The notes beneath the pieces were generated by a model. The model was not told the origin of the DNA, ran no database searches, and was given only the letters and a program-made list of their open reading frames with translations. A stretch of 64,000 bases of DNA from Tenericutes bacterium HGW-Tenericutes-2. GTDB lineage: Bacteria > Bacillota_I > Bacilli_A > Acholeplasmatales > Acholeplasmataceae. Below, piece by piece: positions 1 to 64,000 of the stretch (position 1 is its first letter; each line of letters begins with the position of its first letter). The stretch is from contig PGXL01000001.1 of assembly GCA_002839095.1 (NCBI GenBank), forward strand, positions 310,001 through 374,000, read 5' to 3'. Position numbers and translations under genes: made by a program.

Positions 1-2553
1 ATCAAATAATGGAGCTGTTGCATCCATTGTTCCACCCATTGAATTTTGATTATTTGTTGTAAAACGAATCGTATTTGTACCCGCAACTAAATTAATCGGA
101 ATTGAGATTACATCTGCGAAAGGTAGTTTTTGTTGTTGCAGTGCTGCTAATGCACCATAAATTGTAATCGATCCATAATTTACTTTATTACCATTAAGTG
201 TTACTAAGTATTCGTCATCTGTTATAACGAATGGATCTCTTTGTTCTGCTGATAAGCGAAGTATCAACGTAGCTTCTGTAGCACGATCTGATGTGATCAC
301 AAAATCGATAAATAAACCATATGAATAAAGGTATGTTAGATAGAATCCATTGGATGCATTTGCATTGGTTCCAAGTTCTGGATTAGCTGTAATCGTATCT
401 TTTGTAATCATAGCAGTTCCAGCAGCTCCACCTGACCATCCAGCTCCATTTTTGCCAGCTAGATTCACATATTCCGCCTCAAATATATAAGTATGTCTCC
501 ATTGAGCATAAAGTGTTATATCTTGAGTGATTGGTGTACCGAATCCATTAAAATTCGGATTACTAGACGCATTTGTTGACCATCCTACGAAAGTATAATT
601 TGCACGTATTGGATCGGCTGGTTTTGGTGGTATTAAAGCTCCTGATGATAAGATTTGAGTTGGCATATTGGATGCTCCAATATAATTTAAATCTAAACGA
701 TATGAAAAGCCTGATGCCCATTTTGCATAGAGTGTTACATCTTGAGTAAGCTCTGAGCTGAGTGAGAATGGTTGTGTTAAGGCTTCATCTAAATACCATC
801 CGGATATAGCCCAATTGCCATCACGGTTTGGTTTTTGAGGTTCACGAATGATCGTGCCAATCATGACATTGGTAACAACAGGTGCTGGCTCTCCAACATA
901 ATTAAAGTCCCATGTAATTGCATAACCAGAGCGAGCCCATACTGCATAGAGTTGGTGATCTTGTTTGATTAATGTAGTAAACACAAATGATAAACCATTG
1001 GCATCATTCCATGTAACAAATTGCCATAAACCTGCTCTAACTGGATTACTAGGTTTAGAAATACGAGTTCCATCTAGTGCTTCAACAACTTGAGGTGCAG
1101 GTGCATTATCATATTCAAGATTAAAAGTAATCGTCCAAAGATTAACCCAACGTGCATATACGGTGACATCTTCTGTAACTGGATTGAACTTATAGGAAGT
1201 ACTTCCTGTTGGAGTTGTCATCCAACCACTAAATCTATATCCTTCACGAACTGGATCAGCAGGTCTAACCGCAACTGTATTTGAAGCGACAACTTGGGTA
1301 ATTGGATCAGTACCTGTGTAGTTTAAGTCAAATGTGACATTAAATTCTTCTGTAATTTCAGTGGAATCAATCCATTTTGCATAGAGTGTGATAGGTCCTG
1401 TAACAGCAGCAAAGTCATATGCAACTGTCGCTTCTGAATCTGTAAACCAACCGCTGAAATTAAAACCTTCGCGAGAAGGAGTAAACACTTCAACTTCCTT
1501 GCCTTCTTCTACAAGTTCAGTAATAACTGCTGGAGAGTCAATATAATTAAAATTAAATGTGATGGTATGAAGAATTGTCCATTTTGCATAAATGATGGTT
1601 TCATCATTACTTACAGCAGCAAAGTCGTAGATATTTTCATCTGTTTGTTCATTTGCCAAAGTATACCAACCATTGAATACATATCCACTACGTGTTGGTG
1701 CTTGTGGAACTGAAACATCCGAATTGATAGGTGAACTAATCACTATAGGTGTTGAATTTTCATAATTTAAATCAAAGGTAACTGTATAGCTTGTTCTAAC
1801 CCATTTTGCATAGAGAGTTACATCAGATGTTAGCTTAGCACCATGACTAAACGCTGTTGTTAATGCTTCATTGGTGAACCATCCAGCAAAGCTGAAATTA
1901 AGTCGTGTTGGATCTTCAGGTTGTACAGTATTTTCTGTATCACCATATAAAACATTTGTTGGTTGACTATCTACTTTATTGTAGTTATAGGTAATTGTAT
2001 ATTCTTTTTCCCACATAGCGTATAAATTCGTATGTGCTGTGACATTGCTATTAAAGCTAAAGATATAGCTTTCATCAGCTTGAGTGCTCCAAAACTTAAA
2101 TCTATATCCTTCTCTTACTGGATTAGCTGGAGCATTCACAGTTTCTCCACTGACTACTTCAACCACAGTTGGTGTAGCAGATCCACTGTAATTTAAGTCA
2201 AACGTTACATTGTACTTGGTAACACGTAGAGCCCAACCAGCATAAATAGTTAAACGACTAGAAACAGTAAATGTTGTAAAGTCAAACAAAGTGGTTGCTG
2301 CTGAATCTGTATACCAACCTGTAAAATCATAAAGTGCTGTTGTAGGATTTGTTGCTGGAACAGTAACAAGCTTTCCCTTTTCAATATTTTGAGGTGAGGG
2401 CATACCATTGACTGTAACATCATTTAAATTTTTGGAAAATGTAACCATATAAGTTTCAGCTGTTGGTTCTTCTGTGTCGTTACACGCAAAAAGACCAAAC
2501 GTTAAGAATAGACATAGTACGAGACAAAGCATACGAGAAAACATTGATTTCAT
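1..2553 (-). CDS. InlB B-repeat surface lipoprotein with CBM6-like domain (C-terminus outside window)
   Basis: An open frame of 851 codons runs from an ATG at 2553 to the window edge without a stop, so the C-terminus is missing. The N-terminus is a lipoprotein signal: basic start, hydrophobic stretch, then lipobox LFAC followed by NDTEEP. I count about nine Listeria-Bacteroides type repeats of ~70 residues, each with a VTFDLNY-like strand, a GY..F.GW motif and a closing LYAKW motif. After the last repeat (near base 500) the sequence changes to a beta-rich segment starting YIFEAEYVNLAG, which resembles carbohydrate-binding module family 6. The protein is probably anchored outside the membrane and binds a glycan or another surface; that role is inferred from the domains. 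The 260-base gap upstream holds an inverted repeat and no gene. Confidence 0.85.
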   Translation of the reverse strand, partial: MKSMFSRMLCLVLCLFLTFGLFACNDTEEPTAETYMVTFSKNLNDVTVNGMPSPQNIEKGKLVTVPATNPTTALYDFTGWYTDSAATTLFDFTTFTVSSRLTIYAGWALRVTKYNVTFDLNYSGSATPTVVEVVSGETVNAPANPVREGYRFKFWSTQADESYIFSFNSNVTAHTNLYAMWEKEYTITYNYNKVDSQPTNVLYGDTENTVQPEDPTRLNFSFAGWFTNEALTTAFSHGAKLTSDVTLYAKWVRTSYTVTFDLNYENSTPIVISSPINSDVSVPQAPTRSGYVFNGWYTLANEQTDENIYDFAAVSNDETIIYAKWTILHTITFNFNYIDSPAVITELVEEGKEVEVFTPSREGFNFSGWFTDSEATVAYDFAAVTGPITLYAKWIDSTEITEEFNVTFDLNYTGTDPITQVVASNTVAVRPADPVREGYRFSGWMTTPTGSTSYKFNPVTEDVTVYARWVNLWTITFNLEYDNAPAPQVVEALDGTRISKPSNPVRAGLWQFVTWNDANGLSFVFTTLIKQDHQLYAVWARSGYAITWDFNYVGEPAPVVTNVMIGTIIREPQKPNRDGNWAISGWYLDEALTQPFSLSSELTQDVTLYAKWASGFSYRLDLNYIGASNMPTQILSSGALIPPKPADPIRANYTFVGWSTNASSNPNFNGFGTPITQDITLYAQWRHTYIFEAEYVNLAGKNGAGWSGGAAGTAMITKDTITANPELGTNANASNGFYLTYLYSYGLFIDFVITSDRATEATLILRLSAEQRDPFVITDDEYLVTLNGNKVNYGSITIYGALAALQQQKLPFADVISIPINLVAGTNTIRFTTNNQNSMGGTMDATAPLFD

Positions 2554-2715
2554 AATATAACCTTATTGATTCAGCATTATAAATATAAGACTGAATCCCT
2601 TTCATTTTGATTGTTTTTATTTTTTTAATCCTATTTGTAAGCACTCGACTAAAAAAGCGAAGACTCACATTTTTTCATTCTTTTTTTACTTTAGATATTC
2701 CGTTTTGAAAGCACA

Positions 2716-2764
2716 GTAAGCGCTATCAATGATAACAATTAAAAATTATCACGAACGCGCTTAC
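2716..2764. repeat. Nested inverted repeat upstream of the surface lipoprotein gene
   Basis: GTAAGCGC at 2716-2723 is exactly inverted as GCGCTTAC at 2757-2764. An inner TGATAA/TTATCA pair lies between them. Abutted, the outer arms would give a LacI-family-like palindrome, but here 33 bases separate them. A T-run follows on the plus strand. It could be an operator pair or a cruciform/terminator; the sequence does not decide. Confidence 0.5.
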
Positions 2765-2813
2765 TTTTTTGAATTATGGTATAGTTTGTTGTTTTTACAT
2801 CATACTTTGTAAT

Positions 2814-4148
2814 CTACGAGCGAATAATTGGTAATAAAATCATCACGCTAAACCAATGATTGTCTGTGCTAATTGTAATACTTCCACCATACTTATCCAC
2901 GATACCCTTAATACTTCTGATACCGTAACCATGGTTTTGCTTATCTCCTTTCGTAGTCATAAATACTCCATTGACAATATTTAATTCATTGATGTAAAAA
3001 TTATCTATTTTAATAAACAAGAGTTGATTTTGAGCAAACACAGTGAGTTTAATAATTCTTTTATCGATTTGCTCGATTGTCTTCACACTTTCGATTGCAT
3101 TGTCTAACGCATTCCCAAATAAACTTAAGATGTCTAAGACTGAGACAAACGATAAATGCTCTCCATCTGCTACACAAGTAAAGTTGATATGATTCTCTAA
3201 GAATAGAGATCCTTTTTGTGAGAGGAGAATATCTAAAACTTGATTTCCTGTTTTATATTGTGTTTCATAAGGAAGGATGGAGCGTTCAAGTTCATTTAAG
3301 TATTCTTCTTTTCGTTCAGTATCCTTTTCATTTCTAAGTAGGTTAATATGATGTTTTAAATCATGATAGCGTTGATTGATCACTTCAGAGTTTTTAAGTG
3401 ATAGCTGATATTGCTCATATTGTTTATCTAAGAGGTTTTTCATGGTGTATGCTTCTCTATTAGAAAATACAGCCATTTTGTGTTCTCTTTGAGAGTAAAG
3501 GAGAATAATACCTGCTAAATCAACTAAAGTTCTTATATATAGTATCTCAGATGGATATTGTCCACTAAATGGGGTATCAATATTAATAAAACTTATATTA
3601 CTGATGGTAAAGATAGATACACCAATTAAAACAACTGCAAGAACATCATTACTTGTGATATCAAATTGAAAGTTTTTACTTTTGTATCTCTTTTCAAGAA
3701 ACATTGCAAGCAAGAAAATTAAAACATAGGTAATGACTAATGTGATTATGCTAATGGATTCAGCAAACCTTGAAAAGTTAACCTGAAGAAAGATTGAGAC
3801 TTGCCATTCTAAGGATGCAGCTAGTTCAGCAAGAGTAAATGCAATCACAACGAAATACCCTGCAGTAAACAAATTCACTTTGTTGGTTGTATAAATATAG
3901 GCTAGCATGATGAGTACTGCGATGATCATGTTCGGTATCCACATGTAAATAGGCATTGTTCCTGCTAGTAATTGAAATCCTAGGATGACTGCAAACCAGA
4001 AAACATGACTTAAGTAAAAATGAATCCCTTTTAATCTCCTTGGTAAATAGAGAATAAACACAAATGCAAATAGCCATTCAGCAATTGCAGTATGATATCT
4101 TGGAATATCGGGTACAGTATCAACAATCTCTAAAAAGATATTAAACAT
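2814..4148 (-). CDS. GHKL-type sensor histidine kinase (AgrC/LytS-like)
   Basis: 444 aa. The first ~210 residues form about six hydrophobic segments (a membrane sensor). A helical linker follows, then the phosphoacceptor motif YHDLKHH near residue 260. The ATPase domain shows an N-box (GNALDNAIE, near 346) and a G-box (GYGIRSIKG, near 408). This is the layout of peptide-responsive or LytTR-partner kinases, which lack the classical HisKA dimerisation domain. Its ATG at 4148 shares a base with the end of the upstream response-regulator gene, so the two are translationally coupled and very probably a cognate pair. No autoinducer peptide gene is visible nearby, so the signal is unknown. Confidence 0.9.
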   Translation of the reverse strand: MFNIFLEIVDTVPDIPRYHTAIAEWLFAFVFILYLPRRLKGIHFYLSHVFWFAVILGFQLLAGTMPIYMWIPNMIIAVLIMLAYIYTTNKVNLFTAGYFVVIAFTLAELAASLEWQVSIFLQVNFSRFAESISIITLVITYVLIFLLAMFLEKRYKSKNFQFDITSNDVLAVVLIGVSIFTISNISFINIDTPFSGQYPSEILYIRTLVDLAGIILLYSQREHKMAVFSNREAYTMKNLLDKQYEQYQLSLKNSEVINQRYHDLKHHINLLRNEKDTERKEEYLNELERSILPYETQYKTGNQVLDILLSQKGSLFLENHINFTCVADGEHLSFVSVLDILSLFGNALDNAIESVKTIEQIDKRIIKLTVFAQNQLLFIKIDNFYINELNIVNGVFMTTKGDKQNHGYGIRSIKGIVDKYGGSITISTDNHWFSVMILLPIIRS

Positions 4149-4858
4149 TATAAAGTACCTCCAATATATTTAGTTAGTGTTTCCATAAAACTCTTTTTTC
4201 TTGGTCTTGAAATCTTCAAGTGATATTTTCCAACAATCGCTTCATCATCTTGAACACCAGATACATAAGCTAGATTAACTAAGTAACCATTATTGCATCG
4301 ATAAAAATGGAAGTCAGACAACTCCTCTTCCATTCTTTTGATGGTTCCTCTCATGTTATAGGTTGAGGATTGTGTATAGATATTTAGATCATGACCGTAG
4401 CTTTCAATATACATGATTTCTTGACTGTTTATTTTGATGATTCCATTTTCCGATGGTATTAGAATTGATTTTTGTTTTTTATTTTTTAAACGATCAATGG
4501 ATTTCGTAAGTTCTTGAGAGAATGCGAAATAAGGGAGTGGCTTGAGTAAAAAGCTAAGTGCTCCTACACTATATCCTCCGATTGCGTATTGTGCCATATT
4601 GGTAATAAAGATGATAATCACATCAGAATCAAATTCACGAATCTTTTGGGCTGCTGTCATCCCATCTAGTCTTTTCATTTCAACATCTAAAAAAATGATG
4701 TCATATTTCGCTTCATAGTCTGAAGTGATTTCATCTCCATCTGTAAAACTAAAGATATTAAATTCAACTTGATTTTCTTTGCTAAATTTCTCTAAATATT
4801 GTTTTAGTTTTTCATTAAACTGCGGATTGTCTTCTACAACTGCAATGCTGTATTTCAT
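4148..4858 (-). CDS. LytTR-family response regulator
   Basis: 236 aa. The receiver domain spans residues 1-125, with acidic pocket VVEDN at the start and phosphoacceptor in IIFLDVEM near residue 56. A LytTR DNA-binding domain covers about 135-230, with the typical IMYIESYGHDL...Y and FYRCNNGYLVNL segments. It probably binds direct repeats upstream of target promoters when phosphorylated by the kinase encoded immediately downstream. The start is preceded by AAGGAG and by a promoter with an extended -10 (see 4915-4941). Targets are unknown; the repeat lipoprotein gene just beyond the kinase is a plausible one. Confidence 0.92.
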   Translation of the reverse strand: MKYSIAVVEDNPQFNEKLKQYLEKFSKENQVEFNIFSFTDGDEITSDYEAKYDIIFLDVEMKRLDGMTAAQKIREFDSDVIIIFITNMAQYAIGGYSVGALSFLLKPLPYFAFSQELTKSIDRLKNKKQKSILIPSENGIIKINSQEIMYIESYGHDLNIYTQSSTYNMRGTIKRMEEELSDFHFYRCNNGYLVNLAYVSGVQDDEAIVGKYHLKISRPRKKSFMETLTKYIGGTL

Positions 4859-4914
4859 ACGATCAGTCTCCTTGTTAATTAATTATTCAATTATAATCGT
4901 TTAAAGTCATTCTA

Positions 4915-4941
4915 ATTATAGCACGGTTTATATAGGGTAAA
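4915..4941 (-). promoter_or_regulatory. Promoter for the LytTR regulator/kinase pair
   Basis: On the minus strand an extended -10 (TGC TATAAT, with TATAAT at 4920-4915) lies 15 bases downstream of a weak -35 TTTACC (4941-4936). It is about 57 bases before the regulator ATG. The extended -10 compensates for the short spacer. Confidence 0.5.
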
Positions 4942-5035
4942 GATAGTGCTTTTTTAATCAAATTAATTACATATTTCTTACAATATATATATATTGAACT
5001 TATTTTATCGAATATATAAATAAACTCTTTATTAT

Positions 5036-5068
5036 ATAAAAAAAAGAATAGACGCAGGGCGTAATTCT
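5036..5068 (-). terminator. Rho-independent terminator after the acyltransferase gene
   Basis: On the minus strand AGAAT-ACGC pairs with GCGT-ATTCT around a three-base loop, with one mismatch, followed by a run of eight T. It overlaps the stop codon of the acyltransferase gene and closes the transporter-acyltransferase operon. Confidence 0.75.
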
Positions 5069-6215
5069 AATTTTCTAAATGATTTAAATGATATAGATAT
5101 TCCCCAACATGTACCATCTTTGTTGGTAACCATTTGATATCTAACTCAAATTGATAGATGATATCTTTTTCATAGATCTGAATGTTTCTTCCGATATCTG
5201 AGGGGAGTGTTGGTGTACTACTGACCTTAAATGTTAGCTCCTTGAATTCGTGATCGATTGTTCCTTTATAGGTATATTCAAATCTCTTTAAAGAGATAAT
5301 ACCACTTCCAACTTCGACTAATTTTTGATTTCTAAATGACATCAATCTTGCATGACCTTCAATTTGATAATTTGGGTTCAGATCAACTTCTTTTCTTACA
5401 CGTGATTCTTGTTTTAAGAAAAGAGTATCTAATCCTTCTCCATTTAATAAACCACAGGTATCATAGGTTAAGGTGTGATTACATGATGGACAGATCAGTT
5501 GATGTTTGTGTGATGTCAGTCCCTCATGTAGACATGATGGACATTGATAAATCACATTTTCTAGATTTGAAATATCATTTAGCTTATATTTATATTTCTT
5601 GATTAAGTTATACTCAGATTCTGAATGGTATAGCTTGTTATAGACAATGTTATAAACTTCTTGACTTGTTAATGATGTAAGTTCTTCTTTAGTAATAATC
5701 AATTCCTTGATGGTTTCTACTCTTCCCTTAAATGTCTTTTTAGACCAAGGGGGATTAGATAGTCCAGCTCCCATATGCTTAACGATATAAACATCTACAT
5801 TCGCTTTCTTTAAAAACTTAGCTATAGCATATGCTGGTGTTAATAATCTTCCACTTGGTGAGATTTGACCCTCAGGAAAAATAGAGATGATTCCCTTTTT
5901 CTTAAGAATACGAAATGCATGGAGTGTAGCTACTGGATCTGCTTGCATCAAGGACTTTGGAATCGCTCTAGCAAGCCGTAAAAAGAAACCTGTTGGAGTC
6001 TCATAAAACATTTTCTTGGCTGCTAAGTAAGATACTCTTTTAGGATACATCGCAGCACTTGTATAGATGAAATCATAAAATGATGTATGATTAGAAAGGA
6101 TAATTGCTGGTCCTTTAATCCTACATTTTTGAATGATCCTTTGTCCCTTTAGATATGCAAATATTTTAACTAGAAATCCTAAGGTTATATTTAGGATTAT
6201 ATTAGGTCTTTTCAT
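5067..6215 (-). CDS. PlsC-type 1-acyl-glycerol-3-phosphate acyltransferase with C-terminal zinc ribbon
   Basis: 382 aa. The acyltransferase HX4D motif is seen as NHTSFYD near residue 43, and the second conserved block as FPEGQIS near 113. The N-terminal hydrophobic stretch fits membrane-associated phospholipid synthesis (acyl transfer to the sn-2 position of lysophosphatidate). Beyond the usual ~240-residue PlsC core there is an extra domain with a CPSC...CPSC zinc ribbon (about 228-248) and a beta-rich tail, which is unusual. The ATG immediately follows the stop of the GPH transporter gene, so the two are one operon. The substrate is inferred from the family; the ribbon's purpose is unknown. 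Confidence 0.85.
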   Translation of the reverse strand: MKRPNIILNITLGFLVKIFAYLKGQRIIQKCRIKGPAIILSNHTSFYDFIYTSAAMYPKRVSYLAAKKMFYETPTGFFLRLARAIPKSLMQADPVATLHAFRILKKKGIISIFPEGQISPSGRLLTPAYAIAKFLKKANVDVYIVKHMGAGLSNPPWSKKTFKGRVETIKELIITKEELTSLTSQEVYNIVYNKLYHSESEYNLIKKYKYKLNDISNLENVIYQCPSCLHEGLTSHKHQLICPSCNHTLTYDTCGLLNGEGLDTLFLKQESRVRKEVDLNPNYQIEGHARLMSFRNQKLVEVGSGIISLKRFEYTYKGTIDHEFKELTFKVSSTPTLPSDIGRNIQIYEKDIIYQFELDIKWLPTKMVHVGEYLYHLNHLEN

Positions 6216-7622
6216 TTATAAATCTGAAATGATTTCTTCTCTTGAAATTGAAGAATCATGAATCGCTTCAGTAATTTCTTTTTGTTTCTTCGCATCAATC
6301 TTATACTTAAATGAAATGTAAATTCCGATGCTCATAAAGATGAGTGGTGCTAAAGACATAATGACACGAATCATTAATAATGCACTATCAGGTTGACTAA
6401 CTATTGCTGGACCATTAAGAGGTTGTTCCTGGAATCCAGCTAAACCAATTAGAAACATGACTAACGCTAGTCCTACTGCTTGAGCAATCTTATTAATGAA
6501 GTTAGTAAATCCACTCATTTGACCATCAAGTCTATCCTTAAACTTAATTTGACCAGCATCAACGACATCACCATACATTGTATGAGGAACAAGCCCTGGA
6601 CCTGATATTCCAAATCCCATAATAGCACCTAGTAAATAGATCACAATTGGATTTACATTTGCTGGAATGATTAGGATAAATAAAGCAGCAACTATCCAAA
6701 GGGTTGCTCCAAAGCGATATGCATAGGTTTTACCCTTTTTCTCAATCATCTTTAGATAAACAGGAAGTGCAACAATTTGCATGGAAAACATAAGTGCTGC
6801 AGAGATTAAACCTACCATGGTAGGATTACCTAAGGCTGTCTCACTTTTAGTAACGAAGAAATCTACATAGAAGAAAAATAATCCACTCATAATTGCCATC
6901 GACATTTGAAGCACTAGAAACATTCCTAAATATTGTCTAAATGGACGAAGACCTAAGGGCTTCGCCATTCCCTTGAATGATAATTTCGTTTCAACAATAG
7001 GTGTTTGAATTTCTTCTCTTGCAAATAAACCTGTAAATAAAACAGATAAAGCGAAGAGGAAACCAAAGGATAAACTCATAACCTGAAAGCCTATAGCACG
7101 ATCACCAAACATGCCAACAATAATACCAGGAACCGCGACGCAAAGAATGGATGAGAATATAGAAAATCCAAGGCGGTAAGAATTATAGGATGCTCTTTTT
7201 TGGTAATCAGAAGTGATTTCACTAGATAATGAATAATAAGGAATCATGACTGATGTTTGTACAGTCGTAAAGATTAGATAAGATGCAAGTACAGCAACTA
7301 CTCTTAATGCTGTAGAAGAAAATGAATAAGGAAAGAATAATAGATACATAGAAAGTAGGACAAAAGGAGCAGCAATCACTAAATAGATTCTTCTCTTACC
7401 CATCTTTGACTGAGTTCTATCTGAAATATGTCCCATTAAGGGATCCGTAACTGCATCCCATATTCTAGCAACTAGAATAACGACTCCTATCCAATATGGA
7501 CTAATACCTACTGTTATTGCTAGAAAGCCTGGGTAAAGAAAGTTAACAATGTTAAATGATCCTCCACCAAAGATATCAGCAGATGCGAAAGCTAGTTTCT
7601 TCTTTAAATCATTTTTCTTCAT
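6216..7622 (-). CDS. GPH-family (glycoside-pentoside-hexuronide:cation) symporter
   Basis: 468 aa, about 12 membrane segments. The loop after the second segment reads DPLMGHISDRTQSKMGKRR, the signature of the melibiose-carrier branch of the MFS. Such proteins import sugars or glycosides with Na+ or H+. The gene has a strong ribosome site (GAGGAGC) five bases before its ATG and is directly joined to the downstream acyltransferase gene. The pairing with a PlsC-like enzyme may mean the cargo is not a simple sugar, since MFS-acyltransferase pairs are known in lysophospholipid handling (LplT-Aas). That link is only a suggestion. Confidence 0.85.
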   Translation of the reverse strand: MKKNDLKKKLAFASADIFGGGSFNIVNFLYPGFLAITVGISPYWIGVVILVARIWDAVTDPLMGHISDRTQSKMGKRRIYLVIAAPFVLLSMYLLFFPYSFSSTALRVVAVLASYLIFTTVQTSVMIPYYSLSSEITSDYQKRASYNSYRLGFSIFSSILCVAVPGIIVGMFGDRAIGFQVMSLSFGFLFALSVLFTGLFAREEIQTPIVETKLSFKGMAKPLGLRPFRQYLGMFLVLQMSMAIMSGLFFFYVDFFVTKSETALGNPTMVGLISAALMFSMQIVALPVYLKMIEKKGKTYAYRFGATLWIVAALFILIIPANVNPIVIYLLGAIMGFGISGPGLVPHTMYGDVVDAGQIKFKDRLDGQMSGFTNFINKIAQAVGLALVMFLIGLAGFQEQPLNGPAIVSQPDSALLMIRVIMSLAPLIFMSIGIYISFKYKIDAKKQKEITEAIHDSSISREEIISDL

Positions 7623-7680
7623 GGAATGCTCCTCGTGATAAAGATTATTAGTCTTATTATATGATATTTTTTAGTAATTC

Positions 7681-9078
7681 TTATGGAATTAAATGAACTT
7701 CATCCCATAGGTCTGGATCTATTACACTATTTGACTCATTTTTCAAGGTTTGATTGAAAAATGTAGTCATCATTTCTTTTAATATCGAAGTTAGATAATC
7801 ACTATCTATACTACCGCTAAAGCCGATATATGGAGTGAGTGGTGAATACATATAAACCATCGTAAAATCAAAGTGTGTAGTTCCATCGATTTGATATAGT
7901 AATGAAGTGACACTACTATTTTCAATCAAAATATTTAAAGATATGTTATTAATACCAGTTTCCCATGTTTCACTTCGAATAAATAATGAAGGAATAGATA
8001 ATCCTTTTTCTATATCTTCTAAATCTATTGGTTCAACCCACGCATCCATTCCTAAAACGGAATCAATCCTGTCATCATTTAAAGCAACCATTACATCCGC
8101 ACCACCACCTGTGGAGTGACCTAATAGTCCTATTTTTGTTAAATCCAATTTATTATTGAACTGAGAGGTCGTGTTTTCATTTAAATCTTCTAGATAATGT
8201 ATGGTTGTTTGAATATCTGCTGCATAGGTGCTTACTAATCTATTTGCATAAACTAAGAAATCAGGAGTTGATTCTCTATTTGGTAAAGCATCTGAATTTA
8301 GGTAAGCTATATCATTAGAATCAAATACAGTAGCTACTGAACCATAGGTATGATCAATTCCAATCACTATATATCCTAAACTTGCTAGTTCTTCAGCAAA
8401 ATCGGTATGTAGATTTCTAAACCCTCTCCATCCATGTGAGATGATAACGATTGGATAGCTATCTAATGAATTACTTATTGGTGCTTGATGATATGAGTTT
8501 GACATAATATATGCAGTATTGTCTAAAACAAATAAAGGTAGACCTATGTCCTTACTTAATCCTCTAGCTACGATAAGTCCATCTTCTAACCAAGGCACTT
8601 GGTCATATCCATCTGTAGTATCTGCTGGATACCACAATTGAATCTTAATTCTTCTATAATCATTTAAGTATTCAGTATATATTTCATTTCTATTTTCATC
8701 TACTATAATAAATGATTCTGTACCAATTAGATAATCACCAGTTGGTTTAGGTATTTCATACATTGGAAAGACAAAAAGTACTGCACAAAAAATGATTATA
8801 AAAATGGATAGTAATGATATGATTATCCGTTTAAGTAGTATCTTAAAATTGATATTTAATATCCTATTTAAATAAACAATGATGCCTAAGGATAGATAAA
8901 CTAAATAGAATATATAAAGTTGCCATCTTACACTAAAAAATATCCAATGAATGAGTAAGGCTAGAACTACTATACTTAGAAGGATGTATAGCAATTCTTT
9001 TTTTATTATTCTTTTACTGAGCAAGATTCCAAACATTGCGAGTACAAGACTATATAAAATAAGTTCTACTATGATCAT
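7681..9078 (-). CDS. Membrane-anchored alpha/beta hydrolase (PAF-acetylhydrolase-like)
   Basis: 465 aa. Residues 1-125 hold about four hydrophobic segments. The rest is an alpha/beta hydrolase with an oxyanion-hole motif ISHGWRG near 214 and nucleophile elbow GHSTGGG near 319. Residues after the elbow (GMDAWVEP) and a later TTHFDF histidine fit the remaining triad positions. This resembles platelet-activating-factor acetylhydrolase II/dienelactone-hydrolase relatives, which cleave ester bonds. Topology suggests the catalytic part faces outside, acting on lipids or imported esters. It could join the neighbouring transporter and acyltransferase in a lipid-related pathway, but it has its own gap and start. 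Confidence 0.8.
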   Translation of the reverse strand: MIIVELILYSLVLAMFGILLSKRIIKKELLYILLSIVVLALLIHWIFFSVRWQLYIFYLVYLSLGIIVYLNRILNINFKILLKRIIISLLSIFIIIFCAVLFVFPMYEIPKPTGDYLIGTESFIIVDENRNEIYTEYLNDYRRIKIQLWYPADTTDGYDQVPWLEDGLIVARGLSKDIGLPLFVLDNTAYIMSNSYHQAPISNSLDSYPIVIISHGWRGFRNLHTDFAEELASLGYIVIGIDHTYGSVATVFDSNDIAYLNSDALPNRESTPDFLVYANRLVSTYAADIQTTIHYLEDLNENTTSQFNNKLDLTKIGLLGHSTGGGADVMVALNDDRIDSVLGMDAWVEPIDLEDIEKGLSIPSLFIRSETWETGINNISLNILIENSSVTSLLYQIDGTTHFDFTMVYMYSPLTPYIGFSGSIDSDYLTSILKEMMTTFFNQTLKNESNSVIDPDLWDEVHLIP

Positions 9079-9157
9079 GTTTTTGCTCCCTACGTTAAAA
9101 GTTTCATTATCATGATTATATCATATATGTCTGGTTGCATTCATTGATATTGAGTCG

Positions 9158-9189
9158 TAAAAAAAAGATGAATTTTAAGAACTCATCTT
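9158..9189 (-). terminator. Terminator after the small membrane protein gene
   Basis: AAGATGA/TCATCTT arms around an 11-base loop are followed on the minus strand by a long T-run (9166-9158). The stop codon of the gene at 9175-9756 sits inside the loop. Confidence 0.7.
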
Positions 9190-9756
9190 CTTCTTTGTAA
9201 ATAATTTTTTAATTTTTTTATAGAGAAATAAACCAGTGAAAATGAGTAAGTAAATCATCGCCAATATCACTGGGAAAAACAAGAACATACCATCTGTCAC
9301 TCTCCAATATTCACCAAGGAATGAATCATATAAAACATAGGCGTAATAAATTTGAGAAATAAACCATATTGCATAAATAATGATATAGACTATTCTAATT
9401 TTCATCCATCTGAAGATTAACCCCACAGCGAGTACAATCAAACTTGAATAGAAAATAACATGACTAGGCAAGTTATCAAAGTAGATAAACTGTGAAGTTA
9501 ATGGTTCATTTGGATTATAATAAACAAATAAATCCCCCCCAGATAAAAACACATATAGGTAGATTGCGATGATTATTAACTCAAAGGGTAATAACCGCAA
9601 CTTGAATAGTTCTTTTAAAGGTAGTTTGTCACCTTTGATTTCTGACATACTTAAACCTAGAAATAGCATATAGCCATATAAATTAATACTACCTACAATT
9701 AGCCCAGAATTAAATATGTAAACAGCAGTTCCATAAACAAGTCCAAAAATAAGCAT
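9175..9756 (-). CDS. Hypothetical membrane protein
   Basis: 193 aa with about six hydrophobic segments and a lysine-rich cytoplasmic tail (KKIKKLFTKKKMSS). I recognise no family. It starts 11 bases after the XRE membrane-regulator gene and ends in a terminator, so the two form a two-gene operon. Similar HTH-membrane protein and partner pairs are seen in low-GC Gram-positives, often linked to stress or antimicrobial response; this function is only a guess. Confidence 0.7.
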   Translation of the reverse strand: MLIFGLVYGTAVYIFNSGLIVGSINLYGYMLFLGLSMSEIKGDKLPLKELFKLRLLPFELIIIAIYLYVFLSGGDLFVYYNPNEPLTSQFIYFDNLPSHVIFYSSLIVLAVGLIFRWMKIRIVYIIIYAIWFISQIYYAYVLYDSFLGEYWRVTDGMFLFFPVILAMIYLLIFTGLFLYKKIKKLFTKKKMSS

Positions 9757-9767
9757 AAATGATGAAG

Positions 9768-10616
9768 CTAAGATTGGTATTTGAAGTTTCTTAACATCTT
9801 AAACATAAGTAGTCCAGCAAGTATAATCATTACACCAAATAATATAACTTCAACTTGACTAAAGTAATAATGTCCTGGTTCATTGAATGAGAATGGAAAC
9901 AGAAAGGTTGTTACTATCATGCCTATAAAACCAATCCAAGTTTTTGGATGATTTTGAATATGCGTATAGATACGCCACTTTTGAATTGATATCGTTATTA
10001 AAAGAATAGCAACTAAGAAAAAAATATAAATAATATGGAATATCATACCTATCTCAGGATTTAAATAGAGTGGTGATGCGAGAATCGGAACCACATGACT
10101 CAAATTGATAGCTAGAGCAATAAAAGATATAGCAATATGTCCGATAAATTTTCTATCAATTAAATGGAGTGTGAACAAGATTACAGGTATACCAATCATA
10201 ATTGCTAGCATCCAAATGCTGCTTAGTGTTAACTCAATTGGTATTATTAATCTATCATCTGGTAAATAAGTATCTAAGATACCATATTCTAAGGCAAAAA
10301 TATCTACAGTAATATATGTCACAAATGCAATCGTAATTGATAACCCTAGTAGAATCGCGTACATGATGTATAAGCTAATTTCTTTTAACTTGAAGTTTGA
10401 TTGATTTTCATAAGGAGTTGTCTTATATGAATCTAACAGGTCATCGACTTTAACACCATAAAGCGCAGATAGCTCCTTCATCATATCAATACTAGGTTCA
10501 CTCAAATCAAGTTCCCATTTAGATATGGTTTGTGGAGTTACATTCATAATGTCAGCAACATCCTTTTGTGTGAGCTTAGCATTCATACGTAGTTTTTTTA
10601 ATCTTTCACCAATCAT
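9768..10616 (-). CDS. XRE-family transcriptional regulator with membrane domain
   Basis: 282 aa. Residues 1-60 are a Cro/CI-type helix-turn-helix (GERLKKLRMNAKLTQKDVADIMNV followed by VSKWE-like ISKWELDLSEPS). The rest carries about six membrane segments. Membrane-bound XRE regulators can couple an envelope signal to transcription. The ATG has a GAGGGGG ribosome site and a well-placed promoter (10650-10678). It heads a two-gene operon with the small membrane protein downstream, which may be its signal partner or target. Confidence 0.85.
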   Translation of the reverse strand: MIGERLKKLRMNAKLTQKDVADIMNVTPQTISKWELDLSEPSIDMMKELSALYGVKVDDLLDSYKTTPYENQSNFKLKEISLYIMYAILLGLSITIAFVTYITVDIFALEYGILDTYLPDDRLIIPIELTLSSIWMLAIMIGIPVILFTLHLIDRKFIGHIAISFIALAINLSHVVPILASPLYLNPEIGMIFHIIYIFFLVAILLITISIQKWRIYTHIQNHPKTWIGFIGMIVTTFLFPFSFNEPGHYYFSQVEVILFGVMIILAGLLMFKMLRNFKYQS

Positions 10617-10649
10617 ATTAATTCCCCCTCAAGGTTTGATGTCACATTT

Positions 10650-10678
10650 ATTATAAATTGAAATTATAAGTTATACAA
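10650..10678 (-). promoter_or_regulatory. Promoter of the XRE membrane-regulator operon
   Basis: Minus-strand -35 TTGTAT (10678-10673), 17-base spacer, -10 TATAAT (10655-10650), about 35 bases before the ATG at 10616. Confidence 0.6.
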
Positions 10679-10835
10679 TCACAAATTGGTTGAACGACTC
10701 AATGTTTAGTTGAATTGTATAATAAACACATATATGAATAAAAAGAATTTGTTTGAGAAAAGGCCTTGTCCTGATGTTTTAAGGCTTTAGCTAAGTAAGA
10801 AAGGATGACTGAATTAATATTAAACAATTATCAAA

Positions 10836-10870
10836 GAAAAGCTCTTCTCCTAGCTGGAGAAAAGCTTTTC
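10836..10870 (-). terminator. Strong hairpin terminator after the 766-aa lipoprotein gene
   Basis: A 15-base-pair stem with a single mismatch (GAAAAGCT.TTCTCC arms) around the loop TAGCT. On the minus strand TTTTC TTT follows. It lies 30 bases past the lipoprotein stop. Confidence 0.75.
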
Positions 10871-10899
10871 AAACTTCTATGACTTGTGCTTTATATTAA

Positions 10900-13200
10900 C
10901 TATGGGCTTATTATCCTTACAGCAACTGTCCATATTGGTTCATACGATCTACACATAATAGTATATGTCCCCGCTTCTAGCGTTATTTGTCCTCCTCCCA
11001 CATTAGAATAGATGATTCGATTATTCCTAATGAGTTGAGCAGTTTCAGTAGAAAATATATGTACCGTTGAAGTTTCTTCTAATGTGAAATTATACCCATC
11101 ATAATCTCCTGTATAATCCATCGTAGATTCTGTTAAATAAAATCCGATAGGTATTTCTTCAACAAATGGGTATACGGATGTATCCGCTCCACCACCTGTA
11201 AATTTATATAATATCAGTAAATAATCAACAGGAAAATTATCTACAGTATAATAAGACGGAGGATTCACTGTAACAAAATAATCGCCAGGTTGTAGTCGAT
11301 AAACAAACTTATCCGATTGACGGAGAATGTCAACTCTATTATTCATCGAGTCATATAATTCAAACCTTTCATTTTGATAAAATAAAACGTCAGTGGTATG
11401 AAATAATGTAAACTTGTATTCGATAAATTCTCCTAAATGCTGAATTTGTCCTTCATAACTTGGAAACGAGAATAGGTTACCGGTTAGTTTATCATAAGAT
11501 TGAAGTGAATCAATTTGATGAGTTGTTCCAATAAAATCACTTACCTGATATCTAATACTATAAACAGTATCATAATGATTAGAGCTCCTATAATAGTAAC
11601 TACCTGGGATAAGGGATATTGAGTGATTATTTTTTATACTACAAACAAATGTTCCGTTGCTTCTAAATAATGCGCCTTTCCCATCTTCTATATCGCCACT
11701 TGACATTAAGTACTCAAATGTATATCGTTTGCGTTCTGTAACTTCAAAGGCTATAAACTGGTTAGGGATGTGTTCATCAGTTACCATTAATTCATCTGTA
11801 AACTGATCACTCATCATTAGCATAGAATCATCAGGGTTCATTGCATGAACAACTGGTGTAATTTCAATCGTTACTACTCCACTTGATGCTCCATTTGGAT
11901 TATGTAGATAAATGATTGGATTAATAGTAGTCGTAAAATAACTAAAACCCTCAGGAGGTAATTGTACAGAAGTGAAATAAGGTGGATTTGCACTTTCGAA
12001 ATATAGCATATTTTGATTAGAATCTATGATGGAAATATAAGCATTTGTAGTTAAGTCAAAATCAAATGAAATGAAATCATATGCCGATTCAATTTCATAA
12101 TCAAATAATCCATTCTCACTCACAGTATAAGAGGTTGTTTCAATACCGTCTGTTTCTGATTCTATTTTTGATACATCTAGGATATACGGTTCAGATGATA
12201 ATGGATAATCTATAGTTATCGTATAATAACCATCTGCTGGAATATTATAGAAGTGTTGGATGTTTCTTGGATTATTCTCATACCAATTATAAACATCCTT
12301 AAAGACTCTTAATTCTGAAGCATCAAAATCTTTAGATGAGATTTGAATATGGTGATATTCTTCTTCTAAATGATTGGTGTATACGCCATAATTTCCTGCC
12401 TCAAAATAAGCATAGTATTGGCTTATATAATACTTGTTATTAGTAAACACAATGGGTTTATTGATATCTATTGGAATTTGTGCTTCTCTAGAAGACATTG
12501 GATAGAATTTAGTATCATCTCCTAAATCCAGCAATTGAAAACTATGGTGAGAACATACTGCACTCATAACAATCTCTAATTTAATATCTAATATATCAAA
12601 ATCCATAGAAATGACATATTCGAATGTATCGTTAGTAAACTTGAAAAGCATTTCAATTGATATATCATTGAATTCCTCTTCACTTATACCTGATCCAATT
12701 AAAACATCTTTTAAATCCTTCTTCATGGATTCAGGCATAAATTCAACAAGCTTACCAGCTATTTTGTACTTGTTTCTAGTGATTTTCTTCACTTCAACTT
12801 TGCTTAAGTCAAATTCAAGATTATCAAGCGGATTATCAATTGAGTCCAAAGATACGGAATTCACTTCATATAGCTGCAAGCCATTAACGACAAAATTGTT
12901 ATCCAACGTATAGGTTCTTAATGAATTATTATGTATATATTGAACTTCCTTAATATCACCCGCGGTAATTTCTACATAATACGGATCTTTTTGAGTAAGT
13001 ACGGTTATACTTTCCTTAAATGACTCTGTTTGATTATTTTGAGTGATATCAATATCAATTGTCATTTCAATTTTAAATTGATTTCCTTTATTTTCAAAAT
13101 CACTCATTTTTGAGCTTAATTCTTTCATCGATTCAGATGATGATTGACAACCTGATAATAAAAATAATATCAATACAATCATAAAACCTAGTTTTCTCAT
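10900..13200 (-). CDS. Large uncharacterised lipoprotein
   Basis: 766 aa. The signal peptide ends in lipobox LLSGC (residues 14-18), so the mature protein is a lipid-anchored surface protein. Residues ~30-230 resemble the LppX/LolA-like layout of a lipoprotein N-domain (K-rich, alternating strands, an outer-membrane-free organism notwithstanding). The rest is beta-rich with recurrent Y..DLS / GYYTITI-like segments that suggest three or more related beta-sandwich (PPC-like) domains. No catalytic motif is visible. It stands alone between a terminator and the next gene, with an AGAGGT ribosome site. Function unknown. Confidence 0.75.
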   Translation of the reverse strand: MRKLGFMIVLILFLLSGCQSSSESMKELSSKMSDFENKGNQFKIEMTIDIDITQNNQTESFKESITVLTQKDPYYVEITAGDIKEVQYIHNNSLRTYTLDNNFVVNGLQLYEVNSVSLDSIDNPLDNLEFDLSKVEVKKITRNKYKIAGKLVEFMPESMKKDLKDVLIGSGISEEEFNDISIEMLFKFTNDTFEYVISMDFDILDIKLEIVMSAVCSHHSFQLLDLGDDTKFYPMSSREAQIPIDINKPIVFTNNKYYISQYYAYFEAGNYGVYTNHLEEEYHHIQISSKDFDASELRVFKDVYNWYENNPRNIQHFYNIPADGYYTITIDYPLSSEPYILDVSKIESETDGIETTSYTVSENGLFDYEIESAYDFISFDFDLTTNAYISIIDSNQNMLYFESANPPYFTSVQLPPEGFSYFTTTINPIIYLHNPNGASSGVVTIEITPVVHAMNPDDSMLMMSDQFTDELMVTDEHIPNQFIAFEVTERKRYTFEYLMSSGDIEDGKGALFRSNGTFVCSIKNNHSISLIPGSYYYRSSNHYDTVYSIRYQVSDFIGTTHQIDSLQSYDKLTGNLFSFPSYEGQIQHLGEFIEYKFTLFHTTDVLFYQNERFELYDSMNNRVDILRQSDKFVYRLQPGDYFVTVNPPSYYTVDNFPVDYLLILYKFTGGGADTSVYPFVEEIPIGFYLTESTMDYTGDYDGYNFTLEETSTVHIFSTETAQLIRNNRIIYSNVGGGQITLEAGTYTIMCRSYEPIWTVAVRIISP

Positions 13201-13237
13201 GTGATTACCTCTATATTTATCGTTTCATCCAGTCTCA

Positions 13238-13726
13238 TTATATATTTTTATCTCTATTGTTAAGATTGTTAATAATAATGTTTAATTGTCTAATCATATG
13301 TGAGATTGTTAAAAGACCAACACCAATTGAAACACCGAAAAAAATGACTAATAATCCAATACCTATAGCTCCGCTGGCTAATGAAAAAACTCCAATAACT
13401 AAACTAAAGAAGCCATATATAATACCAAGAACTTCTGCACCACGAAATCTTACCGAGTTGGTTTCTACTGTTGATTCTCCTAATGAGATCTGTACTAATG
13501 ATTCTAATCTTTCAAGTTCTTGATCTGTAACGTCTTCATATACTTTTTTATAATATCGAGGCTTATTATTTTCCAAAATCACCTGATTAAACTCTTCTGA
13601 TTGAGGACCATAAACTTCAGTATATAATTTATGCTTCTCAAGTAGTTCTTTTCTTCTCAGCATCTTTTCTTTCAATAGTTCTGAATCTACTTTTTGAATG
13701 AGTGATTCATATATTTCTTTTCCCAT
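13238..13726 (-). CDS. Hypothetical membrane protein with long N-terminal coil
   Basis: 162 aa. The first ~95 residues are charged and helical. Two adjacent hydrophobic segments (GAEVLGIIYGFFSLVIGVF and GIGLLVIFFGVSIGVGLL) form a hairpin near 100-145, and the tail is hydrophilic. The layout (coil, two-helix hairpin, tail) matches the unrelated-looking protein at 19637-20155, so they may be members of one loose family. Its overlap with neighbours is nil and no partner is evident. Confidence 0.65.
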   Translation of the reverse strand: MGKEIYESLIQKVDSELLKEKMLRRKELLEKHKLYTEVYGPQSEEFNQVILENNKPRYYKKVYEDVTDQELERLESLVQISLGESTVETNSVRFRGAEVLGIIYGFFSLVIGVFSLASGAIGIGLLVIFFGVSIGVGLLTISHMIRQLNIIINNLNNRDKNI

Positions 13727-13780
13727 TAGTTCCCCCCGATTATTATGTTTATATATTGTTTTTTATTTCTTATTAGATAC

Positions 13781-15583
13781 TTAATCTACTACTGCATCTT
13801 CTAATGCAGCATCTATATTTCCATCACCATATAAAATACGTTCTATTGCATAACCAACCTTTTCTCTAACAAACTCAGATCTAATAAACGATGGAGCAAA
13901 GAACATATCATCTAATTGTAGATACATTGCATTAGCAACCATTGAGGTATACTTTTGAGCAGTTGTTGGATTATTTAAGAACTCTTGATAAGGAGCAGTT
14001 TGAAATGCACTTGTTCGAATAGGTATGCTACCTGTATTGATGGCCCAATCTGCACTATTTTCAGTATTCGTGATAAATTTAAGAAATAGCCATGAAGCAA
14101 GCTTTTCTTGATCTGTTCCTGTATTGACTAAGGCTAGATCTAATCCCTTTTGTAAAACAGCTTTTGAATCTGATAATTCACTATTGTATGGAATTGGAGC
14201 AACTCCAATTTCAAATATAGGTTGTCCTGTATTTGGATTAATTGGTGGGATGTTATATCTAATCTCTGAGGATGAACTAATCAAAGCAAGCGTCTTTTGT
14301 TGCATAAATGGATTTGTTCCATAATCCTCATTCCAAAATTGAGGAGTAGTAATACTACCTTTATTGGTCTTTAGGAAATTCATAGCTTCGATTGTATTTA
14401 CATTATCTTCCCATAAGCATTCACCAGTCATTGTATTATAATTTAAGCTTGTATATGCTCCATCAAACTGTTTTATAAATGTGATAAAAGCATTACCTGC
14501 TGAATCATAGGTTACTGGTATGACCTGACTTAGGTTGTTATATTGAGCTCCATAGGTTCTAAGGAATGGGGTTATTGAAATGACATCATTCCATGTCTTT
14601 GGAATTTCTTTATTAATTGAAGTAAATGCTGTTTGATTATAGATCATGACTTCAGTTGATTTTGAGAAGGGTAGTCCGTAGAAGTTATGATTAGCATCAT
14701 ATTGACTGCTTTCTTCTCTAAAAGATAATAGGATATCCTCAAGTGATTCTGAGTTACTTAATCCATATGTAGGATCATTTATATAAGGATTAAGATTTAG
14801 GATAAAACTTTGATATTTATATTCAGCAAGATTGTAGGCAGTCGCTTCTATGATATTAGGCTTTGCAGTGTTATGAGCAAAAGAGGACTGTAAACTATTC
14901 TTAAGTATATCTAATGAAGAGGTAGCATCAGGAATGTTTACTGTGATATGCGGATACAAATTCATAAACTCATTTGCATATTTAATGAGTAAATCTCTTT
15001 TTGTAGTTCTTTCTATATGCCACATCGTAATCTCTATGGGTGCAGTTACTAAACCGAGAGTGTTCCATTTCGCATAGAGTGTGATGTTAGTTTCAGGCAT
15101 TGTTGTAAATATGTAAGGAGTTGTATAATCTTGGTCTATATACCAATTGTCAAATGTGGAAAGACCATCCATAGTAGGATCTGTTGGTTTTTGGATTGCT
15201 GATTGAAAATCAGCTGTTATAGGTTCAACGGGAGTTCCTCCCATTGAATCAAATGTGATTGTAAATTGTCTTGCATCAGTAGCCGGAATCCATTTCGCGT
15301 ATACAGTCATAGTAGCAGCAATCTTTGACTCTGGGATGGATTTATTGGTGAGTTTTTCTGTGAATGTCTCATTATCCCAATACCATCCATCAAATATGTA
15401 TCCATCTTTTGTAGGATTATTAGGTAGGCTGATGGATTTACCATCTGTAAGAATAGGAGTGATTAAAGACCCTCCGTTGGTGTTAAACTCTAGAGATACC
15501 TCTGGAGTTTTTGTACATGCAAGCAAAAAGACTCCTAAGGACAGGAGAATTGAAAATAAAAATATTGATTTTAAGTTTTTCAT
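13781..15583 (-). CDS. Extracellular solute-binding lipoprotein with two N-terminal B-repeats
   Basis: 600 aa. Lipobox LLAC at residues 20-23, then two Listeria-Bacteroides repeats (about 30-98 and 105-175, each ending in a YAKW motif). Next comes a family 1 (maltose-type) ABC solute-binding domain beginning ITMWHIERTT. The binding domain shows the usual NIIEATAYNLAEY and late W.FLKFITN segments. Normally such proteins work with two permeases and an ATPase, but none is encoded here, so it is an orphan receptor or serves a distant transporter. Fusion of surface-adhesion repeats to a binding protein is unusual. The promoter at 15619-15647 is well formed and a GGGGGC ribosome site precedes the ATG. 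Confidence 0.88.
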   Translation of the reverse strand: MKNLKSIFLFSILLSLGVFLLACTKTPEVSLEFNTNGGSLITPILTDGKSISLPNNPTKDGYIFDGWYWDNETFTEKLTNKSIPESKIAATMTVYAKWIPATDARQFTITFDSMGGTPVEPITADFQSAIQKPTDPTMDGLSTFDNWYIDQDYTTPYIFTTMPETNITLYAKWNTLGLVTAPIEITMWHIERTTKRDLLIKYANEFMNLYPHITVNIPDATSSLDILKNSLQSSFAHNTAKPNIIEATAYNLAEYKYQSFILNLNPYINDPTYGLSNSESLEDILLSFREESSQYDANHNFYGLPFSKSTEVMIYNQTAFTSINKEIPKTWNDVISITPFLRTYGAQYNNLSQVIPVTYDSAGNAFITFIKQFDGAYTSLNYNTMTGECLWEDNVNTIEAMNFLKTNKGSITTPQFWNEDYGTNPFMQQKTLALISSSSEIRYNIPPINPNTGQPIFEIGVAPIPYNSELSDSKAVLQKGLDLALVNTGTDQEKLASWLFLKFITNTENSADWAINTGSIPIRTSAFQTAPYQEFLNNPTTAQKYTSMVANAMYLQLDDMFFAPSFIRSEFVREKVGYAIERILYGDGNIDAALEDAVVD

Positions 15584-15618
15584 TGAATGCCCCCAAAAAT
15601 GAAAATTTGTTTATATTA

Positions 15619-15647
15619 ATTATATCATGTTTGGTTTATAGTGTGAA
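15619..15647 (-). promoter_or_regulatory. Promoter of the solute-binding lipoprotein gene
   Basis: Minus-strand -35 TTCACA (15647-15642), 17-base spacer, -10 TATAAT (15624-15619), 35 bases before the ATG. Close to the sigma-A consensus. Confidence 0.65.
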
Positions 15648-15663
15648 TCCATAATTTAAATAG

Positions 15664-15699
15664 TAAAAAAGATGTTCAGAAATCATACCAAACACCTTT
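15664..15699 (-). terminator. Terminator downstream of the LytTR/membrane-protein pair
   Basis: AAAGGTGTT pairs with GAACATCTTT (one G-T pair) around a loop. Six T follow on the minus strand. It lies 75 bases past the stop of the membrane protein gene at 15773-16414. Confidence 0.6.
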
Positions 15700-15772
15700 A
15701 ACATTAGATATTCATTTTTTATACTTTATACTTCACTTTTTATAAATATATTTTTAGTGTGTACATACATTT

Positions 15773-16414
15773 TTAAAGCGGATTGTATGCTTCTCCAATC
15801 GTCACAGTCACTATGCCTTCTTGTATATATGCTTGAATTTGTGATAAATCAATGGTTTCATCAACTATTGTAACTTCAACTCTATTATTTTTCATACTTA
15901 ATGAAACACTGGCAAAATTATAGTTTTTAATATTGATAGAGAGGATCTTGTACACCTCTTTTAATTCTGAATAACTAAATCTAACTTTAACAAACTGAAT
16001 GCCACCATTTGTTAGGGCATCAGTTAATTCAGTTGGTACATCTTCAGTTAAGCAAACTACATAATTGTTATTGCTGTCAAGATAATACCCCGAAAAGTAG
16101 ATATTATACTCTTCATAAGCAATTTTGATGAGTCCATGTGGGAAATTACCATCATCGAAACGTTCATAATCAAGTATTTTCATTAAATCGTTATTCTCAC
16201 TTTCTAGAGCATTTGCTTTAATTATCGAAAAAGAACTTACAACAACTAGGAGTCCTAAAATAATCGCTATATTAAAAGTCATCGGTGTGACCTTTAAGTG
16301 TAAAGCTTTCTTTCCTCTAACAACTGCATTTAGATTCGAGTAATACTTAAACCAATATAAAATACCTAAAGATATAGTAAATAATAGTAAACCAAATATC
16401 AGATAATTGTTCAT
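15773..16414 (-). CDS. Hypothetical two-helix membrane protein
   Basis: 213 aa. One hydrophobic segment lies at residues 3-18 and a second at about 47-65; the remaining ~145 residues form a hydrophilic, probably extracellular, domain containing a YEEYNIYFSGYYLDSNNNY strand pattern. No family recognised. It starts nine bases after the stop of the LytTR gene, so the two are cotranscribed. It may be a membrane partner for the LytTR protein, as in LytTR regulatory systems where a membrane inhibitor restrains a stand-alone LytTR regulator; this is an inference from the pairing. Confidence 0.65.
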   Translation of the reverse strand: MNNYLIFGLLLFTISLGILYWFKYYSNLNAVVRGKKALHLKVTPMTFNIAIILGLLVVVSSFSIIKANALESENNDLMKILDYERFDDGNFPHGLIKIAYEEYNIYFSGYYLDSNNNYVVCLTEDVPTELTDALTNGGIQFVKVRFSYSELKEVYKILSINIKNYNFASVSLSMKNNRVEVTIVDETIDLSQIQAYIQEGIVTVTIGEAYNPL

Positions 16415-16423
16415 GCTAACCTC

Positions 16424-16873
16424 CTATGCCCCTATTTTGTTTCTAAAACTGTTTAAATACATTCTTGTTACATATACAATCATTTTATTCTTGAGTACAA
16501 TTTTTATCCTTGAGTTTAGTTGAGGGACTATTTTGAATATTTTCTCTTTTGTAATAATTTGAGATTTATTAATTCTTATAATATTCTCGTCTTCAAAAAT
16601 ACCTTCTACTTCATATAGTTTTTCTTTGATTGAATACTCTTTGTCCATAGTATGCAAAACAATCTTGTGGGCAAAACTTTCGATGAGTATAGTATCGTTA
16701 TAGCCAATAATCGTAGAATGACCATCTTGATCGATACCAAAGACAGTTGATTGCTTATAATCATTTTCTTTAAACAGTAGATTTGCATCATCTGTTATTT
16801 CAAATCCACCTTTGATTAACATTTCCTTATACTTCTCATAGTTTTGACTTCCACATAATAATCTAATTTTCAT
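16424..16873 (-). CDS. Stand-alone LytTR-domain DNA-binding protein
   Basis: 149 aa. There is no receiver domain. Residues ~45-147 match the LytTR fold: a DTILIESFAHKIVLHT strand pair, then a KEKLYEVEGIF segment and an INKSQIITKEKIFKIVPQLNSRI segment typical of the FxRxHRSxLVN block. LytTR proteins without a receiver are often controlled by a membrane protein encoded next door, which fits the gene immediately downstream. Target unknown. Confidence 0.8.
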   Translation of the reverse strand: MKIRLLCGSQNYEKYKEMLIKGGFEITDDANLLFKENDYKQSTVFGIDQDGHSTIIGYNDTILIESFAHKIVLHTMDKEYSIKEKLYEVEGIFEDENIIRINKSQIITKEKIFKIVPQLNSRIKIVLKNKMIVYVTRMYLNSFRNKIGA

Positions 16874-16961
16874 CTTGACCCTCCCTGAATTTATAATACA
16901 TTGATTTTAAGTATTAAGAATCGACATTAACATATGTTACGTTTATTATCGCATATAATGC

Positions 16962-16998
16962 AAAAAAAGAACCCCAGTTATAGAAATCAACTGTGGTT
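16962..16998 (-). terminator. Terminator in the gap before the LytTR gene
   Basis: AACCACAGTT/AACTGGGGTT arms around a nine-base loop, then seven T on the minus strand. It would stop transcripts coming from the 17.1-17.9 kb side and so insulate the LytTR gene. Confidence 0.7.
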
Positions 16999-17076
16999 AA
17001 AGAAAATCTAATTTATAGATTAATTCACTTCTAAAATCTCGTTATGTAATCGATAGAGATTTGCAAAAAAATCATT

Positions 17077-17222
17077 TTATTTCATTGTGTAAGCATTTTT
17101 TCTTGTTAGTTCAAGTATTTCTTTTGCTGAAGAATATTCCTTTTCCTTGTACTCAAAAACGTCGATAATAAAGAGAAGAGTTGATCAAATGAGTACTCGC
17201 TAATTGTATATTTTGAAGACAT
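17077..17222 (-). pseudogene. Small frameshifted gene remnant
   Basis: The 413-base gap 16874-17286 holds no intact gene. From an ATG at 17222 a frame reads MSSKYTISEYSFDQLFS. A second frame continues with IIDVFEYKEKEYSSAKEILE and ends at a TAA at 17077. Together they read like one ~48-residue protein broken by an indel near 17,170. I recognise no family. Low confidence; it may be the end of a decayed gene. Confidence 0.3.
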
Positions 17223-17286
17223 TTGAAATTTGCTAAAAACTCACTTGGCTTTTAATCGACACGGACATTAAACGGTTTTTTAGTAA

Positions 17287-17940
17287 TCATTTATTTGTGT
17301 TTGCAATATCAAATTCATTATATCTATCAATAGCAAATTTCCTTGATAAAAACCATTTTAATGACATTGTGCTAATGTAATATATAATTACAATAATGCC
17401 TATATAGAAAATTAAACTTATTACAATTCCCTGATTCTCTTTAGGAACTTCAATACTATTATTTAGAAAAAAAACTATTGGATAACCTATGGCACTAGAA
17501 ATATATGGAATGGTTTTATATTTCCTTATATTCTTCTTACTTTGAATTATTTTATACCTGCTATACAAAAATATTGGTAAAAGAACTATTTGCAAAATAA
17601 GCACTCCATAAAACAATACCTCAGAAAATGAGTTTAAATATTGCAAAGCGTAATACGGTAAAATGTTAAATGTTATTAGTATAAAAAACAGTTCAACGGT
17701 ATATGCAAAAAATGCATTGCTAAAACTCCAATATTTATATGAACATAAATTAACAATTAAAATTACGAAGGCTAAAAAAATTGTTAGATATATGATTAAA
17801 ATAACGTAATGTGCTTCTATTAATAGTGTTAAAATTCCAACAATTGTTAACATGCATATTCCAATTATATTTTTTATTATGATTTTTTTATCAACAATGT
17901 ATCCTTTATTAATAAAGTCTATAGCGTTTTTTTTTACCAT
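17287..17940 (-). CDS. Hypothetical multi-pass membrane protein
   Basis: 217 aa with about six hydrophobic segments, N-terminal KKNAIDFINKGYIVDKK and a short hydrophilic tail. No motif recognised. It is flanked on both sides by gaps with decayed coding sequence, and its own base composition is more AT-rich than the genes before 16 kb. It may be recently acquired or decaying. Confidence 0.55.
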   Translation of the reverse strand: MVKKNAIDFINKGYIVDKKIIIKNIIGICMLTIVGILTLLIEAHYVILIIYLTIFLAFVILIVNLCSYKYWSFSNAFFAYTVELFFILITFNILPYYALQYLNSFSEVLFYGVLILQIVLLPIFLYSRYKIIQSKKNIRKYKTIPYISSAIGYPIVFFLNNSIEVPKENQGIVISLIFYIGIIVIIYYISTMSLKWFLSRKFAIDRYNEFDIANTNK

Positions 17941-18048
17941 TTTATTCCCCTAATTATATAAAGTTTTAACTAATAATATTGCTTAACGATGGTTTAATCA
18001 AATAATCTACTGTTGCTCTTACTTCGAATACCATGTAAATCTTTTTGG

Positions 18049-18162
18049 TCATATGAGAGTAAATACAGCTACTAATAATACAGTTAACCCCCCAATAAAC
18101 TGCTGTTTAGCATCATTTCTGAGATGACGATAAACAATAATTTGTAAAGCAAGCATTAACAT
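18049..18162 (-). pseudogene. Truncated small membrane protein remnant
   Basis: The 294-base gap 17941-18234 contains a 37-codon frame starting ATG at 18162 and ending TGA at 18049. It has two hydrophobic stretches around a YRHLRNDAKQQ connector. Stops close the frame just upstream, so it looks like the tail of a lost membrane protein gene, though a genuine small protein cannot be excluded. Confidence 0.3.
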
Positions 18163-18234
18163 CAATGTAACAAGTAACTTATGTGTAACGCTGAAGTTTC
18201 ATTAATATTATATATATGATTTCATACCCTTATT

Positions 18235-19563
18235 TCAGGCTAGGATGAAATCAATTTTGATTTCTTTCTTTTTCAGTAGTCTAACATATAAAATCATTGT
18301 TGGAATTAAGTCCATAACCATTCCTATGCCAAATAATAGTGATATTCCAATGAGAGTAGGTACGAAAACACCTGTAATGTATAAGATAAATGCAATACCA
18401 TAATAGAATACATCAATACATATAGATTGAATTAGCATATACTTTGTTTTACCTAAGCCATAGAAAGTACTATCGAAAATGCAACTATTGAAAATGAATG
18501 TCAAATAAAACACAGTTTGAATAAGAACAATATTAAAGACTGTATTGTAATCTTGAACATTCATCACATACTGTAAAAATGGTTTCCATAATGGAATTGA
18601 TAATAACCAGATAATCGCAAATATAGAAGCAAACATCAAATAACCGAATGTCTTACTTCTTATATTGTCTTGATCTTCACCAATTTCTTTTTTGACTAAA
18701 TCAGCTAATGCAAGAGCGGGTAGTAAAAGCCAATGCCATATGAAATTATTAGTAATCCAATAATTCCCTTGTTCTGACACTACATTAACCATTCTAATAA
18801 TCATAATCATAAAAGCAAAGTTTCTTAAAAATGATTCTAATCCAGAAAACTTACCAACATAAAACCATTCTCGAATCCAAGCAAATGAAAGTTTTTCTTT
18901 TGTAAAAATGTTGATATTCTCTCTTTTGAGTAGTGCGAATGCGATTAAAAGTATGAATATATTAACTATTATGTTAGAAACAGCAATACCATTAACACCC
19001 ATATTTAATGAGAAACTCATGCTGCTAATTAGGAATGTGTCAATTATTATCGATAACACCATTTGAACACCTAATGTGATGTACATGTACTTATCTTTCT
19101 TCAAAGTGATAAGAACTAACATAATGAATCTAGTTAAAGTAGAAAATAATGCAGCAAAAGTTTCAAGTCTAATGTAGTCGACTGTCTGATCTACTAATTC
19201 TGCATTTTGCACCATAAAAACAACTAACTGTCTAGCAAAAATAACAATGATAAGTGAAACAAAGAAATATATTGACCCTGTAACTAAAAGTCCTGTATTT
19301 ACTTTGTTCTCCAATTCTTTTCTATCAAATAAGGATTTTCCAAGCAAAAAGAATATCGGTAGTATTAAAGCTTCTTGGATAACCTCATAGAAAAGATTAA
19401 CCCATGCTAATTGACTAGCGATATTATATCCCCAGTCCCCAGGCATATCTCCAATAAAGTAAATACGAACAGTAAGATACACTGTTGGTAGCAACATCAT
19501 TAAAAGAATTGCTAACCATAATCTATAGTTTACGGTTTTTAATGCGCGGACTATATTTTTCAT
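18235..19563 (-). CDS. MATE-family exporter
   Basis: 442 aa with about 12 membrane segments. The two-lobed pattern and segments such as GVNGIAVSNIIVNIFILLIAF and LETFAALFSTLTRFIMLV fit the MATE/MVF flippase superfamily (cation-coupled drug or metabolite efflux). The NorM-type QxxG landmarks are not clear, so the substrate cannot be named. It has its own gap upstream and no clear operon partner. Confidence 0.7.
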   Translation of the reverse strand: MKNIVRALKTVNYRLWLAILLMMLLPTVYLTVRIYFIGDMPGDWGYNIASQLAWVNLFYEVIQEALILPIFFLLGKSLFDRKELENKVNTGLLVTGSIYFFVSLIIVIFARQLVVFMVQNAELVDQTVDYIRLETFAALFSTLTRFIMLVLITLKKDKYMYITLGVQMVLSIIIDTFLISSMSFSLNMGVNGIAVSNIIVNIFILLIAFALLKRENINIFTKEKLSFAWIREWFYVGKFSGLESFLRNFAFMIMIIRMVNVVSEQGNYWITNNFIWHWLLLPALALADLVKKEIGEDQDNIRSKTFGYLMFASIFAIIWLLSIPLWKPFLQYVMNVQDYNTVFNIVLIQTVFYLTFIFNSCIFDSTFYGLGKTKYMLIQSICIDVFYYGIAFILYITGVFVPTLIGISLLFGIGMVMDLIPTMILYVRLLKKKEIKIDFILA

Positions 19564-19636
19564 AATTTAATCACCTTATTTTTTTAAAAATGATCATGAA
19601 ATATTCTTATCAGTAATGTTTAATACATAAAAATAA

Positions 19637-20155
19637 TTAGTTAATATCTTTTTCTATTCTATTTCGGATTTTCTCTAAAGAATTATACACCTTATCTATT
19701 GATGATATTGTGTTTCCTAAAGTTATATAAAGCAATCCGAAAAGAAATGAAAAAACACCAACAACAATTCCTATAGTTACACCAATATATGGGACTGTAG
19801 ACATGATTATTGCGAATAAAATACCAAGAATAATAATTATAGATCCAACGGTTTTAGCGGCTGGTTGATTACTTTCTATAGATTTTGAATTTTCTTCATA
19901 AGCGTCATAAAATTTCTTTATTCTTATAAATTCTTCATCTGAGACTTTAATGTGTTCTTTCTTCCAATACTTTCCATCTTTGGGATTCAAATATGCATTT
20001 TTATCATTTTGATTTGATTCAACTAGTCTGTAAATCTCTTTTGACATTAAAAAAGATTTTTTCTGAAATTCTGAAACGTTCTCTTTAGTTTGTTTTAAGC
20101 GTTCCAAATAGTAATCAATAATCTCTTGATCACTCGCAGTCTTTCTTATATCCAT
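19637..20155 (-). CDS. Hypothetical coiled-coil two-helix membrane protein
   Basis: 172 aa. Residues 1-95 are charged and helical. Two hydrophobic helices (SIIIILGILFAIIMS and GVTIGIVVGVFSFLFGLLYI) follow near 103-145, and a basic helical tail ends the protein. Layout resembles the gene at 13238-13726. No enzymatic motif. It lies just downstream of the NERD-domain gene, 67 bases away, and could belong with it. Confidence 0.6.
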   Translation of the reverse strand: MDIRKTASDQEIIDYYLERLKQTKENVSEFQKKSFLMSKEIYRLVESNQNDKNAYLNPKDGKYWKKEHIKVSDEEFIRIKKFYDAYEENSKSIESNQPAAKTVGSIIIILGILFAIIMSTVPYIGVTIGIVVGVFSFLFGLLYITLGNTISSIDKVYNSLEKIRNRIEKDIN

Positions 20156-20222
20156 TTTATCCTCCTATAATATTATTTTTTTATATAACTTATTATGAGA
20201 AATTTTCAAGATATGCCAAAAA

Positions 20223-20909
20223 TCACTTGTTGTACTTAATCTTAATTCGAGAAACATGATCCTTTTTCTCTTTTTTGTCTATTATGTTTAGAAAGTTTAA
20301 ATCGTCCACATATGATATCATTGTGTCCATATCTATTTCATTAGATAGTGAGTTTTCTTGATATGAGATTATTTTTGCAAGATCATTCACATTGATGACA
20401 AAAACTTGATTACTATGACTAACATCTCTAAGATATGCTTTATATCCAAAAACAACAATATTAAATATTGGAATGCTCTTATGTATGTCCATCAGTTTGA
20501 TAATCTTGTTTATGTGTGTTTGATTTTGTTTTATAGGGTTATAGAAAGTATGCTTTGATATATGTGTTTTCGTATAAACCTTACCACTTCTAGATTTCTT
20601 TTTATTCACATGTTTAACAGTCATGGTCCAGTTTTCTTGTTTCTCTGAACCAAAAATATGACCATTATAGTTTTTAGCTTCAATGATATATAAAGCTTTT
20701 GATGTTAGCAGCAAATTATCAATTTGGGCTGTTGAAATCTCATCCTTAAACATCAAATCTCTCATCTCAATCCCACCAAATTTTTCTGCTAATGCTTTAG
20801 TTGTTCGAAATATGTTGTTTTCGAGTGCTTTTCCTTTAGCATTTGGTGTTCTTGAATAGTAAATATAAACAAATATGATTAAAACAGTAACTATTATTAT
20901 GTATTCCAT
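20223..20909 (-). CDS. Membrane-anchored NERD-domain protein
   Basis: 228 aa. One N-terminal membrane helix (residues 3-18) is followed by a NERD (nuclease-related) domain at about 25-145. The conserved core is visible: IDNLLLTSKALYIIEAKNYNGHIFG, then W, giving the D...E.K arrangement of PD-(D/E)xK-like nucleases. NERD proteins are implicated in DNA processing, and many sit in defence islands. The C-terminal ~80 residues are not recognised. It marks the left border of the island. Confidence 0.8.
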   Translation of the reverse strand: MEYIIIVTVLIIFVYIYYSRTPNAKGKALENNIFRTTKALAEKFGGIEMRDLMFKDEISTAQIDNLLLTSKALYIIEAKNYNGHIFGSEKQENWTMTVKHVNKKKSRSGKVYTKTHISKHTFYNPIKQNQTHINKIIKLMDIHKSIPIFNIVVFGYKAYLRDVSHSNQVFVINVNDLAKIISYQENSLSNEIDMDTMISYVDDLNFLNIIDKKEKKDHVSRIKIKYNK

Positions 20910-21049
20910 ATGTCTCCTTCGGCTTTTGTGTACTAATTATCATTTATTATAAGTAGATTGATACATTTCCTCATATACCTATAATATTTTGCTCTATGCA
21001 GTCTACTCTGTCTCATTTTTTTTGTTTATAAACTTATATTCATATTAAA

Positions 21050-24000
21050 CTACTCAATATACTCTAATTTAAGTTTTCTAGTGACTTCTTTTTGAATCTG
21101 CTTGATAAACTGCTCATCACCATTTGAATATCCAAATACGTTAAGATACGAACATTTGAAAAATATTACTTGAAGATAGTCTGTTCTATTTGTTTTTTGT
21201 GCAAACTCCCTTAGGTTTTCTTTCCAAGACTCATGTCGAATGTCCATTATCAAGAGCAATAAGAGTAATTTCAAAGGGGTATTATAACTAATCTTCAAAT
21301 ATACTTCTTGAATCAATAAGCCTAATTTTGTGGTTCCTATTGATTGAAACATAAAACTTTCAATAGCTATAGGAGTTACTAAAGTTACAGCATTCTTCAT
21401 TTCATGAATAATTTCATCCAATTGCTCCCTAATTGCGTTATTATCCATATCTTTCTCCAACATACTCTTAATTAATCTATCAGTATTAATGGCTTTAAAA
21501 ATTTCCATGGAAATAACTTTCATCTCACCCCATAGTTTCATCGATGAGTGGATAAATGATTCTATTGCACTTATTTTTAGATCTTTATCCGGTATTGTAT
21601 TACAGTTTTTTGTTATTGTACCTAAAATATCAATAAGTATACCTAATTTTTCTAAGTCGCTATTGATCTCTATCTTATTGCTTTCACTTGGATTATATCC
21701 ATTTTGATTTGGTTGAAGATCTGTTAATTGATCTTTTTCGTTTGTGGGTAAAGCTTTTTGTTCTTCTATTACAGTTAATAAATCCTCATAAGATTTTCCA
21801 AAGAAGTTAACATCAATATCATCAGTATTAAATAGTGCAGTCGTATCACCAAATCCTTCGCTAATCTTATCAAGTTTGTCTTTGAATACATTTATTAACC
21901 TTGTATCATCTCTTTTTAATCCACTTATATATTTTACTTCTTCATCAAAATTAACAAACTCCTCACCTATAAGCATTTTTTCGTAGAACACTTCATTAAT
22001 TAATGCGAATTTTGCAAGATAATACTGTTGCATGAATTTTAATCTGAAACACACATTGCCTCGATACTTCACTAAAATAAGTTTATCAAAAAAGATCTCA
22101 TCGAATTTAGTATCTTTAATCAAATATGACCTTTTATGATGATATTCTTCTAAAAATCTCTCGAATTTACTAATGCTAATTGAAAATGATCCATTTTTCC
22201 AATTCTCATAGGCTAAGTAACTTAAAAAACTTTCCTTATCTTGAAAATCAAATGTTCCAGATAGTTGTTCCGAGGGGTTAAGCTTCTCTAGAATACTTTC
22301 CATGAATTGCTCAATTACTTTTGTTTGATTAATGGGATTGTATTGGTTAATAACGCTGTAAATGTATATGATAAGTGAAACATTGAAGGGCGTTCTTGCC
22401 ATTCCTATTGAGTCTATATCTTTTATAATTCTATCAAGAAGTTCATCATCACATCTCTCACTTGAAATATATTTTTCAGACAACTCTCGAATATCACCCT
22501 TTGTCATGTACATGATGTTGTATTTTTCAAATTTAATATTCTCAAAATCATAGTCTGAAGGAAGTATATCTTCATTAACAAAATAACCCATTTTTTCATT
22601 TCGAGTTATAATAAATTTGCATTTAGAAAAGTGTTTTATTATACTCTTTAATGACTCGTTCACATCATTAGAATCACAATTATCGATTATAAATACAAAT
22701 CGACCATTTTCAATTAGTTCAGATATTGTCGATTTTGATATTGAAAAGTTTTCTCCAGAATGGTCCTCAATAAAGTTTTTTGCCGCTTTTAAAAAATCAT
22801 CTTTTGTTACTTTTGCTTTCTCTGCAAAATCTATGATTATTGGGTATTTGCTCAATGATCTTTTTAGCTCAAAGAACTTCTTTGCCAAATAATGAATAAA
22901 CATAGTTTTTCCGGATTGTTTATATCCCAAAATTACGACAGGTTTATTAGAATATATGATATCAGAAATACATTGACTAGGACTGGACTCAGTTTTCTTA
23001 TTTGAATGTTCTTGATCAATCAATTGTATTCTTGGCAATACGAAATACTCTTCAAAATCCTTATCTTTTTCTATTATATGTGCCGCAATAAACAATTTGG
23101 AGAGAGATTTAAAAAACAAGTTCTTAGTTTCAGAAAAAATATTATAGGTTTTTGCCAGTGAAGTGTCATGAAAGTTTAAGTCTTGTTTTATATATTCATC
23201 ATCCCCAAAATCACTATCATTAATGAACTGCTCTCTTTTTTCATTATATTTTCTATGCAAAATTCCAAGTGATTCATTATCACTATCTAAGACAAAGATT
23301 GTATAACCGCTTTCTCCTGTTATTGGCCCAAGTCTTGGAGCCATAAAATGTCGAGAAATTGCGTTACTTGTTGATATGTTTTTTGCTGATCCATAATGTT
23401 TATGCCCAATCAGAACAATATCATAACTATCTATCTTATTCTCAATTTTAGAGTAATTACCGTCATTTATCCAATCAGTTGGATGATGCATGACGCATAT
23501 TTTTATTTTGCTCTTTTTAATTTTCTCGAACGACTCGTCTAGTAATGCTTTTGGAATCCATATGTTCTTTCGATCTAATTGATTATTCGTGGACAAACTC
23601 CATGCTGTGTTAATTTTGGTAATACCTCTAGAAAAATCACTAAACAGAATATTTTGAGTGTAAATAATATATGGGGTTATAATATCATCCAGCTTTTTTT
23701 CAAACGTAAAATAATTTAGTAATTTATTCGTTATATTGAGATTATCATAATTTAGATTGTCAAGCCCTTCAGTTTTCAATTTCGAGTAAAGTCCATCGTG
23801 AAAAATTGTATCAACTTTCGATCTATCGATATCATGATTCCCGGGAATAGTGATAAAATTGTTCGATTTTATTTGTAGATTTTTTTGCAATGGGATACAT
23901 AGATTGTTATAAACAGCATCATATACTTTTTCAGAGTTTTCCCCTGCATCTACTATATCCCCACTTAATACAACGATTTCGCATTTAAAATCATACTTGA

Positions 24001-24115
24001 TCATGAGTTTTGTTAAGTCTTCTATTATATTCCTGGTAATTTTACTGAGAAAATCTACCTCGTAAGCTTTTAGATGTAAATCAGAGATGTGAATAATTCC
24101 AATTCGTTTTTCCAT
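21050..24115 (-). CDS. Metallophosphoesterase-STAND/NACHT NTPase fusion
   Basis: 1021 aa. Residues 1-290 are a calcineurin-like phosphoesterase with all five metal-binding blocks: ISDLHL, LSGDIVDAG, PGNHDID, MHHPTDW and IGHKHYG. An NTPase follows, with Walker A GYKQSGKT near 397 and Walker B FVFIIDNCD near 475, in the STAND/NACHT style. The helical C-terminal half has no recognisable repeats. Fusions of a nuclease or hydrolase effector to a STAND NTPase are typical of phage-sensing proteins in which oligomerisation activates the effector (Avs-like). Here the phosphoesterase would be the effector, acting on nucleotides or nucleic acid. A GGGGAG ribosome site precedes the ATG. Two unknown genes lie directly upstream. 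Confidence 0.85.
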   Translation of the reverse strand: MEKRIGIIHISDLHLKAYEVDFLSKITRNIIEDLTKLMIKYDFKCEIVVLSGDIVDAGENSEKVYDAVYNNLCIPLQKNLQIKSNNFITIPGNHDIDRSKVDTIFHDGLYSKLKTEGLDNLNYDNLNITNKLLNYFTFEKKLDDIITPYIIYTQNILFSDFSRGITKINTAWSLSTNNQLDRKNIWIPKALLDESFEKIKKSKIKICVMHHPTDWINDGNYSKIENKIDSYDIVLIGHKHYGSAKNISTSNAISRHFMAPRLGPITGESGYTIFVLDSDNESLGILHRKYNEKREQFINDSDFGDDEYIKQDLNFHDTSLAKTYNIFSETKNLFFKSLSKLFIAAHIIEKDKDFEEYFVLPRIQLIDQEHSNKKTESSPSQCISDIIYSNKPVVILGYKQSGKTMFIHYLAKKFFELKRSLSKYPIIIDFAEKAKVTKDDFLKAAKNFIEDHSGENFSISKSTISELIENGRFVFIIDNCDSNDVNESLKSIIKHFSKCKFIITRNEKMGYFVNEDILPSDYDFENIKFEKYNIMYMTKGDIRELSEKYISSERCDDELLDRIIKDIDSIGMARTPFNVSLIIYIYSVINQYNPINQTKVIEQFMESILEKLNPSEQLSGTFDFQDKESFLSYLAYENWKNGSFSISISKFERFLEEYHHKRSYLIKDTKFDEIFFDKLILVKYRGNVCFRLKFMQQYYLAKFALINEVFYEKMLIGEEFVNFDEEVKYISGLKRDDTRLINVFKDKLDKISEGFGDTTALFNTDDIDVNFFGKSYEDLLTVIEEQKALPTNEKDQLTDLQPNQNGYNPSESNKIEINSDLEKLGILIDILGTITKNCNTIPDKDLKISAIESFIHSSMKLWGEMKVISMEIFKAINTDRLIKSMLEKDMDNNAIREQLDEIIHEMKNAVTLVTPIAIESFMFQSIGTTKLGLLIQEVYLKISYNTPLKLLLLLLIMDIRHESWKENLREFAQKTNRTDYLQVIFFKCSYLNVFGYSNGDEQFIKQIQKEVTRKLKLEYIE

Positions 24116-24320
24116 TTACAACTCCCCTTATTAGATTATTATTCTTGAATATCATGCAAACCAAACTCTTTAAAAAATCAAAGCGACTTAGCAATATAAT
24201 AACAACATAAAAAACATACACTTTCTTTTCTAGACTTAAAATAAGCACAATTATCATTATGAAATACATAAAGTTTTGTCTTAACCTTACAATTCAAATC
24301 ATTCATTTCAAAAAAATACT

Positions 24321-25067
24321 CTAAGGTACAATCAAATCAAATAAATGATTAACTAAAATATAATTTATAATGTTTGCTATATTAAAATATAATTCTGACG
24401 ATAATTCAATATTTGTGTTTTCATTCAAATAGTCTATGTGGTTTAATAAAATATTTATGTTTTCTGATGATAGTTCTAACTTTTTTGAATTAGTCACTAA
24501 TATTGTTAAAACCGATTTTATTAGTCGATTTACACTGATTTTATAAATATCGGAACATTTGATTAGACTTATTTTCATGATGCTGCTATATCTTTCTTCT
24601 GGACTCTCTGTATTTAAGACTCCATTTGTCAAATAATAAGAAAATATCCTGATCAAGTTTCGAGTACAATCAATACTAAATAACTCATAGTTTCTACTTC
24701 TTGTTTTCTTACTTGAGAATTCATAAAACATCATATTATCAATGTATATTGATTCCCATTCATAAATCATCTTTTTAAGTATCTCCAATGAAAACTCATG
24801 TTTCGTGTTTTCATCATCATTGCTGATGTACACTCTATTATTATTAATTGTACATGTACAATAATTGCCAATAAAAACATAATCTTTTTTTAAAATATTC
24901 TTATGCCAATACAAGTCTTTAATAAATACATTGAAATTTGATCGTATATCTAATGAAATCAAATTAGCAATTGGTTGAAAATCATTTGTTATTGAATTCA
25001 CCATTAAAACAGCATTCTCGGTCTGTTTATCAGGAAACCAATAATATGTTAGATAATTATTTTCCAT
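24321..25067 (-). CDS. Uncharacterised protein linked to the STAND gene
   Basis: 248 aa, soluble, mixed alpha/beta N-terminal half (LTYYWFPDKQTENAVLMVNS start, a VFIGNYCTCTINNNRVYIS strand pair) and a helical C-terminal half. No known motif. It sits between the metallophosphoesterase-STAND gene (about 205 bases downstream) and the next small gene (11 bases upstream), all on one strand. It may be a regulator or adaptor of that module, which is inferred from position only. Confidence 0.6.
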   Translation of the reverse strand: MENNYLTYYWFPDKQTENAVLMVNSITNDFQPIANLISLDIRSNFNVFIKDLYWHKNILKKDYVFIGNYCTCTINNNRVYISNDDENTKHEFSLEILKKMIYEWESIYIDNMMFYEFSSKKTRSRNYELFSIDCTRNLIRIFSYYLTNGVLNTESPEERYSSIMKISLIKCSDIYKISVNRLIKSVLTILVTNSKKLELSSENINILLNHIDYLNENTNIELSSELYFNIANIINYILVNHLFDLIVP

Positions 25068-25078
25068 AAAGTATTCTC

Positions 25079-25570
25079 CTAATATTTTAAAATAGGAAAT
25101 GCAGTTTTTATAGTTTTCGTTACACTAACTGCAATAATAATTTTTTCTTCCTTAGTCATTCCGTTATTGTTATAGTAAATTTTATAGTTTTTTATACATT
25201 TGGTATATAGATTTGTTACACCAAAATTACATGTTTCTTTTATTATCTGTAGAACTCTATCTCTAGACCATTCATAATTAAACATAGTTGAATACTTCAG
25301 TGGCCGTTTGGTGCCTTTAACTCTACAGTAGATTTCTAGTATATACTTTTGTGTATTCTGAGTAACAATCTTCCCTTTCTTGCTACACAATTGAGCAAAC
25401 TCAATGATGCTATCATTATGCAAAGTCGTTTCTTTATTATTATGATGAAATCCAGAAGGTTTGCCTTTAGAAACTTGACCTAAAAAAATATGTTCTTGAA
25501 ATCGATCGTCAAGTAATATGTCATTGTCTTCTATTTTAATCCAATAATTGTTTTTTATTCCATTAATCAT
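25079..25570 (-). CDS. Uncharacterised protein linked to the STAND gene
   Basis: 163 aa from the ATG at 25570, chosen because AAGAGGG lies five bases upstream; an in-frame start at 25600 lacks such a site. The protein has a beta-rich N-terminus (NNYWIKIEDNDILLDDRFQ) and a basic C-terminal helix region. No family recognised. It is the first gene of the STAND module, right after the terminator of the vWA operon. Confidence 0.6.
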   Translation of the reverse strand: MINGIKNNYWIKIEDNDILLDDRFQEHIFLGQVSKGKPSGFHHNNKETTLHNDSIIEFAQLCSKKGKIVTQNTQKYILEIYCRVKGTKRPLKYSTMFNYEWSRDRVLQIIKETCNFGVTNLYTKCIKNYKIYYNNNGMTKEEKIIIAVSVTKTIKTAFPILKY

Positions 25571-25620
25571 ATTTTTCCCTCTTTTTAATACAAAATACAA
25601 CTAATGCAGTTGAAAAAAGA

Positions 25621-25645
25621 AAAAGACATCAAAAAAATGTCTTTT
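25621..25645 (-). terminator. Terminator of the Ycf46/vWA operon
   Basis: AAAAGACAT/ATGTCTTTT perfect nine-base-pair stem, with a T-rich tail on the minus strand. It is 140 bases past the vWA stop and separates that operon from the STAND module. Confidence 0.8.
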
Positions 25646-25783
25646 ATGAAAATAGAAAATTAAAGGTATACTTTGTTGAATTAAAACAAATACCAACCAC
25701 ATTTGAAATAAGCTATGTAAAAAATCCCCCATGAATACACCTCAACATTGTTATTTGATAAAATTATAACATATATTAGTAAA

Positions 25784-26380
25784 TTACTTTTGTCTTTTCA
25801 TATAATCTTCATCAATTGCAATCATCCAATTACTATTAATCTCATTATTTATTCTAAAATGATTTATAGTTTCTCCAAGAACATCATAAATCACTCTAGT
25901 ACCTCTACCATCAGAGTGAAAGTTTGCTGCTCTATCTCTTCTAGTGCCAAATCTTTCAGCAGTTTCTAATGCATCGATATTAGCTCCTAGGAATATAAAC
26001 TCCCAATTATACATTTCTTTTTGTCTTTCTACCATCTTCTTAATAGATTCATAGGAATACTCTCTACTCGCATTTTCCATACCATCTGTTGTGATGATGA
26101 AAATCACTTTTTCTGCTCTAAAATCCTCTGGTGTGTATTTTTGAACATTGCCAATCTTCTTTATACCTCTACCGATAGCATCCAATAAAGCTGTAGATCC
26201 TCTAACATAATAATCCTTACCTGTCATTGGTCTTACTAGTTCTAAAGGCACTCTATTATGAAGTACTTCAAATTGATCATCAAATAGAACGGTTGAGACT
26301 ACTGCTTCACCTTCAACTTTCTTTTGTTTCGCTATCATTGAATTGAATCCGCCAATCATATCTGACTCTAATCCACTCAT
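25784..26380 (-). CDS. vWA-domain protein lacking the first MIDAS aspartate
   Basis: 198 aa. The von Willebrand A fold is clear: GGFNSMIAKQK helix, STVLFDDQFEVLH, GSTALLDAIGRGIKK and VIFIITTDGMENAS. These last two supply the Thr and Asp of the metal site. However, the DxSxS motif is broken. Upstream of the ATG the frame reads CRSGS instead of DRSGS, with no start codon before it, so the first strand and first Asp are absent. A second fragment at 36498-36722 keeps the intact start of the same family. Homology between the two ends exactly at this point. The gene is the last of the operon, 36 bases after the radical-SAM stop. It may be a decayed copy or work without full metal binding. Confidence 0.75.
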   Translation of the reverse strand: MSGLESDMIGGFNSMIAKQKKVEGEAVVSTVLFDDQFEVLHNRVPLELVRPMTGKDYYVRGSTALLDAIGRGIKKIGNVQKYTPEDFRAEKVIFIITTDGMENASREYSYESIKKMVERQKEMYNWEFIFLGANIDALETAERFGTRRDRAANFHSDGRGTRVIYDVLGETINHFRINNEINSNWMIAIDEDYMKRQK

Positions 26381-26393
26381 AGAACCACTTCTG
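26265..26393. repeat. vWA direct repeat, left copy
   Basis: 129 bases with roughly 85% identity by eye to 36556-36684, in the same orientation. It covers the vWA coding segment from FEV to the RSGS region. Both copies end at the same AGAACCACTTCTG block, after which the sequences differ. The ~10-kb module lies between them. Confidence 0.75.
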
Positions 26394-26415
26394 CATATTG
26401 TTTTATAGACTTCTT

Positions 26416-26970
26416 TTAAATCACTTTTTCATCAAGCAGCTTCCAAAGAAACTCCTCATTGTTTCTTCCGTGGATTTCAACTTGATTCCCTATAATCACT
26501 TCAATACTTTCATGCTGTTCAAAATCACGTGGGTTGTATCTATCAGAATTAAAAGTGATGATTTGATTATCAGAACCTCTTAAATAAAGTTTAGGATTAA
26601 GTTTATCAATTTCAAATGGTTCAGAAATAACAACATCACAAAGCCTAGTACACTCCAATTTAGAACCTTGGAGTTCACTTAAGGAATATCCGGTAAACAG
26701 AATAACACCTATTTTTCTTATTTTTAACTCTTTCAAAAATTCTAATATATGTCTTTGATCTAGTGGTTCTCCACCAAGCAATGTTACATCGTTGTTGGGT
26801 ATTTTATCTACAAGACTATTTATAGTATTATATTCTTTACAATCAAAACTCCATAGGTGCTGATTAATACATCCTTTGCAATGAATAGAACATCCTTGGA
26901 ACCAAATTACTGTTCTTAAATCTGGACCGTATATTCTGCTATTAAAAGCAATATCATAGACGTTTAACAT
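26416..26970 (-). CDS. NrdG-like radical-SAM protein
   Basis: 184 aa, the size of single-domain 4Fe-4S radical-SAM activases. The cluster motif is GCSIHCKGC (C-x3-C-x2-C) near residue 30, and the SAM-binding GGEP block is LLGGEPLDQ near 65. The closest recognisable relatives are anaerobic ribonucleotide reductase activases, which generate a glycyl radical in NrdD. No NrdD or other glycyl-radical enzyme is encoded in the window, so it probably modifies something else, perhaps a protein of this operon. Its ATG at 26970 overlaps by one base the end of the Ycf35-like gene, showing tight coupling. Confidence 0.85.
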   Translation of the reverse strand: MLNVYDIAFNSRIYGPDLRTVIWFQGCSIHCKGCINQHLWSFDCKEYNTINSLVDKIPNNDVTLLGGEPLDQRHILEFLKELKIRKIGVILFTGYSLSELQGSKLECTRLCDVVISEPFEIDKLNPKLYLRGSDNQIITFNSDRYNPRDFEQHESIEVIIGNQVEIHGRNNEEFLWKLLDEKVI

Positions 26971-27494
26971 CAGTATACTCGCTTTATAAATTGCAGTTGA
27001 ATCTCTTCATTAGAGTTATCGATAACATCATAGCCCTGTTTTTCTGCTTCTTCAATGAGTTCTTCTTTAAGTGCAATACAATTGTCTTTTTGTTGTCTTG
27101 CATAAGCGATTGCTGAACCACTCTTTTCGTTTTGAATAGCATCGATAAGTTTGCTAAGTTCTATTTGATTGGTTATATTTCGTCTAGTCTCCTTTTCTTT
27201 GTCCAGTAGAATGTCTTGATAATTTCTATATGCAACCTCAGATCTTCTACTAAAGAGTTTTCTAAGCTCTTCAGTTTGCTCAAATACTGTACTTTGACTA
27301 GACATGGTCTGTACAACAATTCGATCGCCAATTATAATCTTACCTATAGCTATAGAATTCACCACTAAATTATTATTAAGTATCCTTCCGTTAATCTCAT
27401 GAAGGCAATCATTAAATACGTTAACCATTTCATTTTGAGGAAGCAGATTTTTGGTTGCTATAAGTATCATGTTTACTCGTGCAATAGAACTCAC
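26970..27494 (-). CDS. Ycf35/DUF1257-like protein
   Basis: 174 aa. The C-terminal quarter matches the DUF1257 (Ycf35) ending by recall: YARQQ, then LKEELIEEAEKQGYDVI, then a strand IQLQFIKRV. The N-terminal strands and a charged central helix fit loosely. The GTG start at 27494 overlaps the upstream DUF2997 stop as GTGA, with GGAGGTGG upstream, so expression is coupled. Ycf35, DUF2997 and Ycf46 are gene neighbours in cyanobacteria, which supports the assignment. Molecular function is not established for the family. Confidence 0.6.
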   Translation of the reverse strand: MSSIARVNMILIATKNLLPQNEMVNVFNDCLHEINGRILNNNLVVNSIAIGKIIIGDRIVVQTMSSQSTVFEQTEELRKLFSRRSEVAYRNYQDILLDKEKETRRNITNQIELSKLIDAIQNEKSGSAIAYARQQKDNCIALKEELIEEAEKQGYDVIDNSNEEIQLQFIKRVY

Positions 27495-27691
27495 AACTCC
27501 ACCTCCTCAATAACATTTAGTTCTTCATCGTTATCGTAGTAATCAGATTTCAATTCAAAACTTTCTATATCAACAAAGCTTGATAAAATCTTTTTAATCT
27601 CAACAACGCAAGATTCACCTTTATATCCATCTGTTTCCATGACGATACTTGAATCTTTGCTAATAGAGACTATAATTTTTTTACTCATCAA
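27491..27691 (-). CDS. DUF2997-family small protein
   Basis: 66 aa. The start MSKKIIVSISKDSSIVMET followed by GYKGESCVVEIKKI matches the DUF2997 pattern (K-I-V-V-xx-S-x-D-G...G-x-x-G-x-x-C). The conserved Cys is present near residue 29. The acidic tail (DNDEELNVIEEVEL) is a feature of this copy. It overlaps the gene before (10 bases) and after (4 bases). Such small acidic proteins next to a AAA+ ATPase could be substrates, tags or carriers; this is inference. Confidence 0.75.
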   Translation of the reverse strand: MMSKKIIVSISKDSSIVMETDGYKGESCVVEIKKILSSFVDIESFELKSDYYDNDEELNVIEEVEL

Positions 27692-29057
27692 GGAGCACCA
27701 ATGTTGCTGTTTCCATATTGTCCTTTAACCATTTTTGTGCATCAGCAATTCTTTCTTCTGATTTTATGCAAAAGAATAAGTCATTTTGTTTTTCATATAA
27801 TGTACCAACAAGATCACTTGGTACCAGGATATCTTTTTCGGAAATACTTATTGATTGATATCGTTTGTCTTTCTTGTTAAGCAAAGCATCATCACCAACT
27901 TTAATGTCTTCAATAAGCTGATTGTAAAATTTCACTTTACTACTAAGGATTCTTTCTTTCTCAATTTTTTCGATTTGCTTATGGATTGCTTTATTCTCTT
28001 TTTCTTCAGCAATTAATTTTTTTATGTCATCTAGTTTAGATTGAATCTGTGAAGTAACATTTTTAATTTTCTCATACCTTTTAGAGATAGAGTATGATTT
28101 ATTTATGGTCATAGGTTTAACATCTATGTCAACTTTGATACTACAAACAAATTTGTCACTCACTTCATTTGTGAATTGATTAAAATCGGGTTTGAAAATT
28201 CGATATTCATCGACTGGTTTGTAGATAACCTCAGATACCAATTTATTCAAATCAACTGGCTGTTCTTTTCCATTAATCCATACTTTTTTATTTAACAAGG
28301 ATTTAAGAGGCACATTACTAAAACTATGTGCTAAATATATGGATTCTGATTTATTGGTTGGAACATAGTAATCTTCAAAAGGATTTAAATACATTTCTTT
28401 TTGAGTGATGCCAATCGATTCTATTCCTTTCATTATTTGGTGAGTGGTTTTTGCACTATCTTTTAATGAGTTTACCAATAATTCTAAACCCTTAAATTCT
28501 GATGTGGATTCATTGAAAGAAATGCCTTTCAAGTCATCTATATGCTTAACATTTTCAAAATCAGGTTTAATAACACTTAATCGAATTGAATTAACTAATG
28601 AAGGTTCCAAACCTTGTATAACTTCAAAGTCGGTTTTAGACCAAATAATATGGTTTATGTAGCTGAATACTTCGCTTGATACTAAAGATTTCGCTTCAAA
28701 GATATGCTCTTCATCAACAACTAAATATACCCTTGATTTGTCAGCGATAATAACTGCAAGTTTCGAATCTTCCTTTGTTGAACGAATGAACCCACTCTTC
28801 AAACCTTTCTTTGATAAACTCTGCAGTGTTTGAGCATCAACCAAAGCTATGAATTTTTTCGATGTATCATTAAGAAAATATGAGCCTTTTGAAATCAATT
28901 TGTTAAAAATAATATTTCTAGTATCAAACACAATGATACCATCGGATGTGTTATTCAAGATTTCTTCAATAGATATACTCGTGTTTTGTGGCTTAATCAA
29001 ATCAAAACCATATTTAACGATGTTATTACTATTATCAAATGTATATGTATGTTTCAT
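27681..29057 (-). CDS. Uncharacterised operon protein (possible PLD-like N-terminus)
   Basis: 458 aa. Residues 25-125 look like an alternating alpha/beta domain (GIIVFDTRNIIFNKLI..., KFIALVDAQTLQSL, AVIIADKSRVYLVVDEE), which recalls half of a phospholipase-D-like fold without the HxK catalytic pair. Residues ~330-395 are a charged coiled coil (IQSKLDDIKKLIAEEKENKAIHKQIEKIEKE). The C-terminus is alpha/beta with a W. No known family is certain. It overlaps DUF2997 and follows the next gene by three bases, so it is an integral operon member. Confidence 0.65.
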   Translation of the reverse strand: MKHTYTFDNSNNIVKYGFDLIKPQNTSISIEEILNNTSDGIIVFDTRNIIFNKLISKGSYFLNDTSKKFIALVDAQTLQSLSKKGLKSGFIRSTKEDSKLAVIIADKSRVYLVVDEEHIFEAKSLVSSEVFSYINHIIWSKTDFEVIQGLEPSLVNSIRLSVIKPDFENVKHIDDLKGISFNESTSEFKGLELLVNSLKDSAKTTHQIMKGIESIGITQKEMYLNPFEDYYVPTNKSESIYLAHSFSNVPLKSLLNKKVWINGKEQPVDLNKLVSEVIYKPVDEYRIFKPDFNQFTNEVSDKFVCSIKVDIDVKPMTINKSYSISKRYEKIKNVTSQIQSKLDDIKKLIAEEKENKAIHKQIEKIEKERILSSKVKFYNQLIEDIKVGDDALLNKKDKRYQSISISEKDILVPSDLVGTLYEKQNDLFFCIKSEERIADAQKWLKDNMETATLVLLDE

Positions 29058-29060
29058 TAT

Positions 29061-30566
29061 TTACCCCCTTACCATCTGCAATAAGTCGAATTTATCCTTT
29101 TTCAACTCTTTTGAGTCAATTTTAATAATTGAACCCATCACTGTTCCATGATCTTGACTAAAATACTGACCATATTCACAAGTCATCAAATATGAGACGA
29201 ATTTACCGTTTTTAAGAGAGAACAAGATATAGCGATCGTGGAATGATTTCAATATGTCGCTGTTCTCGACGATGTTTATGCCCATGTTTGTAACATCTGA
29301 TTCGACTTTTTGATCTTTAGTTTGAATATTGCCTTTTTGCACAATCACGATGTCTTTATAAGACTTTTTAAATGAATTCATAGCATCAATAATCTTATTA
29401 CGTTGATTTTTAACAAAAGGATAACCTAGTACAAAATAAACTTTATTAACTTCTGAAGGACTAATTTCTTGCTCAAACAATTTAAGTAGTTGATCGTAAG
29501 ATTGAGCACTTGAGAATTCATTATTTTGAATTTTAATATCAAGTAGATATTCAAGAATCGAGAGTTTATATGCGAGTGTTTTAAATTTATCATCGGACAA
29601 GTATTGTCTAAATCCATTCATTGAATAACTAAAAGAAGCAAGTTTCCTTTTTACTGATTCTTCAAAAATATCTCTTGTTAATATTTCGTTTTGGAACATT
29701 TCATCAAGTTCCATAAAACTTAAATAGTTATTTCCTTTGAGTTTGAAATATGCGTAAAGATATGCATATTCTAAGGCTTGATTCCCTTCTTTTATACTAA
29801 TAGGAATGTTTTCAATCGTAACACCATCTTTATTGAATTTAGATAACTGTCCCTTTATTAGGTCAGATTCACTAAAATCCTTGAGTGATTTGATTGTCAG
29901 GGTCACAAGATCCAAATCAAAATGTCCATAATCGTTTGTTAGCAATATTTGTTCAACCTTTGATTTGAGTTTGATGTATAAATCATCACCACATAGTAGC
30001 CATTTATCACCAAATTTGTATTTCTTATCGAGGATATCAAATTTAACCTCGCTCTTCGTTGTAGATGATTCCATGACTCTAGTAGCTCTTTGCTCACCAT
30101 ATAAATCAAGAGAATCAAAAGTTGTAAACTCGTTCGAATCATTATCGACAATAATTTGATTATGACTGATAAGTAAACGGTTTTGATATGGAGTCAATAA
30201 CCTTTTTTCATCAGATAATTTCCGTTTAATGTTTGTGATAATGGAGTAATCGCCATCGAGTAAAGCAATCTTGCTAAAATCAATCGAATAAGTTCCTTTT
30301 TCTGTTTCAGCTATCAGTGGGTGGTTAATAATTAATTGGCCTTTTGATGTGATGTTTTGATTATTATCAATATATCCACTCTCTAATAGATTCTTGAATA
30401 GAGCATTTGATATTGAGTTTGATCTAAAAATATCGATTAATTTTCTGTTTTTTTTCAGTTCAGTCAACAATCCTGCAATGTCTTTTCGTTCTCTAAAGAA
30501 GGTCAACTTGAATTTGCCCTCTATATTTGTTAATTCACTAGGTACTTGATAGTGTATTTTTGTCAT
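29061..30566 (-). CDS. Uncharacterised operon protein with PLD-like C-terminal domain
   Basis: 501 aa. An N-terminal part includes a winged-helix-like stretch (NALFKNLLESGYIDNNQNITSKGQLII). The C-terminal ~120 residues have the pattern of a single PLD-like/MIT-C type domain: NKVYFVLGYPF..., KDIVIVQKGN, then FHDRYILFSLKNG with the HDR motif, then a glycine-rich strand. A second HKD is not seen, so hydrolase activity would need a dimer or may be absent. Adjacent to the helicase gene (4-base gap). Proteins with this HDRY motif are common in defence loci, where the domain often recognises a ligand. Confidence 0.6.
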   Translation of the reverse strand: MTKIHYQVPSELTNIEGKFKLTFFRERKDIAGLLTELKKNRKLIDIFRSNSISNALFKNLLESGYIDNNQNITSKGQLIINHPLIAETEKGTYSIDFSKIALLDGDYSIITNIKRKLSDEKRLLTPYQNRLLISHNQIIVDNDSNEFTTFDSLDLYGEQRATRVMESSTTKSEVKFDILDKKYKFGDKWLLCGDDLYIKLKSKVEQILLTNDYGHFDLDLVTLTIKSLKDFSESDLIKGQLSKFNKDGVTIENIPISIKEGNQALEYAYLYAYFKLKGNNYLSFMELDEMFQNEILTRDIFEESVKRKLASFSYSMNGFRQYLSDDKFKTLAYKLSILEYLLDIKIQNNEFSSAQSYDQLLKLFEQEISPSEVNKVYFVLGYPFVKNQRNKIIDAMNSFKKSYKDIVIVQKGNIQTKDQKVESDVTNMGINIVENSDILKSFHDRYILFSLKNGKFVSYLMTCEYGQYFSQDHGTVMGSIIKIDSKELKKDKFDLLQMVRG

Positions 30567-30570
30567 TCTT

Positions 30571-33558
30571 TTAATTGACCTCCTTGAAAATGTTCTTTAG
30601 TAATTCTGAATAATTTTGATCTTGGAAAAACTTCTTGTTACCAAAAATGATGAGTTTATCTTTAGCTCTAGTAATAGCGACATTCATTCTGTTTACGGAA
30701 TCTAAGAATCCAACGCGATAATTTTGAACCATTGACAGATATACAATATCTGCTTCTTGTCCTTGAAATTTATCTACCGTATTCAGAGATACTTCAATAC
30801 CATTCTTTTTAAAGCTGTACTTACTGTTTGAACTAAAATATTTTTGTAATAGTTGTCTTAAATAATAAACCTGACCATTATAAAATGTCAAAATTGCAAT
30901 CTTTGTACCTTTATTAGGACTGCTTTTGAAATATAAATCTAATTCTTGAACAATTGCATTTGCTTCTTCTTCGTTTTTATTTCTCTCAATGTTTTCACAT
31001 ACAACATTGCGAATTTCAAATCTTGGTTTATTGTTAATATACTGGAAAGAGGCATATGTTCTTGTGTCATCTTTTAATGCACGATCATCATAGATAAACT
31101 TTCTTGGAATTCTAGAGATGTCTTCATGCATACGATACTGATATTCGAGGGTCAAAAACCTATTTTGTTTATCTTCTTCTGTTAAACCAGAATTTAGGAT
31201 GGTTTTTTTAGGATTAGTACTTCGCTTTTTAATACCGTTTTGAAGCAGCATGATAATCGAGGGTAGAGATATTTCTTCAAGCATCGCAATTGTCTCTTCA
31301 TAGTCTTTCTTCATCTCTAAAGGTAAGTACTTTGTGATATTATTAATATACTTTTCATAACCAATCTTTTTCTTTGGATCATTATTAGTTAATTCATACA
31401 TTCTAATTAACCTCCAGATAATTTCGTCCTCGAGGTTTTTTGAATAGCTATCAAATAAATCATATACTGCTTTTTGCCTACTATAGTTGTCAATTCTGTG
31501 GTGTAAAACTTTGTAATCCTCGAAATAGTTAATGCTCGTTAGATTGTTATTATCACCAATCACTTTGTAGTTGGTTGATAAATAGTTTAGAGAGGTTTTT
31601 AGTAGGGATTCTTCAGCAATAATAATATGATTATTTGAACTTAACGCTGCTAGTTCAAATGACTTATGTTCTATTTCATCATGTGTGATTGAGAAAATAT
31701 TGTTTAGTTTTTTGTTTGTTATGGCGATGAGCCCTTCTTTATCTTTATCATCAATAAATGAATCGATATATCTTATGCTTGAGTTTGACATGATAAAGAC
31801 ATTATTTTTCATTTGATCCTTTTGGCTTTCTAGCATAATCAGAAAATATATAGCTCTTCTATTTTCTTTGCTATTTAAAGGTTTTGAAGTGATTAATGTC
31901 GGTGTCAAATCGTTTCTTTCAACATATGGCGCTAATTGTTTTACGTCGCCAACAATGACCCATTTTTTGGCGAATATGGCAGGCACTAAGAATTCATTGA
32001 ATGTTGTCTTCGATGCCTCATCAATAATCATATAATCAAACATAGGTTCAATACTTTGCGCATCGTTATCTCGATCCAAAGCTTCTTTAAATTTAGGATA
32101 CCTTAAAATGCCAATAGTGGTACCACACACTAAGTTAAATGAATCTTCTACTATTAAACGATATTTTTCTTCTACACCCCGCATAACATTTTCGTAGCAG
32201 TACTTTTGCACTTCAGGAACATATACGTTATTTTCATCACCAATTCTCACTGGATTGATATACTTTAGAATATTTTCATTATCTGGATGTCTAATAATCT
32301 TTTCTAAGACATTATCAATTGCAACATGTGTTGATGCACATAACAGAATCTTTTTGCCTTCTTTAAGAACCTGGTAAATAAATTCTAATATCGCAGTTGT
32401 TTTTCCGCTACCCGGAGGACCTTCTAAAATCATCATATCTGGTGTAGATAAGGCTTTAGAAACAAATTCTCTTTGAATGCTATTGCCTTTAAGAGAGTCT
32501 TTAGTCAACACTTTAAATGCTTGATTATCAATCAATTTATAACTCTTAAAACTGTCTAAATAGCTTTTCTCAATATCATCACTTAATAATAATAATGGAC
32601 GATGAAATTCACTAGGGCGATTTACTAAAATATCAATTGCATTTTTTTGACATCTTAATTGGTATCTATTAGTAGAAACATATATTTTACCTTCATTCTT
32701 AAATAATTCAGGCTTATCTGTTTGAATCACTAAATGACCATATTCTTTCACTTTATCTTTGACATCAAACGTTTGCTTTTTATTACCTTCTAAATAAATA
32801 CTTTCAACATCTTCATTAAAGAAGACATCATAGACTGATAACTCTGATTTATCATCATCTTCGAGTTCAAGAGTAACTCTATTTTTCGCTTGATTATTGT
32901 CGGCTTTATTCAATGAATAGGTAATAAATGCATGTGTAGAGTCTTCGCATTGATTATCTTTAAACTCTTCAATCCAAACTTTATTATTAATTACATTGAT
33001 GGTCTTTCCATCATAATCTACTGAAGAGGATACCCATTGATTTAGAACTATTTTAATATTCGAATCTTTGTTAATTAGAATTTGAAAATCTGTTTGCTCA
33101 AATTTGAAGAAGAACTTATTACTCTCTTTAATAACTTTAATCTCTGAATTATTAATCCAAACAGAATCTACTCTTATATCATTCACAGTCATGCCATATT
33201 CTTTTAAAGTATCAATTTTAGTTTGATCAGATTCGTATTTACCATTAATTATCTTAGTAGTGACTGTGAATGAAAACCATTTGTTATTTAAAAAATATTC
33301 TTTGTTCTTGTCGACTCGTTTGAATCTTGCACAAACACTTTCTTTTTTATCTGCAGTGTCATACGCCTTTTGAATATAGTTCTTAAATGCACCGTAATCT
33401 GTTTCAACTTTACGCTCAATATTCATATAATTTCTCATAAGTTGAGTAGTATCAGCTTGTTCATTTAAATGATAGATTGAGTCATAACATAAATCCTTAA
33501 TTTTCCATCTAGCTAATCTCTTATTACTATCGTACTGTTTAGTATTTTGTTGTTCCAC
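30571..33558 (-). CDS. Upf1-like superfamily 1 helicase
   Basis: 995 aa. The N-terminal ~370 residues are not recognised. The helicase core shows Walker A GPPGSGKT near 382, motif Ia CASTHVAIDNV, motif II IIDEASKTT near 513, motif III VGDVKQLAPYV, and C-terminal motifs V/VI NTVDKFQGQEADIVYLS and MNVAITRAKDKLIIFG near 960. This is the AAA_11/AAA_12 (Upf1/Dna2-like) group, which unwinds or translocates on RNA or DNA. There is a ~200-residue insertion between the two RecA lobes. It shares one base with the Ycf46-like gene upstream, so the two are made together. Confidence 0.9.
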   Translation of the reverse strand: MEQQNTKQYDSNKRLARWKIKDLCYDSIYHLNEQADTTQLMRNYMNIERKVETDYGAFKNYIQKAYDTADKKESVCARFKRVDKNKEYFLNNKWFSFTVTTKIINGKYESDQTKIDTLKEYGMTVNDIRVDSVWINNSEIKVIKESNKFFFKFEQTDFQILINKDSNIKIVLNQWVSSSVDYDGKTINVINNKVWIEEFKDNQCEDSTHAFITYSLNKADNNQAKNRVTLELEDDDKSELSVYDVFFNEDVESIYLEGNKKQTFDVKDKVKEYGHLVIQTDKPELFKNEGKIYVSTNRYQLRCQKNAIDILVNRPSEFHRPLLLLSDDIEKSYLDSFKSYKLIDNQAFKVLTKDSLKGNSIQREFVSKALSTPDMMILEGPPGSGKTTAILEFIYQVLKEGKKILLCASTHVAIDNVLEKIIRHPDNENILKYINPVRIGDENNVYVPEVQKYCYENVMRGVEEKYRLIVEDSFNLVCGTTIGILRYPKFKEALDRDNDAQSIEPMFDYMIIDEASKTTFNEFLVPAIFAKKWVIVGDVKQLAPYVERNDLTPTLITSKPLNSKENRRAIYFLIMLESQKDQMKNNVFIMSNSSIRYIDSFIDDKDKEGLIAITNKKLNNIFSITHDEIEHKSFELAALSSNNHIIIAEESLLKTSLNYLSTNYKVIGDNNNLTSINYFEDYKVLHHRIDNYSRQKAVYDLFDSYSKNLEDEIIWRLIRMYELTNNDPKKKIGYEKYINNITKYLPLEMKKDYEETIAMLEEISLPSIIMLLQNGIKKRSTNPKKTILNSGLTEEDKQNRFLTLEYQYRMHEDISRIPRKFIYDDRALKDDTRTYASFQYINNKPRFEIRNVVCENIERNKNEEEANAIVQELDLYFKSSPNKGTKIAILTFYNGQVYYLRQLLQKYFSSNSKYSFKKNGIEVSLNTVDKFQGQEADIVYLSMVQNYRVGFLDSVNRMNVAITRAKDKLIIFGNKKFFQDQNYSELLKNIFKEVN

Positions 33559-35120
33559 TAATTATCCCCCTCGAGTAAAGGATTGTAACTCTCACTCTTT
33601 AAACGAACTACCTTATCGGTTCCTTCTATGTTTTCTGTATACTCATCACCAGCTAATCTTGCTCTATTTTTAGCCCATGATCGTAGTGATGCTATCTTCT
33701 CTGCCATTACAGTTGATAAAGGTGTTAGTTTGATTCTTTCTTTGATAATATCCTCTGTGATCAATTCACGTTGATTTGAAAACGATTCAAATAAAGCATC
33801 TGCTACTACCGAGTAAATTTCAGAACCTGTTAAACCGTTCGATTTTTCAGCCAATAAATCTAAATTAAACTTCGATGCATCTCTTCTTTTGCCATTTATA
33901 TGAATTTTAAATATTTCTTTTCTTTCATTATAACTTGGTAAATCCACAAAGAAGATTTCATCAAATCGACCTTTTCTAAGTAATTCAGGTGGAAGATTTT
34001 CTATGTTATTGGCTGTTGCTACAACAAATACAGGCTCCGTTTTTTCTTGCATCCAAGTTAACAAACTTCCAAATACTCTCGATGCTGTTCCCCCATCCGT
34101 TCTATCACTACTGCCTAAACCAGATAATCCTTTTTCTATTTCATCAATCCATAATACACATGGAGAAATCGTTGTTGCAATATCAAGTGCTCTTCTCATG
34201 TTGGATTCACTTTGTCCAACGATGCCTCCAAATACTTTTCCTAAATCGAAACGGAGCAGAGGGAATTTCCATGTATTTGCAATAGATTTAGCAGTTAATG
34301 ATTTCCCAGTTCCGGGGAGACCTAGCAATAATACGCCTTTAGGTGTATCAATACCGTATTCTCGTGCTTTTTCACTAAATGAGTTAGCTCTTATGTGTAA
34401 CCATTTCTTTAAGTTTTGCAAACCACCAACATCCTTAAGGGATTCATTTGCACGATAATATTCAAGAAGACCATCTTTTCTTATGATGTGTTCTTTTTCT
34501 GAAATTAAATAATCAATGATACTGTTGTCAAGTTTCCCATATTTTTCAACAGCTTTATTGAATGCTAGATTGATTTCAGTAGTTGTCAATCCCAATACAC
34601 TGGATAATAACTCATCTGTCAGTTCATAATCTTTAGAAACTAGATTTGCATTGATTATAACACTCTCGGCAATCTTTCTTATAAATCCCTTATTTGGAAG
34701 AGGCATATAAAGCACAACAATCTCTTTTGATAACGCACTTGGTAATGTCATTTCACTGGTTTCAATAATTAGTGTTTTTTGAATTGTTCTTTTCATTTTA
34801 CATATTTCAAACAACAAGTTAACAACATCGGGGCTGTTCAAATAAAAGTTAAAATTTTCAAGGATTAAAAAGCCTGACTCGTTGTCTTCTTTAAATGTCT
34901 TAAGCAGTTGAAGTGGATCTAGTACCGGTTGTACATTACCATCTTGATCAACAACACCCACACTTCGATTCCATCTTTTCCATTTTGTCATTTCAGAAAT
35001 AGCAATACGATTCACTGTGCTTTGAAGTCTTTGCCACTCAGTTGTAACAACTTCAATAATTGGAGTTTTACATTTTAATAACAACTCTAATTCATTTTCA
35101 AATTCTTTTACCTTATCCAT
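33558..35120 (-). CDS. Ycf46-type AAA+ ATPase
   Basis: 520 aa. Residues 1-230 form the N-domain typical of Ycf46 (start with ELELLLKCKTPIIEVVTTEW, meant for a RecA-like degenerate lobe). The AAA+ core has Walker A GLPGTGKS near 268, the Ycf46 hallmark segment WKFPLLRFDLGKVFGGIVGQSES, Walker B CVLWIDEIEKG near 325, and sensor/arginine finger VVATANNIENLPPELLRKGRFDE. Length and order match cyanobacterial and plastid Ycf46. In Synechocystis the family has been tied to CO2-utilisation control, but here it sits with helicase and radical-SAM genes. It is the first large gene of the module and probably remodels a partner protein complex. Confidence 0.9.
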   Translation of the reverse strand: MDKVKEFENELELLLKCKTPIIEVVTTEWQRLQSTVNRIAISEMTKWKRWNRSVGVVDQDGNVQPVLDPLQLLKTFKEDNESGFLILENFNFYLNSPDVVNLLFEICKMKRTIQKTLIIETSEMTLPSALSKEIVVLYMPLPNKGFIRKIAESVIINANLVSKDYELTDELLSSVLGLTTTEINLAFNKAVEKYGKLDNSIIDYLISEKEHIIRKDGLLEYYRANESLKDVGGLQNLKKWLHIRANSFSEKAREYGIDTPKGVLLLGLPGTGKSLTAKSIANTWKFPLLRFDLGKVFGGIVGQSESNMRRALDIATTISPCVLWIDEIEKGLSGLGSSDRTDGGTASRVFGSLLTWMQEKTEPVFVVATANNIENLPPELLRKGRFDEIFFVDLPSYNERKEIFKIHINGKRRDASKFNLDLLAEKSNGLTGSEIYSVVADALFESFSNQRELITEDIIKERIKLTPLSTVMAEKIASLRSWAKNRARLAGDEYTENIEGTDKVVRLKSESYNPLLEGDN

Positions 35121-35160
35121 TTTATAGCCCCCTATTATTTAATTTAAGTTCCGATTAGGA

Positions 35161-35192
35161 AGACAGCCTTCTAATTTCTCAGAAGGCTGTCT
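35161..35192. terminator. Perfect hairpin between HTH gene and the ATPase gene
   Basis: AGACAGCCTTCT is exactly inverted at 35181-35192, giving a 12-base-pair stem with an 8-base loop. It contains the stop of the HTH gene (35171). The T-tract after it on the minus strand is weak, so it may partly terminate and lower expression of the downstream operon. Confidence 0.6.
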
Positions 35193-35416
35193 AGTGTACA
35201 ATTAAGCATTTCAGCAAGTTGAACAGCTTTAGCTAATGAGGGTTGTTTTGTCCCTGATTGCCAATAGTTCACCATTCTTAGAGTTACCCCTAATTTCCAT
35301 GCAATGTAGTCGCGAGTCATGCTCGGTTCCTCTTTAATTGCATTTTCTATGGCATTGAATATGGCTAATCCAATGTCTGCTTTTGAACTTAACTGTTTTT
35401 TGTTGTTTGTCTGCAT
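35171..35416 (-). CDS. Small HTH regulator (XRE-like)
   Basis: 81 aa from ATG 35416, chosen because GGAGGA lies eight bases upstream; a longer frame from 35458 lacks a site. Residues 25-78 form a helix-turn-helix: MTRDYIAWKLGVTLRMVNYWQSGTKQPSLAKAVQLAEMLN. This is the form of a Cro/CI-type DNA-binding protein. Its place just before the Ycf46-like gene suggests it controls this operon. Confidence 0.8.
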   Translation of the reverse strand: MQTNNKKQLSSKADIGLAIFNAIENAIKEEPSMTRDYIAWKLGVTLRMVNYWQSGTKQPSLAKAVQLAEMLNCTLDSLLRN

Positions 35417-35521
35417 GATCTTTCCTCCTACGAAAGATTCATATTTTAGATTAACCACACAGTAACAACACCATTATTTTACCACTAGATAGTCTTTATT
35501 TTTACTTCAATTTTAATGCTT

Positions 35522-35731
35522 CTATAATTTTTTGAACAAAAAGTCTTCTAACTTTATATTAAAGTGTTCACAAATTCTTACAACACCCATTACAGAATGA
35601 TAATTATTTGGAAGTTCTAATAATACCAACAACTCTGTAATCCTTAAATGATTAAGTCTACATAATGTTTGCAAATTTGTCTTTATATTATAGTTAGCTG
35701 ATTTTCTTGTCTCCATATCATACACATTCAC
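35522..35731 (-). CDS. Small HTH-like protein
   Basis: 69 aa. The sequence NIKTNLQTLCRLNHLRITELLVLLELPNNYHSVMGVVRICEHFNIKLEDFLF has the length and spacing of an XRE helix-turn-helix ending in the usual F.I.LEDFL segment. The GTG at 35731 or the ATG at 35716 could be the start; neither has a strong ribosome site. It lies between the unknown gene upstream and the HTH gene downstream. Confidence 0.6.
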   Translation of the reverse strand: MNVYDMETRKSANYNIKTNLQTLCRLNHLRITELLVLLELPNNYHSVMGVVRICEHFNIKLEDFLFKKL

Positions 35732-35738
35732 TTTCTAT

Positions 35739-36182
35739 TTATGCGCTAAGGTTTTTATAGATATTCCTTCCATATTGGTGTCCTAGCGATTCCATAATGG
35801 CTTTCATTTTTTTGAGTTTAAATATTTTTACTGATTCATCTCTAAGTTTGATAAACTCATTTCTATTTGATTTGATATCTTTCCATTGATGATAGTTTGG
35901 TTCGTCTTCGAGTCTCTCTTCAAATAATTGTAATCGAGTTCTTGTCTTATTATTCCAGTATTCATCACTGTAGGTTTTTGATTGTTCAACTTCGTATTCT
36001 TCAAATGTTGTTTCTATCGGGGATTCAAGACACCAATCTTTATGATCTCTTTTTACACCACCATGATTTTTTGCTCTCTTGATTGCTTCATCCATGTCTT
36101 GTGCTTTAATTGGTAATGTCATTGGTAAATATTTACTTCTTCCCACGTGACCCATTTTGACTTTGATTAAGTAGTATTTCAT
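35739..36182 (-). CDS. Uncharacterised small basic protein
   Basis: 147 aa. The start MKYYLIKVKMGHVGRSKYLPMTLPIKAQDMDEAIKRAKN has the look of a short alpha/beta domain with a GHVGR turn; the rest is charged and helical. No family is certain. It is the first gene of the leader cluster, with an AGAGAGG ribosome site, behind the repeat-rich control region at 36370-36480. Confidence 0.6.
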   Translation of the reverse strand: MKYYLIKVKMGHVGRSKYLPMTLPIKAQDMDEAIKRAKNHGGVKRDHKDWCLESPIETTFEEYEVEQSKTYSDEYWNNKTRTRLQLFEERLEDEPNYHQWKDIKSNRNEFIKLRDESVKIFKLKKMKAIMESLGHQYGRNIYKNLSA

Positions 36183-36369
36183 AATTTTTTACCTCTCTTT
36201 TTTGTTCTACACTTTCATTAAAACATAAAAATCTAGATGTGAAACATTGGCTATATGAACTATTGGTTCCAATCACATTTATGGTTATTTTTTGATATTG
36301 TGTCTCTTGTTTTTTTAAATAATTCTAAAGGGGTTTACTACATAGGAGTAGAAGATGAAAATTTTGTAG

Positions 36370-36480
36370 CTCAATAAAATCTACATATGGTTTTATTGAG
36401 ATATAACTTGATATTTATTCAATACAACTTGATAAAAATCAATTCATCTAGATGATCAAGTAAATTGATATTTTTTCAAT
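36370..36480. promoter_or_regulatory. Repeat-rich operator-like region
   Basis: The 315-base gap 36183-36497 contains: a 10-base-pair perfect inverted repeat (CTCAATAAAA 36370-36379 with TTTTATTGAG 36391-36400); two near-identical copies of TTGATATTTATTCAAT (36409-36424 and 36465-36480); the palindrome-like TTGATAAAAATCAA (36429-36442); and the perfect 12-mer TCATCTAGATGA (36444-36455). Such a cluster ahead of HTH genes suggests binding sites for autoregulation. Confidence 0.5.
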
Positions 36481-36497
36481 ATGTTACGTCTTTTATC

Positions 36498-36722
36498 TCA
36501 ATCTCTATATGGTTTATATACGTAATTGAGTAATAGATTGTGTAAAGGATGAAAAACTTCAAATTGATCATCAAATAATACAGTTGAAATTATTGCTTCT
36601 GCTTCAATTTTCTTTTTTTTCGCTATCATTGAATTGAATCCACCAATAGTATCAGACTCTAATCCATTCAAAGAACCACTTCTGTCCAATATAAATACAA
36701 TCTCTATTAATCCTTTTTTCAT
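36498..36722 (-). pseudogene. 5' fragment of a vWA-domain gene
   Basis: 74 codons. It begins with an intact first strand and MIDAS motif (IVFILDRSGS, residues 8-17) and continues to FDDQFEVFH, the same family as the gene at 25784-26380. It then breaks off into unrelated residues and a stop. A strong ribosome site (GAGAGGG) precedes the ATG. It supplies exactly the part the other copy lacks. Confidence 0.7.
36556..36684. repeat. vWA direct repeat, right copy
   Basis: Matches 26265-26393 (see there). Lies inside the vWA 5' fragment, in the same orientation. Confidence 0.75.
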
Positions 36723-36801
36723 TTTCTTTCCCTCTCTTTTCTTTCATGCCCTAAGAATAACAGTTGTTAGATTTCATTTTGTCGCATGACATGAGACAAA
36801 T

Positions 36802-36836
36802 AAAAAAAGGAAACCTGAGATAAACTCATTTTTCCT
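36802..36836 (-). terminator. Terminator of the DISARM-like operon
   Basis: AGGAAA..TGAG pairs with CTCA..TTTCCT around a short loop, followed by seven T on the minus strand, 105 bases past the methylase stop. Confidence 0.8.
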
Positions 36837-36942
36837 AAGTACCTGCTTAACTATGAAATTCTTTTATCTTTTCTAATGCGTAATCCAAGTCTAATGATAT
36901 GTCTAAATAATTTGCTTCAATACTTAAATGATTGAATCATTT

Positions 36943-37848
36943 TTATAATCTATCATCTCTATTGAGATCAAAATTACTGTATCCGATTTCTTGTGCTTTA
37001 AATGTTTTTTTAGGGTTAATACTTCTTATTATATCGTTAAACTTAAATTTCATGAACTTATCCCTATAAATTTGGCTAGATAATTCATGATCTTCCATGC
37101 TTATGATGTAAGTTGATTGATTCAAGTTTGATAAAGTAAAATCTATAAAACTAATATGATCAAACGTGATGTTTGTATACAAATTGGTATCTTTTTTTTG
37201 ATGTATCTTGGATACATATGGAGGATCCATATAAATAAAACATTGCTCTTTATTCTCAAAACTGTAGACAACATCAATAAAGTTATTATAACTCATGTTA
37301 TATAATTTAACATTGCTAAACTTTTCACGCAAATGTGACAGTTCATTAACAGAGTGTTTTATCTTTTTCTTTTTACCAAATGGTACATTGAATAACCCAT
37401 TCATGTTTAGACGATAGACCCCATTAAACCCCGCTTTCATTAATAACCAAAACATTACTGACTTATCCAATGAATCATAAGTCACTTGATTAACAACGGT
37501 ATTATATTTTTTTCTTGTTTCATAATAAAAACTTTCTTTATCATTTAGACTCAAACTATTAAAATGTAAAATTACTTTATCCAACATAGAAGTTATTTCA
37601 TCAAAATTGTTGATTAAATTATGAAAAAAATTATAAATACTACCGTTGATGTCGTTGATATAATATTTATCATACATATCATTATTTAAGACATTAAGAA
37701 ACACTATACCGGAGCCAATAAATGGCTCAATATAAACTTTCTTAGATATATCAAAAGTTCTTAACATTTCATTGAGTAACTTTCTTTTTGATCCTGCCCA
37801 TCTGATAGGAGAACTGATTACTTTTGATTGAATTTCTTTATTTTCCAT
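36943..37848 (-). CDS. D12-class DNA adenine methyltransferase (Dam-like)
   Basis: 301 aa from the ATG at 37848, chosen over an upstream alternative at 37944 because homology starts right after it. Motif I is IRWAGSKRKLL near residue 12 and the catalytic motif IV is FIYMDPPYV (DPPY). YIEPFIGSGIVFLN is also typical. This family methylates adenine N6, classically at GATC. The gene overlaps the NERD-helicase end by 11 bases and is the last gene of the DISARM-like operon. As in other defence systems, it probably marks self DNA. The recognition site is unknown. Confidence 0.88.
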   Translation of the reverse strand: MENKEIQSKVISSPIRWAGSKRKLLNEMLRTFDISKKVYIEPFIGSGIVFLNVLNNDMYDKYYINDINGSIYNFFHNLINNFDEITSMLDKVILHFNSLSLNDKESFYYETRKKYNTVVNQVTYDSLDKSVMFWLLMKAGFNGVYRLNMNGLFNVPFGKKKKIKHSVNELSHLREKFSNVKLYNMSYNNFIDVVYSFENKEQCFIYMDPPYVSKIHQKKDTNLYTNITFDHISFIDFTLSNLNQSTYIISMEDHELSSQIYRDKFMKFKFNDIIRSINPKKTFKAQEIGYSNFDLNRDDRL

Positions 37849-39376
37849 CGTAAATAACCTCGTATAGGTAGTACTTTGCACGTGTATAAGCAACATAATC
37901 ATAATTTGGATAACTTTTTTGTGGTCTAATATAGAAAACAACACTTGATTCTAGACCCTTAAATCTTGATGTTGTAAACTTTCTAATCTCACCGGGTATA
38001 GTCTGTATTTCTTCAGTGAGTGTATATTGACCTATACAGTCTAGTGTAATATTTGAACTCAACTTGTCATCAATTATAATAGTAATATCAGCACTATTGA
38101 CGTGCTCATCAATAATCATTTCATTCAAGAGATCTTCCAACTTATTTATCAGCTGGTTAAAAGTATTAATTTGAATAATTTCTGGGGTAGGTCCAATAAT
38201 GGGATTTGTTATAACATCTGTGCCGAGATTAGTCTTACTTGTTGCATATTGATAAATATTCATTGTATTCCTAAGGTTCTCTCTGAGTACATAAGGTGGT
38301 TCCTTAATAAACTCTTCGAAGTTGATTTTTGTGTTTAAAACATTTTGTGTTTCATCGTAAAAAACATAAAGTTTAGAGGTGTTATTTTTCAACATTGAGC
38401 AAATGAATTTAATCTCATCATAATTGAAATCCTGACCTTCGTCAATAACAATTACATCATAAAAAACTTGCGGTGTTTCGTTATGACTATTATCAATACT
38501 TTTCAGTACTGCAAAAGAAGTAACTTGTACCCTTTCATCTGTATGTTGCTTTATCATTGTAGATAATTCTATACTTTTACAAGTAAGCAGCACAGTTAGT
38601 CCATTTCGACTTTGTAAATTGCTATACTTAATCGCAATCCATGTTTTGCCTGTCCCTGCGCCACCTTTGACAAGAACTCTATTGTAATTAGTAAGGAAAG
38701 TTATGTAATTATCTTGTACTCTATTAATAATTTCTAACTGTTTATCTTTATGTTGGATAAGTGATCCAGCTGCTGCAGAAATAGCAACTCTTTTTTCGAC
38801 CAACTTTAAAAATTTTTGTTTTTGATCCTCTGTAAACACTCTTTGATAGGGCTCTTTATGTCCTCTCCAAAAATTAAAAGCCTCTCTAATCTTTAAATTT
38901 AAATCTTTCATATCTGAATAGTCTATCGTCACAGATTTTGGACGATTGCCAAGCATTTCTGGATTATTAACTACAAAGTTTGGATATGCAACCATATAAC
39001 CAAATGTTCCCTTGAAAGAGAAATTATACTGTTGCTGATAGTATTTTAGAAAATAATACATATTTTGTTCTGCTTGATCAAATGGGCTTTTTTTGAGTGT
39101 TCTAATTCCATAATCATCATGTAAATACCACACATTATTTTCAACATGAAGTTGGTGTCCCCCTTTAACTTCAATAACTAAATATCCGTATTTTGGATCA
39201 AAAATAAGAAAATCTGTTTCTGACATTTTGCGTGTTCGATTATCAAAAGTAATCCAGCTAATGCTAAAAAAAACATACACTTCGTCGTTAAGTTGATTTT
39301 TTAATGCGTAAAAAAACTCTCGTTCAGAAGGAGTCGATTCCATGTAATCTATGTTTGCAGGGTACATTATCGCCAT
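37838..39376 (-). CDS. NERD nuclease-SF1 helicase fusion
   Basis: 512 aa from ATG 39376, with GGAAG eight bases upstream; a TTG at 39391 lies in frame but is weaker. Residues 15-150 hold a NERD domain (ETDFLIFDPKYGYLVIEVKGGHQL). The SF1 helicase core follows, with Walker A KGGAGTGKTWIA near 240, DEGQD near 313 and a C-terminal VAYTRAKYYLY motif VI. The split around the core is short, like UvrD-type proteins used in defence. The gene starts six bases past the DrmB stop and ends overlapping the methylase start, so it belongs to the operon. Confidence 0.85.
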   Translation of the reverse strand: MAIMYPANIDYMESTPSEREFFYALKNQLNDEVYVFFSISWITFDNRTRKMSETDFLIFDPKYGYLVIEVKGGHQLHVENNVWYLHDDYGIRTLKKSPFDQAEQNMYYFLKYYQQQYNFSFKGTFGYMVAYPNFVVNNPEMLGNRPKSVTIDYSDMKDLNLKIREAFNFWRGHKEPYQRVFTEDQKQKFLKLVEKRVAISAAAGSLIQHKDKQLEIINRVQDNYITFLTNYNRVLVKGGAGTGKTWIAIKYSNLQSRNGLTVLLTCKSIELSTMIKQHTDERVQVTSFAVLKSIDNSHNETPQVFYDVIVIDEGQDFNYDEIKFICSMLKNNTSKLYVFYDETQNVLNTKINFEEFIKEPPYVLRENLRNTMNIYQYATSKTNLGTDVITNPIIGPTPEIIQINTFNQLINKLEDLLNEMIIDEHVNSADITIIIDDKLSSNITLDCIGQYTLTEEIQTIPGEIRKFTTSRFKGLESSVVFYIRPQKSYPNYDYVAYTRAKYYLYEVIYDGK

Positions 39377-39381
39377 ATGAG

Positions 39382-41235
39382 CTACTTCCAAAATCCAATT
39401 TTAATTTTAGTGTCTTGATTGTTATGTATAACAGTACCACCATATAAATAAGCCCTACTTAAATCATGGTTGAAGTGTGTGCAACTGATGTCAGAAATGT
39501 GTGTACATGCAAAACAAGAACTTCCGTGGTGTTCTTGGCAAATTGGATCAAATGTACATACCTCATTTTCTTCCATCGCATCTCGAATAAAGTATGAGTA
39601 ATTTTGTTCGAACATGGTTGAGAGTGAACCCAGTGTTAGCCCTTGTATTGTAGTTGCATAAATGAAAATCGCTGGAATTGAAGGTAGTATGAGCTCAGCC
39701 ATAGAATCTTTATCTAAACCTGAATACTTCCCTGCACTACGTAAAAACATGTGTGAAATAGAATGCAACAAACCAAAAGTATATTTTGTCACTCGGGAAT
39801 CTATTGATTCGTTATCTTTAATCTCTGAAAAACGATTTATGAGTGATAAGTCGATGTGATTAATAATCCACTCCTTGGCTTGAATTTCACTTGTAATTGG
39901 AATCTTATCAATAATTTCATTATCCATGAGCCAATTGATTATCTCTAAATTAGATATTTCAATCAAGATTCCCTCAGTGTTTAAAGGTGCAGTAAAAATG
40001 TTATACTTATTACCAAAATAAAAGCTTTTAAGCTTTAATTTCTTTTCTCTCGTTGGATCATTTGTTATACGTGTATAACCGTAAACAGAATTTATGATTT
40101 CAACATCTGAAGATAATTGAACATTAGCAATTTTTGCTTTATGATTACAATCATCTAATTCTAACTCATTTTGAATGGCTTCACTTCTCAGTGCTTGTTT
40201 TTTAGCTTGCTCAAAAGTGATGATTTTTTTTGCATCTTTTAAACTGAAATACTCAATGATTTGCGAAGCTAGCATGTCTAGTATCTGTGGTCCAACATAT
40301 ATGAGTTTTTCTCGAACCAAACGAACTGCATCTATAAATTGATTGGATTTGCTCGCACCAGTAACCAAATCTAGTGCTTGCTCATATGATATAGACCCAC
40401 CTGATGTTTGAGTTATCTGTTCTGCTAACTGTTTCTGTTCAGGTTTCACATCTTGACTGAAATAGTTGTCATAGTTTTTCAGTACATCATTATATGATTG
40501 GTTATCAATAAGGTTTAGTAAACGTGCAATAATTAGTAAATGTGCTAACTCGCCTTTTTCTAAGAAAACACCTGTTTCGGAATTAATAAGATTAACGTTC
40601 GTGCTCGTGAAAGGTATGAAATTTACTTTATCGATGGCATTTTTAGGATATAGTAATTTTTTGCAGTTTGGACATTGATCTATAAATTCTTTATATTTTT
40701 CATTACCGCTATAGTAAATGAATCGAAAATTACTCTTTGGTCCTTTATTTGGAAAATAAAATAATTTATCAATGCCCTCGGGATATGTGACTTTAACACC
40801 TGAAGTATAACCACATTCACATGAGTAAACCATCTGCAGTTGAATCAATTTACTTTTACAACTCGTGCAATAATGCTTATTGTCGAGTTTTTTCGTTATT
40901 CTGTGAACTAGTCCACATGATCTACAGTAAAAAACATCTGGTGCAATTGAAACATTAATATCTTTATTATATTCATTCATAGCAGCTTCTACAAATTCAA
41001 ATGAATTCGGATTACTTATATTGTAAAAATCATCAATATTACCACCTCTATTTCCAAAGTTTTGAATTTGACGTTGAATTTCATAAAGTATTTTTGCTTT
41101 GTAAATTCCTGTGACAGGCTTTGTGTTCCAACTGACAATCTGTGCTGAAAAATATTCTTTCTCGTCTGTATCGTTATAAATAGCCCAAGCTTTAGGTAAG
41201 TATTTATATATGGCTTGCATCTTATTGACTTTCAT
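39382..41235 (-). CDS. drmB: DrmB-like DUF1998 protein
   Basis: 617 aa. Three Cys-rich knuckles (CRSCGLVHR...CTSCK near 110-145, CECGYTSG near 150, CPNCKKL near 200) precede a long helical region. The C-terminus is the DUF1998 signature: C..HHGSSCFACTHI...SC..FN..LSRAYLYGG near 560-600. This is the arrangement of DISARM DrmB, which acts with the DrmA helicase. The stop and the DrmA stop/start spacing are tight (three bases). No other DrmB partner PLD protein is encoded in the operon. Confidence 0.85.
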   Translation of the reverse strand: MKVNKMQAIYKYLPKAWAIYNDTDEKEYFSAQIVSWNTKPVTGIYKAKILYEIQRQIQNFGNRGGNIDDFYNISNPNSFEFVEAAMNEYNKDINVSIAPDVFYCRSCGLVHRITKKLDNKHYCTSCKSKLIQLQMVYSCECGYTSGVKVTYPEGIDKLFYFPNKGPKSNFRFIYYSGNEKYKEFIDQCPNCKKLLYPKNAIDKVNFIPFTSTNVNLINSETGVFLEKGELAHLLIIARLLNLIDNQSYNDVLKNYDNYFSQDVKPEQKQLAEQITQTSGGSISYEQALDLVTGASKSNQFIDAVRLVREKLIYVGPQILDMLASQIIEYFSLKDAKKIITFEQAKKQALRSEAIQNELELDDCNHKAKIANVQLSSDVEIINSVYGYTRITNDPTREKKLKLKSFYFGNKYNIFTAPLNTEGILIEISNLEIINWLMDNEIIDKIPITSEIQAKEWIINHIDLSLINRFSEIKDNESIDSRVTKYTFGLLHSISHMFLRSAGKYSGLDKDSMAELILPSIPAIFIYATTIQGLTLGSLSTMFEQNYSYFIRDAMEENEVCTFDPICQEHHGSSCFACTHISDISCTHFNHDLSRAYLYGGTVIHNNQDTKIKIGFWK

Positions 41236-41238
41236 AAT

Positions 41239-44200
41239 CTAACTCAACCCCATTTCAAGCATAACATCAATATCCCGTAAACTTGACATTGGACCATGTT
41301 GGATGGTCGTAGTCAATTTAAGTATATCGCTAATACTTAACTTACCATCAGCAAGATTAATGATTCCTTGATAAATTTTATCAACTTCTGAATCGATAAC
41401 CTTTGAATATTCATTACCAGCAGGAAGATTATTACACCCATAAATGTGAATAAGGTGTTTTTTTAGTTCATCTTTGCTGATTCGTCCATCTAAAAATGCG
41501 TCTTTAATATTTTTAGAATGATAGAATTCACTTCCATATCCTTGTATAAGTAGTCCCGAGAAAAGACCTGGAATCGTACTATAGATGGCCTTTTTTGCCC
41601 ATTTGTTGATTGGTACAGGTTCCACAAGTTTATCTTTATATTCATGAAAAAGCACAAAATTTTTGAGGTAAGATTTATCTCTATCCCTAACAAGTCTAAT
41701 AATATCCATAACAAAACCAGGATAGGTTCGTCCTACTCTTGAATATGCCTGTATATATTCTGCAGTATTATTTGGCATACCATAGAAGAAGATTTGATTA
41801 AATGATGATTCATCAACTCCATGTGATATGGAAGATGTGGCCATGATAAGGTTAGGTGTCAGTTTTTTATCTGCTTCTTTCTGAATCCTGTATATAACAC
41901 TTTTAATGTCTTTAAAATCGCTATCCCCACTAATTTCTGAGATCTCATATTCATTTAAGCCCTTGGAGTGCAAATAGTTATTTCCTTGATTTTGAAGTGC
42001 TGAAGCCAATTCTCTTGTGTCGCTCTTAGAATTATGATAGACAATCTCAATATAATACTTCATGATGATGTCATTTAGTTGTTTAATATCTCCTTCAAAT
42101 CCTAGTTTTGAAACTTCTTCATAGATTTTAGGGTCATCAAAGAGAGTTGAAATTAATTCTCTAAAATATGTTACACTCTTTTGAATTCCTTCAATCATAG
42201 AACCACCATAAGGAGCAAATCCGATGATATATCTCGAGATGTCGTGTTCATCTATAAATGAATAAACATTTTTTCCTTTAATATTCACAGGAAAACTTCT
42301 TGCATATTTGCTGTAAAGATTTAGAACATGCTCTTCAAAATTTGAGATTGTAGCTGTGGCAGCAATATATTTTATTTTTTTCTGATAAGTTTTTTGTATT
42401 AGACTTCTTGAATAGTAATTCAAAAACGACTCATAATGTGAAGCAAATGTACCTAAACTTTCTCGCACTAAGTGTAGTTCATCTTGTATTGAAAGTGTAT
42501 ATATTGGATCCTTTAGATTTTTAGGTGATACTTCAGTTCCGCATCTTTCACATTTATTTTTAGTGGTAAAACCATGCTTTGTACAAAAACCTTGATGATC
42601 TCCATAAAGAAGTTTATATTTAGGTGATGTTCCCAACATAGCAAGTTTATCTACTGTACCAATGATGACAGAGGGCAAATACCGATATATCTCATCATCA
42701 ATGGTGTAAATTGGTAATTGATTGGAACAGGTGGTGCATTCGTGGATTATTTTCCAGTTAGATTTATCAAAATGAGTTTGAATAGTCATTTCTCCACAAT
42801 AAGGACAAACATCAATGACTTTAAATTTGTTGTTAAAATCTTCTTTAGTAAATGATTCGATTTTTTTTGCAGTTTCAGTGTATATCGTGTTTTCCGTATT
42901 TTGACTACCTACATAGTAACCCAACGAAAACATATTATAGTTACCTAATGACTTGAGAAACTCGTTTGCTTTAACTACAATGGTTAGAACTCTATCCAAT
43001 TGTTGTACGGAAAGTAATCTTAAAGGGTACTTGATTAAAGCTGATACTCCCTGCTCTTTACCCCTGATACGATCAAAAAACAAGGTGAATACAACACATC
43101 CTATAAATGCTTCAGTTTTACCTCCACCTGTAGGGAAATAAAGTAAATCTACAACATCTATATCGTTACTACTGTAATCTGGTGAATCCTTGTATTCTGA
43201 ATATACGATTTCATTGAGTTGTGATACAATAAAGACTATTTGAAATAGTTTCCATCCTTTAAACGTTTGTTGATTTTGATACATTTTATGGTTAAATGTT
43301 TTGTTCATGTATAAGAAAGCATTTAAAACGTCATGTTTCCTTTTCAAGAGTTCAATACCGCTTTCAAATTTCTTAATTTCTTGCCTAAATGATTCGATTT
43401 CAGATTCTTCTTTTTGCAAATATGCTTTCGATTTTCTTAAAATAATATCCTTGTCATAGTCTTTTTGATAACTCGCCAAGGTTGATCTCATGACGTCTAA
43501 TATAGTATGTAAACTTTCAATTGGACGATTGATTAAATTAACAAATGTGATTGTGGAATCAAGACTATCATTGGTTTTTAAACGTTTTTGAATAAAAACA
43601 GGTACATTAGTTGTTGATAATGTGTTAGTAATTTGATTGTAATTAATAGAACTATTTTCTGCTAATCCTTTAATTGATACCGGATCAATATAATCATGTT
43701 TAATCATATTTAGTTTGAGGTTCTCAAAATTAATATTATCAGAAAAAACAGATATACCAGCGTTATACAAGGTTGTATCATGAGAAAAATCAGCGATTTT
43801 CTTGTTTAATCGCGGTGTTCTATTGATAAACTGGACTCTACATAAGTTTTGATTTTCTTTATTATGAACATTTATTTTAATCTCTAATGACCAATTTAAA
43901 AAGGATTTTTGGGAATGTGACTTGAGATTAACATTATAAAGGTCTTCATCCACATAATCTTGAATAGGAAACTGAGCCTTTGATATCATATGCGATTCAA
44001 CCTGCAGATTACTCATGAGTTCAGATAATCGAGAACTGATTATTTGATTTATCTTATCTTCAGCAATAAAATTTCCATTATCATAAATAATAATATCTGA
44101 TAATATATCTTTCAAATTGATTTTTCGATACTTATCAACAAACTGTTCTCTGATTTGTGCAACAGGATGTTCACTTTTTGCTGCTTTTACAAAATCAGTA

Positions 44201-44562
44201 AATTCAAATAAATCTCTATGCGAAATTTTGTATTTATTGTGAAGATAATTTAATTGTTCTTCAAAATTAGGTTTTTCTCGATAAAACAAGTTTCCATCGA
44301 GATTTAAGTAGATTATACCTTGAGCATTTTCCTGAATACGAAATTGAAGTCCAATCGAAGGTAAAGATTTAAATTTCAATTTTTCCTCATCATACTTAGA
44401 TAAATACTCATCTTGATTTTCTCCAGATAACATACCTATCAAAGACACTTCTTTTGGGATTTGATTCAGATATAAATTACTTGATCCACCACAAGATATT
44501 TTTTCGATATATTTATCTAGAATGTATTGACTTACAATTTGGTAGTTTTTAATAGCACTCAT
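41239..44562 (-). CDS. drmA: DrmA-like helicase
   Basis: 1107 aa from ATG 44562 (AAAGGA upstream). SF2 helicase features: Walker A FPTGGGKTEAF near 479, DExH as QDELH near 696, a CPYCGE/CTTC zinc knuckle before it, and C-terminal SRVGRTYPGF near 947, with TSSISHGVDE. The long N-terminus is typical of DISARM DrmA. The start overlaps the end of the upstream SF1 helicase by 14 bases. In DISARM, DrmA and DrmB form the core complex that recognises incoming DNA. Confidence 0.88.
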   Translation of the reverse strand: MSAIKNYQIVSQYILDKYIEKISCGGSSNLYLNQIPKEVSLIGMLSGENQDEYLSKYDEEKLKFKSLPSIGLQFRIQENAQGIIYLNLDGNLFYREKPNFEEQLNYLHNKYKISHRDLFEFTDFVKAAKSEHPVAQIREQFVDKYRKINLKDILSDIIIYDNGNFIAEDKINQIISSRLSELMSNLQVESHMISKAQFPIQDYVDEDLYNVNLKSHSQKSFLNWSLEIKINVHNKENQNLCRVQFINRTPRLNKKIADFSHDTTLYNAGISVFSDNINFENLKLNMIKHDYIDPVSIKGLAENSSINYNQITNTLSTTNVPVFIQKRLKTNDSLDSTITFVNLINRPIESLHTILDVMRSTLASYQKDYDKDIILRKSKAYLQKEESEIESFRQEIKKFESGIELLKRKHDVLNAFLYMNKTFNHKMYQNQQTFKGWKLFQIVFIVSQLNEIVYSEYKDSPDYSSNDIDVVDLLYFPTGGGKTEAFIGCVVFTLFFDRIRGKEQGVSALIKYPLRLLSVQQLDRVLTIVVKANEFLKSLGNYNMFSLGYYVGSQNTENTIYTETAKKIESFTKEDFNNKFKVIDVCPYCGEMTIQTHFDKSNWKIIHECTTCSNQLPIYTIDDEIYRYLPSVIIGTVDKLAMLGTSPKYKLLYGDHQGFCTKHGFTTKNKCERCGTEVSPKNLKDPIYTLSIQDELHLVRESLGTFASHYESFLNYYSRSLIQKTYQKKIKYIAATATISNFEEHVLNLYSKYARSFPVNIKGKNVYSFIDEHDISRYIIGFAPYGGSMIEGIQKSVTYFRELISTLFDDPKIYEEVSKLGFEGDIKQLNDIIMKYYIEIVYHNSKSDTRELASALQNQGNNYLHSKGLNEYEISEISGDSDFKDIKSVIYRIQKEADKKLTPNLIMATSSISHGVDESSFNQIFFYGMPNNTAEYIQAYSRVGRTYPGFVMDIIRLVRDRDKSYLKNFVLFHEYKDKLVEPVPINKWAKKAIYSTIPGLFSGLLIQGYGSEFYHSKNIKDAFLDGRISKDELKKHLIHIYGCNNLPAGNEYSKVIDSEVDKIYQGIINLADGKLSISDILKLTTTIQHGPMSSLRDIDVMLEMGLS

Positions 44563-46687
44563 ATAAATCCTTTCTATCCAAAATAATCTGATCATGATAA
44601 ACAGAATCTTCCCCTAGATCATCTACAATAACCAGGATATCTCTTGCTCGTGAAGCAGCAGTATATATTTGTCTGGCATATTTAATAAAATCATCGTAAT
44701 AGTGTTTCTGATCAGACATCCTCAATTTAGAAAAAGGTGGGATTTTCAGCATACCTTGTGTATATATGAAATTCATTGGATAAAGCGCAGTCAAGATAAC
44801 AACTTTAAAATCTAGACCCAGTGATGAATCTATTGTACAAAACGTAACACCGTGTGCTTCAAAAATAGCCTGCTTACCCTCACCTGATATCTCACAAAAA
44901 GGAATATGTTGCTCATTTAATAATTTTTGAATGTCTGTAACTGGAAGATAATCATGATATCTATGGGATCTAAATGGATATAAAACTGCAATATCGTTAT
45001 AACTTATGTTATTGTTCTTCGCGATAGTATCAATGGTATTAAATACTATTTGAGCGAGTTGGGTTTTGTCTGTTTTAATAACCCTTGGAACAAGACCTTT
45101 TCTTACGGTTATCAAAGTAGATACCGATGAATCATCGGTATTTATACCCAAATCTAGTTTTTCTAACCTATCATTAATTACACCTATCATTGATTGTAGA
45201 TACTCATGTATTTGATGTGTATTTCTGTAATTTTTTCTAAAAACTTTGACTCTACCACGGAAATCTAAATTTGTGTTTTGCCAAGAAGCTTTACCTTTTC
45301 TCTTAGCAGCTCTCACATCTTGATTTAGATCACCATACATTTGAAGATAACTTCCCTCAACTGGTTTTTCTAACAACATATAGCATATCTCAATCCACTT
45401 AGGATCAAATAACTGAATTTCATCAATAAAGACAGCTTTAAATTTGTATCTTGAATTTGTGGTTGATAGATAATCATATACGAGGTCTGCAGAAATATCA
45501 TAAAGATCGGGATGATTATCATCATATTGGAATCCCGGACTAACATCATCCATAAGTTTTCTTAATAATTGATGAAATGTGTAAATACTTAAGTTAGGTC
45601 TGTTATTGAAGCCAGACAAATCTTTGAGTATATCATATCGATCTCGAAGATTTCTGTTGTAGCATGTGATTAAAACACTATCATCTTGAATACAAGATAA
45701 TCTATAAGCTTGCGATAGTAAAATAACTGACTTCCCTGAGCCAGGATTAGCTAGTGTCAGATAATATCCCGTTTTAATTTCATTGATAAGATGAATCTGT
45801 TCCTCATCTAATATAAATGCGCTTATTCGAGACTCCATTTCTTTTTTTGAAACTTGAGTCATCTGTGATGTTTTATTTTTATTGTCTTCAAAAACAGCAA
45901 CACAATACTCTGGATGAATCTTGTATATAAGTTGATGTGCAAGATTATCATCAATTATACTAAACTGAAATTTATAGTTGCTTTTTATGTGAGCAAATAA
46001 GTCATTTATATTTTTGAAGGTGTTGTTTTTTAAATCCTTAAAGAAAATATGAGAACCATACTTAAACAAATCCGGATTATACTTAACCTGTTCAAAAGCT
46101 AAATTAGGAAAAACAGCTCCAAAAAAAATTGGGAACTTCAAATCATATTCTTGGTTTCTTCTAAAGATATCAGTTTCGATTAACCATTGCTTCATTTTGT
46201 ACGCAGAACTTGTCATGAAATGTTCAACAATATATTGATGGACTTGATAGAATTGACTAGGTTCGTTAACTTTATCAAAAATACTAAATATAAAAACTCC
46301 CTTATCTGGGCATATGACAATTCCGATTTTATTCATTTCTGTTTTGATTAGTGGATTTGTCCCTATACTAATAAAACCTTGATTCAACACTTTTCTTACA
46401 TGTCTATAAATCGCCCTATCTTCAGAAGTTAAAAATGATGAGTCTTGAAACTTTTTAGGGATAGAAATGACTTTTGAGTTCTGATCATTTGAGCTATCTT
46501 GTAAATTATCTTGTGAACTATTTGAAAATGATTGATGTAATTTTAAAAAGTTAACACTCATCAATTTTTTTCCATGAATGGGATTATCAAAAGCAACAAA
46601 TACTGTCTCTTCTGATTTTTGCTCCAATACTTTGCCTGTTCCGAATAACTTATGTAAAACGATATCATTAATATTGAATCTAGACAT
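44549..46687 (-). CDS. SF1 helicase with CarD/Tudor-like N-terminus
   Basis: 712 aa. Residues 1-50 (GDIVLHKLFGTGKVL-like start) resemble a CarD/RID or Tudor-like barrel. Residues ~75-200 may hold a NERD-like or other nuclease-type domain, with an uncertain motif. The SF1 core has Walker A ANPGSGKSVIL near 314, DEIQLFD near 424, and late YTAASRARDILVIVDD. It is the first gene of the DISARM-like operon and has its own promoter (46761-46788). I do not recognise it as any named Drm subunit. Confidence 0.8.
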   Translation of the reverse strand: MSRFNINDIVLHKLFGTGKVLEQKSEETVFVAFDNPIHGKKLMSVNFLKLHQSFSNSSQDNLQDSSNDQNSKVISIPKKFQDSSFLTSEDRAIYRHVRKVLNQGFISIGTNPLIKTEMNKIGIVICPDKGVFIFSIFDKVNEPSQFYQVHQYIVEHFMTSSAYKMKQWLIETDIFRRNQEYDLKFPIFFGAVFPNLAFEQVKYNPDLFKYGSHIFFKDLKNNTFKNINDLFAHIKSNYKFQFSIIDDNLAHQLIYKIHPEYCVAVFEDNKNKTSQMTQVSKKEMESRISAFILDEEQIHLINEIKTGYYLTLANPGSGKSVILLSQAYRLSCIQDDSVLITCYNRNLRDRYDILKDLSGFNNRPNLSIYTFHQLLRKLMDDVSPGFQYDDNHPDLYDISADLVYDYLSTTNSRYKFKAVFIDEIQLFDPKWIEICYMLLEKPVEGSYLQMYGDLNQDVRAAKRKGKASWQNTNLDFRGRVKVFRKNYRNTHQIHEYLQSMIGVINDRLEKLDLGINTDDSSVSTLITVRKGLVPRVIKTDKTQLAQIVFNTIDTIAKNNNISYNDIAVLYPFRSHRYHDYLPVTDIQKLLNEQHIPFCEISGEGKQAIFEAHGVTFCTIDSSLGLDFKVVILTALYPMNFIYTQGMLKIPPFSKLRMSDQKHYYDDFIKYARQIYTAASRARDILVIVDDLGEDSVYHDQIILDRKDLYECY

Positions 46688-46760
46688 AAAGTTCCCCCAT
46701 TATTATGGAATTCTAGTGCAATCGTTCTAAATTAAAAAATAAACATGCTCATTAGATTAT

Positions 46761-46788
46761 ATTTTATCAAAAAATTCCGTTTTTTCAA
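46761..46788 (-). promoter_or_regulatory. Promoter of the DISARM-like operon
   Basis: Minus-strand -35 TTGAAA (46788-46783), 16-base spacer, -10 TAAAAT (46766-46761), about 74 bases before the ATG at 46687. Confidence 0.5.
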
Positions 46789-46911
46789 AATCCGCAAGGA
46801 TTCATAAATAAAGCTTATGTTAATCTCCATTTTTAAGTTTTTTTTTTATAATTAGATATAAATTAATTAGGTGTCTGTTTAGAATAACAATAGTCTTTAA
46901 ACTCGCAATTA

Positions 46912-47022
46912 TTAAATCACTGAAAAATTTTCAGCTAAGGAATTAATCGATTCAACATTACGGTAAAGAAAAACAGTTACCCAGAGTGAGAAGAGCATTG
47001 CATATTTATATTTGAAACTCAT
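46912..47022 (-). pseudogene. Small coding remnant in the gap before the DISARM-like operon
   Basis: The 450-base gap 46688-47138 holds the operon promoter and a 36-codon frame (start MSFKYKYAMLFSLWVTVFLY, ending in SLAENFSVI). The frame extends a few residues upstream before a TAG. It looks like a fragment of a lost gene. No more is visible in the gap. Confidence 0.25.
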
Positions 47023-47138
47023 ATCATAAGAGTTCACTTCAATTCCAAGCGAACCAAGCTAGCTTAGTTTAAAAACCTTGTTTTCACGATTATTTCTGTT
47101 ATCTCTATCCCTATAGGAAGTGGTTTTATTACTCATCG

Positions 47139-47381
47139 TTATAAAACTAGAGTGAAAATCATCATGATAAAGTTAAGAATTCCTACAACACCAATCGCGA
47201 CTAAAGCATAAAGTAATTTCCCGATATCTCTGCCTAATTTTAATCCAAAAAAAGAAGTTGATCCGGATAAAATTAATCCAACAAGGTAGAAGGTTATTCT
47301 ATGTTTAAAAACAACTCTTAAAACTGATTCATTCAAAATAGTATAGACTGCTTCATTTATAGTAATTAGCACGTCTATCAA
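47139..47381 (-). CDS. Small membrane protein
   Basis: 80 aa from a TTG (47381) with a stop just upstream, so the start is uncertain. Two hydrophobic helices (HRITFYLVGLILSGSTSFF and LLYALVAIGVVGILNFIMMIF) span residues 28-78. No family recognised. It follows and overlaps a small hydrophobic frame at 47353-47457. Confidence 0.45.
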   Translation of the reverse strand: MIDVLITINEAVYTILNESVLRVVFKHRITFYLVGLILSGSTSFFGLKLGRDIGKLLYALVAIGVVGILNFIMMIFTLVL

Positions 47382-47457
47382 CTAAATTCATAGTTGGATT
47401 AAAACCAATAGTTATTAGTAATAGAATTACAAAAGCTATTGCTTTGCCCTTCTCCAT
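47353..47457 (-). CDS. Very small hydrophobic protein
   Basis: 34 codons from ATG 47457 with an AAGGTG upstream. It has one membrane or signal segment (AIAFVILLLITIGFN) and a basic tail; the stop is TGA at 47353. It overlaps the next small membrane gene in another frame. It may be a genuine small protein or the displaced N-terminus of that gene after a frameshift. Confidence 0.35.
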   Translation of the reverse strand: MEKGKAIAFVILLLITIGFNPTMNLVDRRANYYK

Positions 47458-47478
47458 ATATTTATACACCTTGAATTT

Positions 47479-47982
47479 CTAATTATCGAAAGTAGTGATT
47501 TTGCTAAATGAGTCAGTCCTATCAAAAACTTGTATTTTTATCAATTTTGGTATTTTAACTTCAACATCAAACAACTCTTTCATTTGATGGTATGCAAAAG
47601 CAATCGCATCAATCTCAATCGATTGCTTCAAGTAATCAATATCACTTTTTGGAGTGTTCTTACCTGAAGGAATTGTATATTGATGAAACTCTTTTTCCCA
47701 AACGTTGATGGTTTCAATATCTTCTCTTGATTTTGTTTTGATACAGTGATTTTGATAGGCATGTCTTGTTTCATGGAATGCGGTCACCAAGATTTCTAAT
47801 TCATTGCTTCTATTGATCCAATCTTCATTGAATATGATTTCATTATCTTTATGTCTATAGATACTTGATATTTCTGGATTGGGAAAATCACTACCACTTG
47901 CAAAGTATACTTCTGGTGGTGTGATATTAAGTATTTTGGATGCTGCTTGTATGCCTATAAGTGCTGATTCAAAGTTGCTCAT
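47479..47982 (-). CDS. Putative zinc metallopeptidase-like protein
   Basis: 167 aa. A zinc-site motif HETRH lies near residue 69 (LVTAFHETRHAYQNH), followed at a distance by EIDAIAFAYHQM, which could supply the third ligand. This resembles ImmA/IrrE-type or related minigluzincin proteins. No HTH partner is fused. The gene is preceded by membrane protein gene 48013-48408 with a 30-base gap. Confidence 0.65.
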   Translation of the reverse strand: MSNFESALIGIQAASKILNITPPEVYFASGSDFPNPEISSIYRHKDNEIIFNEDWINRSNELEILVTAFHETRHAYQNHCIKTKSREDIETINVWEKEFHQYTIPSGKNTPKSDIDYLKQSIEIDAIAFAYHQMKELFDVEVKIPKLIKIQVFDRTDSFSKITTFDN

Positions 47983-48012
47983 GATATATCCCCTTAGTTA
48001 GATATGATATTT

Positions 48013-48408
48013 TTATTGTACGAATTTTTGTATTAAAATAGCTGTTCCACTAAAACAGATAAATGCTAGTAGATTTTCAAACCAATTCCATCCACTTGAC
48101 TCTAAATAAAATATAAGATCGACAATTGATCCTAGTGTTGCAAAAGTTAAAAAATTCACCGAGACAAATATCTGTTGATAGATACTTGAAGTTTCATTTA
48201 AAAATGATAGTATCATACTTAATAGTGCTCCTAAAGCACTGTAAGCAAAGTATATCACAAACCCATTTTTTCCTAGTGTAACTATCAATATAACTACCAC
48301 TATAATAGCGATGTATACCCTTAATCCAGGGACATAGTAAAACAAAATTGCACCAAATAATGTTGCACCTATTGGATTTTTAAGAATTGCTTTCAGTAAA
48401 TCTTCCAT
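48013..48408 (-). CDS. Hypothetical membrane protein
   Basis: 131 aa with about four hydrophobic segments (ATLFGAILFYYV, YIAIIVVVILIVTL, FAYSALGALLSMIL, FICFSGTAILI). No motif. It lies between the peptidase-like gene and the B-repeat membrane protein gene, all in one direction. Confidence 0.6.
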   Translation of the reverse strand: MEDLLKAILKNPIGATLFGAILFYYVPGLRVYIAIIVVVILIVTLGKNGFVIYFAYSALGALLSMILSFLNETSSIYQQIFVSVNFLTFATLGSIVDLIFYLESSGWNWFENLLAFICFSGTAILIQKFVQ

Positions 48409-48470
48409 TTGATCCTCAACCTTTTATATTTGTCCAACAATGATTACCAAAAATTAAAGTTTGTTATCTT

Positions 48471-49904
48471 CTATTTCAATAAAATCTGTTTCGAAAAACT
48501 AGTTCTAAAGAAGTCAATTTCTAGTACATATGAATTTTGTTCTGATAAATGATTTGAAATCTTAAAATACAAAGTTATGTAATATGTGTCTATACTGTCT
48601 ATGTTAATGCCAATCCAATTATAATCATCTATAGGTTTTATTGTATCGAATACATTGATGTAACCATAATAGCTGCTCAGATTTTTATCTTTATACTCAT
48701 TTTTTAGATAAAAATCATCATTATTATCTAAAACATGTTCGTTTCCATCTTTATTTTTTACAATCATCAAACTAACCGCTAAATAGATGTAATTCCCATC
48801 AGAAGAATGGACCACCTCAACTCCTTCGCTATCGATTACAGTAACACTCTCGAGCGTTATTATTCCCGTCACAGAAATAATGTAGGTGGAGTCCTTAAAT
48901 TCTATATTATCTCCAATATTTGTGTATTCATCTAGCGGAACTAACTCTTCATAATAAGCATATACTGTAAATATTTGGTCATTTTCATACGAATAAAAGT
49001 ACAAGTCTCTTAGTTTAGTATCCTTATTATCTTTTTCTGTAGTCCAATACACAAATTTATAACCTTCTTTGATTATATCTATACTTGGAAAATCAAAAAT
49101 TTTTCCTTCGTCAACACTGATTATTGGTAATTCAGATAAAGCTGTTCCTCCATTGACATCAAACTCAATAAAGTAATCTTTGGTATTTGGTCGCAATGTC
49201 AAAAATACATTTTGTTGCCATGTAAACATAGTGTCAACTGATAAAACCATAGTTTTGTAACTGTTTAAAAAAGCTTCTGAAATATCAAATGATAGATCAA
49301 TAAATGTTGGGACTCCGTTTTTCATGTATGGTTTAAAAGGCTCAAAATCCTCATTATTTGCTTTAATCTTTAAAGTAGCATTGCTTTCAGCATTATCTAT
49401 TATTGAAGTAGCATAATCAGAAGCAAAATCGAGAGTTTGTTCAATGACATTAACTTCTCCTCCAACTGCAATAGTAGCTGCAGTTATGATAGTTGCCCTT
49501 GCAAGACTGCTCATAAAAACAGACATTGGCGAAGGTGCGTTGGTATCAACGAGTCTAATTTCAAACATTTCTGGTTTGATTTCTACTTTATTGATATATG
49601 AATCGGTATTCCATTGTTCAATTTTGACTTTCAAATTTAAAGTATAGGAACCATCTTCATTTTCTATTGCATTAATACCCACACAATTTATATATATTTC
49701 ATCGGCATATTTTACTTCTTCATACAAATATGTATTCTTATCATCTTGAATATTCTGAATATTGTCGTTATCATTATCTGTTTTCGGAGTAATAAATGAT
49801 ATCAAAAAAATCAATAAAGGAATACCAGCAATCACTCCGGCATAAATTCTTGCTTTTTTAGAAAACTTGATGTTACATTTGCCAATAAATTCAATAAACT
49901 TCAT
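48471..49904 (-). CDS. Membrane-anchored B-repeat protein
   Basis: 477 aa. One N-terminal membrane helix (IYAGVIAGIPLLIFLISFI, residues 21-39) and a DN-rich linker precede a beta-rich domain (about 65-240), which resembles a DUF4352-type surface domain with strands like VEIKPEMFEI. A Listeria-Bacteroides repeat follows (FDVNGGTALSELP...EGYKFVYWTTEKD, about 240-295). The remainder is another beta-rich segment. It is not a lipoprotein, as no lipobox Cys is present. It is encoded 11 bases after the type I-associated peptidase stop and may be unrelated to restriction. Confidence 0.7.
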   Translation of the reverse strand: MKFIEFIGKCNIKFSKKARIYAGVIAGIPLLIFLISFITPKTDNDNDNIQNIQDDKNTYLYEEVKYADEIYINCVGINAIENEDGSYTLNLKVKIEQWNTDSYINKVEIKPEMFEIRLVDTNAPSPMSVFMSSLARATIITAATIAVGGEVNVIEQTLDFASDYATSIIDNAESNATLKIKANNEDFEPFKPYMKNGVPTFIDLSFDISEAFLNSYKTMVLSVDTMFTWQQNVFLTLRPNTKDYFIEFDVNGGTALSELPIISVDEGKIFDFPSIDIIKEGYKFVYWTTEKDNKDTKLRDLYFYSYENDQIFTVYAYYEELVPLDEYTNIGDNIEFKDSTYIISVTGIITLESVTVIDSEGVEVVHSSDGNYIYLAVSLMIVKNKDGNEHVLDNNDDFYLKNEYKDKNLSSYYGYINVFDTIKPIDDYNWIGINIDSIDTYYITLYFKISNHLSEQNSYVLEIDFFRTSFSKQILLK

Positions 49905-49915
49905 ATAATTCCCCC

Positions 49916-50641
49916 CTAAACAAACAATACAACTTCTTCATCGAGTATTGCTTTACGTTCTTTCCAATCTGGCATCAATACTGTTAGCATTTCATAGAAC
50001 TTTGAATCATGATTTCTATGAATAAAATGAATAAGTTCATGTAGTGCAACATATGCTATACAATGTTTTGGTGCCTTAATAAGTTCATAATTTAAAATCA
50101 CAGTCTGTTTGCTTCTAAGACAAGATCCCCATCTCTTTTTCATTACTTTTACTTCTAATGATGGTTTAGGATTTACCAAATGTTCAATTAGTGGATATAC
50201 CTCATCCATTGATTCTTTAAATACCGTGTGTGCTTGATTTCTAAACCACTCATTTAGTAGAATTTGTTTTCGTCTTTTATTATCTTTCTTTTTTATGTGT
50301 ATAGTAATATAGTTTGATTTTATTGTAACACATTCTTTACTTGAGGTTTCTTCAATTTTTAACCTATATTGTCTACCCAAATATTTGAATGTTTCACCGC
50401 TTACATAATCCTTTGCTCCAGTGTTTAGAGGTTTAGTTTGATTAAATCCTTTAAGTTTTTCTGTAATCCACGGAGACTTAGATTTTACAAAAGATTCTAC
50501 TCTTTCTATTGGTGTATCAATAGGTGCTGATACATAGACACTTTGATCTGATTTGACACTAAGATTTAAGTTTTTTATATTCTTAAACTCTAGATGAAAC
50601 CATATCTCTTTCTTAGAATACATCACCATGTGTTTTTCCAT
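49916..50641 (-). CDS. YgjP/WLM-type metallopeptidase in the type I restriction operon
   Basis: 241 aa from ATG 50641, chosen for the AGGTGGT site; a GTG at 50650 is in frame. The zinc motif is HELIH near 202, followed by HFIHRNH and MPDWKERKAIL, the full signature of the DUF45/YgjP family. Such genes are often found right after hsdR. Their role is not clear; they may process the restriction complex. The ATG lies nine bases past the HsdR stop. Confidence 0.88.
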   Translation of the reverse strand: MEKHMVMYSKKEIWFHLEFKNIKNLNLSVKSDQSVYVSAPIDTPIERVESFVKSKSPWITEKLKGFNQTKPLNTGAKDYVSGETFKYLGRQYRLKIEETSSKECVTIKSNYITIHIKKKDNKRRKQILLNEWFRNQAHTVFKESMDEVYPLIEHLVNPKPSLEVKVMKKRWGSCLRSKQTVILNYELIKAPKHCIAYVALHELIHFIHRNHDSKFYEMLTVLMPDWKERKAILDEEVVLFV

Positions 50642-50650
50642 GCTGACCAC

Positions 50651-53600
50651 CTAAAATCTTCTAAGTGCTACGGTTTTCAAATCGGCAATAATGGCATCAA
50701 TCTTAGAATATGTGAGAGATGTGAAGTACTTTTTCTTATATTCATAAAAGAGTTCGTTTAAATCTCTAGATATCTTGTTATGAACCTCTTGGTTGTCATG
50801 CCAGTCTACTTTGCTATTTTTACCAATAACATCTTCAATTCTAATGGATAGTTCACCTAAGATATCTTCATAATCTTCGGCTTCAAATTTGGATACTATC
50901 TCACTAATCTTATCAATCTCATCTTTTACAACTCCAAAGAAAGCTTGAGCGTGTGGATGATTCTTGATAATCTTAGGAAAGCTTGTACCAGAATAGCCTT
51001 GTCTAAAGTCATTTTTAACTTTATTAAGTCTATCGAAATAATCCCCATCTGATATACGTTTTTCTTTGTATAAGTCAAGGATTTCTTGGATACGTTCAGA
51101 AAACTTTTTGTAGTATGCTGGATTCTCATCATATTTTTCTGATATGTGTTTTGTTATACGTGTTCTTATGGCATCAGCTTTTGATCGACTTGATCCAAGT
51201 TGGTTTACTTCATTCTCAAATTTCTCTTCGTTTAAGATATCTACTGGGGCACTAATCTTGTAGACATTTTCAGCTGCAATGTAATTATCCATTAAGTTAC
51301 GCATTTTTGGTTCATACTCTTTATGATCTATTGAATCGCTATATCTAAGTTTAACGGATGCTCTTAGTTCTTGAAAAAACTTCAGTTCTCTCTTATATTT
51401 GTTTAACTCTTCTTCTCCGAGTGCGTTATAGACATGCTCAGATTCTAATGCTATGCCTAAAAACTTCCCAAATAGAGAAAGCGAGTTATAGAAGTTGTTT
51501 CTTATTTCGTCATCTTCTAATAAAATTTCATATTCTTCGTTATCTCTTTGGTTTTTTACTGGTTTAAAGACATCAAGTAATTGTGAATAGGCTTCACGTA
51601 ATCTTCCAACGATGCTTATCACATCTACAAGAGCACCTTGAATATCTTCTGAATCGTAGTTTTCAAGTCCTGATCCTGAATAGGTTTCCATTGCACTGTC
51701 TAGTTCTTCAATTAAACCCCTATAATCAACAATTAAACCATAGTCTTTTCCCTCATAGATGCGGTTAACACGAGCAATTGCTTGTAGTAGGGTGTGTTCT
51801 TTCATTGGCTTATCTACATAGAGTACACTTGCTCTTGGAGCATCAAATCCAGTCAGTAGCTTATCAACAACAATGATGATATCGAGTTCATCACCATTTA
51901 CAAATTCATCTTTAATGATGTCGTCATAACGTTGCACATCGGGATATCCTTCTAGCATTTTATTCCAAAACTTGAGAACTCTATCTTTAGGTTCTCCTTC
52001 TAGGTCTTCATAGCCTTCTCGTTGATCTGGTGGAGATATAACAACTGCTGTACGAATATCATCATATTCATTAAATGCTTCCTGATATCTAATCGCATCA
52101 AACTTAGAATTGGTAGCAAGCATAGCTTTATATGGTGTTCCTTTATAAAACTTAATAAAATGCATGTAAATATCATCAGCGATTAATCGAATACGTTGCT
52201 CACTGGATGCGATATTTTCAAACTTAGCCCATTTTTGTTTGAGCAAAAGCTTTTGCTTATCATTTAGATTTCTAGTAATCATTTCAATACGTTTGTCAAT
52301 TGCGATTCGATTTACTGTTTGGTCAACAAAGCGTCCTTCATAAAGTAGAGGTACAATGGTGCCATCATTAACACCATCTCTAATTGTGTACTTATGAATC
52401 ATACGACCAAACTTATGCATCGTACTTTTTTCTTTTTTCATCAGTGGCGTCCCAGTAAAGCCTAAATAACAAGCATTCGGGAATACTTGTTTCATTTTAA
52501 TGTGGAGTTCTCCATACTGCGTACGGTGTGATTCATCAACTAAAATAAATACATTCTTATCTTTGACAGGTTTTTGGTTTTTAGAAGCTGTATCAAACTT
52601 ATGTACAAGTGTTGTGATAACATCGGCTTTTTTACTTTCAATAAGATTGACTAAGTTTTTACCACTTGTAGCACGCGCAGCTTTAAGTCTAGAGTGATTG
52701 AATGTTTTATGAATCTGGGAATCAAGTTCAATACGATCAGTGACAACAACAAGCTGTGGATGATCTTTTGCCAAATCATTAAGTAAGTATTTGGCTAACA
52801 TCACCATAGTTAGTGATTTTCCTGAACCTTGTGTATGCCATATCACACCAGATTGACGATTGCCTTGTTTATCTTTATCTTTTATGGTCTTGATGATCTC
52901 TTTAATTGCAAAAAACTGTTGATAACGAGCAATCTTTTTATCATTACGATCAAATAACAAGAAATATGGAATGATATCATGTACACGCTTTGGGTGAAAT
53001 AACGAGATGATATTTTTGTCTTGCATGGTTGGTATTCTATCACTTAGCGTTTTAGATACAATATCTTCAAACCATTCAAGTTCTTCAGATTGCTTATCTT
53101 CTTTCCAAAAACTCCAAAACTTAGCAGGTGTACCTACTGTTGCATATTTTGTCTCGTTTTTATTGGTTGACATGACGATTTGTACAAATTTGAAAAGTTG
53201 TGGTGCATATTGAATGCCTTGATTTCTAATCATTTGGCTAATGCCTTGATTGATAGATACTGAGGCCTTCTTGCATTCGATCACAGCAAAAGGAATCCCG
53301 TTGATGAAAAGAACGATATCTGGACGCACATGCCCTTGGCCATCTTCTCTTTCAACTGTAAATTCTTCTACAGCATGAAAAAGATTATTTTGAGGATGTT
53401 CATAATCGATATAGTTCATGTTAAAAGAACGTATGCCATCTGTTTTAGAAACACGTTCTTCATAACTTTTTCCAAGAGTTAACACATCGTATATTTTCTC
53501 ATTGGTTTTTATAAGCCCATCTGTCAAAGCTGCGTCAATGTCTTGCATAGCTTTTTGAATGTTGCTTGCTGAAAAACGATGTATTTGATTTTTATATTCA

Positions 53601-53776
53601 TATGAATTGATTTTTTCTAGTTGTGCCTTTAGTATCGGTTTTAAAATCACATTGTACAGATTCTCACGCATTAATTCAGCCTCTTCTGGACTAATGATCT
53701 GATAGCCAATACGTTCTAGAACTTCAAGTGCCGGAGTTTGAGAAATATTTAGTTCATCATATCCTTGTTTATTCAT
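50651..53776 (-). CDS. hsdR: Type I restriction endonuclease subunit R
   Basis: 1041 aa from ATG 53776, with GAGGTGA upstream. The nuclease core is GIPFAVIECKKAS near 160-168 (PD-(D/E)xK with VRPDIVLF). The helicase part has Walker A TQGSGKSLTMVML near 319, DESH near 414, and a GFDAPR/ARVNRIY segment. The C-terminal helical region links to the methylase. R translocates DNA and cuts at collision. Full-length and intact by sequence. Confidence 0.95.
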   Translation of the reverse strand: MNKQGYDELNISQTPALEVLERIGYQIISPEEAELMRENLYNVILKPILKAQLEKINSYEYKNQIHRFSASNIQKAMQDIDAALTDGLIKTNEKIYDVLTLGKSYEERVSKTDGIRSFNMNYIDYEHPQNNLFHAVEEFTVEREDGQGHVRPDIVLFINGIPFAVIECKKASVSINQGISQMIRNQGIQYAPQLFKFVQIVMSTNKNETKYATVGTPAKFWSFWKEDKQSEELEWFEDIVSKTLSDRIPTMQDKNIISLFHPKRVHDIIPYFLLFDRNDKKIARYQQFFAIKEIIKTIKDKDKQGNRQSGVIWHTQGSGKSLTMVMLAKYLLNDLAKDHPQLVVVTDRIELDSQIHKTFNHSRLKAARATSGKNLVNLIESKKADVITTLVHKFDTASKNQKPVKDKNVFILVDESHRTQYGELHIKMKQVFPNACYLGFTGTPLMKKEKSTMHKFGRMIHKYTIRDGVNDGTIVPLLYEGRFVDQTVNRIAIDKRIEMITRNLNDKQKLLLKQKWAKFENIASSEQRIRLIADDIYMHFIKFYKGTPYKAMLATNSKFDAIRYQEAFNEYDDIRTAVVISPPDQREGYEDLEGEPKDRVLKFWNKMLEGYPDVQRYDDIIKDEFVNGDELDIIIVVDKLLTGFDAPRASVLYVDKPMKEHTLLQAIARVNRIYEGKDYGLIVDYRGLIEELDSAMETYSGSGLENYDSEDIQGALVDVISIVGRLREAYSQLLDVFKPVKNQRDNEEYEILLEDDEIRNNFYNSLSLFGKFLGIALESEHVYNALGEEELNKYKRELKFFQELRASVKLRYSDSIDHKEYEPKMRNLMDNYIAAENVYKISAPVDILNEEKFENEVNQLGSSRSKADAIRTRITKHISEKYDENPAYYKKFSERIQEILDLYKEKRISDGDYFDRLNKVKNDFRQGYSGTSFPKIIKNHPHAQAFFGVVKDEIDKISEIVSKFEAEDYEDILGELSIRIEDVIGKNSKVDWHDNQEVHNKISRDLNELFYEYKKKYFTSLTYSKIDAIIADLKTVALRRF

Positions 53777-53809
53777 AACTTTCACCTCGATTGGAAATAG
53801 AGTACAACA

Positions 53810-55003
53810 TTATACTTGTACTCTAATCTTTCCGGTAAGCAATTGTTGCATAAGTCCTTTTTTCTGTAACTTTAGATGTAGTATATTTTTCTCTAATAAC
53901 ATAATTCTGTTGTGAATTAAGCTTAGAACTTTTACAACTTCTTTTTGTTTGTTAATTTCTAAATCAGGTATTTTATAAGATAAAACATCATCATCGTTAA
54001 TAGTTGGATAAGTTGACCCTGTAGATAGACTACCCATCATATAACTAAATCTATTTGTCTGAAGAGCATAAAATATAAATTCAGATAAATAGCCTTTTTT
54101 AGCACTCAGTTGTGAAAGTGCACTGCTAACATATGAACTTTCTTTTAAAATAGTTATAGCCCCACGAGTAGGTCTTACCTTAGACACTAAAATAGTTCCT
54201 TTATTAGCTTTTTTAGCACCCTTAACTGGGATTTTATCTGTAATTGAATAAGTTTTGTTTTCTATGTTTATATCACTAATCTCAATGTAAGTATTTTTGA
54301 CCTCAAGTGATTTTGTTGTTTTGATTACACAATCTCTAATTGCCACTCCGCCTTCGTATTGTCTGTACAAATCTTGTATTAAGTACCTGTACAGTTCTCT
54401 AATTTTTTTAACTTCTTGTTCTTTCAGCTCAATAGCCCGATCCCATGTTGATAGAATACTAGCGATTTTTATTTGTTCTTCTAATCGCGGTACAGGTACA
54501 ACTATATTTTCGAGATCTTTTACATATATATGCACTACTGAATGGCCTTGTCCTAAACGCCTAATTTGAACCTGATATAATTTTGAGTTTAACAAATAAG
54601 ACAAATATAATGAATCTATTTTCTCGTTAGGGGTGAAAATAATAATGTCTCCACCGGCATATAATGTTTCATCTAATAAGTTAACTGATGCTTTACCTAT
54701 TTCTTCTAGTGTTTCGCCAGATCCAGGAAATAAAATATCTCCTTTTGTTGATTCAGAGCTACCTTTCATTGTTGTTTCGTTTATAAAAGTTACAGATTTC
54801 ATGATGAGCCCGTGAAATCTTGTATATAACTGGCCGTATGTGATGCATGGATAACCGATCTCTGTCAAATCCTCATTTGATATTCCTCTTCCACGTTTAA
54901 AGGTTCCTAGCTGTTTAAGTTTATTTAGAGTGAACTTTTTTTCAATTTGATTAAATAGTTCCTTTTGTTTGTTTGGTAAATTTGAAATGTCCAAATTACT
55001 CAC
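53810..55003 (-). CDS. hsdS: Type I restriction specificity subunit S
   Basis: 397 aa with two target-recognition domains, each followed by a coiled-coil spacer (VVPVPRLEEQIKIASILSTWD and KIPDLEINKQKEVVKVLSLI). It starts with GTG directly after the methylase stop. Such a layout specifies a bipartite target. A second, half-size S gene lies upstream of M. Confidence 0.93.
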   Translation of the reverse strand: MSNLDISNLPNKQKELFNQIEKKFTLNKLKQLGTFKRGRGISNEDLTEIGYPCITYGQLYTRFHGLIMKSVTFINETTMKGSSESTKGDILFPGSGETLEEIGKASVNLLDETLYAGGDIIIFTPNEKIDSLYLSYLLNSKLYQVQIRRLGQGHSVVHIYVKDLENIVVPVPRLEEQIKIASILSTWDRAIELKEQEVKKIRELYRYLIQDLYRQYEGGVAIRDCVIKTTKSLEVKNTYIEISDINIENKTYSITDKIPVKGAKKANKGTILVSKVRPTRGAITILKESSYVSSALSQLSAKKGYLSEFIFYALQTNRFSYMMGSLSTGSTYPTINDDDVLSYKIPDLEINKQKEVVKVLSLIHNRIMLLEKNILHLKLQKKGLMQQLLTGKIRVQV

Positions 55004-56530
55004 CTACAATCCTAATTCTTTGAGATGCCTAATCATTTCATCTTCAACTTCCTGAAGTTCAGCTTTGATATTCTCAATATTTTTTTTCACTTCTTCTAAG
55101 TCAACAAGTTCCTCTTCTTCAAAGGTATCAACATATCTCGGTATATTTAAATTATAGTCATTTTCTTTGATTTCTTTTTTTGTAGCGACATAAGAGAATT
55201 TATCTATATTCTCGTACTTATCATATGCTTCTAAGATTCGAGCAATGTCCTCTTCTCTTAATTTGTTTTGATTTTTTCCTTTTTCATACATGCCGTCTTG
55301 CGATGCATCAATGAATAAAATTTTGTCTCTATTTCTGTTTTGTTTAAAGACAAGAATGGTAGCTGGAATACTTGTACCAAAGAATAAATTAGATGGCAAA
55401 CCTATTACTGCATCAAGTAAATTTAAATCAATAATCTCTTTTCTGATACGTCCTTCACTTGCTCCACGGAATAATACACCGTGAGGCAATACCACTCCCA
55501 TGCGTCCGCCTTCTGCTAATGAATGAAGCATGTGCTGAACAAATGCATAATCACCTTTAGACTTTGGTGGAACTCCCCAATCAAAACGCTTATATGGATC
55601 TAATGAAGATTCCATTTTGAAGTCTCCATTTGATTCGCCAGAAAACCCTGATGCCCATTTATCTAATGAAAATGGTGGATTAGCTACAACAACTTGAAAC
55701 TTCATCAACTTTCCATTTTCAATGTGTAGTGGGTTAGCAATAGTATCCCCCCAAGCAATTTTCGCATCATCAATCCCATGTAGAAACATGTTCATTTTAG
55801 CTAAAGAAACGTTTTGTCCTTTGCTTTCTTGTCCGTAAATTTGAGCTTTTTTTGATGTTAATTTATTAAATGCCTTAATTAATAAAGATCCAGAGCCGCA
55901 TGTAGGATCGTAAATTCTATCGTTTTCTTGTGGTTTAACAAGTCTTGATAAAAGTTCTGATACTTCTGATGGGGTAAAAAATTCTCCACCTTTTTTCCCA
56001 GCGTCAGAAGCAAAATTTGAAATTAGATACTCATAAGCGTTTCCAATGACATCTTCGCCAACTAATCTAGAAGGTCTTAGACTAAGTTTATTAAAATCTT
56101 CTAAAAGATCTTTTAGCATCGTATTACGATTTTTTAAATTACCTAGATTTTTTTCCGAGTTAAAGTCAACATTAGTTAACACACCTCTTAGTTTAGATTT
56201 ATTAATTTCTTCGATGCTTTCTAATGCTTTATTAATTTTCTCACCTATATCTTGTGCGTTTCTATTTTCATAAAGATAACCAAAACTAGAAATTTCATTG
56301 AGATTAAACCTATCTAATTTAATCTGACGTTGTGCCATCTCTACATCGCCATCATATTTCTTTAGCAAATTCTCATAGTTTTCATCTCGAACATCACTAA
56401 CGTATTTTAAAAATAGCATAACGAGAATATAATCTTTATATTGCGATGAATCTAATGTCTTTCTAAATGTATCACAAGCTTGCCATAGTGTTTCATTAAC
56501 TTCTTTTTGTGTCCAATGCTTATTTTGCAT
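55004..56530 (-). CDS. hsdM: Type I restriction methylase subunit M
   Basis: 508 aa from ATG 56530, with GGAGGG upstream. The methylase motifs are DPTCGSGSLLIKA near 210 (SAM binding) and NPPFSLDKW near 287 (adenine catalytic NPPF). The N-terminal helical domain is intact. It overlaps the half-S gene by 11 bases, so the two are coupled. Confidence 0.95.
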   Translation of the reverse strand: MQNKHWTQKEVNETLWQACDTFRKTLDSSQYKDYILVMLFLKYVSDVRDENYENLLKKYDGDVEMAQRQIKLDRFNLNEISSFGYLYENRNAQDIGEKINKALESIEEINKSKLRGVLTNVDFNSEKNLGNLKNRNTMLKDLLEDFNKLSLRPSRLVGEDVIGNAYEYLISNFASDAGKKGGEFFTPSEVSELLSRLVKPQENDRIYDPTCGSGSLLIKAFNKLTSKKAQIYGQESKGQNVSLAKMNMFLHGIDDAKIAWGDTIANPLHIENGKLMKFQVVVANPPFSLDKWASGFSGESNGDFKMESSLDPYKRFDWGVPPKSKGDYAFVQHMLHSLAEGGRMGVVLPHGVLFRGASEGRIRKEIIDLNLLDAVIGLPSNLFFGTSIPATILVFKQNRNRDKILFIDASQDGMYEKGKNQNKLREEDIARILEAYDKYENIDKFSYVATKKEIKENDYNLNIPRYVDTFEEEELVDLEEVKKNIENIKAELQEVEDEMIRHLKELGL

Positions 56531-57125
56531 TCTTTTTCCCTCCATTTATTATTCTTTTAGTTAGTTCTTTATTGAATATTTCTTTTTCTAATGTTAGTTG
56601 CTGATGCAATCTTTTTTCTTTAATCATGAGTTCATTTATCTTTGATATCAATCTTTGTTTTTCAAGTGGTGGTAATGGAACTCTTGTTTCTCTAATTGTT
56701 TGCATAGTTATTACGGGGATTGTAATACCCATTGAATTTTTAAAATAGGATTGCTTTATTGAATCACTATTAAGGATAAAGCTTAAATATCCTGGATCAA
56801 TTTCATTTTTATCAGACCTTACTATAGCGAATAAAGATGGTATTACTAAACCTTCAAGCTCACTCGTTATATGAATTGCGGTATAGGGATTGCTTAAACG
56901 AATCAAAACATCATGTTGCTTTGATATATATCTTTCATCAAGTAATTCGGTACTATGATAATCTTCAAGATTTTCTATGCTAATATATCCATCATCTTCA
57001 AAACTCTTTAGAGTGATTAGTTGATACGACTTAACAGCTTCGTTTTTCGATTGTGCTTCTTTTCTTCTTAATACAAGTCCTGCACTAATATCACTAACAT
57101 TTGCAAGTTCAATTAATACCTTCAT
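56520..57125 (-). CDS. Half-size S-like specificity protein (single target-recognition domain)
   Basis: 201 aa from ATG 57125, chosen for GGTGAAGG just upstream. It has one target-recognition-domain-like part and one coiled-coil spacer near the end (RVPLPPLEKQRLISKINELMIKEKRL). It is the first gene of the operon and overlaps M. Single-domain S proteins can dimerise to give a symmetrical specificity, or act as an alternative to the full S. The N-terminal frame from 57194 has no proper ribosome site. Confidence 0.8.
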   Translation of the reverse strand: MKVLIELANVSDISAGLVLRRKEAQSKNEAVKSYQLITLKSFEDDGYISIENLEDYHSTELLDERYISKQHDVLIRLSNPYTAIHITSELEGLVIPSLFAIVRSDKNEIDPGYLSFILNSDSIKQSYFKNSMGITIPVITMQTIRETRVPLPPLEKQRLISKINELMIKEKRLHQQLTLEKEIFNKELTKRIINGGKKNAK

Positions 57126-57165
57126 TCCTTCACCACCATTTTTGTCATTTATCATATACAACAAA

Positions 57166-57194
57166 ATTATATCACTTGTAAAAAACTTTGTCAA
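57166..57194 (-). promoter_or_regulatory. Consensus promoter of the type I operon
   Basis: Minus-strand -35 TTGACA (57194-57189), exactly 17 bases, -10 TATAAT (57171-57166). This is a full match to the sigma-A consensus, 40 bases before the half-S ATG. Confidence 0.85.
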
Positions 57195-57270
57195 TAGCTA
57201 AATTCTTGTCCAAGTAAATAAATGACATTTTTTGGTATTCTTTTAGTTTTCATCTTTATCATTTTTCAAT

Positions 57271-57617
57271 TTTTACCACGCATACCACGCATACCACGCG
57301 TACCACGCCACATTTTGATGAAAGCCCCAAAATTTATAACAATATTAGTTGGTATTTTTGCTGCTTTCTGCAAATCGTTTATCAACTTCTAAAGACGCGA
57401 TTAATTTTTGTTTATGTTGTCATAAGTTTTGTAAAAACGGGCGTTGACTCCTTAAATGGATATTTTTGTTTCAAAATAGCATTTTTAAGTATTTCAAAAT
57501 AACGTTTTGAACTCTCTAAAATTGCTTCAAATTCAAATACAACAACGGCTTAACAAGAGTAAAAAAAGCCCCCATTTCGATATGAAATGAGGACACTGAT
57601 AGCGATGGTGACCCGTA
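57271..57617. repeat. ~340-bp dispersed direct repeat, left copy
   Basis: Starts with a four-fold tandem of a TACCACGCA-like 9-mer and ends with GATGGTGACCCGTA. The second copy is at 59998-60336, in the same orientation, with strong similarity over most of the length and a ~50-base block near the end that is identical. It fills most of the 444-base gap 57195-57638. On the minus strand its start reads TACGGGTCACCA, like a tRNA 3' acceptor end, but no complete tRNA is visible. Confidence 0.8.
57561..57592 (-). terminator. Terminator in the left repeat copy
   Basis: CCTCATTTC/GAAATGGGG arms (one G-T pair) around ATATC, followed by GC and seven T on the minus strand. It ends the GNAT-like gene's transcript. 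Confidence 0.8.
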
Positions 57618-57638
57618 ACGGTTTCGAATCCCTAAGTT

Positions 57639-58733
57639 TCAATACGTAGAATTTGCTATCGAATGATATATCTGTTTTTCTCGATAAATTTTGATATGTT
57701 TATTGATAATTTCGAGAACAGGAAATATCAATTGTTTATACATGATAGCTGTACTCAAGTCTTCACCTGATAAAAAAGCCATCATTTCATCATATTTTTC
57801 GATTAGGTTATTTTCAATCTTTAAAAGACCGTCATCATTTATCAAGATCTCTTCGAATTCATCTCTATAGTTCAGTTGATTTGTTAATATGAGTCTTATA
57901 TAAATCTTCAACTCATAATCAATTGAATGTTCTAAATCAATTAGTTCATCTGGATTTGCCAAATCATAGAGTTTCTTAGGATACAATTGTAAAAATTCAT
58001 TTAGAATTTGCTTCTCTGATTCTGTAACTTGAATATCAAAACTCTTATACTTATAGATATATGCTTTTTTAAATGAGGAATCTGAAATAGGTAACTCTAA
58101 CAAGTCTTCTTCATCCTTACAAAATCTGTTTTTAGTATACAACTGATGACTATACTGATCATCCTTGAATATAACACTATAAATTCCGTTGACACGATGC
58201 ATTTTATGAATATGTTCTGTAAGAAGGTTTATGATAGTCGCTGCATAATCCTTAGTTATAATCTCTTTCTCATAAATCTTGATATCAATGATTCCTTTTA
58301 TGTCAATAGTATCATATCCTGCCATGCCTGCAGGCATATTGTCTTTTTCAATGATGAACAAGTGTGAGGCATTTGAAATTGCGTGTGAGATATAGACGCG
58401 AATATCTTCAAGCTCATATTTTATATCGTTGTAACTGTAGTCTGTCTTTTGATTCATCCAATGTAAAACAAAATCTGAATCACTTTGATTGATGCTTCTT
58501 AGTCTTATGCTATTGTCTTCAAAAACATAACTCGCGTCTTGAATATCATTTTGTTTCAAATAATCAATAAGTTTTTTGTTGTTTGTTTCGGTAGTTAAAT
58601 CACCGTTTTCATCAGTAAACACATCAGTAACCATTCCGTTGAGAAGCTCCACAACAGATTCTCCATATACTTCGGGATGGGGAAGGTGATATTTAATCAA
58701 CATCCTTGGTACAATTATTTTAATGCATTTCAT
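57639..58733 (-). CDS. GNAT-like acetyltransferase-domain protein
   Basis: 364 aa. Residues ~75-220 have the GNAT pattern: RLRSINQSDSDFVLHWM start, HLFIIEKDNMPAGMAGYDTI, and a VIFKDDQYSHQLYTKNRF ending. The first 70 residues and the helical C-terminal ~130 are not recognised. The canonical Q/RxxGxG/A is weak, so enzyme activity is uncertain. The gene has a very strong AGGAGGA site and a hairpin leader. It stops with TGA at 57639, just inside the repeat unit's right side. It lies between two repeat copies together with the nuclease gene. Confidence 0.65.
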   Translation of the reverse strand: MKCIKIIVPRMLIKYHLPHPEVYGESVVELLNGMVTDVFTDENGDLTTETNNKKLIDYLKQNDIQDASYVFEDNSIRLRSINQSDSDFVLHWMNQKTDYSYNDIKYELEDIRVYISHAISNASHLFIIEKDNMPAGMAGYDTIDIKGIIDIKIYEKEIITKDYAATIINLLTEHIHKMHRVNGIYSVIFKDDQYSHQLYTKNRFCKDEEDLLELPISDSSFKKAYIYKYKSFDIQVTESEKQILNEFLQLYPKKLYDLANPDELIDLEHSIDYELKIYIRLILTNQLNYRDEFEEILINDDGLLKIENNLIEKYDEMMAFLSGEDLSTAIMYKQLIFPVLEIINKHIKIYREKQIYHSIANSTY

Positions 58734-58765
58734 AACTATTCCTCCTAGGCTTTAGCCATTATTTT

Positions 58766-58781
58766 GCAAGTTTATACTTGC
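58766..58781. promoter_or_regulatory. Small perfect inverted repeat in the GNAT-like gene leader
   Basis: GCAAGT/ACTTGC around a four-base loop, about 33 bases before the ATG at 58733. It may be an operator or a short leader hairpin. Confidence 0.4.
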
Positions 58782-58820
58782 TTACCCTTTGTACCAAGGT
58801 TTTTAGTTTTAGGTATATAA

Positions 58821-58883
58821 AAAACACTTCTCTTATGGTTATCTGCAGTCATGCTGCTTACCCATAAACACGAGAAGTGTTTT
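58821..58883. terminator. Long nested hairpin, probable bidirectional terminator
   Basis: AAAACACTTCTC (58821) pairs with GAGAAGTGTTTT (58872). Inner TTATGG/CCATAA and GCAG/CTGC pairs add to the structure. T-runs are present on both strands. It is the end of the nuclease gene's transcript. Confidence 0.65.
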
Positions 58884-58947
58884 TCTATTTATTCTATGTT
58901 TATTTTATCACAAAATCACTTGTTTTTCAATTGATATTTGTTGATTA

Positions 58948-59889
58948 TTATATAATTGGACAAATATCAGACACTTTTTCGTAATATTCTGCCTTTGCAT
59001 AATTTCCATCATGCTCAATGGCTATGCGTTTTGTTTTTTTATAAATTCCAATAAATTGATATCCAAACCTTCCAAGAGGATCCTTTGATTGGGCAAAAAT
59101 AAAGCGTAAAGGTTCATCTGATACTAATATTTCTACATAATCATGAGATACAGATACCACTTTGTTTTCATTGAACTCAATAATAGACCCATCATTATTC
59201 AAACGGTTATTCCATCCACGAGAAACAGCTCTTAAAATGCCATCGCTCTCAATAGCTAGCTTAGGAAACCATACTTTATAATTTTTTAATCCCTCGTTAT
59301 TCCGAAATGTATTTGGGGTGAAGTAAGATCTTCTTCTTCCCCCAGTTGACTCACTGTATTTACAATTAAATATTAGATTGCATGTATTTGCAATTGAAGA
59401 AAATATTACATCATCCTTAACTGATAGCTCTTTTATGGACTGAACATATTCTTCTTTGTCTGTAATCCACAAATCTAGAGTTTTATTTTCTAACTTAAAT
59501 TTAATTTCTTGAACCGTACTATTTATCTGATCTTCTATTTCTTCAAAAGTTTTATCATAAACCTGAACTCTAAGTTCAACATAAGAATCATTAGGATCAA
59601 CTATAATTTTATTGGTTGCGTACCAAATAGCTTCTTGTCTATCAACATCATATTCTTTAGTCTTCGAATGTTGTGCTTCATCAACTTCAATTCCAACATT
59701 TATTTGTGGAAAATACAAGTCGATAAAATAGTGTTGATTTTCTCGATTGTTATATACATATTGTTGGGTTACAGGTTTTAGATTTTTATTTGCAATCCTG
59801 TTCCAAATTGCATTTATAACATAATTTTCATAATCCTTTCTTTTAGTTCTTGATAAAGTCTTTATAATATACTGTGTTTTTCTATCCAT
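58948..59889 (-). CDS. PvuRts1I/AbaSI-family modification-dependent endonuclease
   Basis: 313 aa, the size of AbaSI. Residues 1-130 show the Vsr-like nuclease core: a TLSRTKRKDYENYV start, QYVYNNRENQHYFIDLYFPQ and VGIEVDEAQHSK near 56-70. The C-terminal half has an SRA-like pocket pattern (YKVWFPKLAIESDGILRAVSRGWNN, then a GRFGYQFIGIYK strand). These enzymes bind 5-hydroxymethyl- or glucosyl-hydroxymethylcytosine and cut nearby, attacking phages with modified DNA. It is a type IV system that needs no methylase. The identification relies on remembered family sequence. Confidence 0.75.
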   Translation of the reverse strand: MDRKTQYIIKTLSRTKRKDYENYVINAIWNRIANKNLKPVTQQYVYNNRENQHYFIDLYFPQINVGIEVDEAQHSKTKEYDVDRQEAIWYATNKIIVDPNDSYVELRVQVYDKTFEEIEDQINSTVQEIKFKLENKTLDLWITDKEEYVQSIKELSVKDDVIFSSIANTCNLIFNCKYSESTGGRRRSYFTPNTFRNNEGLKNYKVWFPKLAIESDGILRAVSRGWNNRLNNDGSIIEFNENKVVSVSHDYVEILVSDEPLRFIFAQSKDPLGRFGYQFIGIYKKTKRIAIEHDGNYAKAEYYEKVSDICPII

Positions 59890-59997
59890 ATTTATCCTTC
59901 TTTATTCGAATTTGTATAATATTGTGTAACTTTCTACAATCATTGTATATCAAATGCTACCAGTATGCAATCATAGTTTAGATTGATTTTTGACTTA

Positions 59998-60336
59998 TTT
60001 TACCACGAATACCACGCGTACCACACCACATTTTGATGAAAACTTCTAAAAGTTATATCAACATAAGTTGGTATTTTTGTTCTCTTTTCAAAATCGTGCA
60101 TCGACTTCTAAAGACACCATGAAATTTTGCTTATGTTGTCATAAGTTTTGCAAAAACAGGCGTTGACTCCCTAAATGGATATTTTTGTTTCAAATTAGCA
60201 TTTTTGAGTATTTCAAAATTGAGTTTTCCTAGATGAGAAATCACTTCAAATTCAAATGCAACAATGGCTTTACAAAGATGAAAAAAGCCCCCATTTCGAT
60301 ATGAAATGAGGACACTGATAGCGATGGTGACCCGTA
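59998..60336. repeat. ~340-bp dispersed direct repeat, right copy
   Basis: Second copy of the unit at 57271-57617. The 9-mer tandem here has three copies. It fills much of the 626-base gap 59890-60515. The rest of that gap (60337-60515) shows no gene that I can support. Confidence 0.8.
60281..60311 (-). terminator. Terminator in the right repeat copy
   Basis: Same hairpin and T-tail as at 57561-57592. It lies 200 bases past the Pycsar effector gene stop and would end that operon. Confidence 0.75.
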
Positions 60337-60515
60337 CTGGTTCACGAATTTTGCCGAGTGAATCAAACTAGTATTGCATAGAGGTCTTGATTTACACGGG
60401 ATATTTTGGTAATCAAGGTGATTTTTGCTCAGCTAATGGTCTAATTTCCGTGTTCACTTTTAGGTATTAAAACCACATTATGAAGTAGTTCATATCAATA
60501 ATCTGATGGTTATAC

Positions 60516-61073
60516 TTATTTAAACAGTAGATACATCAAGAATAAGTATATAAATGATGAAATAACTGCAATTGCAAAGGAAATATAGCCTTTTCTTAAA
60601 TATCTGTATTTGCTCGTAGCAACTAAAGAGGTAGCATAAACTTGAGATATTAAATCTTCTATAATTTCTTCTTCATTTATTCTTTGAGTAATTTCATGAA
60701 ATTCCAAAAGAGTACTGTTTGAAATATCATTAAAGAAAAAAACACTGTTTTTTGAATCTTTAACTATATGACTCGTTCTGGCAATTAATACAAGCAAAAG
60801 AAAAATAACGGTACATAAAATTGAAATAGATAGCGTTAATCCTGATAGTGCAATTCCGATAGCATGTATATATTGACTGCTCTGTCCACTATCAATCATT
60901 TGTTGTAATTTCACAGAATCTACAGTTATAATAAGCCCACCAAAAAGAAAACTTAAAACACCTAACATAATGGACGCTTTGTTATCTGCGGAATTAATCC
61001 AACCGATATTTCTCTCAATAGTACTCAATGCATCTTCCTTTGAATATTTATCTTTTTTTAGTTGAGTTGGCAT
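60516..61073 (-). CDS. Pycsar effector, transmembrane (PycTM-like)
   Basis: 185 aa. The N-terminal ALSTIERNIGWINSADNKASIMLGVLSFLFGGLIITV segment is the hallmark of the Pycsar effector membrane family. Four hydrophobic helices follow (residues ~38-58, 75-100, and two more near 150-183). On sensing cyclic UMP or CMP, such proteins damage the inner membrane and stop the infected cell. It starts 16 bases inside the cyclase gene, so the two are coupled. Confidence 0.85.
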   Translation of the reverse strand: MPTQLKKDKYSKEDALSTIERNIGWINSADNKASIMLGVLSFLFGGLIITVDSVKLQQMIDSGQSSQYIHAIGIALSGLTLSISILCTVIFLLLVLIARTSHIVKDSKNSVFFFNDISNSTLLEFHEITQRINEEEIIEDLISQVYATSLVATSKYRYLRKGYISFAIAVISSFIYLFLMYLLFK

Positions 61074-61722
61074 TTATATACAACCTCCCCGTTATAATCA
61101 TATTTTTGAAAACCAGTATTTTTTGTTTTTATATGATCATATGTAGACTGATCAACAATTAGTTGATTCGCTTCTGCTAGTTCGCATAGTTTTGAAGATA
61201 AATTTGTTGGATTTCCAGGAAAAATACCAAAACTGTGTAATTTAAATGGTTTTGCTTTTAGCCTCGTCATATAAATGTGACCCGTAGCAATGGCATATCC
61301 ACACTCAAATATCCACTCTTTATCAACAACATCATTATAAACAGTATCAACAAGATTTTTAATTCTTATAGCAGAGTTATATGCATTTATCTTGAATTAA
61401 TAGCATTAATGCTGCTAAATGCTGCCATAAATCCATCACCTATAAATTGAAAAATGATACCGCAGTTTTCTCGGACAGCCATTGATGAAATAACCCCAAA
61501 CATCTTATAAATTTTTGTCATGTTTTTTGTTTTGATCTCTTGTGATAATTTTGATGAGTTTCTAATGTCAATAAAGAGTACACTTGTTTCAGCATCAATT
61601 ACTTTATTACCTTTGGGTATTCGGCTCTCTATAAATACCTGATCCGAATTTATAATTTTTATACCCTGTTCTTTTATTGTTTTTAGATAATTCTTGAGAG
61701 CTTTTTCGCTTTTCATAGTCAT
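61058..61722 (-). pseudogene. Pycsar pyrimidine cyclase (PycC-like), frameshifted
   Basis: 665 bases, one base short of a whole number of codons. The first frame (61722-61387) carries LFIDIRNSSKLS near residue 50 and FQFIGDGFMAAF near 94, the two metal-binding aspartate motifs of class III nucleotidyl cyclases. It stops at TAA at 61387. The second frame continues with INAYNSAIRIKNLV...WIFECGYAIATGHI..., then FPGNPTNLSSKLCELA, and stops at 61058. Together they would give a normal ~220-residue cyclase. The break lies near 61,390. No slippery heptamer is seen, so it is an indel rather than programmed shifting. Confidence 0.8.
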
Positions 61723-61763
61723 AACCTCCTGTTAATAGTGCACCAATAAACAATATTATTGAA

Positions 61764-62321
61764 TTAGAATTTTTCGCATAAATATGTCATTTCTTCTAGA
61801 CTAAGAATAGATATCTCCTTAAGACTATTTGCAGTTATGTTTTTTAAAGTTGGATACTTAGCTCTAAATATTTTAATACATTCATTATTCCAATTTATCA
61901 TCTTTTCTACTAAAATAAGTGGCTTTGCATAATGAGTAAGTAAGGTATAACATCTATAGTTATTATATATATTAATACCAAAACCTTTTTTTATACATTC
62001 TAAAGAAAAATACGTGCAAAGTCCTTCTTCTAAATTGTTTGCAGGTTCCTTATTTGCGAATAAAGTATGTGCTATTTCATGGCTTAATTGATAGATATAT
62101 TCTTGTGGTGATCCAATAACATTTTGTGTGAGATGAATTATAACCTCATTTTTATCTCGATAGGGATAAAAAATCATAGGAGTGTCTCTGTCTGTAATAT
62201 GTACTTCTTTAAACTCCAAAATACTTGTAAACTCTCCAAAATATTCAAAAGCAGCTAATAAGATATTATTTATTTGAATATTAGATTTTGCATTGATTAT
62301 ATTGAATACAGAGTATGACAT
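61764..62321 (-). CDS. Putative zinc metallopeptidase
   Basis: 185 aa. HEIAH near residue 81 (YQLSHEIAHTLF) and a downstream EEGLCTYFS that may give the third ligand form a gluzincin-like site. No signal peptide is seen. The gene lies between the cyclase gene (41 bases) and the HEPN gene (57 bases) on the same strand. Its defence role is inferred only from position. Confidence 0.65.
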   Translation of the reverse strand: MSYSVFNIINAKSNIQINNILLAAFEYFGEFTSILEFKEVHITDRDTPMIFYPYRDKNEVIIHLTQNVIGSPQEYIYQLSHEIAHTLFANKEPANNLEEGLCTYFSLECIKKGFGINIYNNYRCYTLLTHYAKPLILVEKMINWNNECIKIFRAKYPTLKNITANSLKEISILSLEEMTYLCEKF

Positions 62322-62378
62322 AGAATCTCCCCCAAACCAGTTCCCAATATATGCGCAACAGAGTTTTTCAATTAATTA

Positions 62379-62864
62379 TCATTCACAAAAATACTTACTT
62401 TTCCATCGCATGATAGAGGCACAAAATTTTTTCGTTATTTTCATAGTATATTCTGCAACGTACTTCATATCTTCAATGTTTATAATTAAGTCATCATTGA
62501 TTAAATTATGCGCCATAGAATTTCTAATTTCTCGAAAAAAATCTATATCACTCTCATTCAAATCAACAAAAATTTCATTTCTCAAATCATCATTTATTGC
62601 TACTTCATTAAGTAAATCATTAATTTTAGCACCTAAAGTCTTTTTTTTATTAGATTCTATACTATCATAGTTTCTAATTGTTTTACATAATGTTGAATAT
62701 ATTCTATCCTCTATAATCATTGAATTCAACAGTGTACTTTCTATGTAAAATTCATTCTCTATAGCTAACATTGATCTATCTAATAGATCCTCAATCAGTT
62801 TCCCTTTGGATTTCTTTCTAACGGAATTCCATGTAGAGTTTGTGTGTTTAAAATTTCTTTTCAT
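62379..62864 (-). CDS. HEPN-domain protein
   Basis: 161 aa, all helical. It contains FFREIRNSMAHNLI near 110-122, the R-N-x3-H (Rx4-6H) motif of HEPN ribonucleases, and an upstream helix LIEDLLDRSMLAIENEF. HEPN proteins cut RNA to stop infection or act as toxins. It is 46 bases downstream of the reverse transcriptase gene. Confidence 0.75.
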   Translation of the reverse strand: MKRNFKHTNSTWNSVRKKSKGKLIEDLLDRSMLAIENEFYIESTLLNSMIIEDRIYSTLCKTIRNYDSIESNKKKTLGAKINDLLNEVAINDDLRNEIFVDLNESDIDFFREIRNSMAHNLINDDLIINIEDMKYVAEYTMKITKKFCASIMRWKSKYFCE

Positions 62865-62909
62865 TTTCTCCTCCTGAATATATATTTATTAATGCTCTTT
62901 ATTCTTAAC

Positions 62910-64000
62910 TTACTCTTCACCCTCACTAATAATAGTAAGTTTTTTTAGTTCTATATATCGTGAAATACTTAAACTCGGTTTTAAGTTAATCATTGTAAAA
63001 TTGCTTTTGATTGCGTTTAAATAAAAATTTGAATATAATTCTCTTTTTTCATCTTTGTTTTTACCACTAATAGTTGGAATTAGATACTCATTAATCAAAT
63101 TTGTATTAATTGACCCTTCAATAATCTTAGTTCTAAGTATTATATGATAATTAAGAAACCATCTTTTTTCATCTTTAACTAATAATTCTGAAATTTTTGA
63201 ATCTAAAATGCTGTCCATTATTATGTACGAAATTAATATTTGATTCTCTGAATTTATGATTCTTTGAATGATGTCATTATTTAAAAACTCATTGTTATAT
63301 AAACACTTCAATGCATAATAATAATATATTTGCTCTTCAAAAAATGGACTTTTTAAAGCTGTATTAAAAAATTCCAATAAGAATTTCTTTACTCCCTTCG
63401 TAAACTCCTCAAAATTTTTAAATTTATAGATTGTATATAGTAAAGTTTCGGGATGCTCTCTATAAATATATGCAAGTTTGTGTAAGTCTGATTTTTTAAA
63501 CAAATATTTACTTGTATCCAACTCAACAAAAAACTTAGATTTAAAAAAACCAGTCATAAAAATAGACTCTAACTTATTATTATGCAATTTTTGTTTTCTA
63601 TAAATTAATTGATTAATAAAATTTAAATGAATTTTATTTTTATCTGCCAATTTCTCGTAATTTTTTTGATCCCTTATTACTGTATTCCAATATTTATCTA
63701 CTATATTCCATTTAGTATATGTGAGATAATCATGCTGAACATATTTAAATTCATTCGTTTGTAAATCATAGTTGCTTAATACTTTAGAAAAAATTTTTTT
63801 TGCTTCCTGAATGTCTGGGGAGTTAATAAACAAATATACATCATCAGAAAAATACTCTAACTTAAAGTTAATATTGCTATTAATCAAATCTTGATTATAT
63901 GCCTTTATTATTTCATTTAAAAATGCATCTGCTAAATATAACGATGTTAGGGGTCCTTTTAATATTCCACTACTTTTACCTTCATTGAGGTTTCTAATGT
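62910..64000 (-). CDS. Defence-type reverse transcriptase (N-terminus outside window)
   Basis: The frame continues from 62910 to the window edge without a start, so it is N-terminally truncated. The visible start is RNLNEGKSSGILKGPLTSLYLADAFLNEII, followed by YFSDDVYLFINS, a YxDD-type active site with the upstream G-xx-G-S-x-A block. The remaining ~310 residues are alpha-helical and lack the usual RT thumb. This resembles the Abi/UG (DRT) group rather than group II intron or retron RTs, in which an alpha-helical C-terminus is common. AbiA proteins carry a HEPN domain at the C-terminus; here a HEPN protein is separate and adjacent. Confidence 0.8.
   Translation of the reverse strand, partial: IRNLNEGKSSGILKGPLTSLYLADAFLNEIIKAYNQDLINSNINFKLEYFSDDVYLFINSPDIQEAKKIFSKVLSNYDLQTNEFKYVQHDYLTYTKWNIVDKYWNTVIRDQKNYEKLADKNKIHLNFINQLIYRKQKLHNNKLESIFMTGFFKSKFFVELDTSKYLFKKSDLHKLAYIYREHPETLLYTIYKFKNFEEFTKGVKKFLLEFFNTALKSPFFEEQIYYYYALKCLYNNEFLNNDIIQRIINSENQILISYIIMDSILDSKISELLVKDEKRWFLNYHIILRTKIIEGSINTNLINEYLIPTISGKNKDEKRELYSNFYLNAIKSNFTMINLKPSLSISRYIELKKLTIISEGEE

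Follow-up and report, generated by a model that had tools for sequence, protein, structure and literature searches.

Mokosh combines a helicase with a PLD nuclease (genes mkoA/mkoB, mkoC). Ycf46, Ycf35/DUF1257 and DUF2997, on the other side, are conserved in cyanobacteria and plastids; in the literature on these three families we found nothing relevant to defence and no assignment of function. A DUF2997-ycf35-fed7 cluster, with fed7 coding for a 4Fe-4S ferredoxin, was described in cyanobacteria (PMC4284462), while in red algae the presence of ycf35 and ycf46 follows habitat, which the authors connect with iron (PMC5940233). The operon described here carries genes of both kinds, and is probably an undescribed immune system.

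The window, 64,000 nucleotides of contig PGXL01000001.1 of Tenericutes bacterium HGW-Tenericutes-2, carries a minus-strand run of overlapping genes where the preliminary description had placed a one-directional block of ten. The ten genes (26,416–36,182) make one single unit (Table 1). Gene ends overlap by 1 bp (AAA+/helicase), 11 bp (g07/DUF2997), 4 bp (DUF2997/g09) and 1 bp (g09/radical-SAM). Pfam or profile searches recovered the AAA+ ATPase, Upf1-like helicase, DUF2997, DUF1257-like, radical-SAM and HTH proteins named earlier; the vWA protein had to be removed from the list, and the two proteins called unknown are both encoded there and are now read as PLD-superfamily folds.

Table 1. Features of the operon and of the interrupted host gene (positions in the window).
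Feature	Position	Strand	Basis
Transferred unit, 10.16-kb block between two vWA gene pieces	26393..36549	-	blastn; alignment with vWA genes that are intact in siblings
g01, first gene; small lineage-specific protein of 147 aa	35739..36182	-	homologues likewise placed in L013 and L023
g02, Cro/C1-type HTH, 69 aa	35522..35731	-	weak HTH_26 match; same place in L013 and L023
g03, HTH_3 regulator, 95 aa	35171..35458	-	Pfam HTH_3 7e-6; same place in L013 and L023
g04, Ycf46/CDC48-type AAA+ ATPase, 520 aa	33558..35120	-	Pfam AAA 2.3e-30; tree
g05, Upf1-like SF1 helicase, 995 aa	30571..33558	-	Pfam AAA_11/AAA_12 (Upf1-type) 1.9e-31 and 2.7e-38
g06, 501 aa, N-terminal helical/beta region and C-terminal PLD-like domain	29061..30566	-	AlphaFold model, Foldseek, VIA
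g07, 458 aa, with a degenerate PLD domain at the N-terminus, a coiled coil and a conserved element at the C-terminus	27681..29057	-	hhalign, alignment
g08, DUF2997, 66 aa	27491..27691	-	Pfam 4e-6, above cut-off
g09, DUF1257 (Ycf35)-like, 174 aa	26970..27494	-	DUF1257 profile search
g10, radical-SAM of PFL-activase/NrdG type, 184 aa, CxxxCxxC	26416..26970	-	Pfam Fer4_12/Radical_SAM 5e-25
Disrupted host vWA gene, 3' part (CDS nt 40-648), outside module	25784..26392	-	alignment to sibling vWA
Disrupted host vWA gene, 5' part (CDS nt 1-173), outside module	36550..36722	-	alignment to sibling vWA

The vWA gene is the insertion site and no component of the operon. What had been taken for a vWA protein (25784-26380) comes from a gene copy truncated at its 5' end; the first ~13 residues, and with them most of the MIDAS start, are missing, and blastn and alignment to sibling genomes placed the missing 5' end across the block. 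When aligned to intact vWA genes the two pieces overlap by 134 bp. Since the block interrupts this gene, the transferred unit is bounded exactly.

In the helicase g05 the motifs GPPGSGKT, IIDEAS, QYRMHE and FQGQE are intact, and its relatives by match are UPF1, SMUBP2, DNA2 and SEN1. The AAA+ ATPase g04 likewise retains Walker A (GLPGTGKS), Walker B (LWIDE) and RKGRFDE; it aligns with homologues over its full length at 38-49% identity (cyanobacterial relatives at 38-43%), with the Ycf46-type N-terminal region conserved. The DUF2997 protein g08 carries GYKGESC, an instance of the family pattern GxxGxxC that we observed in 62 of 73 homologues. A dependence of this motif on the radical-SAM enzyme was unsupported, as the motif is kept where no such enzyme was seen. 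No Pfam model matched g09. A profile grown from annotated DUF1257 proteins captured the g09 counterparts in other operon copies (E 1e-5 to 3e-27) and matched g09 of the window weakly (E 1e-4); therefore, 'DUF1257-like' is the correct label.

Both g06 and g07 have PLD-superfamily folds. The AlphaFold model of g06 places a PLD-like domain at about residues 341-484, with an HDR motif at 443-445, and its matches in Foldseek and VIA were MITD1 first, then Tdp1, Nuc, Zucchini, BfiI and SauUSI; a PDB profile search returned only chance-level pyridoxal kinase matches. The HDR motif is retained in L013, L027, L028, L030 and L103. For g07 the structure model was too poor for use (mean pLDDT 46.9); hhalign aligned it at 96% with a Bacteroidota protein (L195) that has two intact HKD motifs, and weak matches to FAM83A/B were also seen. 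By these alignments, g07 appears to derive from a two-HKD nuclease and to be degenerate in the window. Because the PLD domain of g06 is absent from L032, L088 and L024, and HKD motifs are absent from g07 in the full seven-gene operons, catalysis by either protein is putative.

Genome G070 (L013) has all ten genes in identical order, so the operon is more than a chance arrangement. Identities between the two copies are 78, 52, 39, 34, 54, 41 and 54% for the AAA+ ATPase, helicase, g06, g07, DUF2997, g09 and radical-SAM proteins, respectively. These seven genes, in the order AAA-HEL-g06-g07-DUF2997-DUF1257-rSAM, form a core shared by the window, L013, L027, L028, L029, L030, L103/L104 and L088; the core is permuted in L032 and L024 and interrupted by a contig end in L023. 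Serine recombinase-like genes lie directly upstream in L023. Core hosts include Pseudomonas, a myxobacterium, Methanococcoides, two archaeal MAGs, Bacteroidales and another family of the window's own order, and the core also occurs in IMG/VR contigs. In the AAA+ tree all 11 operon sequences fell, with six others, into one clade (SH-aLRT 99) that mixes Pseudomonadota, Myxococcota, Methanosarcinaceae, archaeal MAGs, Bacteroidota, Mycoplasmatota and Bacillota; label changes on the tree numbered 4, compared to 10.6 after shuffling. The distribution of g06 is patchy, with two positive genomes among 160 of the order and none among the listed same-genus siblings. The operon is rare, present in both bacteria and archaea, horizontally transferred and inserted as one unit.

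The window itself is a defence island with DISARM-type drmA/drmB, a D12 MTase, NERD helicases, type I RM and PDC-S60. In a PADLOC control the flanks of the cyanobacterial copies also gave helicase, kinase and AAA matches, and therefore only system-specific neighbours were counted. Such neighbours of the operon copies were DISARM, BREX (BrxC, PglX), Wadjet (JetD), type I RM, TmtA, Hhe/PDC-S37 and type III Cas (Csm3), and they vary from locus to locus. Gene-neighbourhood comparison thus supported the expected recurrence of the set in defence islands of unrelated genomes; known antiviral genes are the usual neighbours. The module proteins matched none of the Drm models, neither g06 nor g07 was found to be a DISARM PLD subunit, and elsewhere the module occurs with no DISARM genes seen nearby. 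In the archaeal locus L032 the genes for an Argonaute and the helicase share 4 bp, and in L195 a helicase–g06–g07 cassette adjoins an AbiP2-like reverse transcriptase. L024 has two Argonaute genes, both on other contigs that carry no module genes.

We infer an anti-phage function, a nucleic-acid target and a division of labour among the proteins. By analogy with Mokosh, the likely core would be the helicase with the two PLD-fold proteins, which the preliminary description had missed; the three may engage foreign RNA or DNA as the Mokosh helicase and PLD nuclease do, and in one archaeon an Argonaute would belong to the core as well. The AAA+ ATPase, presumably hexameric, could then assemble, remodel or switch the helicase/PLD complex together with the DUF1257, DUF2997 and radical-SAM proteins. 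DUF2997 has one Cys and two Gly conserved and would be the most plausible target of the radical-SAM enzyme, or a carrier of chemistry for it; that this enzyme might modify a component had been suggested in the preliminary description. Which step this pair performs is a guess, and so is cutting by g06, given HDR in place of HxK. We judge the chances to be even that the operon is a horizontally transferred, nucleic-acid-targeting helicase/PLD defence system joined to a Ycf46–DUF1257–DUF2997–rSAM module and working in this way. As the conserved core of an island-resident, transferred operon that also encodes helicase and nuclease folds, the Ycf46, Ycf35/DUF1257 and DUF2997 families acquire a context in which they can be tested. 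The operon is, besides, a candidate for a defence type that, in line with the earlier impression of an unnamed gene set, is named by none of the PADLOC-DB and NCBIfam models used.

The AAA+, DUF1257 and DUF2997 families are not specific to defence, since they are chromosomal in cyanobacteria and present in large-phage contigs. Two other roles have to be weighed. The module could serve housekeeping or stress, with the Ycf46-type AAA+, DUF1257, DUF2997 and the Fe-S/radical enzyme maintaining a redox or iron-sulphur process and the helicase and PLD proteins acting in RNA or DNA repair. The chromosomal cyanobacterial copies, the fed7 cluster and the iron-related habitat pattern of red algae are consistent with this role, but the rarity of the full set, its absence from siblings, its transfer and its position between BREX, DISARM, Wadjet, RM and Argonaute genes are not what it predicts, and we consider it unlikely. 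Alternatively, the set might help a mobile element (plasmid or phage stabilisation, replication or counter-defence) and accumulate in islands. Plasmids of Rhodococcus, Paenarthrobacter and Treponema do carry AAA+/DUF2997/DUF1257/rSAM sets, as do large-phage contigs, in which the AAA+ gene adjoins SbcCD-, primase- and PolIII-like genes, and the recombinase-like genes of L023 point the same way. However, genes for an integrase, a relaxase or replication are missing from the full set, and neither g06 nor g07 matched anything in plasmid and phage collections, nor did g07 in an IMG/VR scan, which makes this role rather improbable.

An equally doubtful reading is that the operon is a variant of Mokosh proper with additional genes. 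As in Mokosh, a Upf1-like helicase, possibly of the COG1112 type, is paired with PLD-superfamily proteins; the operon helicases match the PADLOC MkoA model at 1e-73 to 1e-81 (g05 of the window at 2.9e-73), and in locus L092 DUF1257 and an AAA+ of the same type stand together with MkoA- and MkoB-like proteins. Still, the MkoA model was positive in 13 of 14 control genomes, and g05 also matches generic Upf1/IGHMBP2 models. Neither g06 nor g07 matched MkoB among the PADLOC-DB models or gave a signal in hhalign against the single MkoB-like protein of L092. Pfam detected no Ser/Thr kinase domain of the Mokosh type I kind in the operon. Its PLD domains are divergent or degenerate, that of g06 being a separate MITD1-like HDR fold rather than an MkoB-type or helicase-fused MkoC nuclease, and the operon has five further conserved genes. 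The chaperone-like AAA+/vWA pair (MoxR/vWA-type) of the preliminary description, suggested by a same-strand vWA fragment after the operon, can practically be dismissed, since the insertion split what was a host vWA gene, sibling genomes carry this gene intact and on its own, and no adjoining vWA was seen in the other operon copies. The intact vWA encoded with AAA+ that characterises MoxR-type conflict systems does not occur at the locus.

Returning to the reading as a helicase/PLD defence system, we compared the operon with the remaining known systems. Cyanobacteria and plastids have Ycf46-Ycf35(DUF1257)-DUF2997 genes, which share three families with the operon, but within the DNA examined no helicase, g06, g07 or radical-SAM gene accompanies the cyanobacterial copies, whereas the operon has all four, and the AAA+ proteins fall in different clades. 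The AAA+/DUF1257/DUF2997/rSAM sets of actinobacterial and Treponema replicons have the AAA+ family and an NrdG/PFL-AE-like radical-SAM protein in common with the operon, as well as DUF2997 on the actinobacterial plasmids; unlike the operon, they are without helicase or PLD proteins. The IetA AAA model of IetAS matches the ATPase domain of g04 (3e-28, confined to the AAA domain), and the subtilisin-like IetS is absent from the operon. NrdG and pyruvate formate-lyase activase share the small radical-SAM fold and CxxxCxxC with g10, but g10 scores 90.2 against an NrdG cut-off of 126.1 bits and the operon encodes no glycyl-radical enzyme, so that activation of ribonucleotide reductase was rejected. 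We think it improbable that helicase-g06-g07 is a nucleic-acid-destroying core served by alternative recognition modules, namely Argonaute (L032), an AbiP2-type reverse transcriptase (L195) or Ycf46-DUF1257-DUF2997-rSAM, and would be a prokaryotic counterpart of PIWI-MOV10L1-Zucchini licensed by a radical-SAM-dependent AAA+ switch. As an analogy of parts at a single locus, implying no homology of pathways, the archaeal operon L032 encodes a Upf1-like helicase, an Argonaute and, in degenerate form, a PLD-type protein, much as piRNA-type logic combines PIWI, the MOV10L1/Armitage helicase and Zucchini/PLD6.

The minus-strand genes and their overlaps were found at the coordinates claimed in the preliminary description, and Pfam agreed with its identities for the AAA+ ATPase (g04), SF1 helicase (g05), DUF2997 (g08), radical-SAM (rSAM, g10) and HTH proteins. 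The DUF1257-like call for g09 also held: a profile built from DUF1257-annotated proteins catches the g09 counterparts in other operon copies and reaches the window protein weakly. No Pfam, NCBIfam or PADLOC-DB model identified g06 (501 aa) or g07 (458 aa), and none spans the gene set, which had been described as no recognised named system.

A vWA gene had been counted as a further component. Its open reading frame (25784-26380) lacks the beginning of the vWA fold and is one piece of a split gene that is intact and stand-alone in sibling genomes (~215 codons, 59-79 % identical). The two pieces overlap by 134 bp, with ~86 % identity to each other. The block between them gives the limits of the transferred unit, and the vWA gene was therefore dropped from the model. 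Since the overlap is long and diverged, it suggests insertion by homologous recombination rather than transposition.

Coordinates of the split vWA gene, the inserted block and flanking features in the window
Feature	Position	Strand	Remark
vWA 5' piece, CDS nt 1-173	36722-36550	-	alignment to intact sibling gene
vWA 3' piece, CDS nt 40-648	26392-25784	-	alignment to intact sibling gene
Block between vWA pieces	26393-36549		contains exactly g01 to rSAM
DISARM-type drmA/drmB adjoining D12 methyltransferase and RT-associated NERD helicase	39382-44595 and 36943-39391		immediately upstream of vWA insertion site
Bacterial EndoU nuclease domain protein	25079-25600		Pfam 4e-10; right downstream of vWA piece; possible toxin-type gene
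PDC-S60-type protein (metallophosphoesterase and NTPase)	21050-24115		candidate single-gene defence system

GTDB and IMG/VR contigs were scanned with an AAA+ alignment, and the loci were then read with per-gene profiles. All ten genes, order kept, occur in a genome of a different family of the same order (G070). The seven-gene set (AAA+ to rSAM) was detected in Pseudomonas sp. A-1, Paraliomyxa miuraensis, one rumen Bacteroidales, two Methanococcoides and two archaeal MAGs (permuted, one of them degraded), as well as in two IMG/VR contigs. One Tenericutes copy stops after the helicase, where the contig is cut. On a Bacteroidota contig (L195), the genes present are those for the helicase, g06 and g07. 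Clostridia MAGs and genomes G266 and G825 carry a shorter form (AAA+, g07, DUF2997, rSAM) that lacks both helicase and g06; in L026 it also has a DUF1257-like gene. Tandem 100-150-aa paralogues, FnIII-like in appearance, lie 5' of the AAA+ gene in helicase-less Clostridia-type operons (L183:11306-14632; L025/L026). In the AAA+ tree, the full-operon proteins fall in one 17-row clade (SH-aLRT 99) crossing domains and phyla. The set is rare; g06 was present in 2/160 genomes of the order, and the g07 profile matched in 4/395 genomes of the class and 2/345 of the Bacteroidales' phylum. The operon is genuine, transferred and widely scattered.

Profile searches per gene and the neighbourhood survey confirmed the expected recurrence in unrelated genomes within defence islands, across bacteria and archaea. 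The flanking genes are system-specific defence genes, different from locus to locus. Generic PADLOC matches were left out of the count because control flanks from cyanobacteria also gave helicase, kinase and AAA matches among the 25 of 77 families listed. Neighbours of the operon in the window are the DISARM-type genes drmA/drmB and genes for a D12 methyltransferase, an RT-associated NERD helicase, a type I RM system, a methyl-directed REase and a PDC-S60 protein. JetD and TmtA flank the G070 copy, HsdM and HsdS the copy ending at a contig end (L023), Hhe/PDC-S37 locus L028, and BrxC, PglX and PDC-S02 locus L030; Csm3 lies at 9 kb in L029.

The AAA+ protein is CDC48-like, with Walker A/B and the arginine-finger region intact. 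The closest solved relatives of the helicase are UPF1, SMUBP2, SEN1 and DNA2, and it matches the model of the Mokosh helicase MkoA at 2.9e-73. In an AlphaFold model (pLDDT 63), the g06 C-terminal domain matches MITD1 (Foldseek 4e-4; VIA Z 8.8 over 129 residues), followed by Tdp1, Nuc, Zucchini, BfiI and SauUSI. Its HDR motif is kept in PLD-bearing copies; the g06 proteins of L032, L088 and L024 are without this PLD-like domain. The g07 N-terminal domain is homologous to an L195 protein (hhalign 96 %, 1.7e-9) with two HxK(x)4D motifs, located by eye. The window g07 has lost this motif, and its weak FAM83A/B matches agree with a putative pseudo-PLD. GxxGxxC occurs in 62/73 DUF2997 homologues. 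The rSAM protein is closest to PFL activase. In hosts that are aerobes, e.g., Rhodococcus and Paraliomyxa, stable glycyl-radical chemistry in the rSAM step seems unlikely.

Two loci carry additional genes beside the helicase. In an archaeal MAG, an Argonaute-like gene (L032:3-2288) has a 4-bp overlap with the module helicase; its full version in L210 is 772 aa, and a 262-aa ORF precedes it. At L195:381-7108, an AbiP2-like reverse transcriptase (4e-92 to PDB 7r08, Abi-P2) is directly upstream of the MkoA-type helicase. Next come g06 and a g07 whose two HKD motifs are both intact; that contig has no AAA+ gene.

Related AAA+ genes were also seen elsewhere. A Klebsiella plasmid with mcr-10 (NZ_CP084774.1, L008:6677-19476) has an operon (vWA, 523 aa, Ycf46-like AAA+ (715 aa), CARF-PDDEXK (DUF1887), PP2C, kinase, MkoA-like helicase) of a type found on enterobacterial conjugative plasmids. 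On large-phage contigs of IMG/VR (L107, L111, L115-L117, L122 and others), related AAA+ genes adjoin SbcC/SbcD-, primase- and PolIII-like genes, as judged by eye. A Treponema plasmid (L005, pTRESU01 52.6-74 kb) has AAA+ and rSAM genes amid VgrG/baseplate-type genes.

By analogy with Mokosh, the helicase and PLD proteins are likely the effector, which the AAA+ protein with DUF1257/DUF2997 may remodel or license. Mokosh is defined in PMC11672841; according to PMC11291487, it degrades transcripts of viruses and has domains in common with the piRNA pathway. A Prolixibacteraceae operon (L092:95-8430) couples MkoA-like helicase and MkoB-like PLD (nuclease) proteins to the same Ycf46-type AAA+ and DUF1257-like proteins, which supports a working partnership of the two halves. 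The operon is most likely an undescribed candidate defence system, Mokosh-like in working and joined to a Ycf46-type module: it has helicase and PLD proteins as Mokosh does, but g06 and g07 give no match to MkoB.
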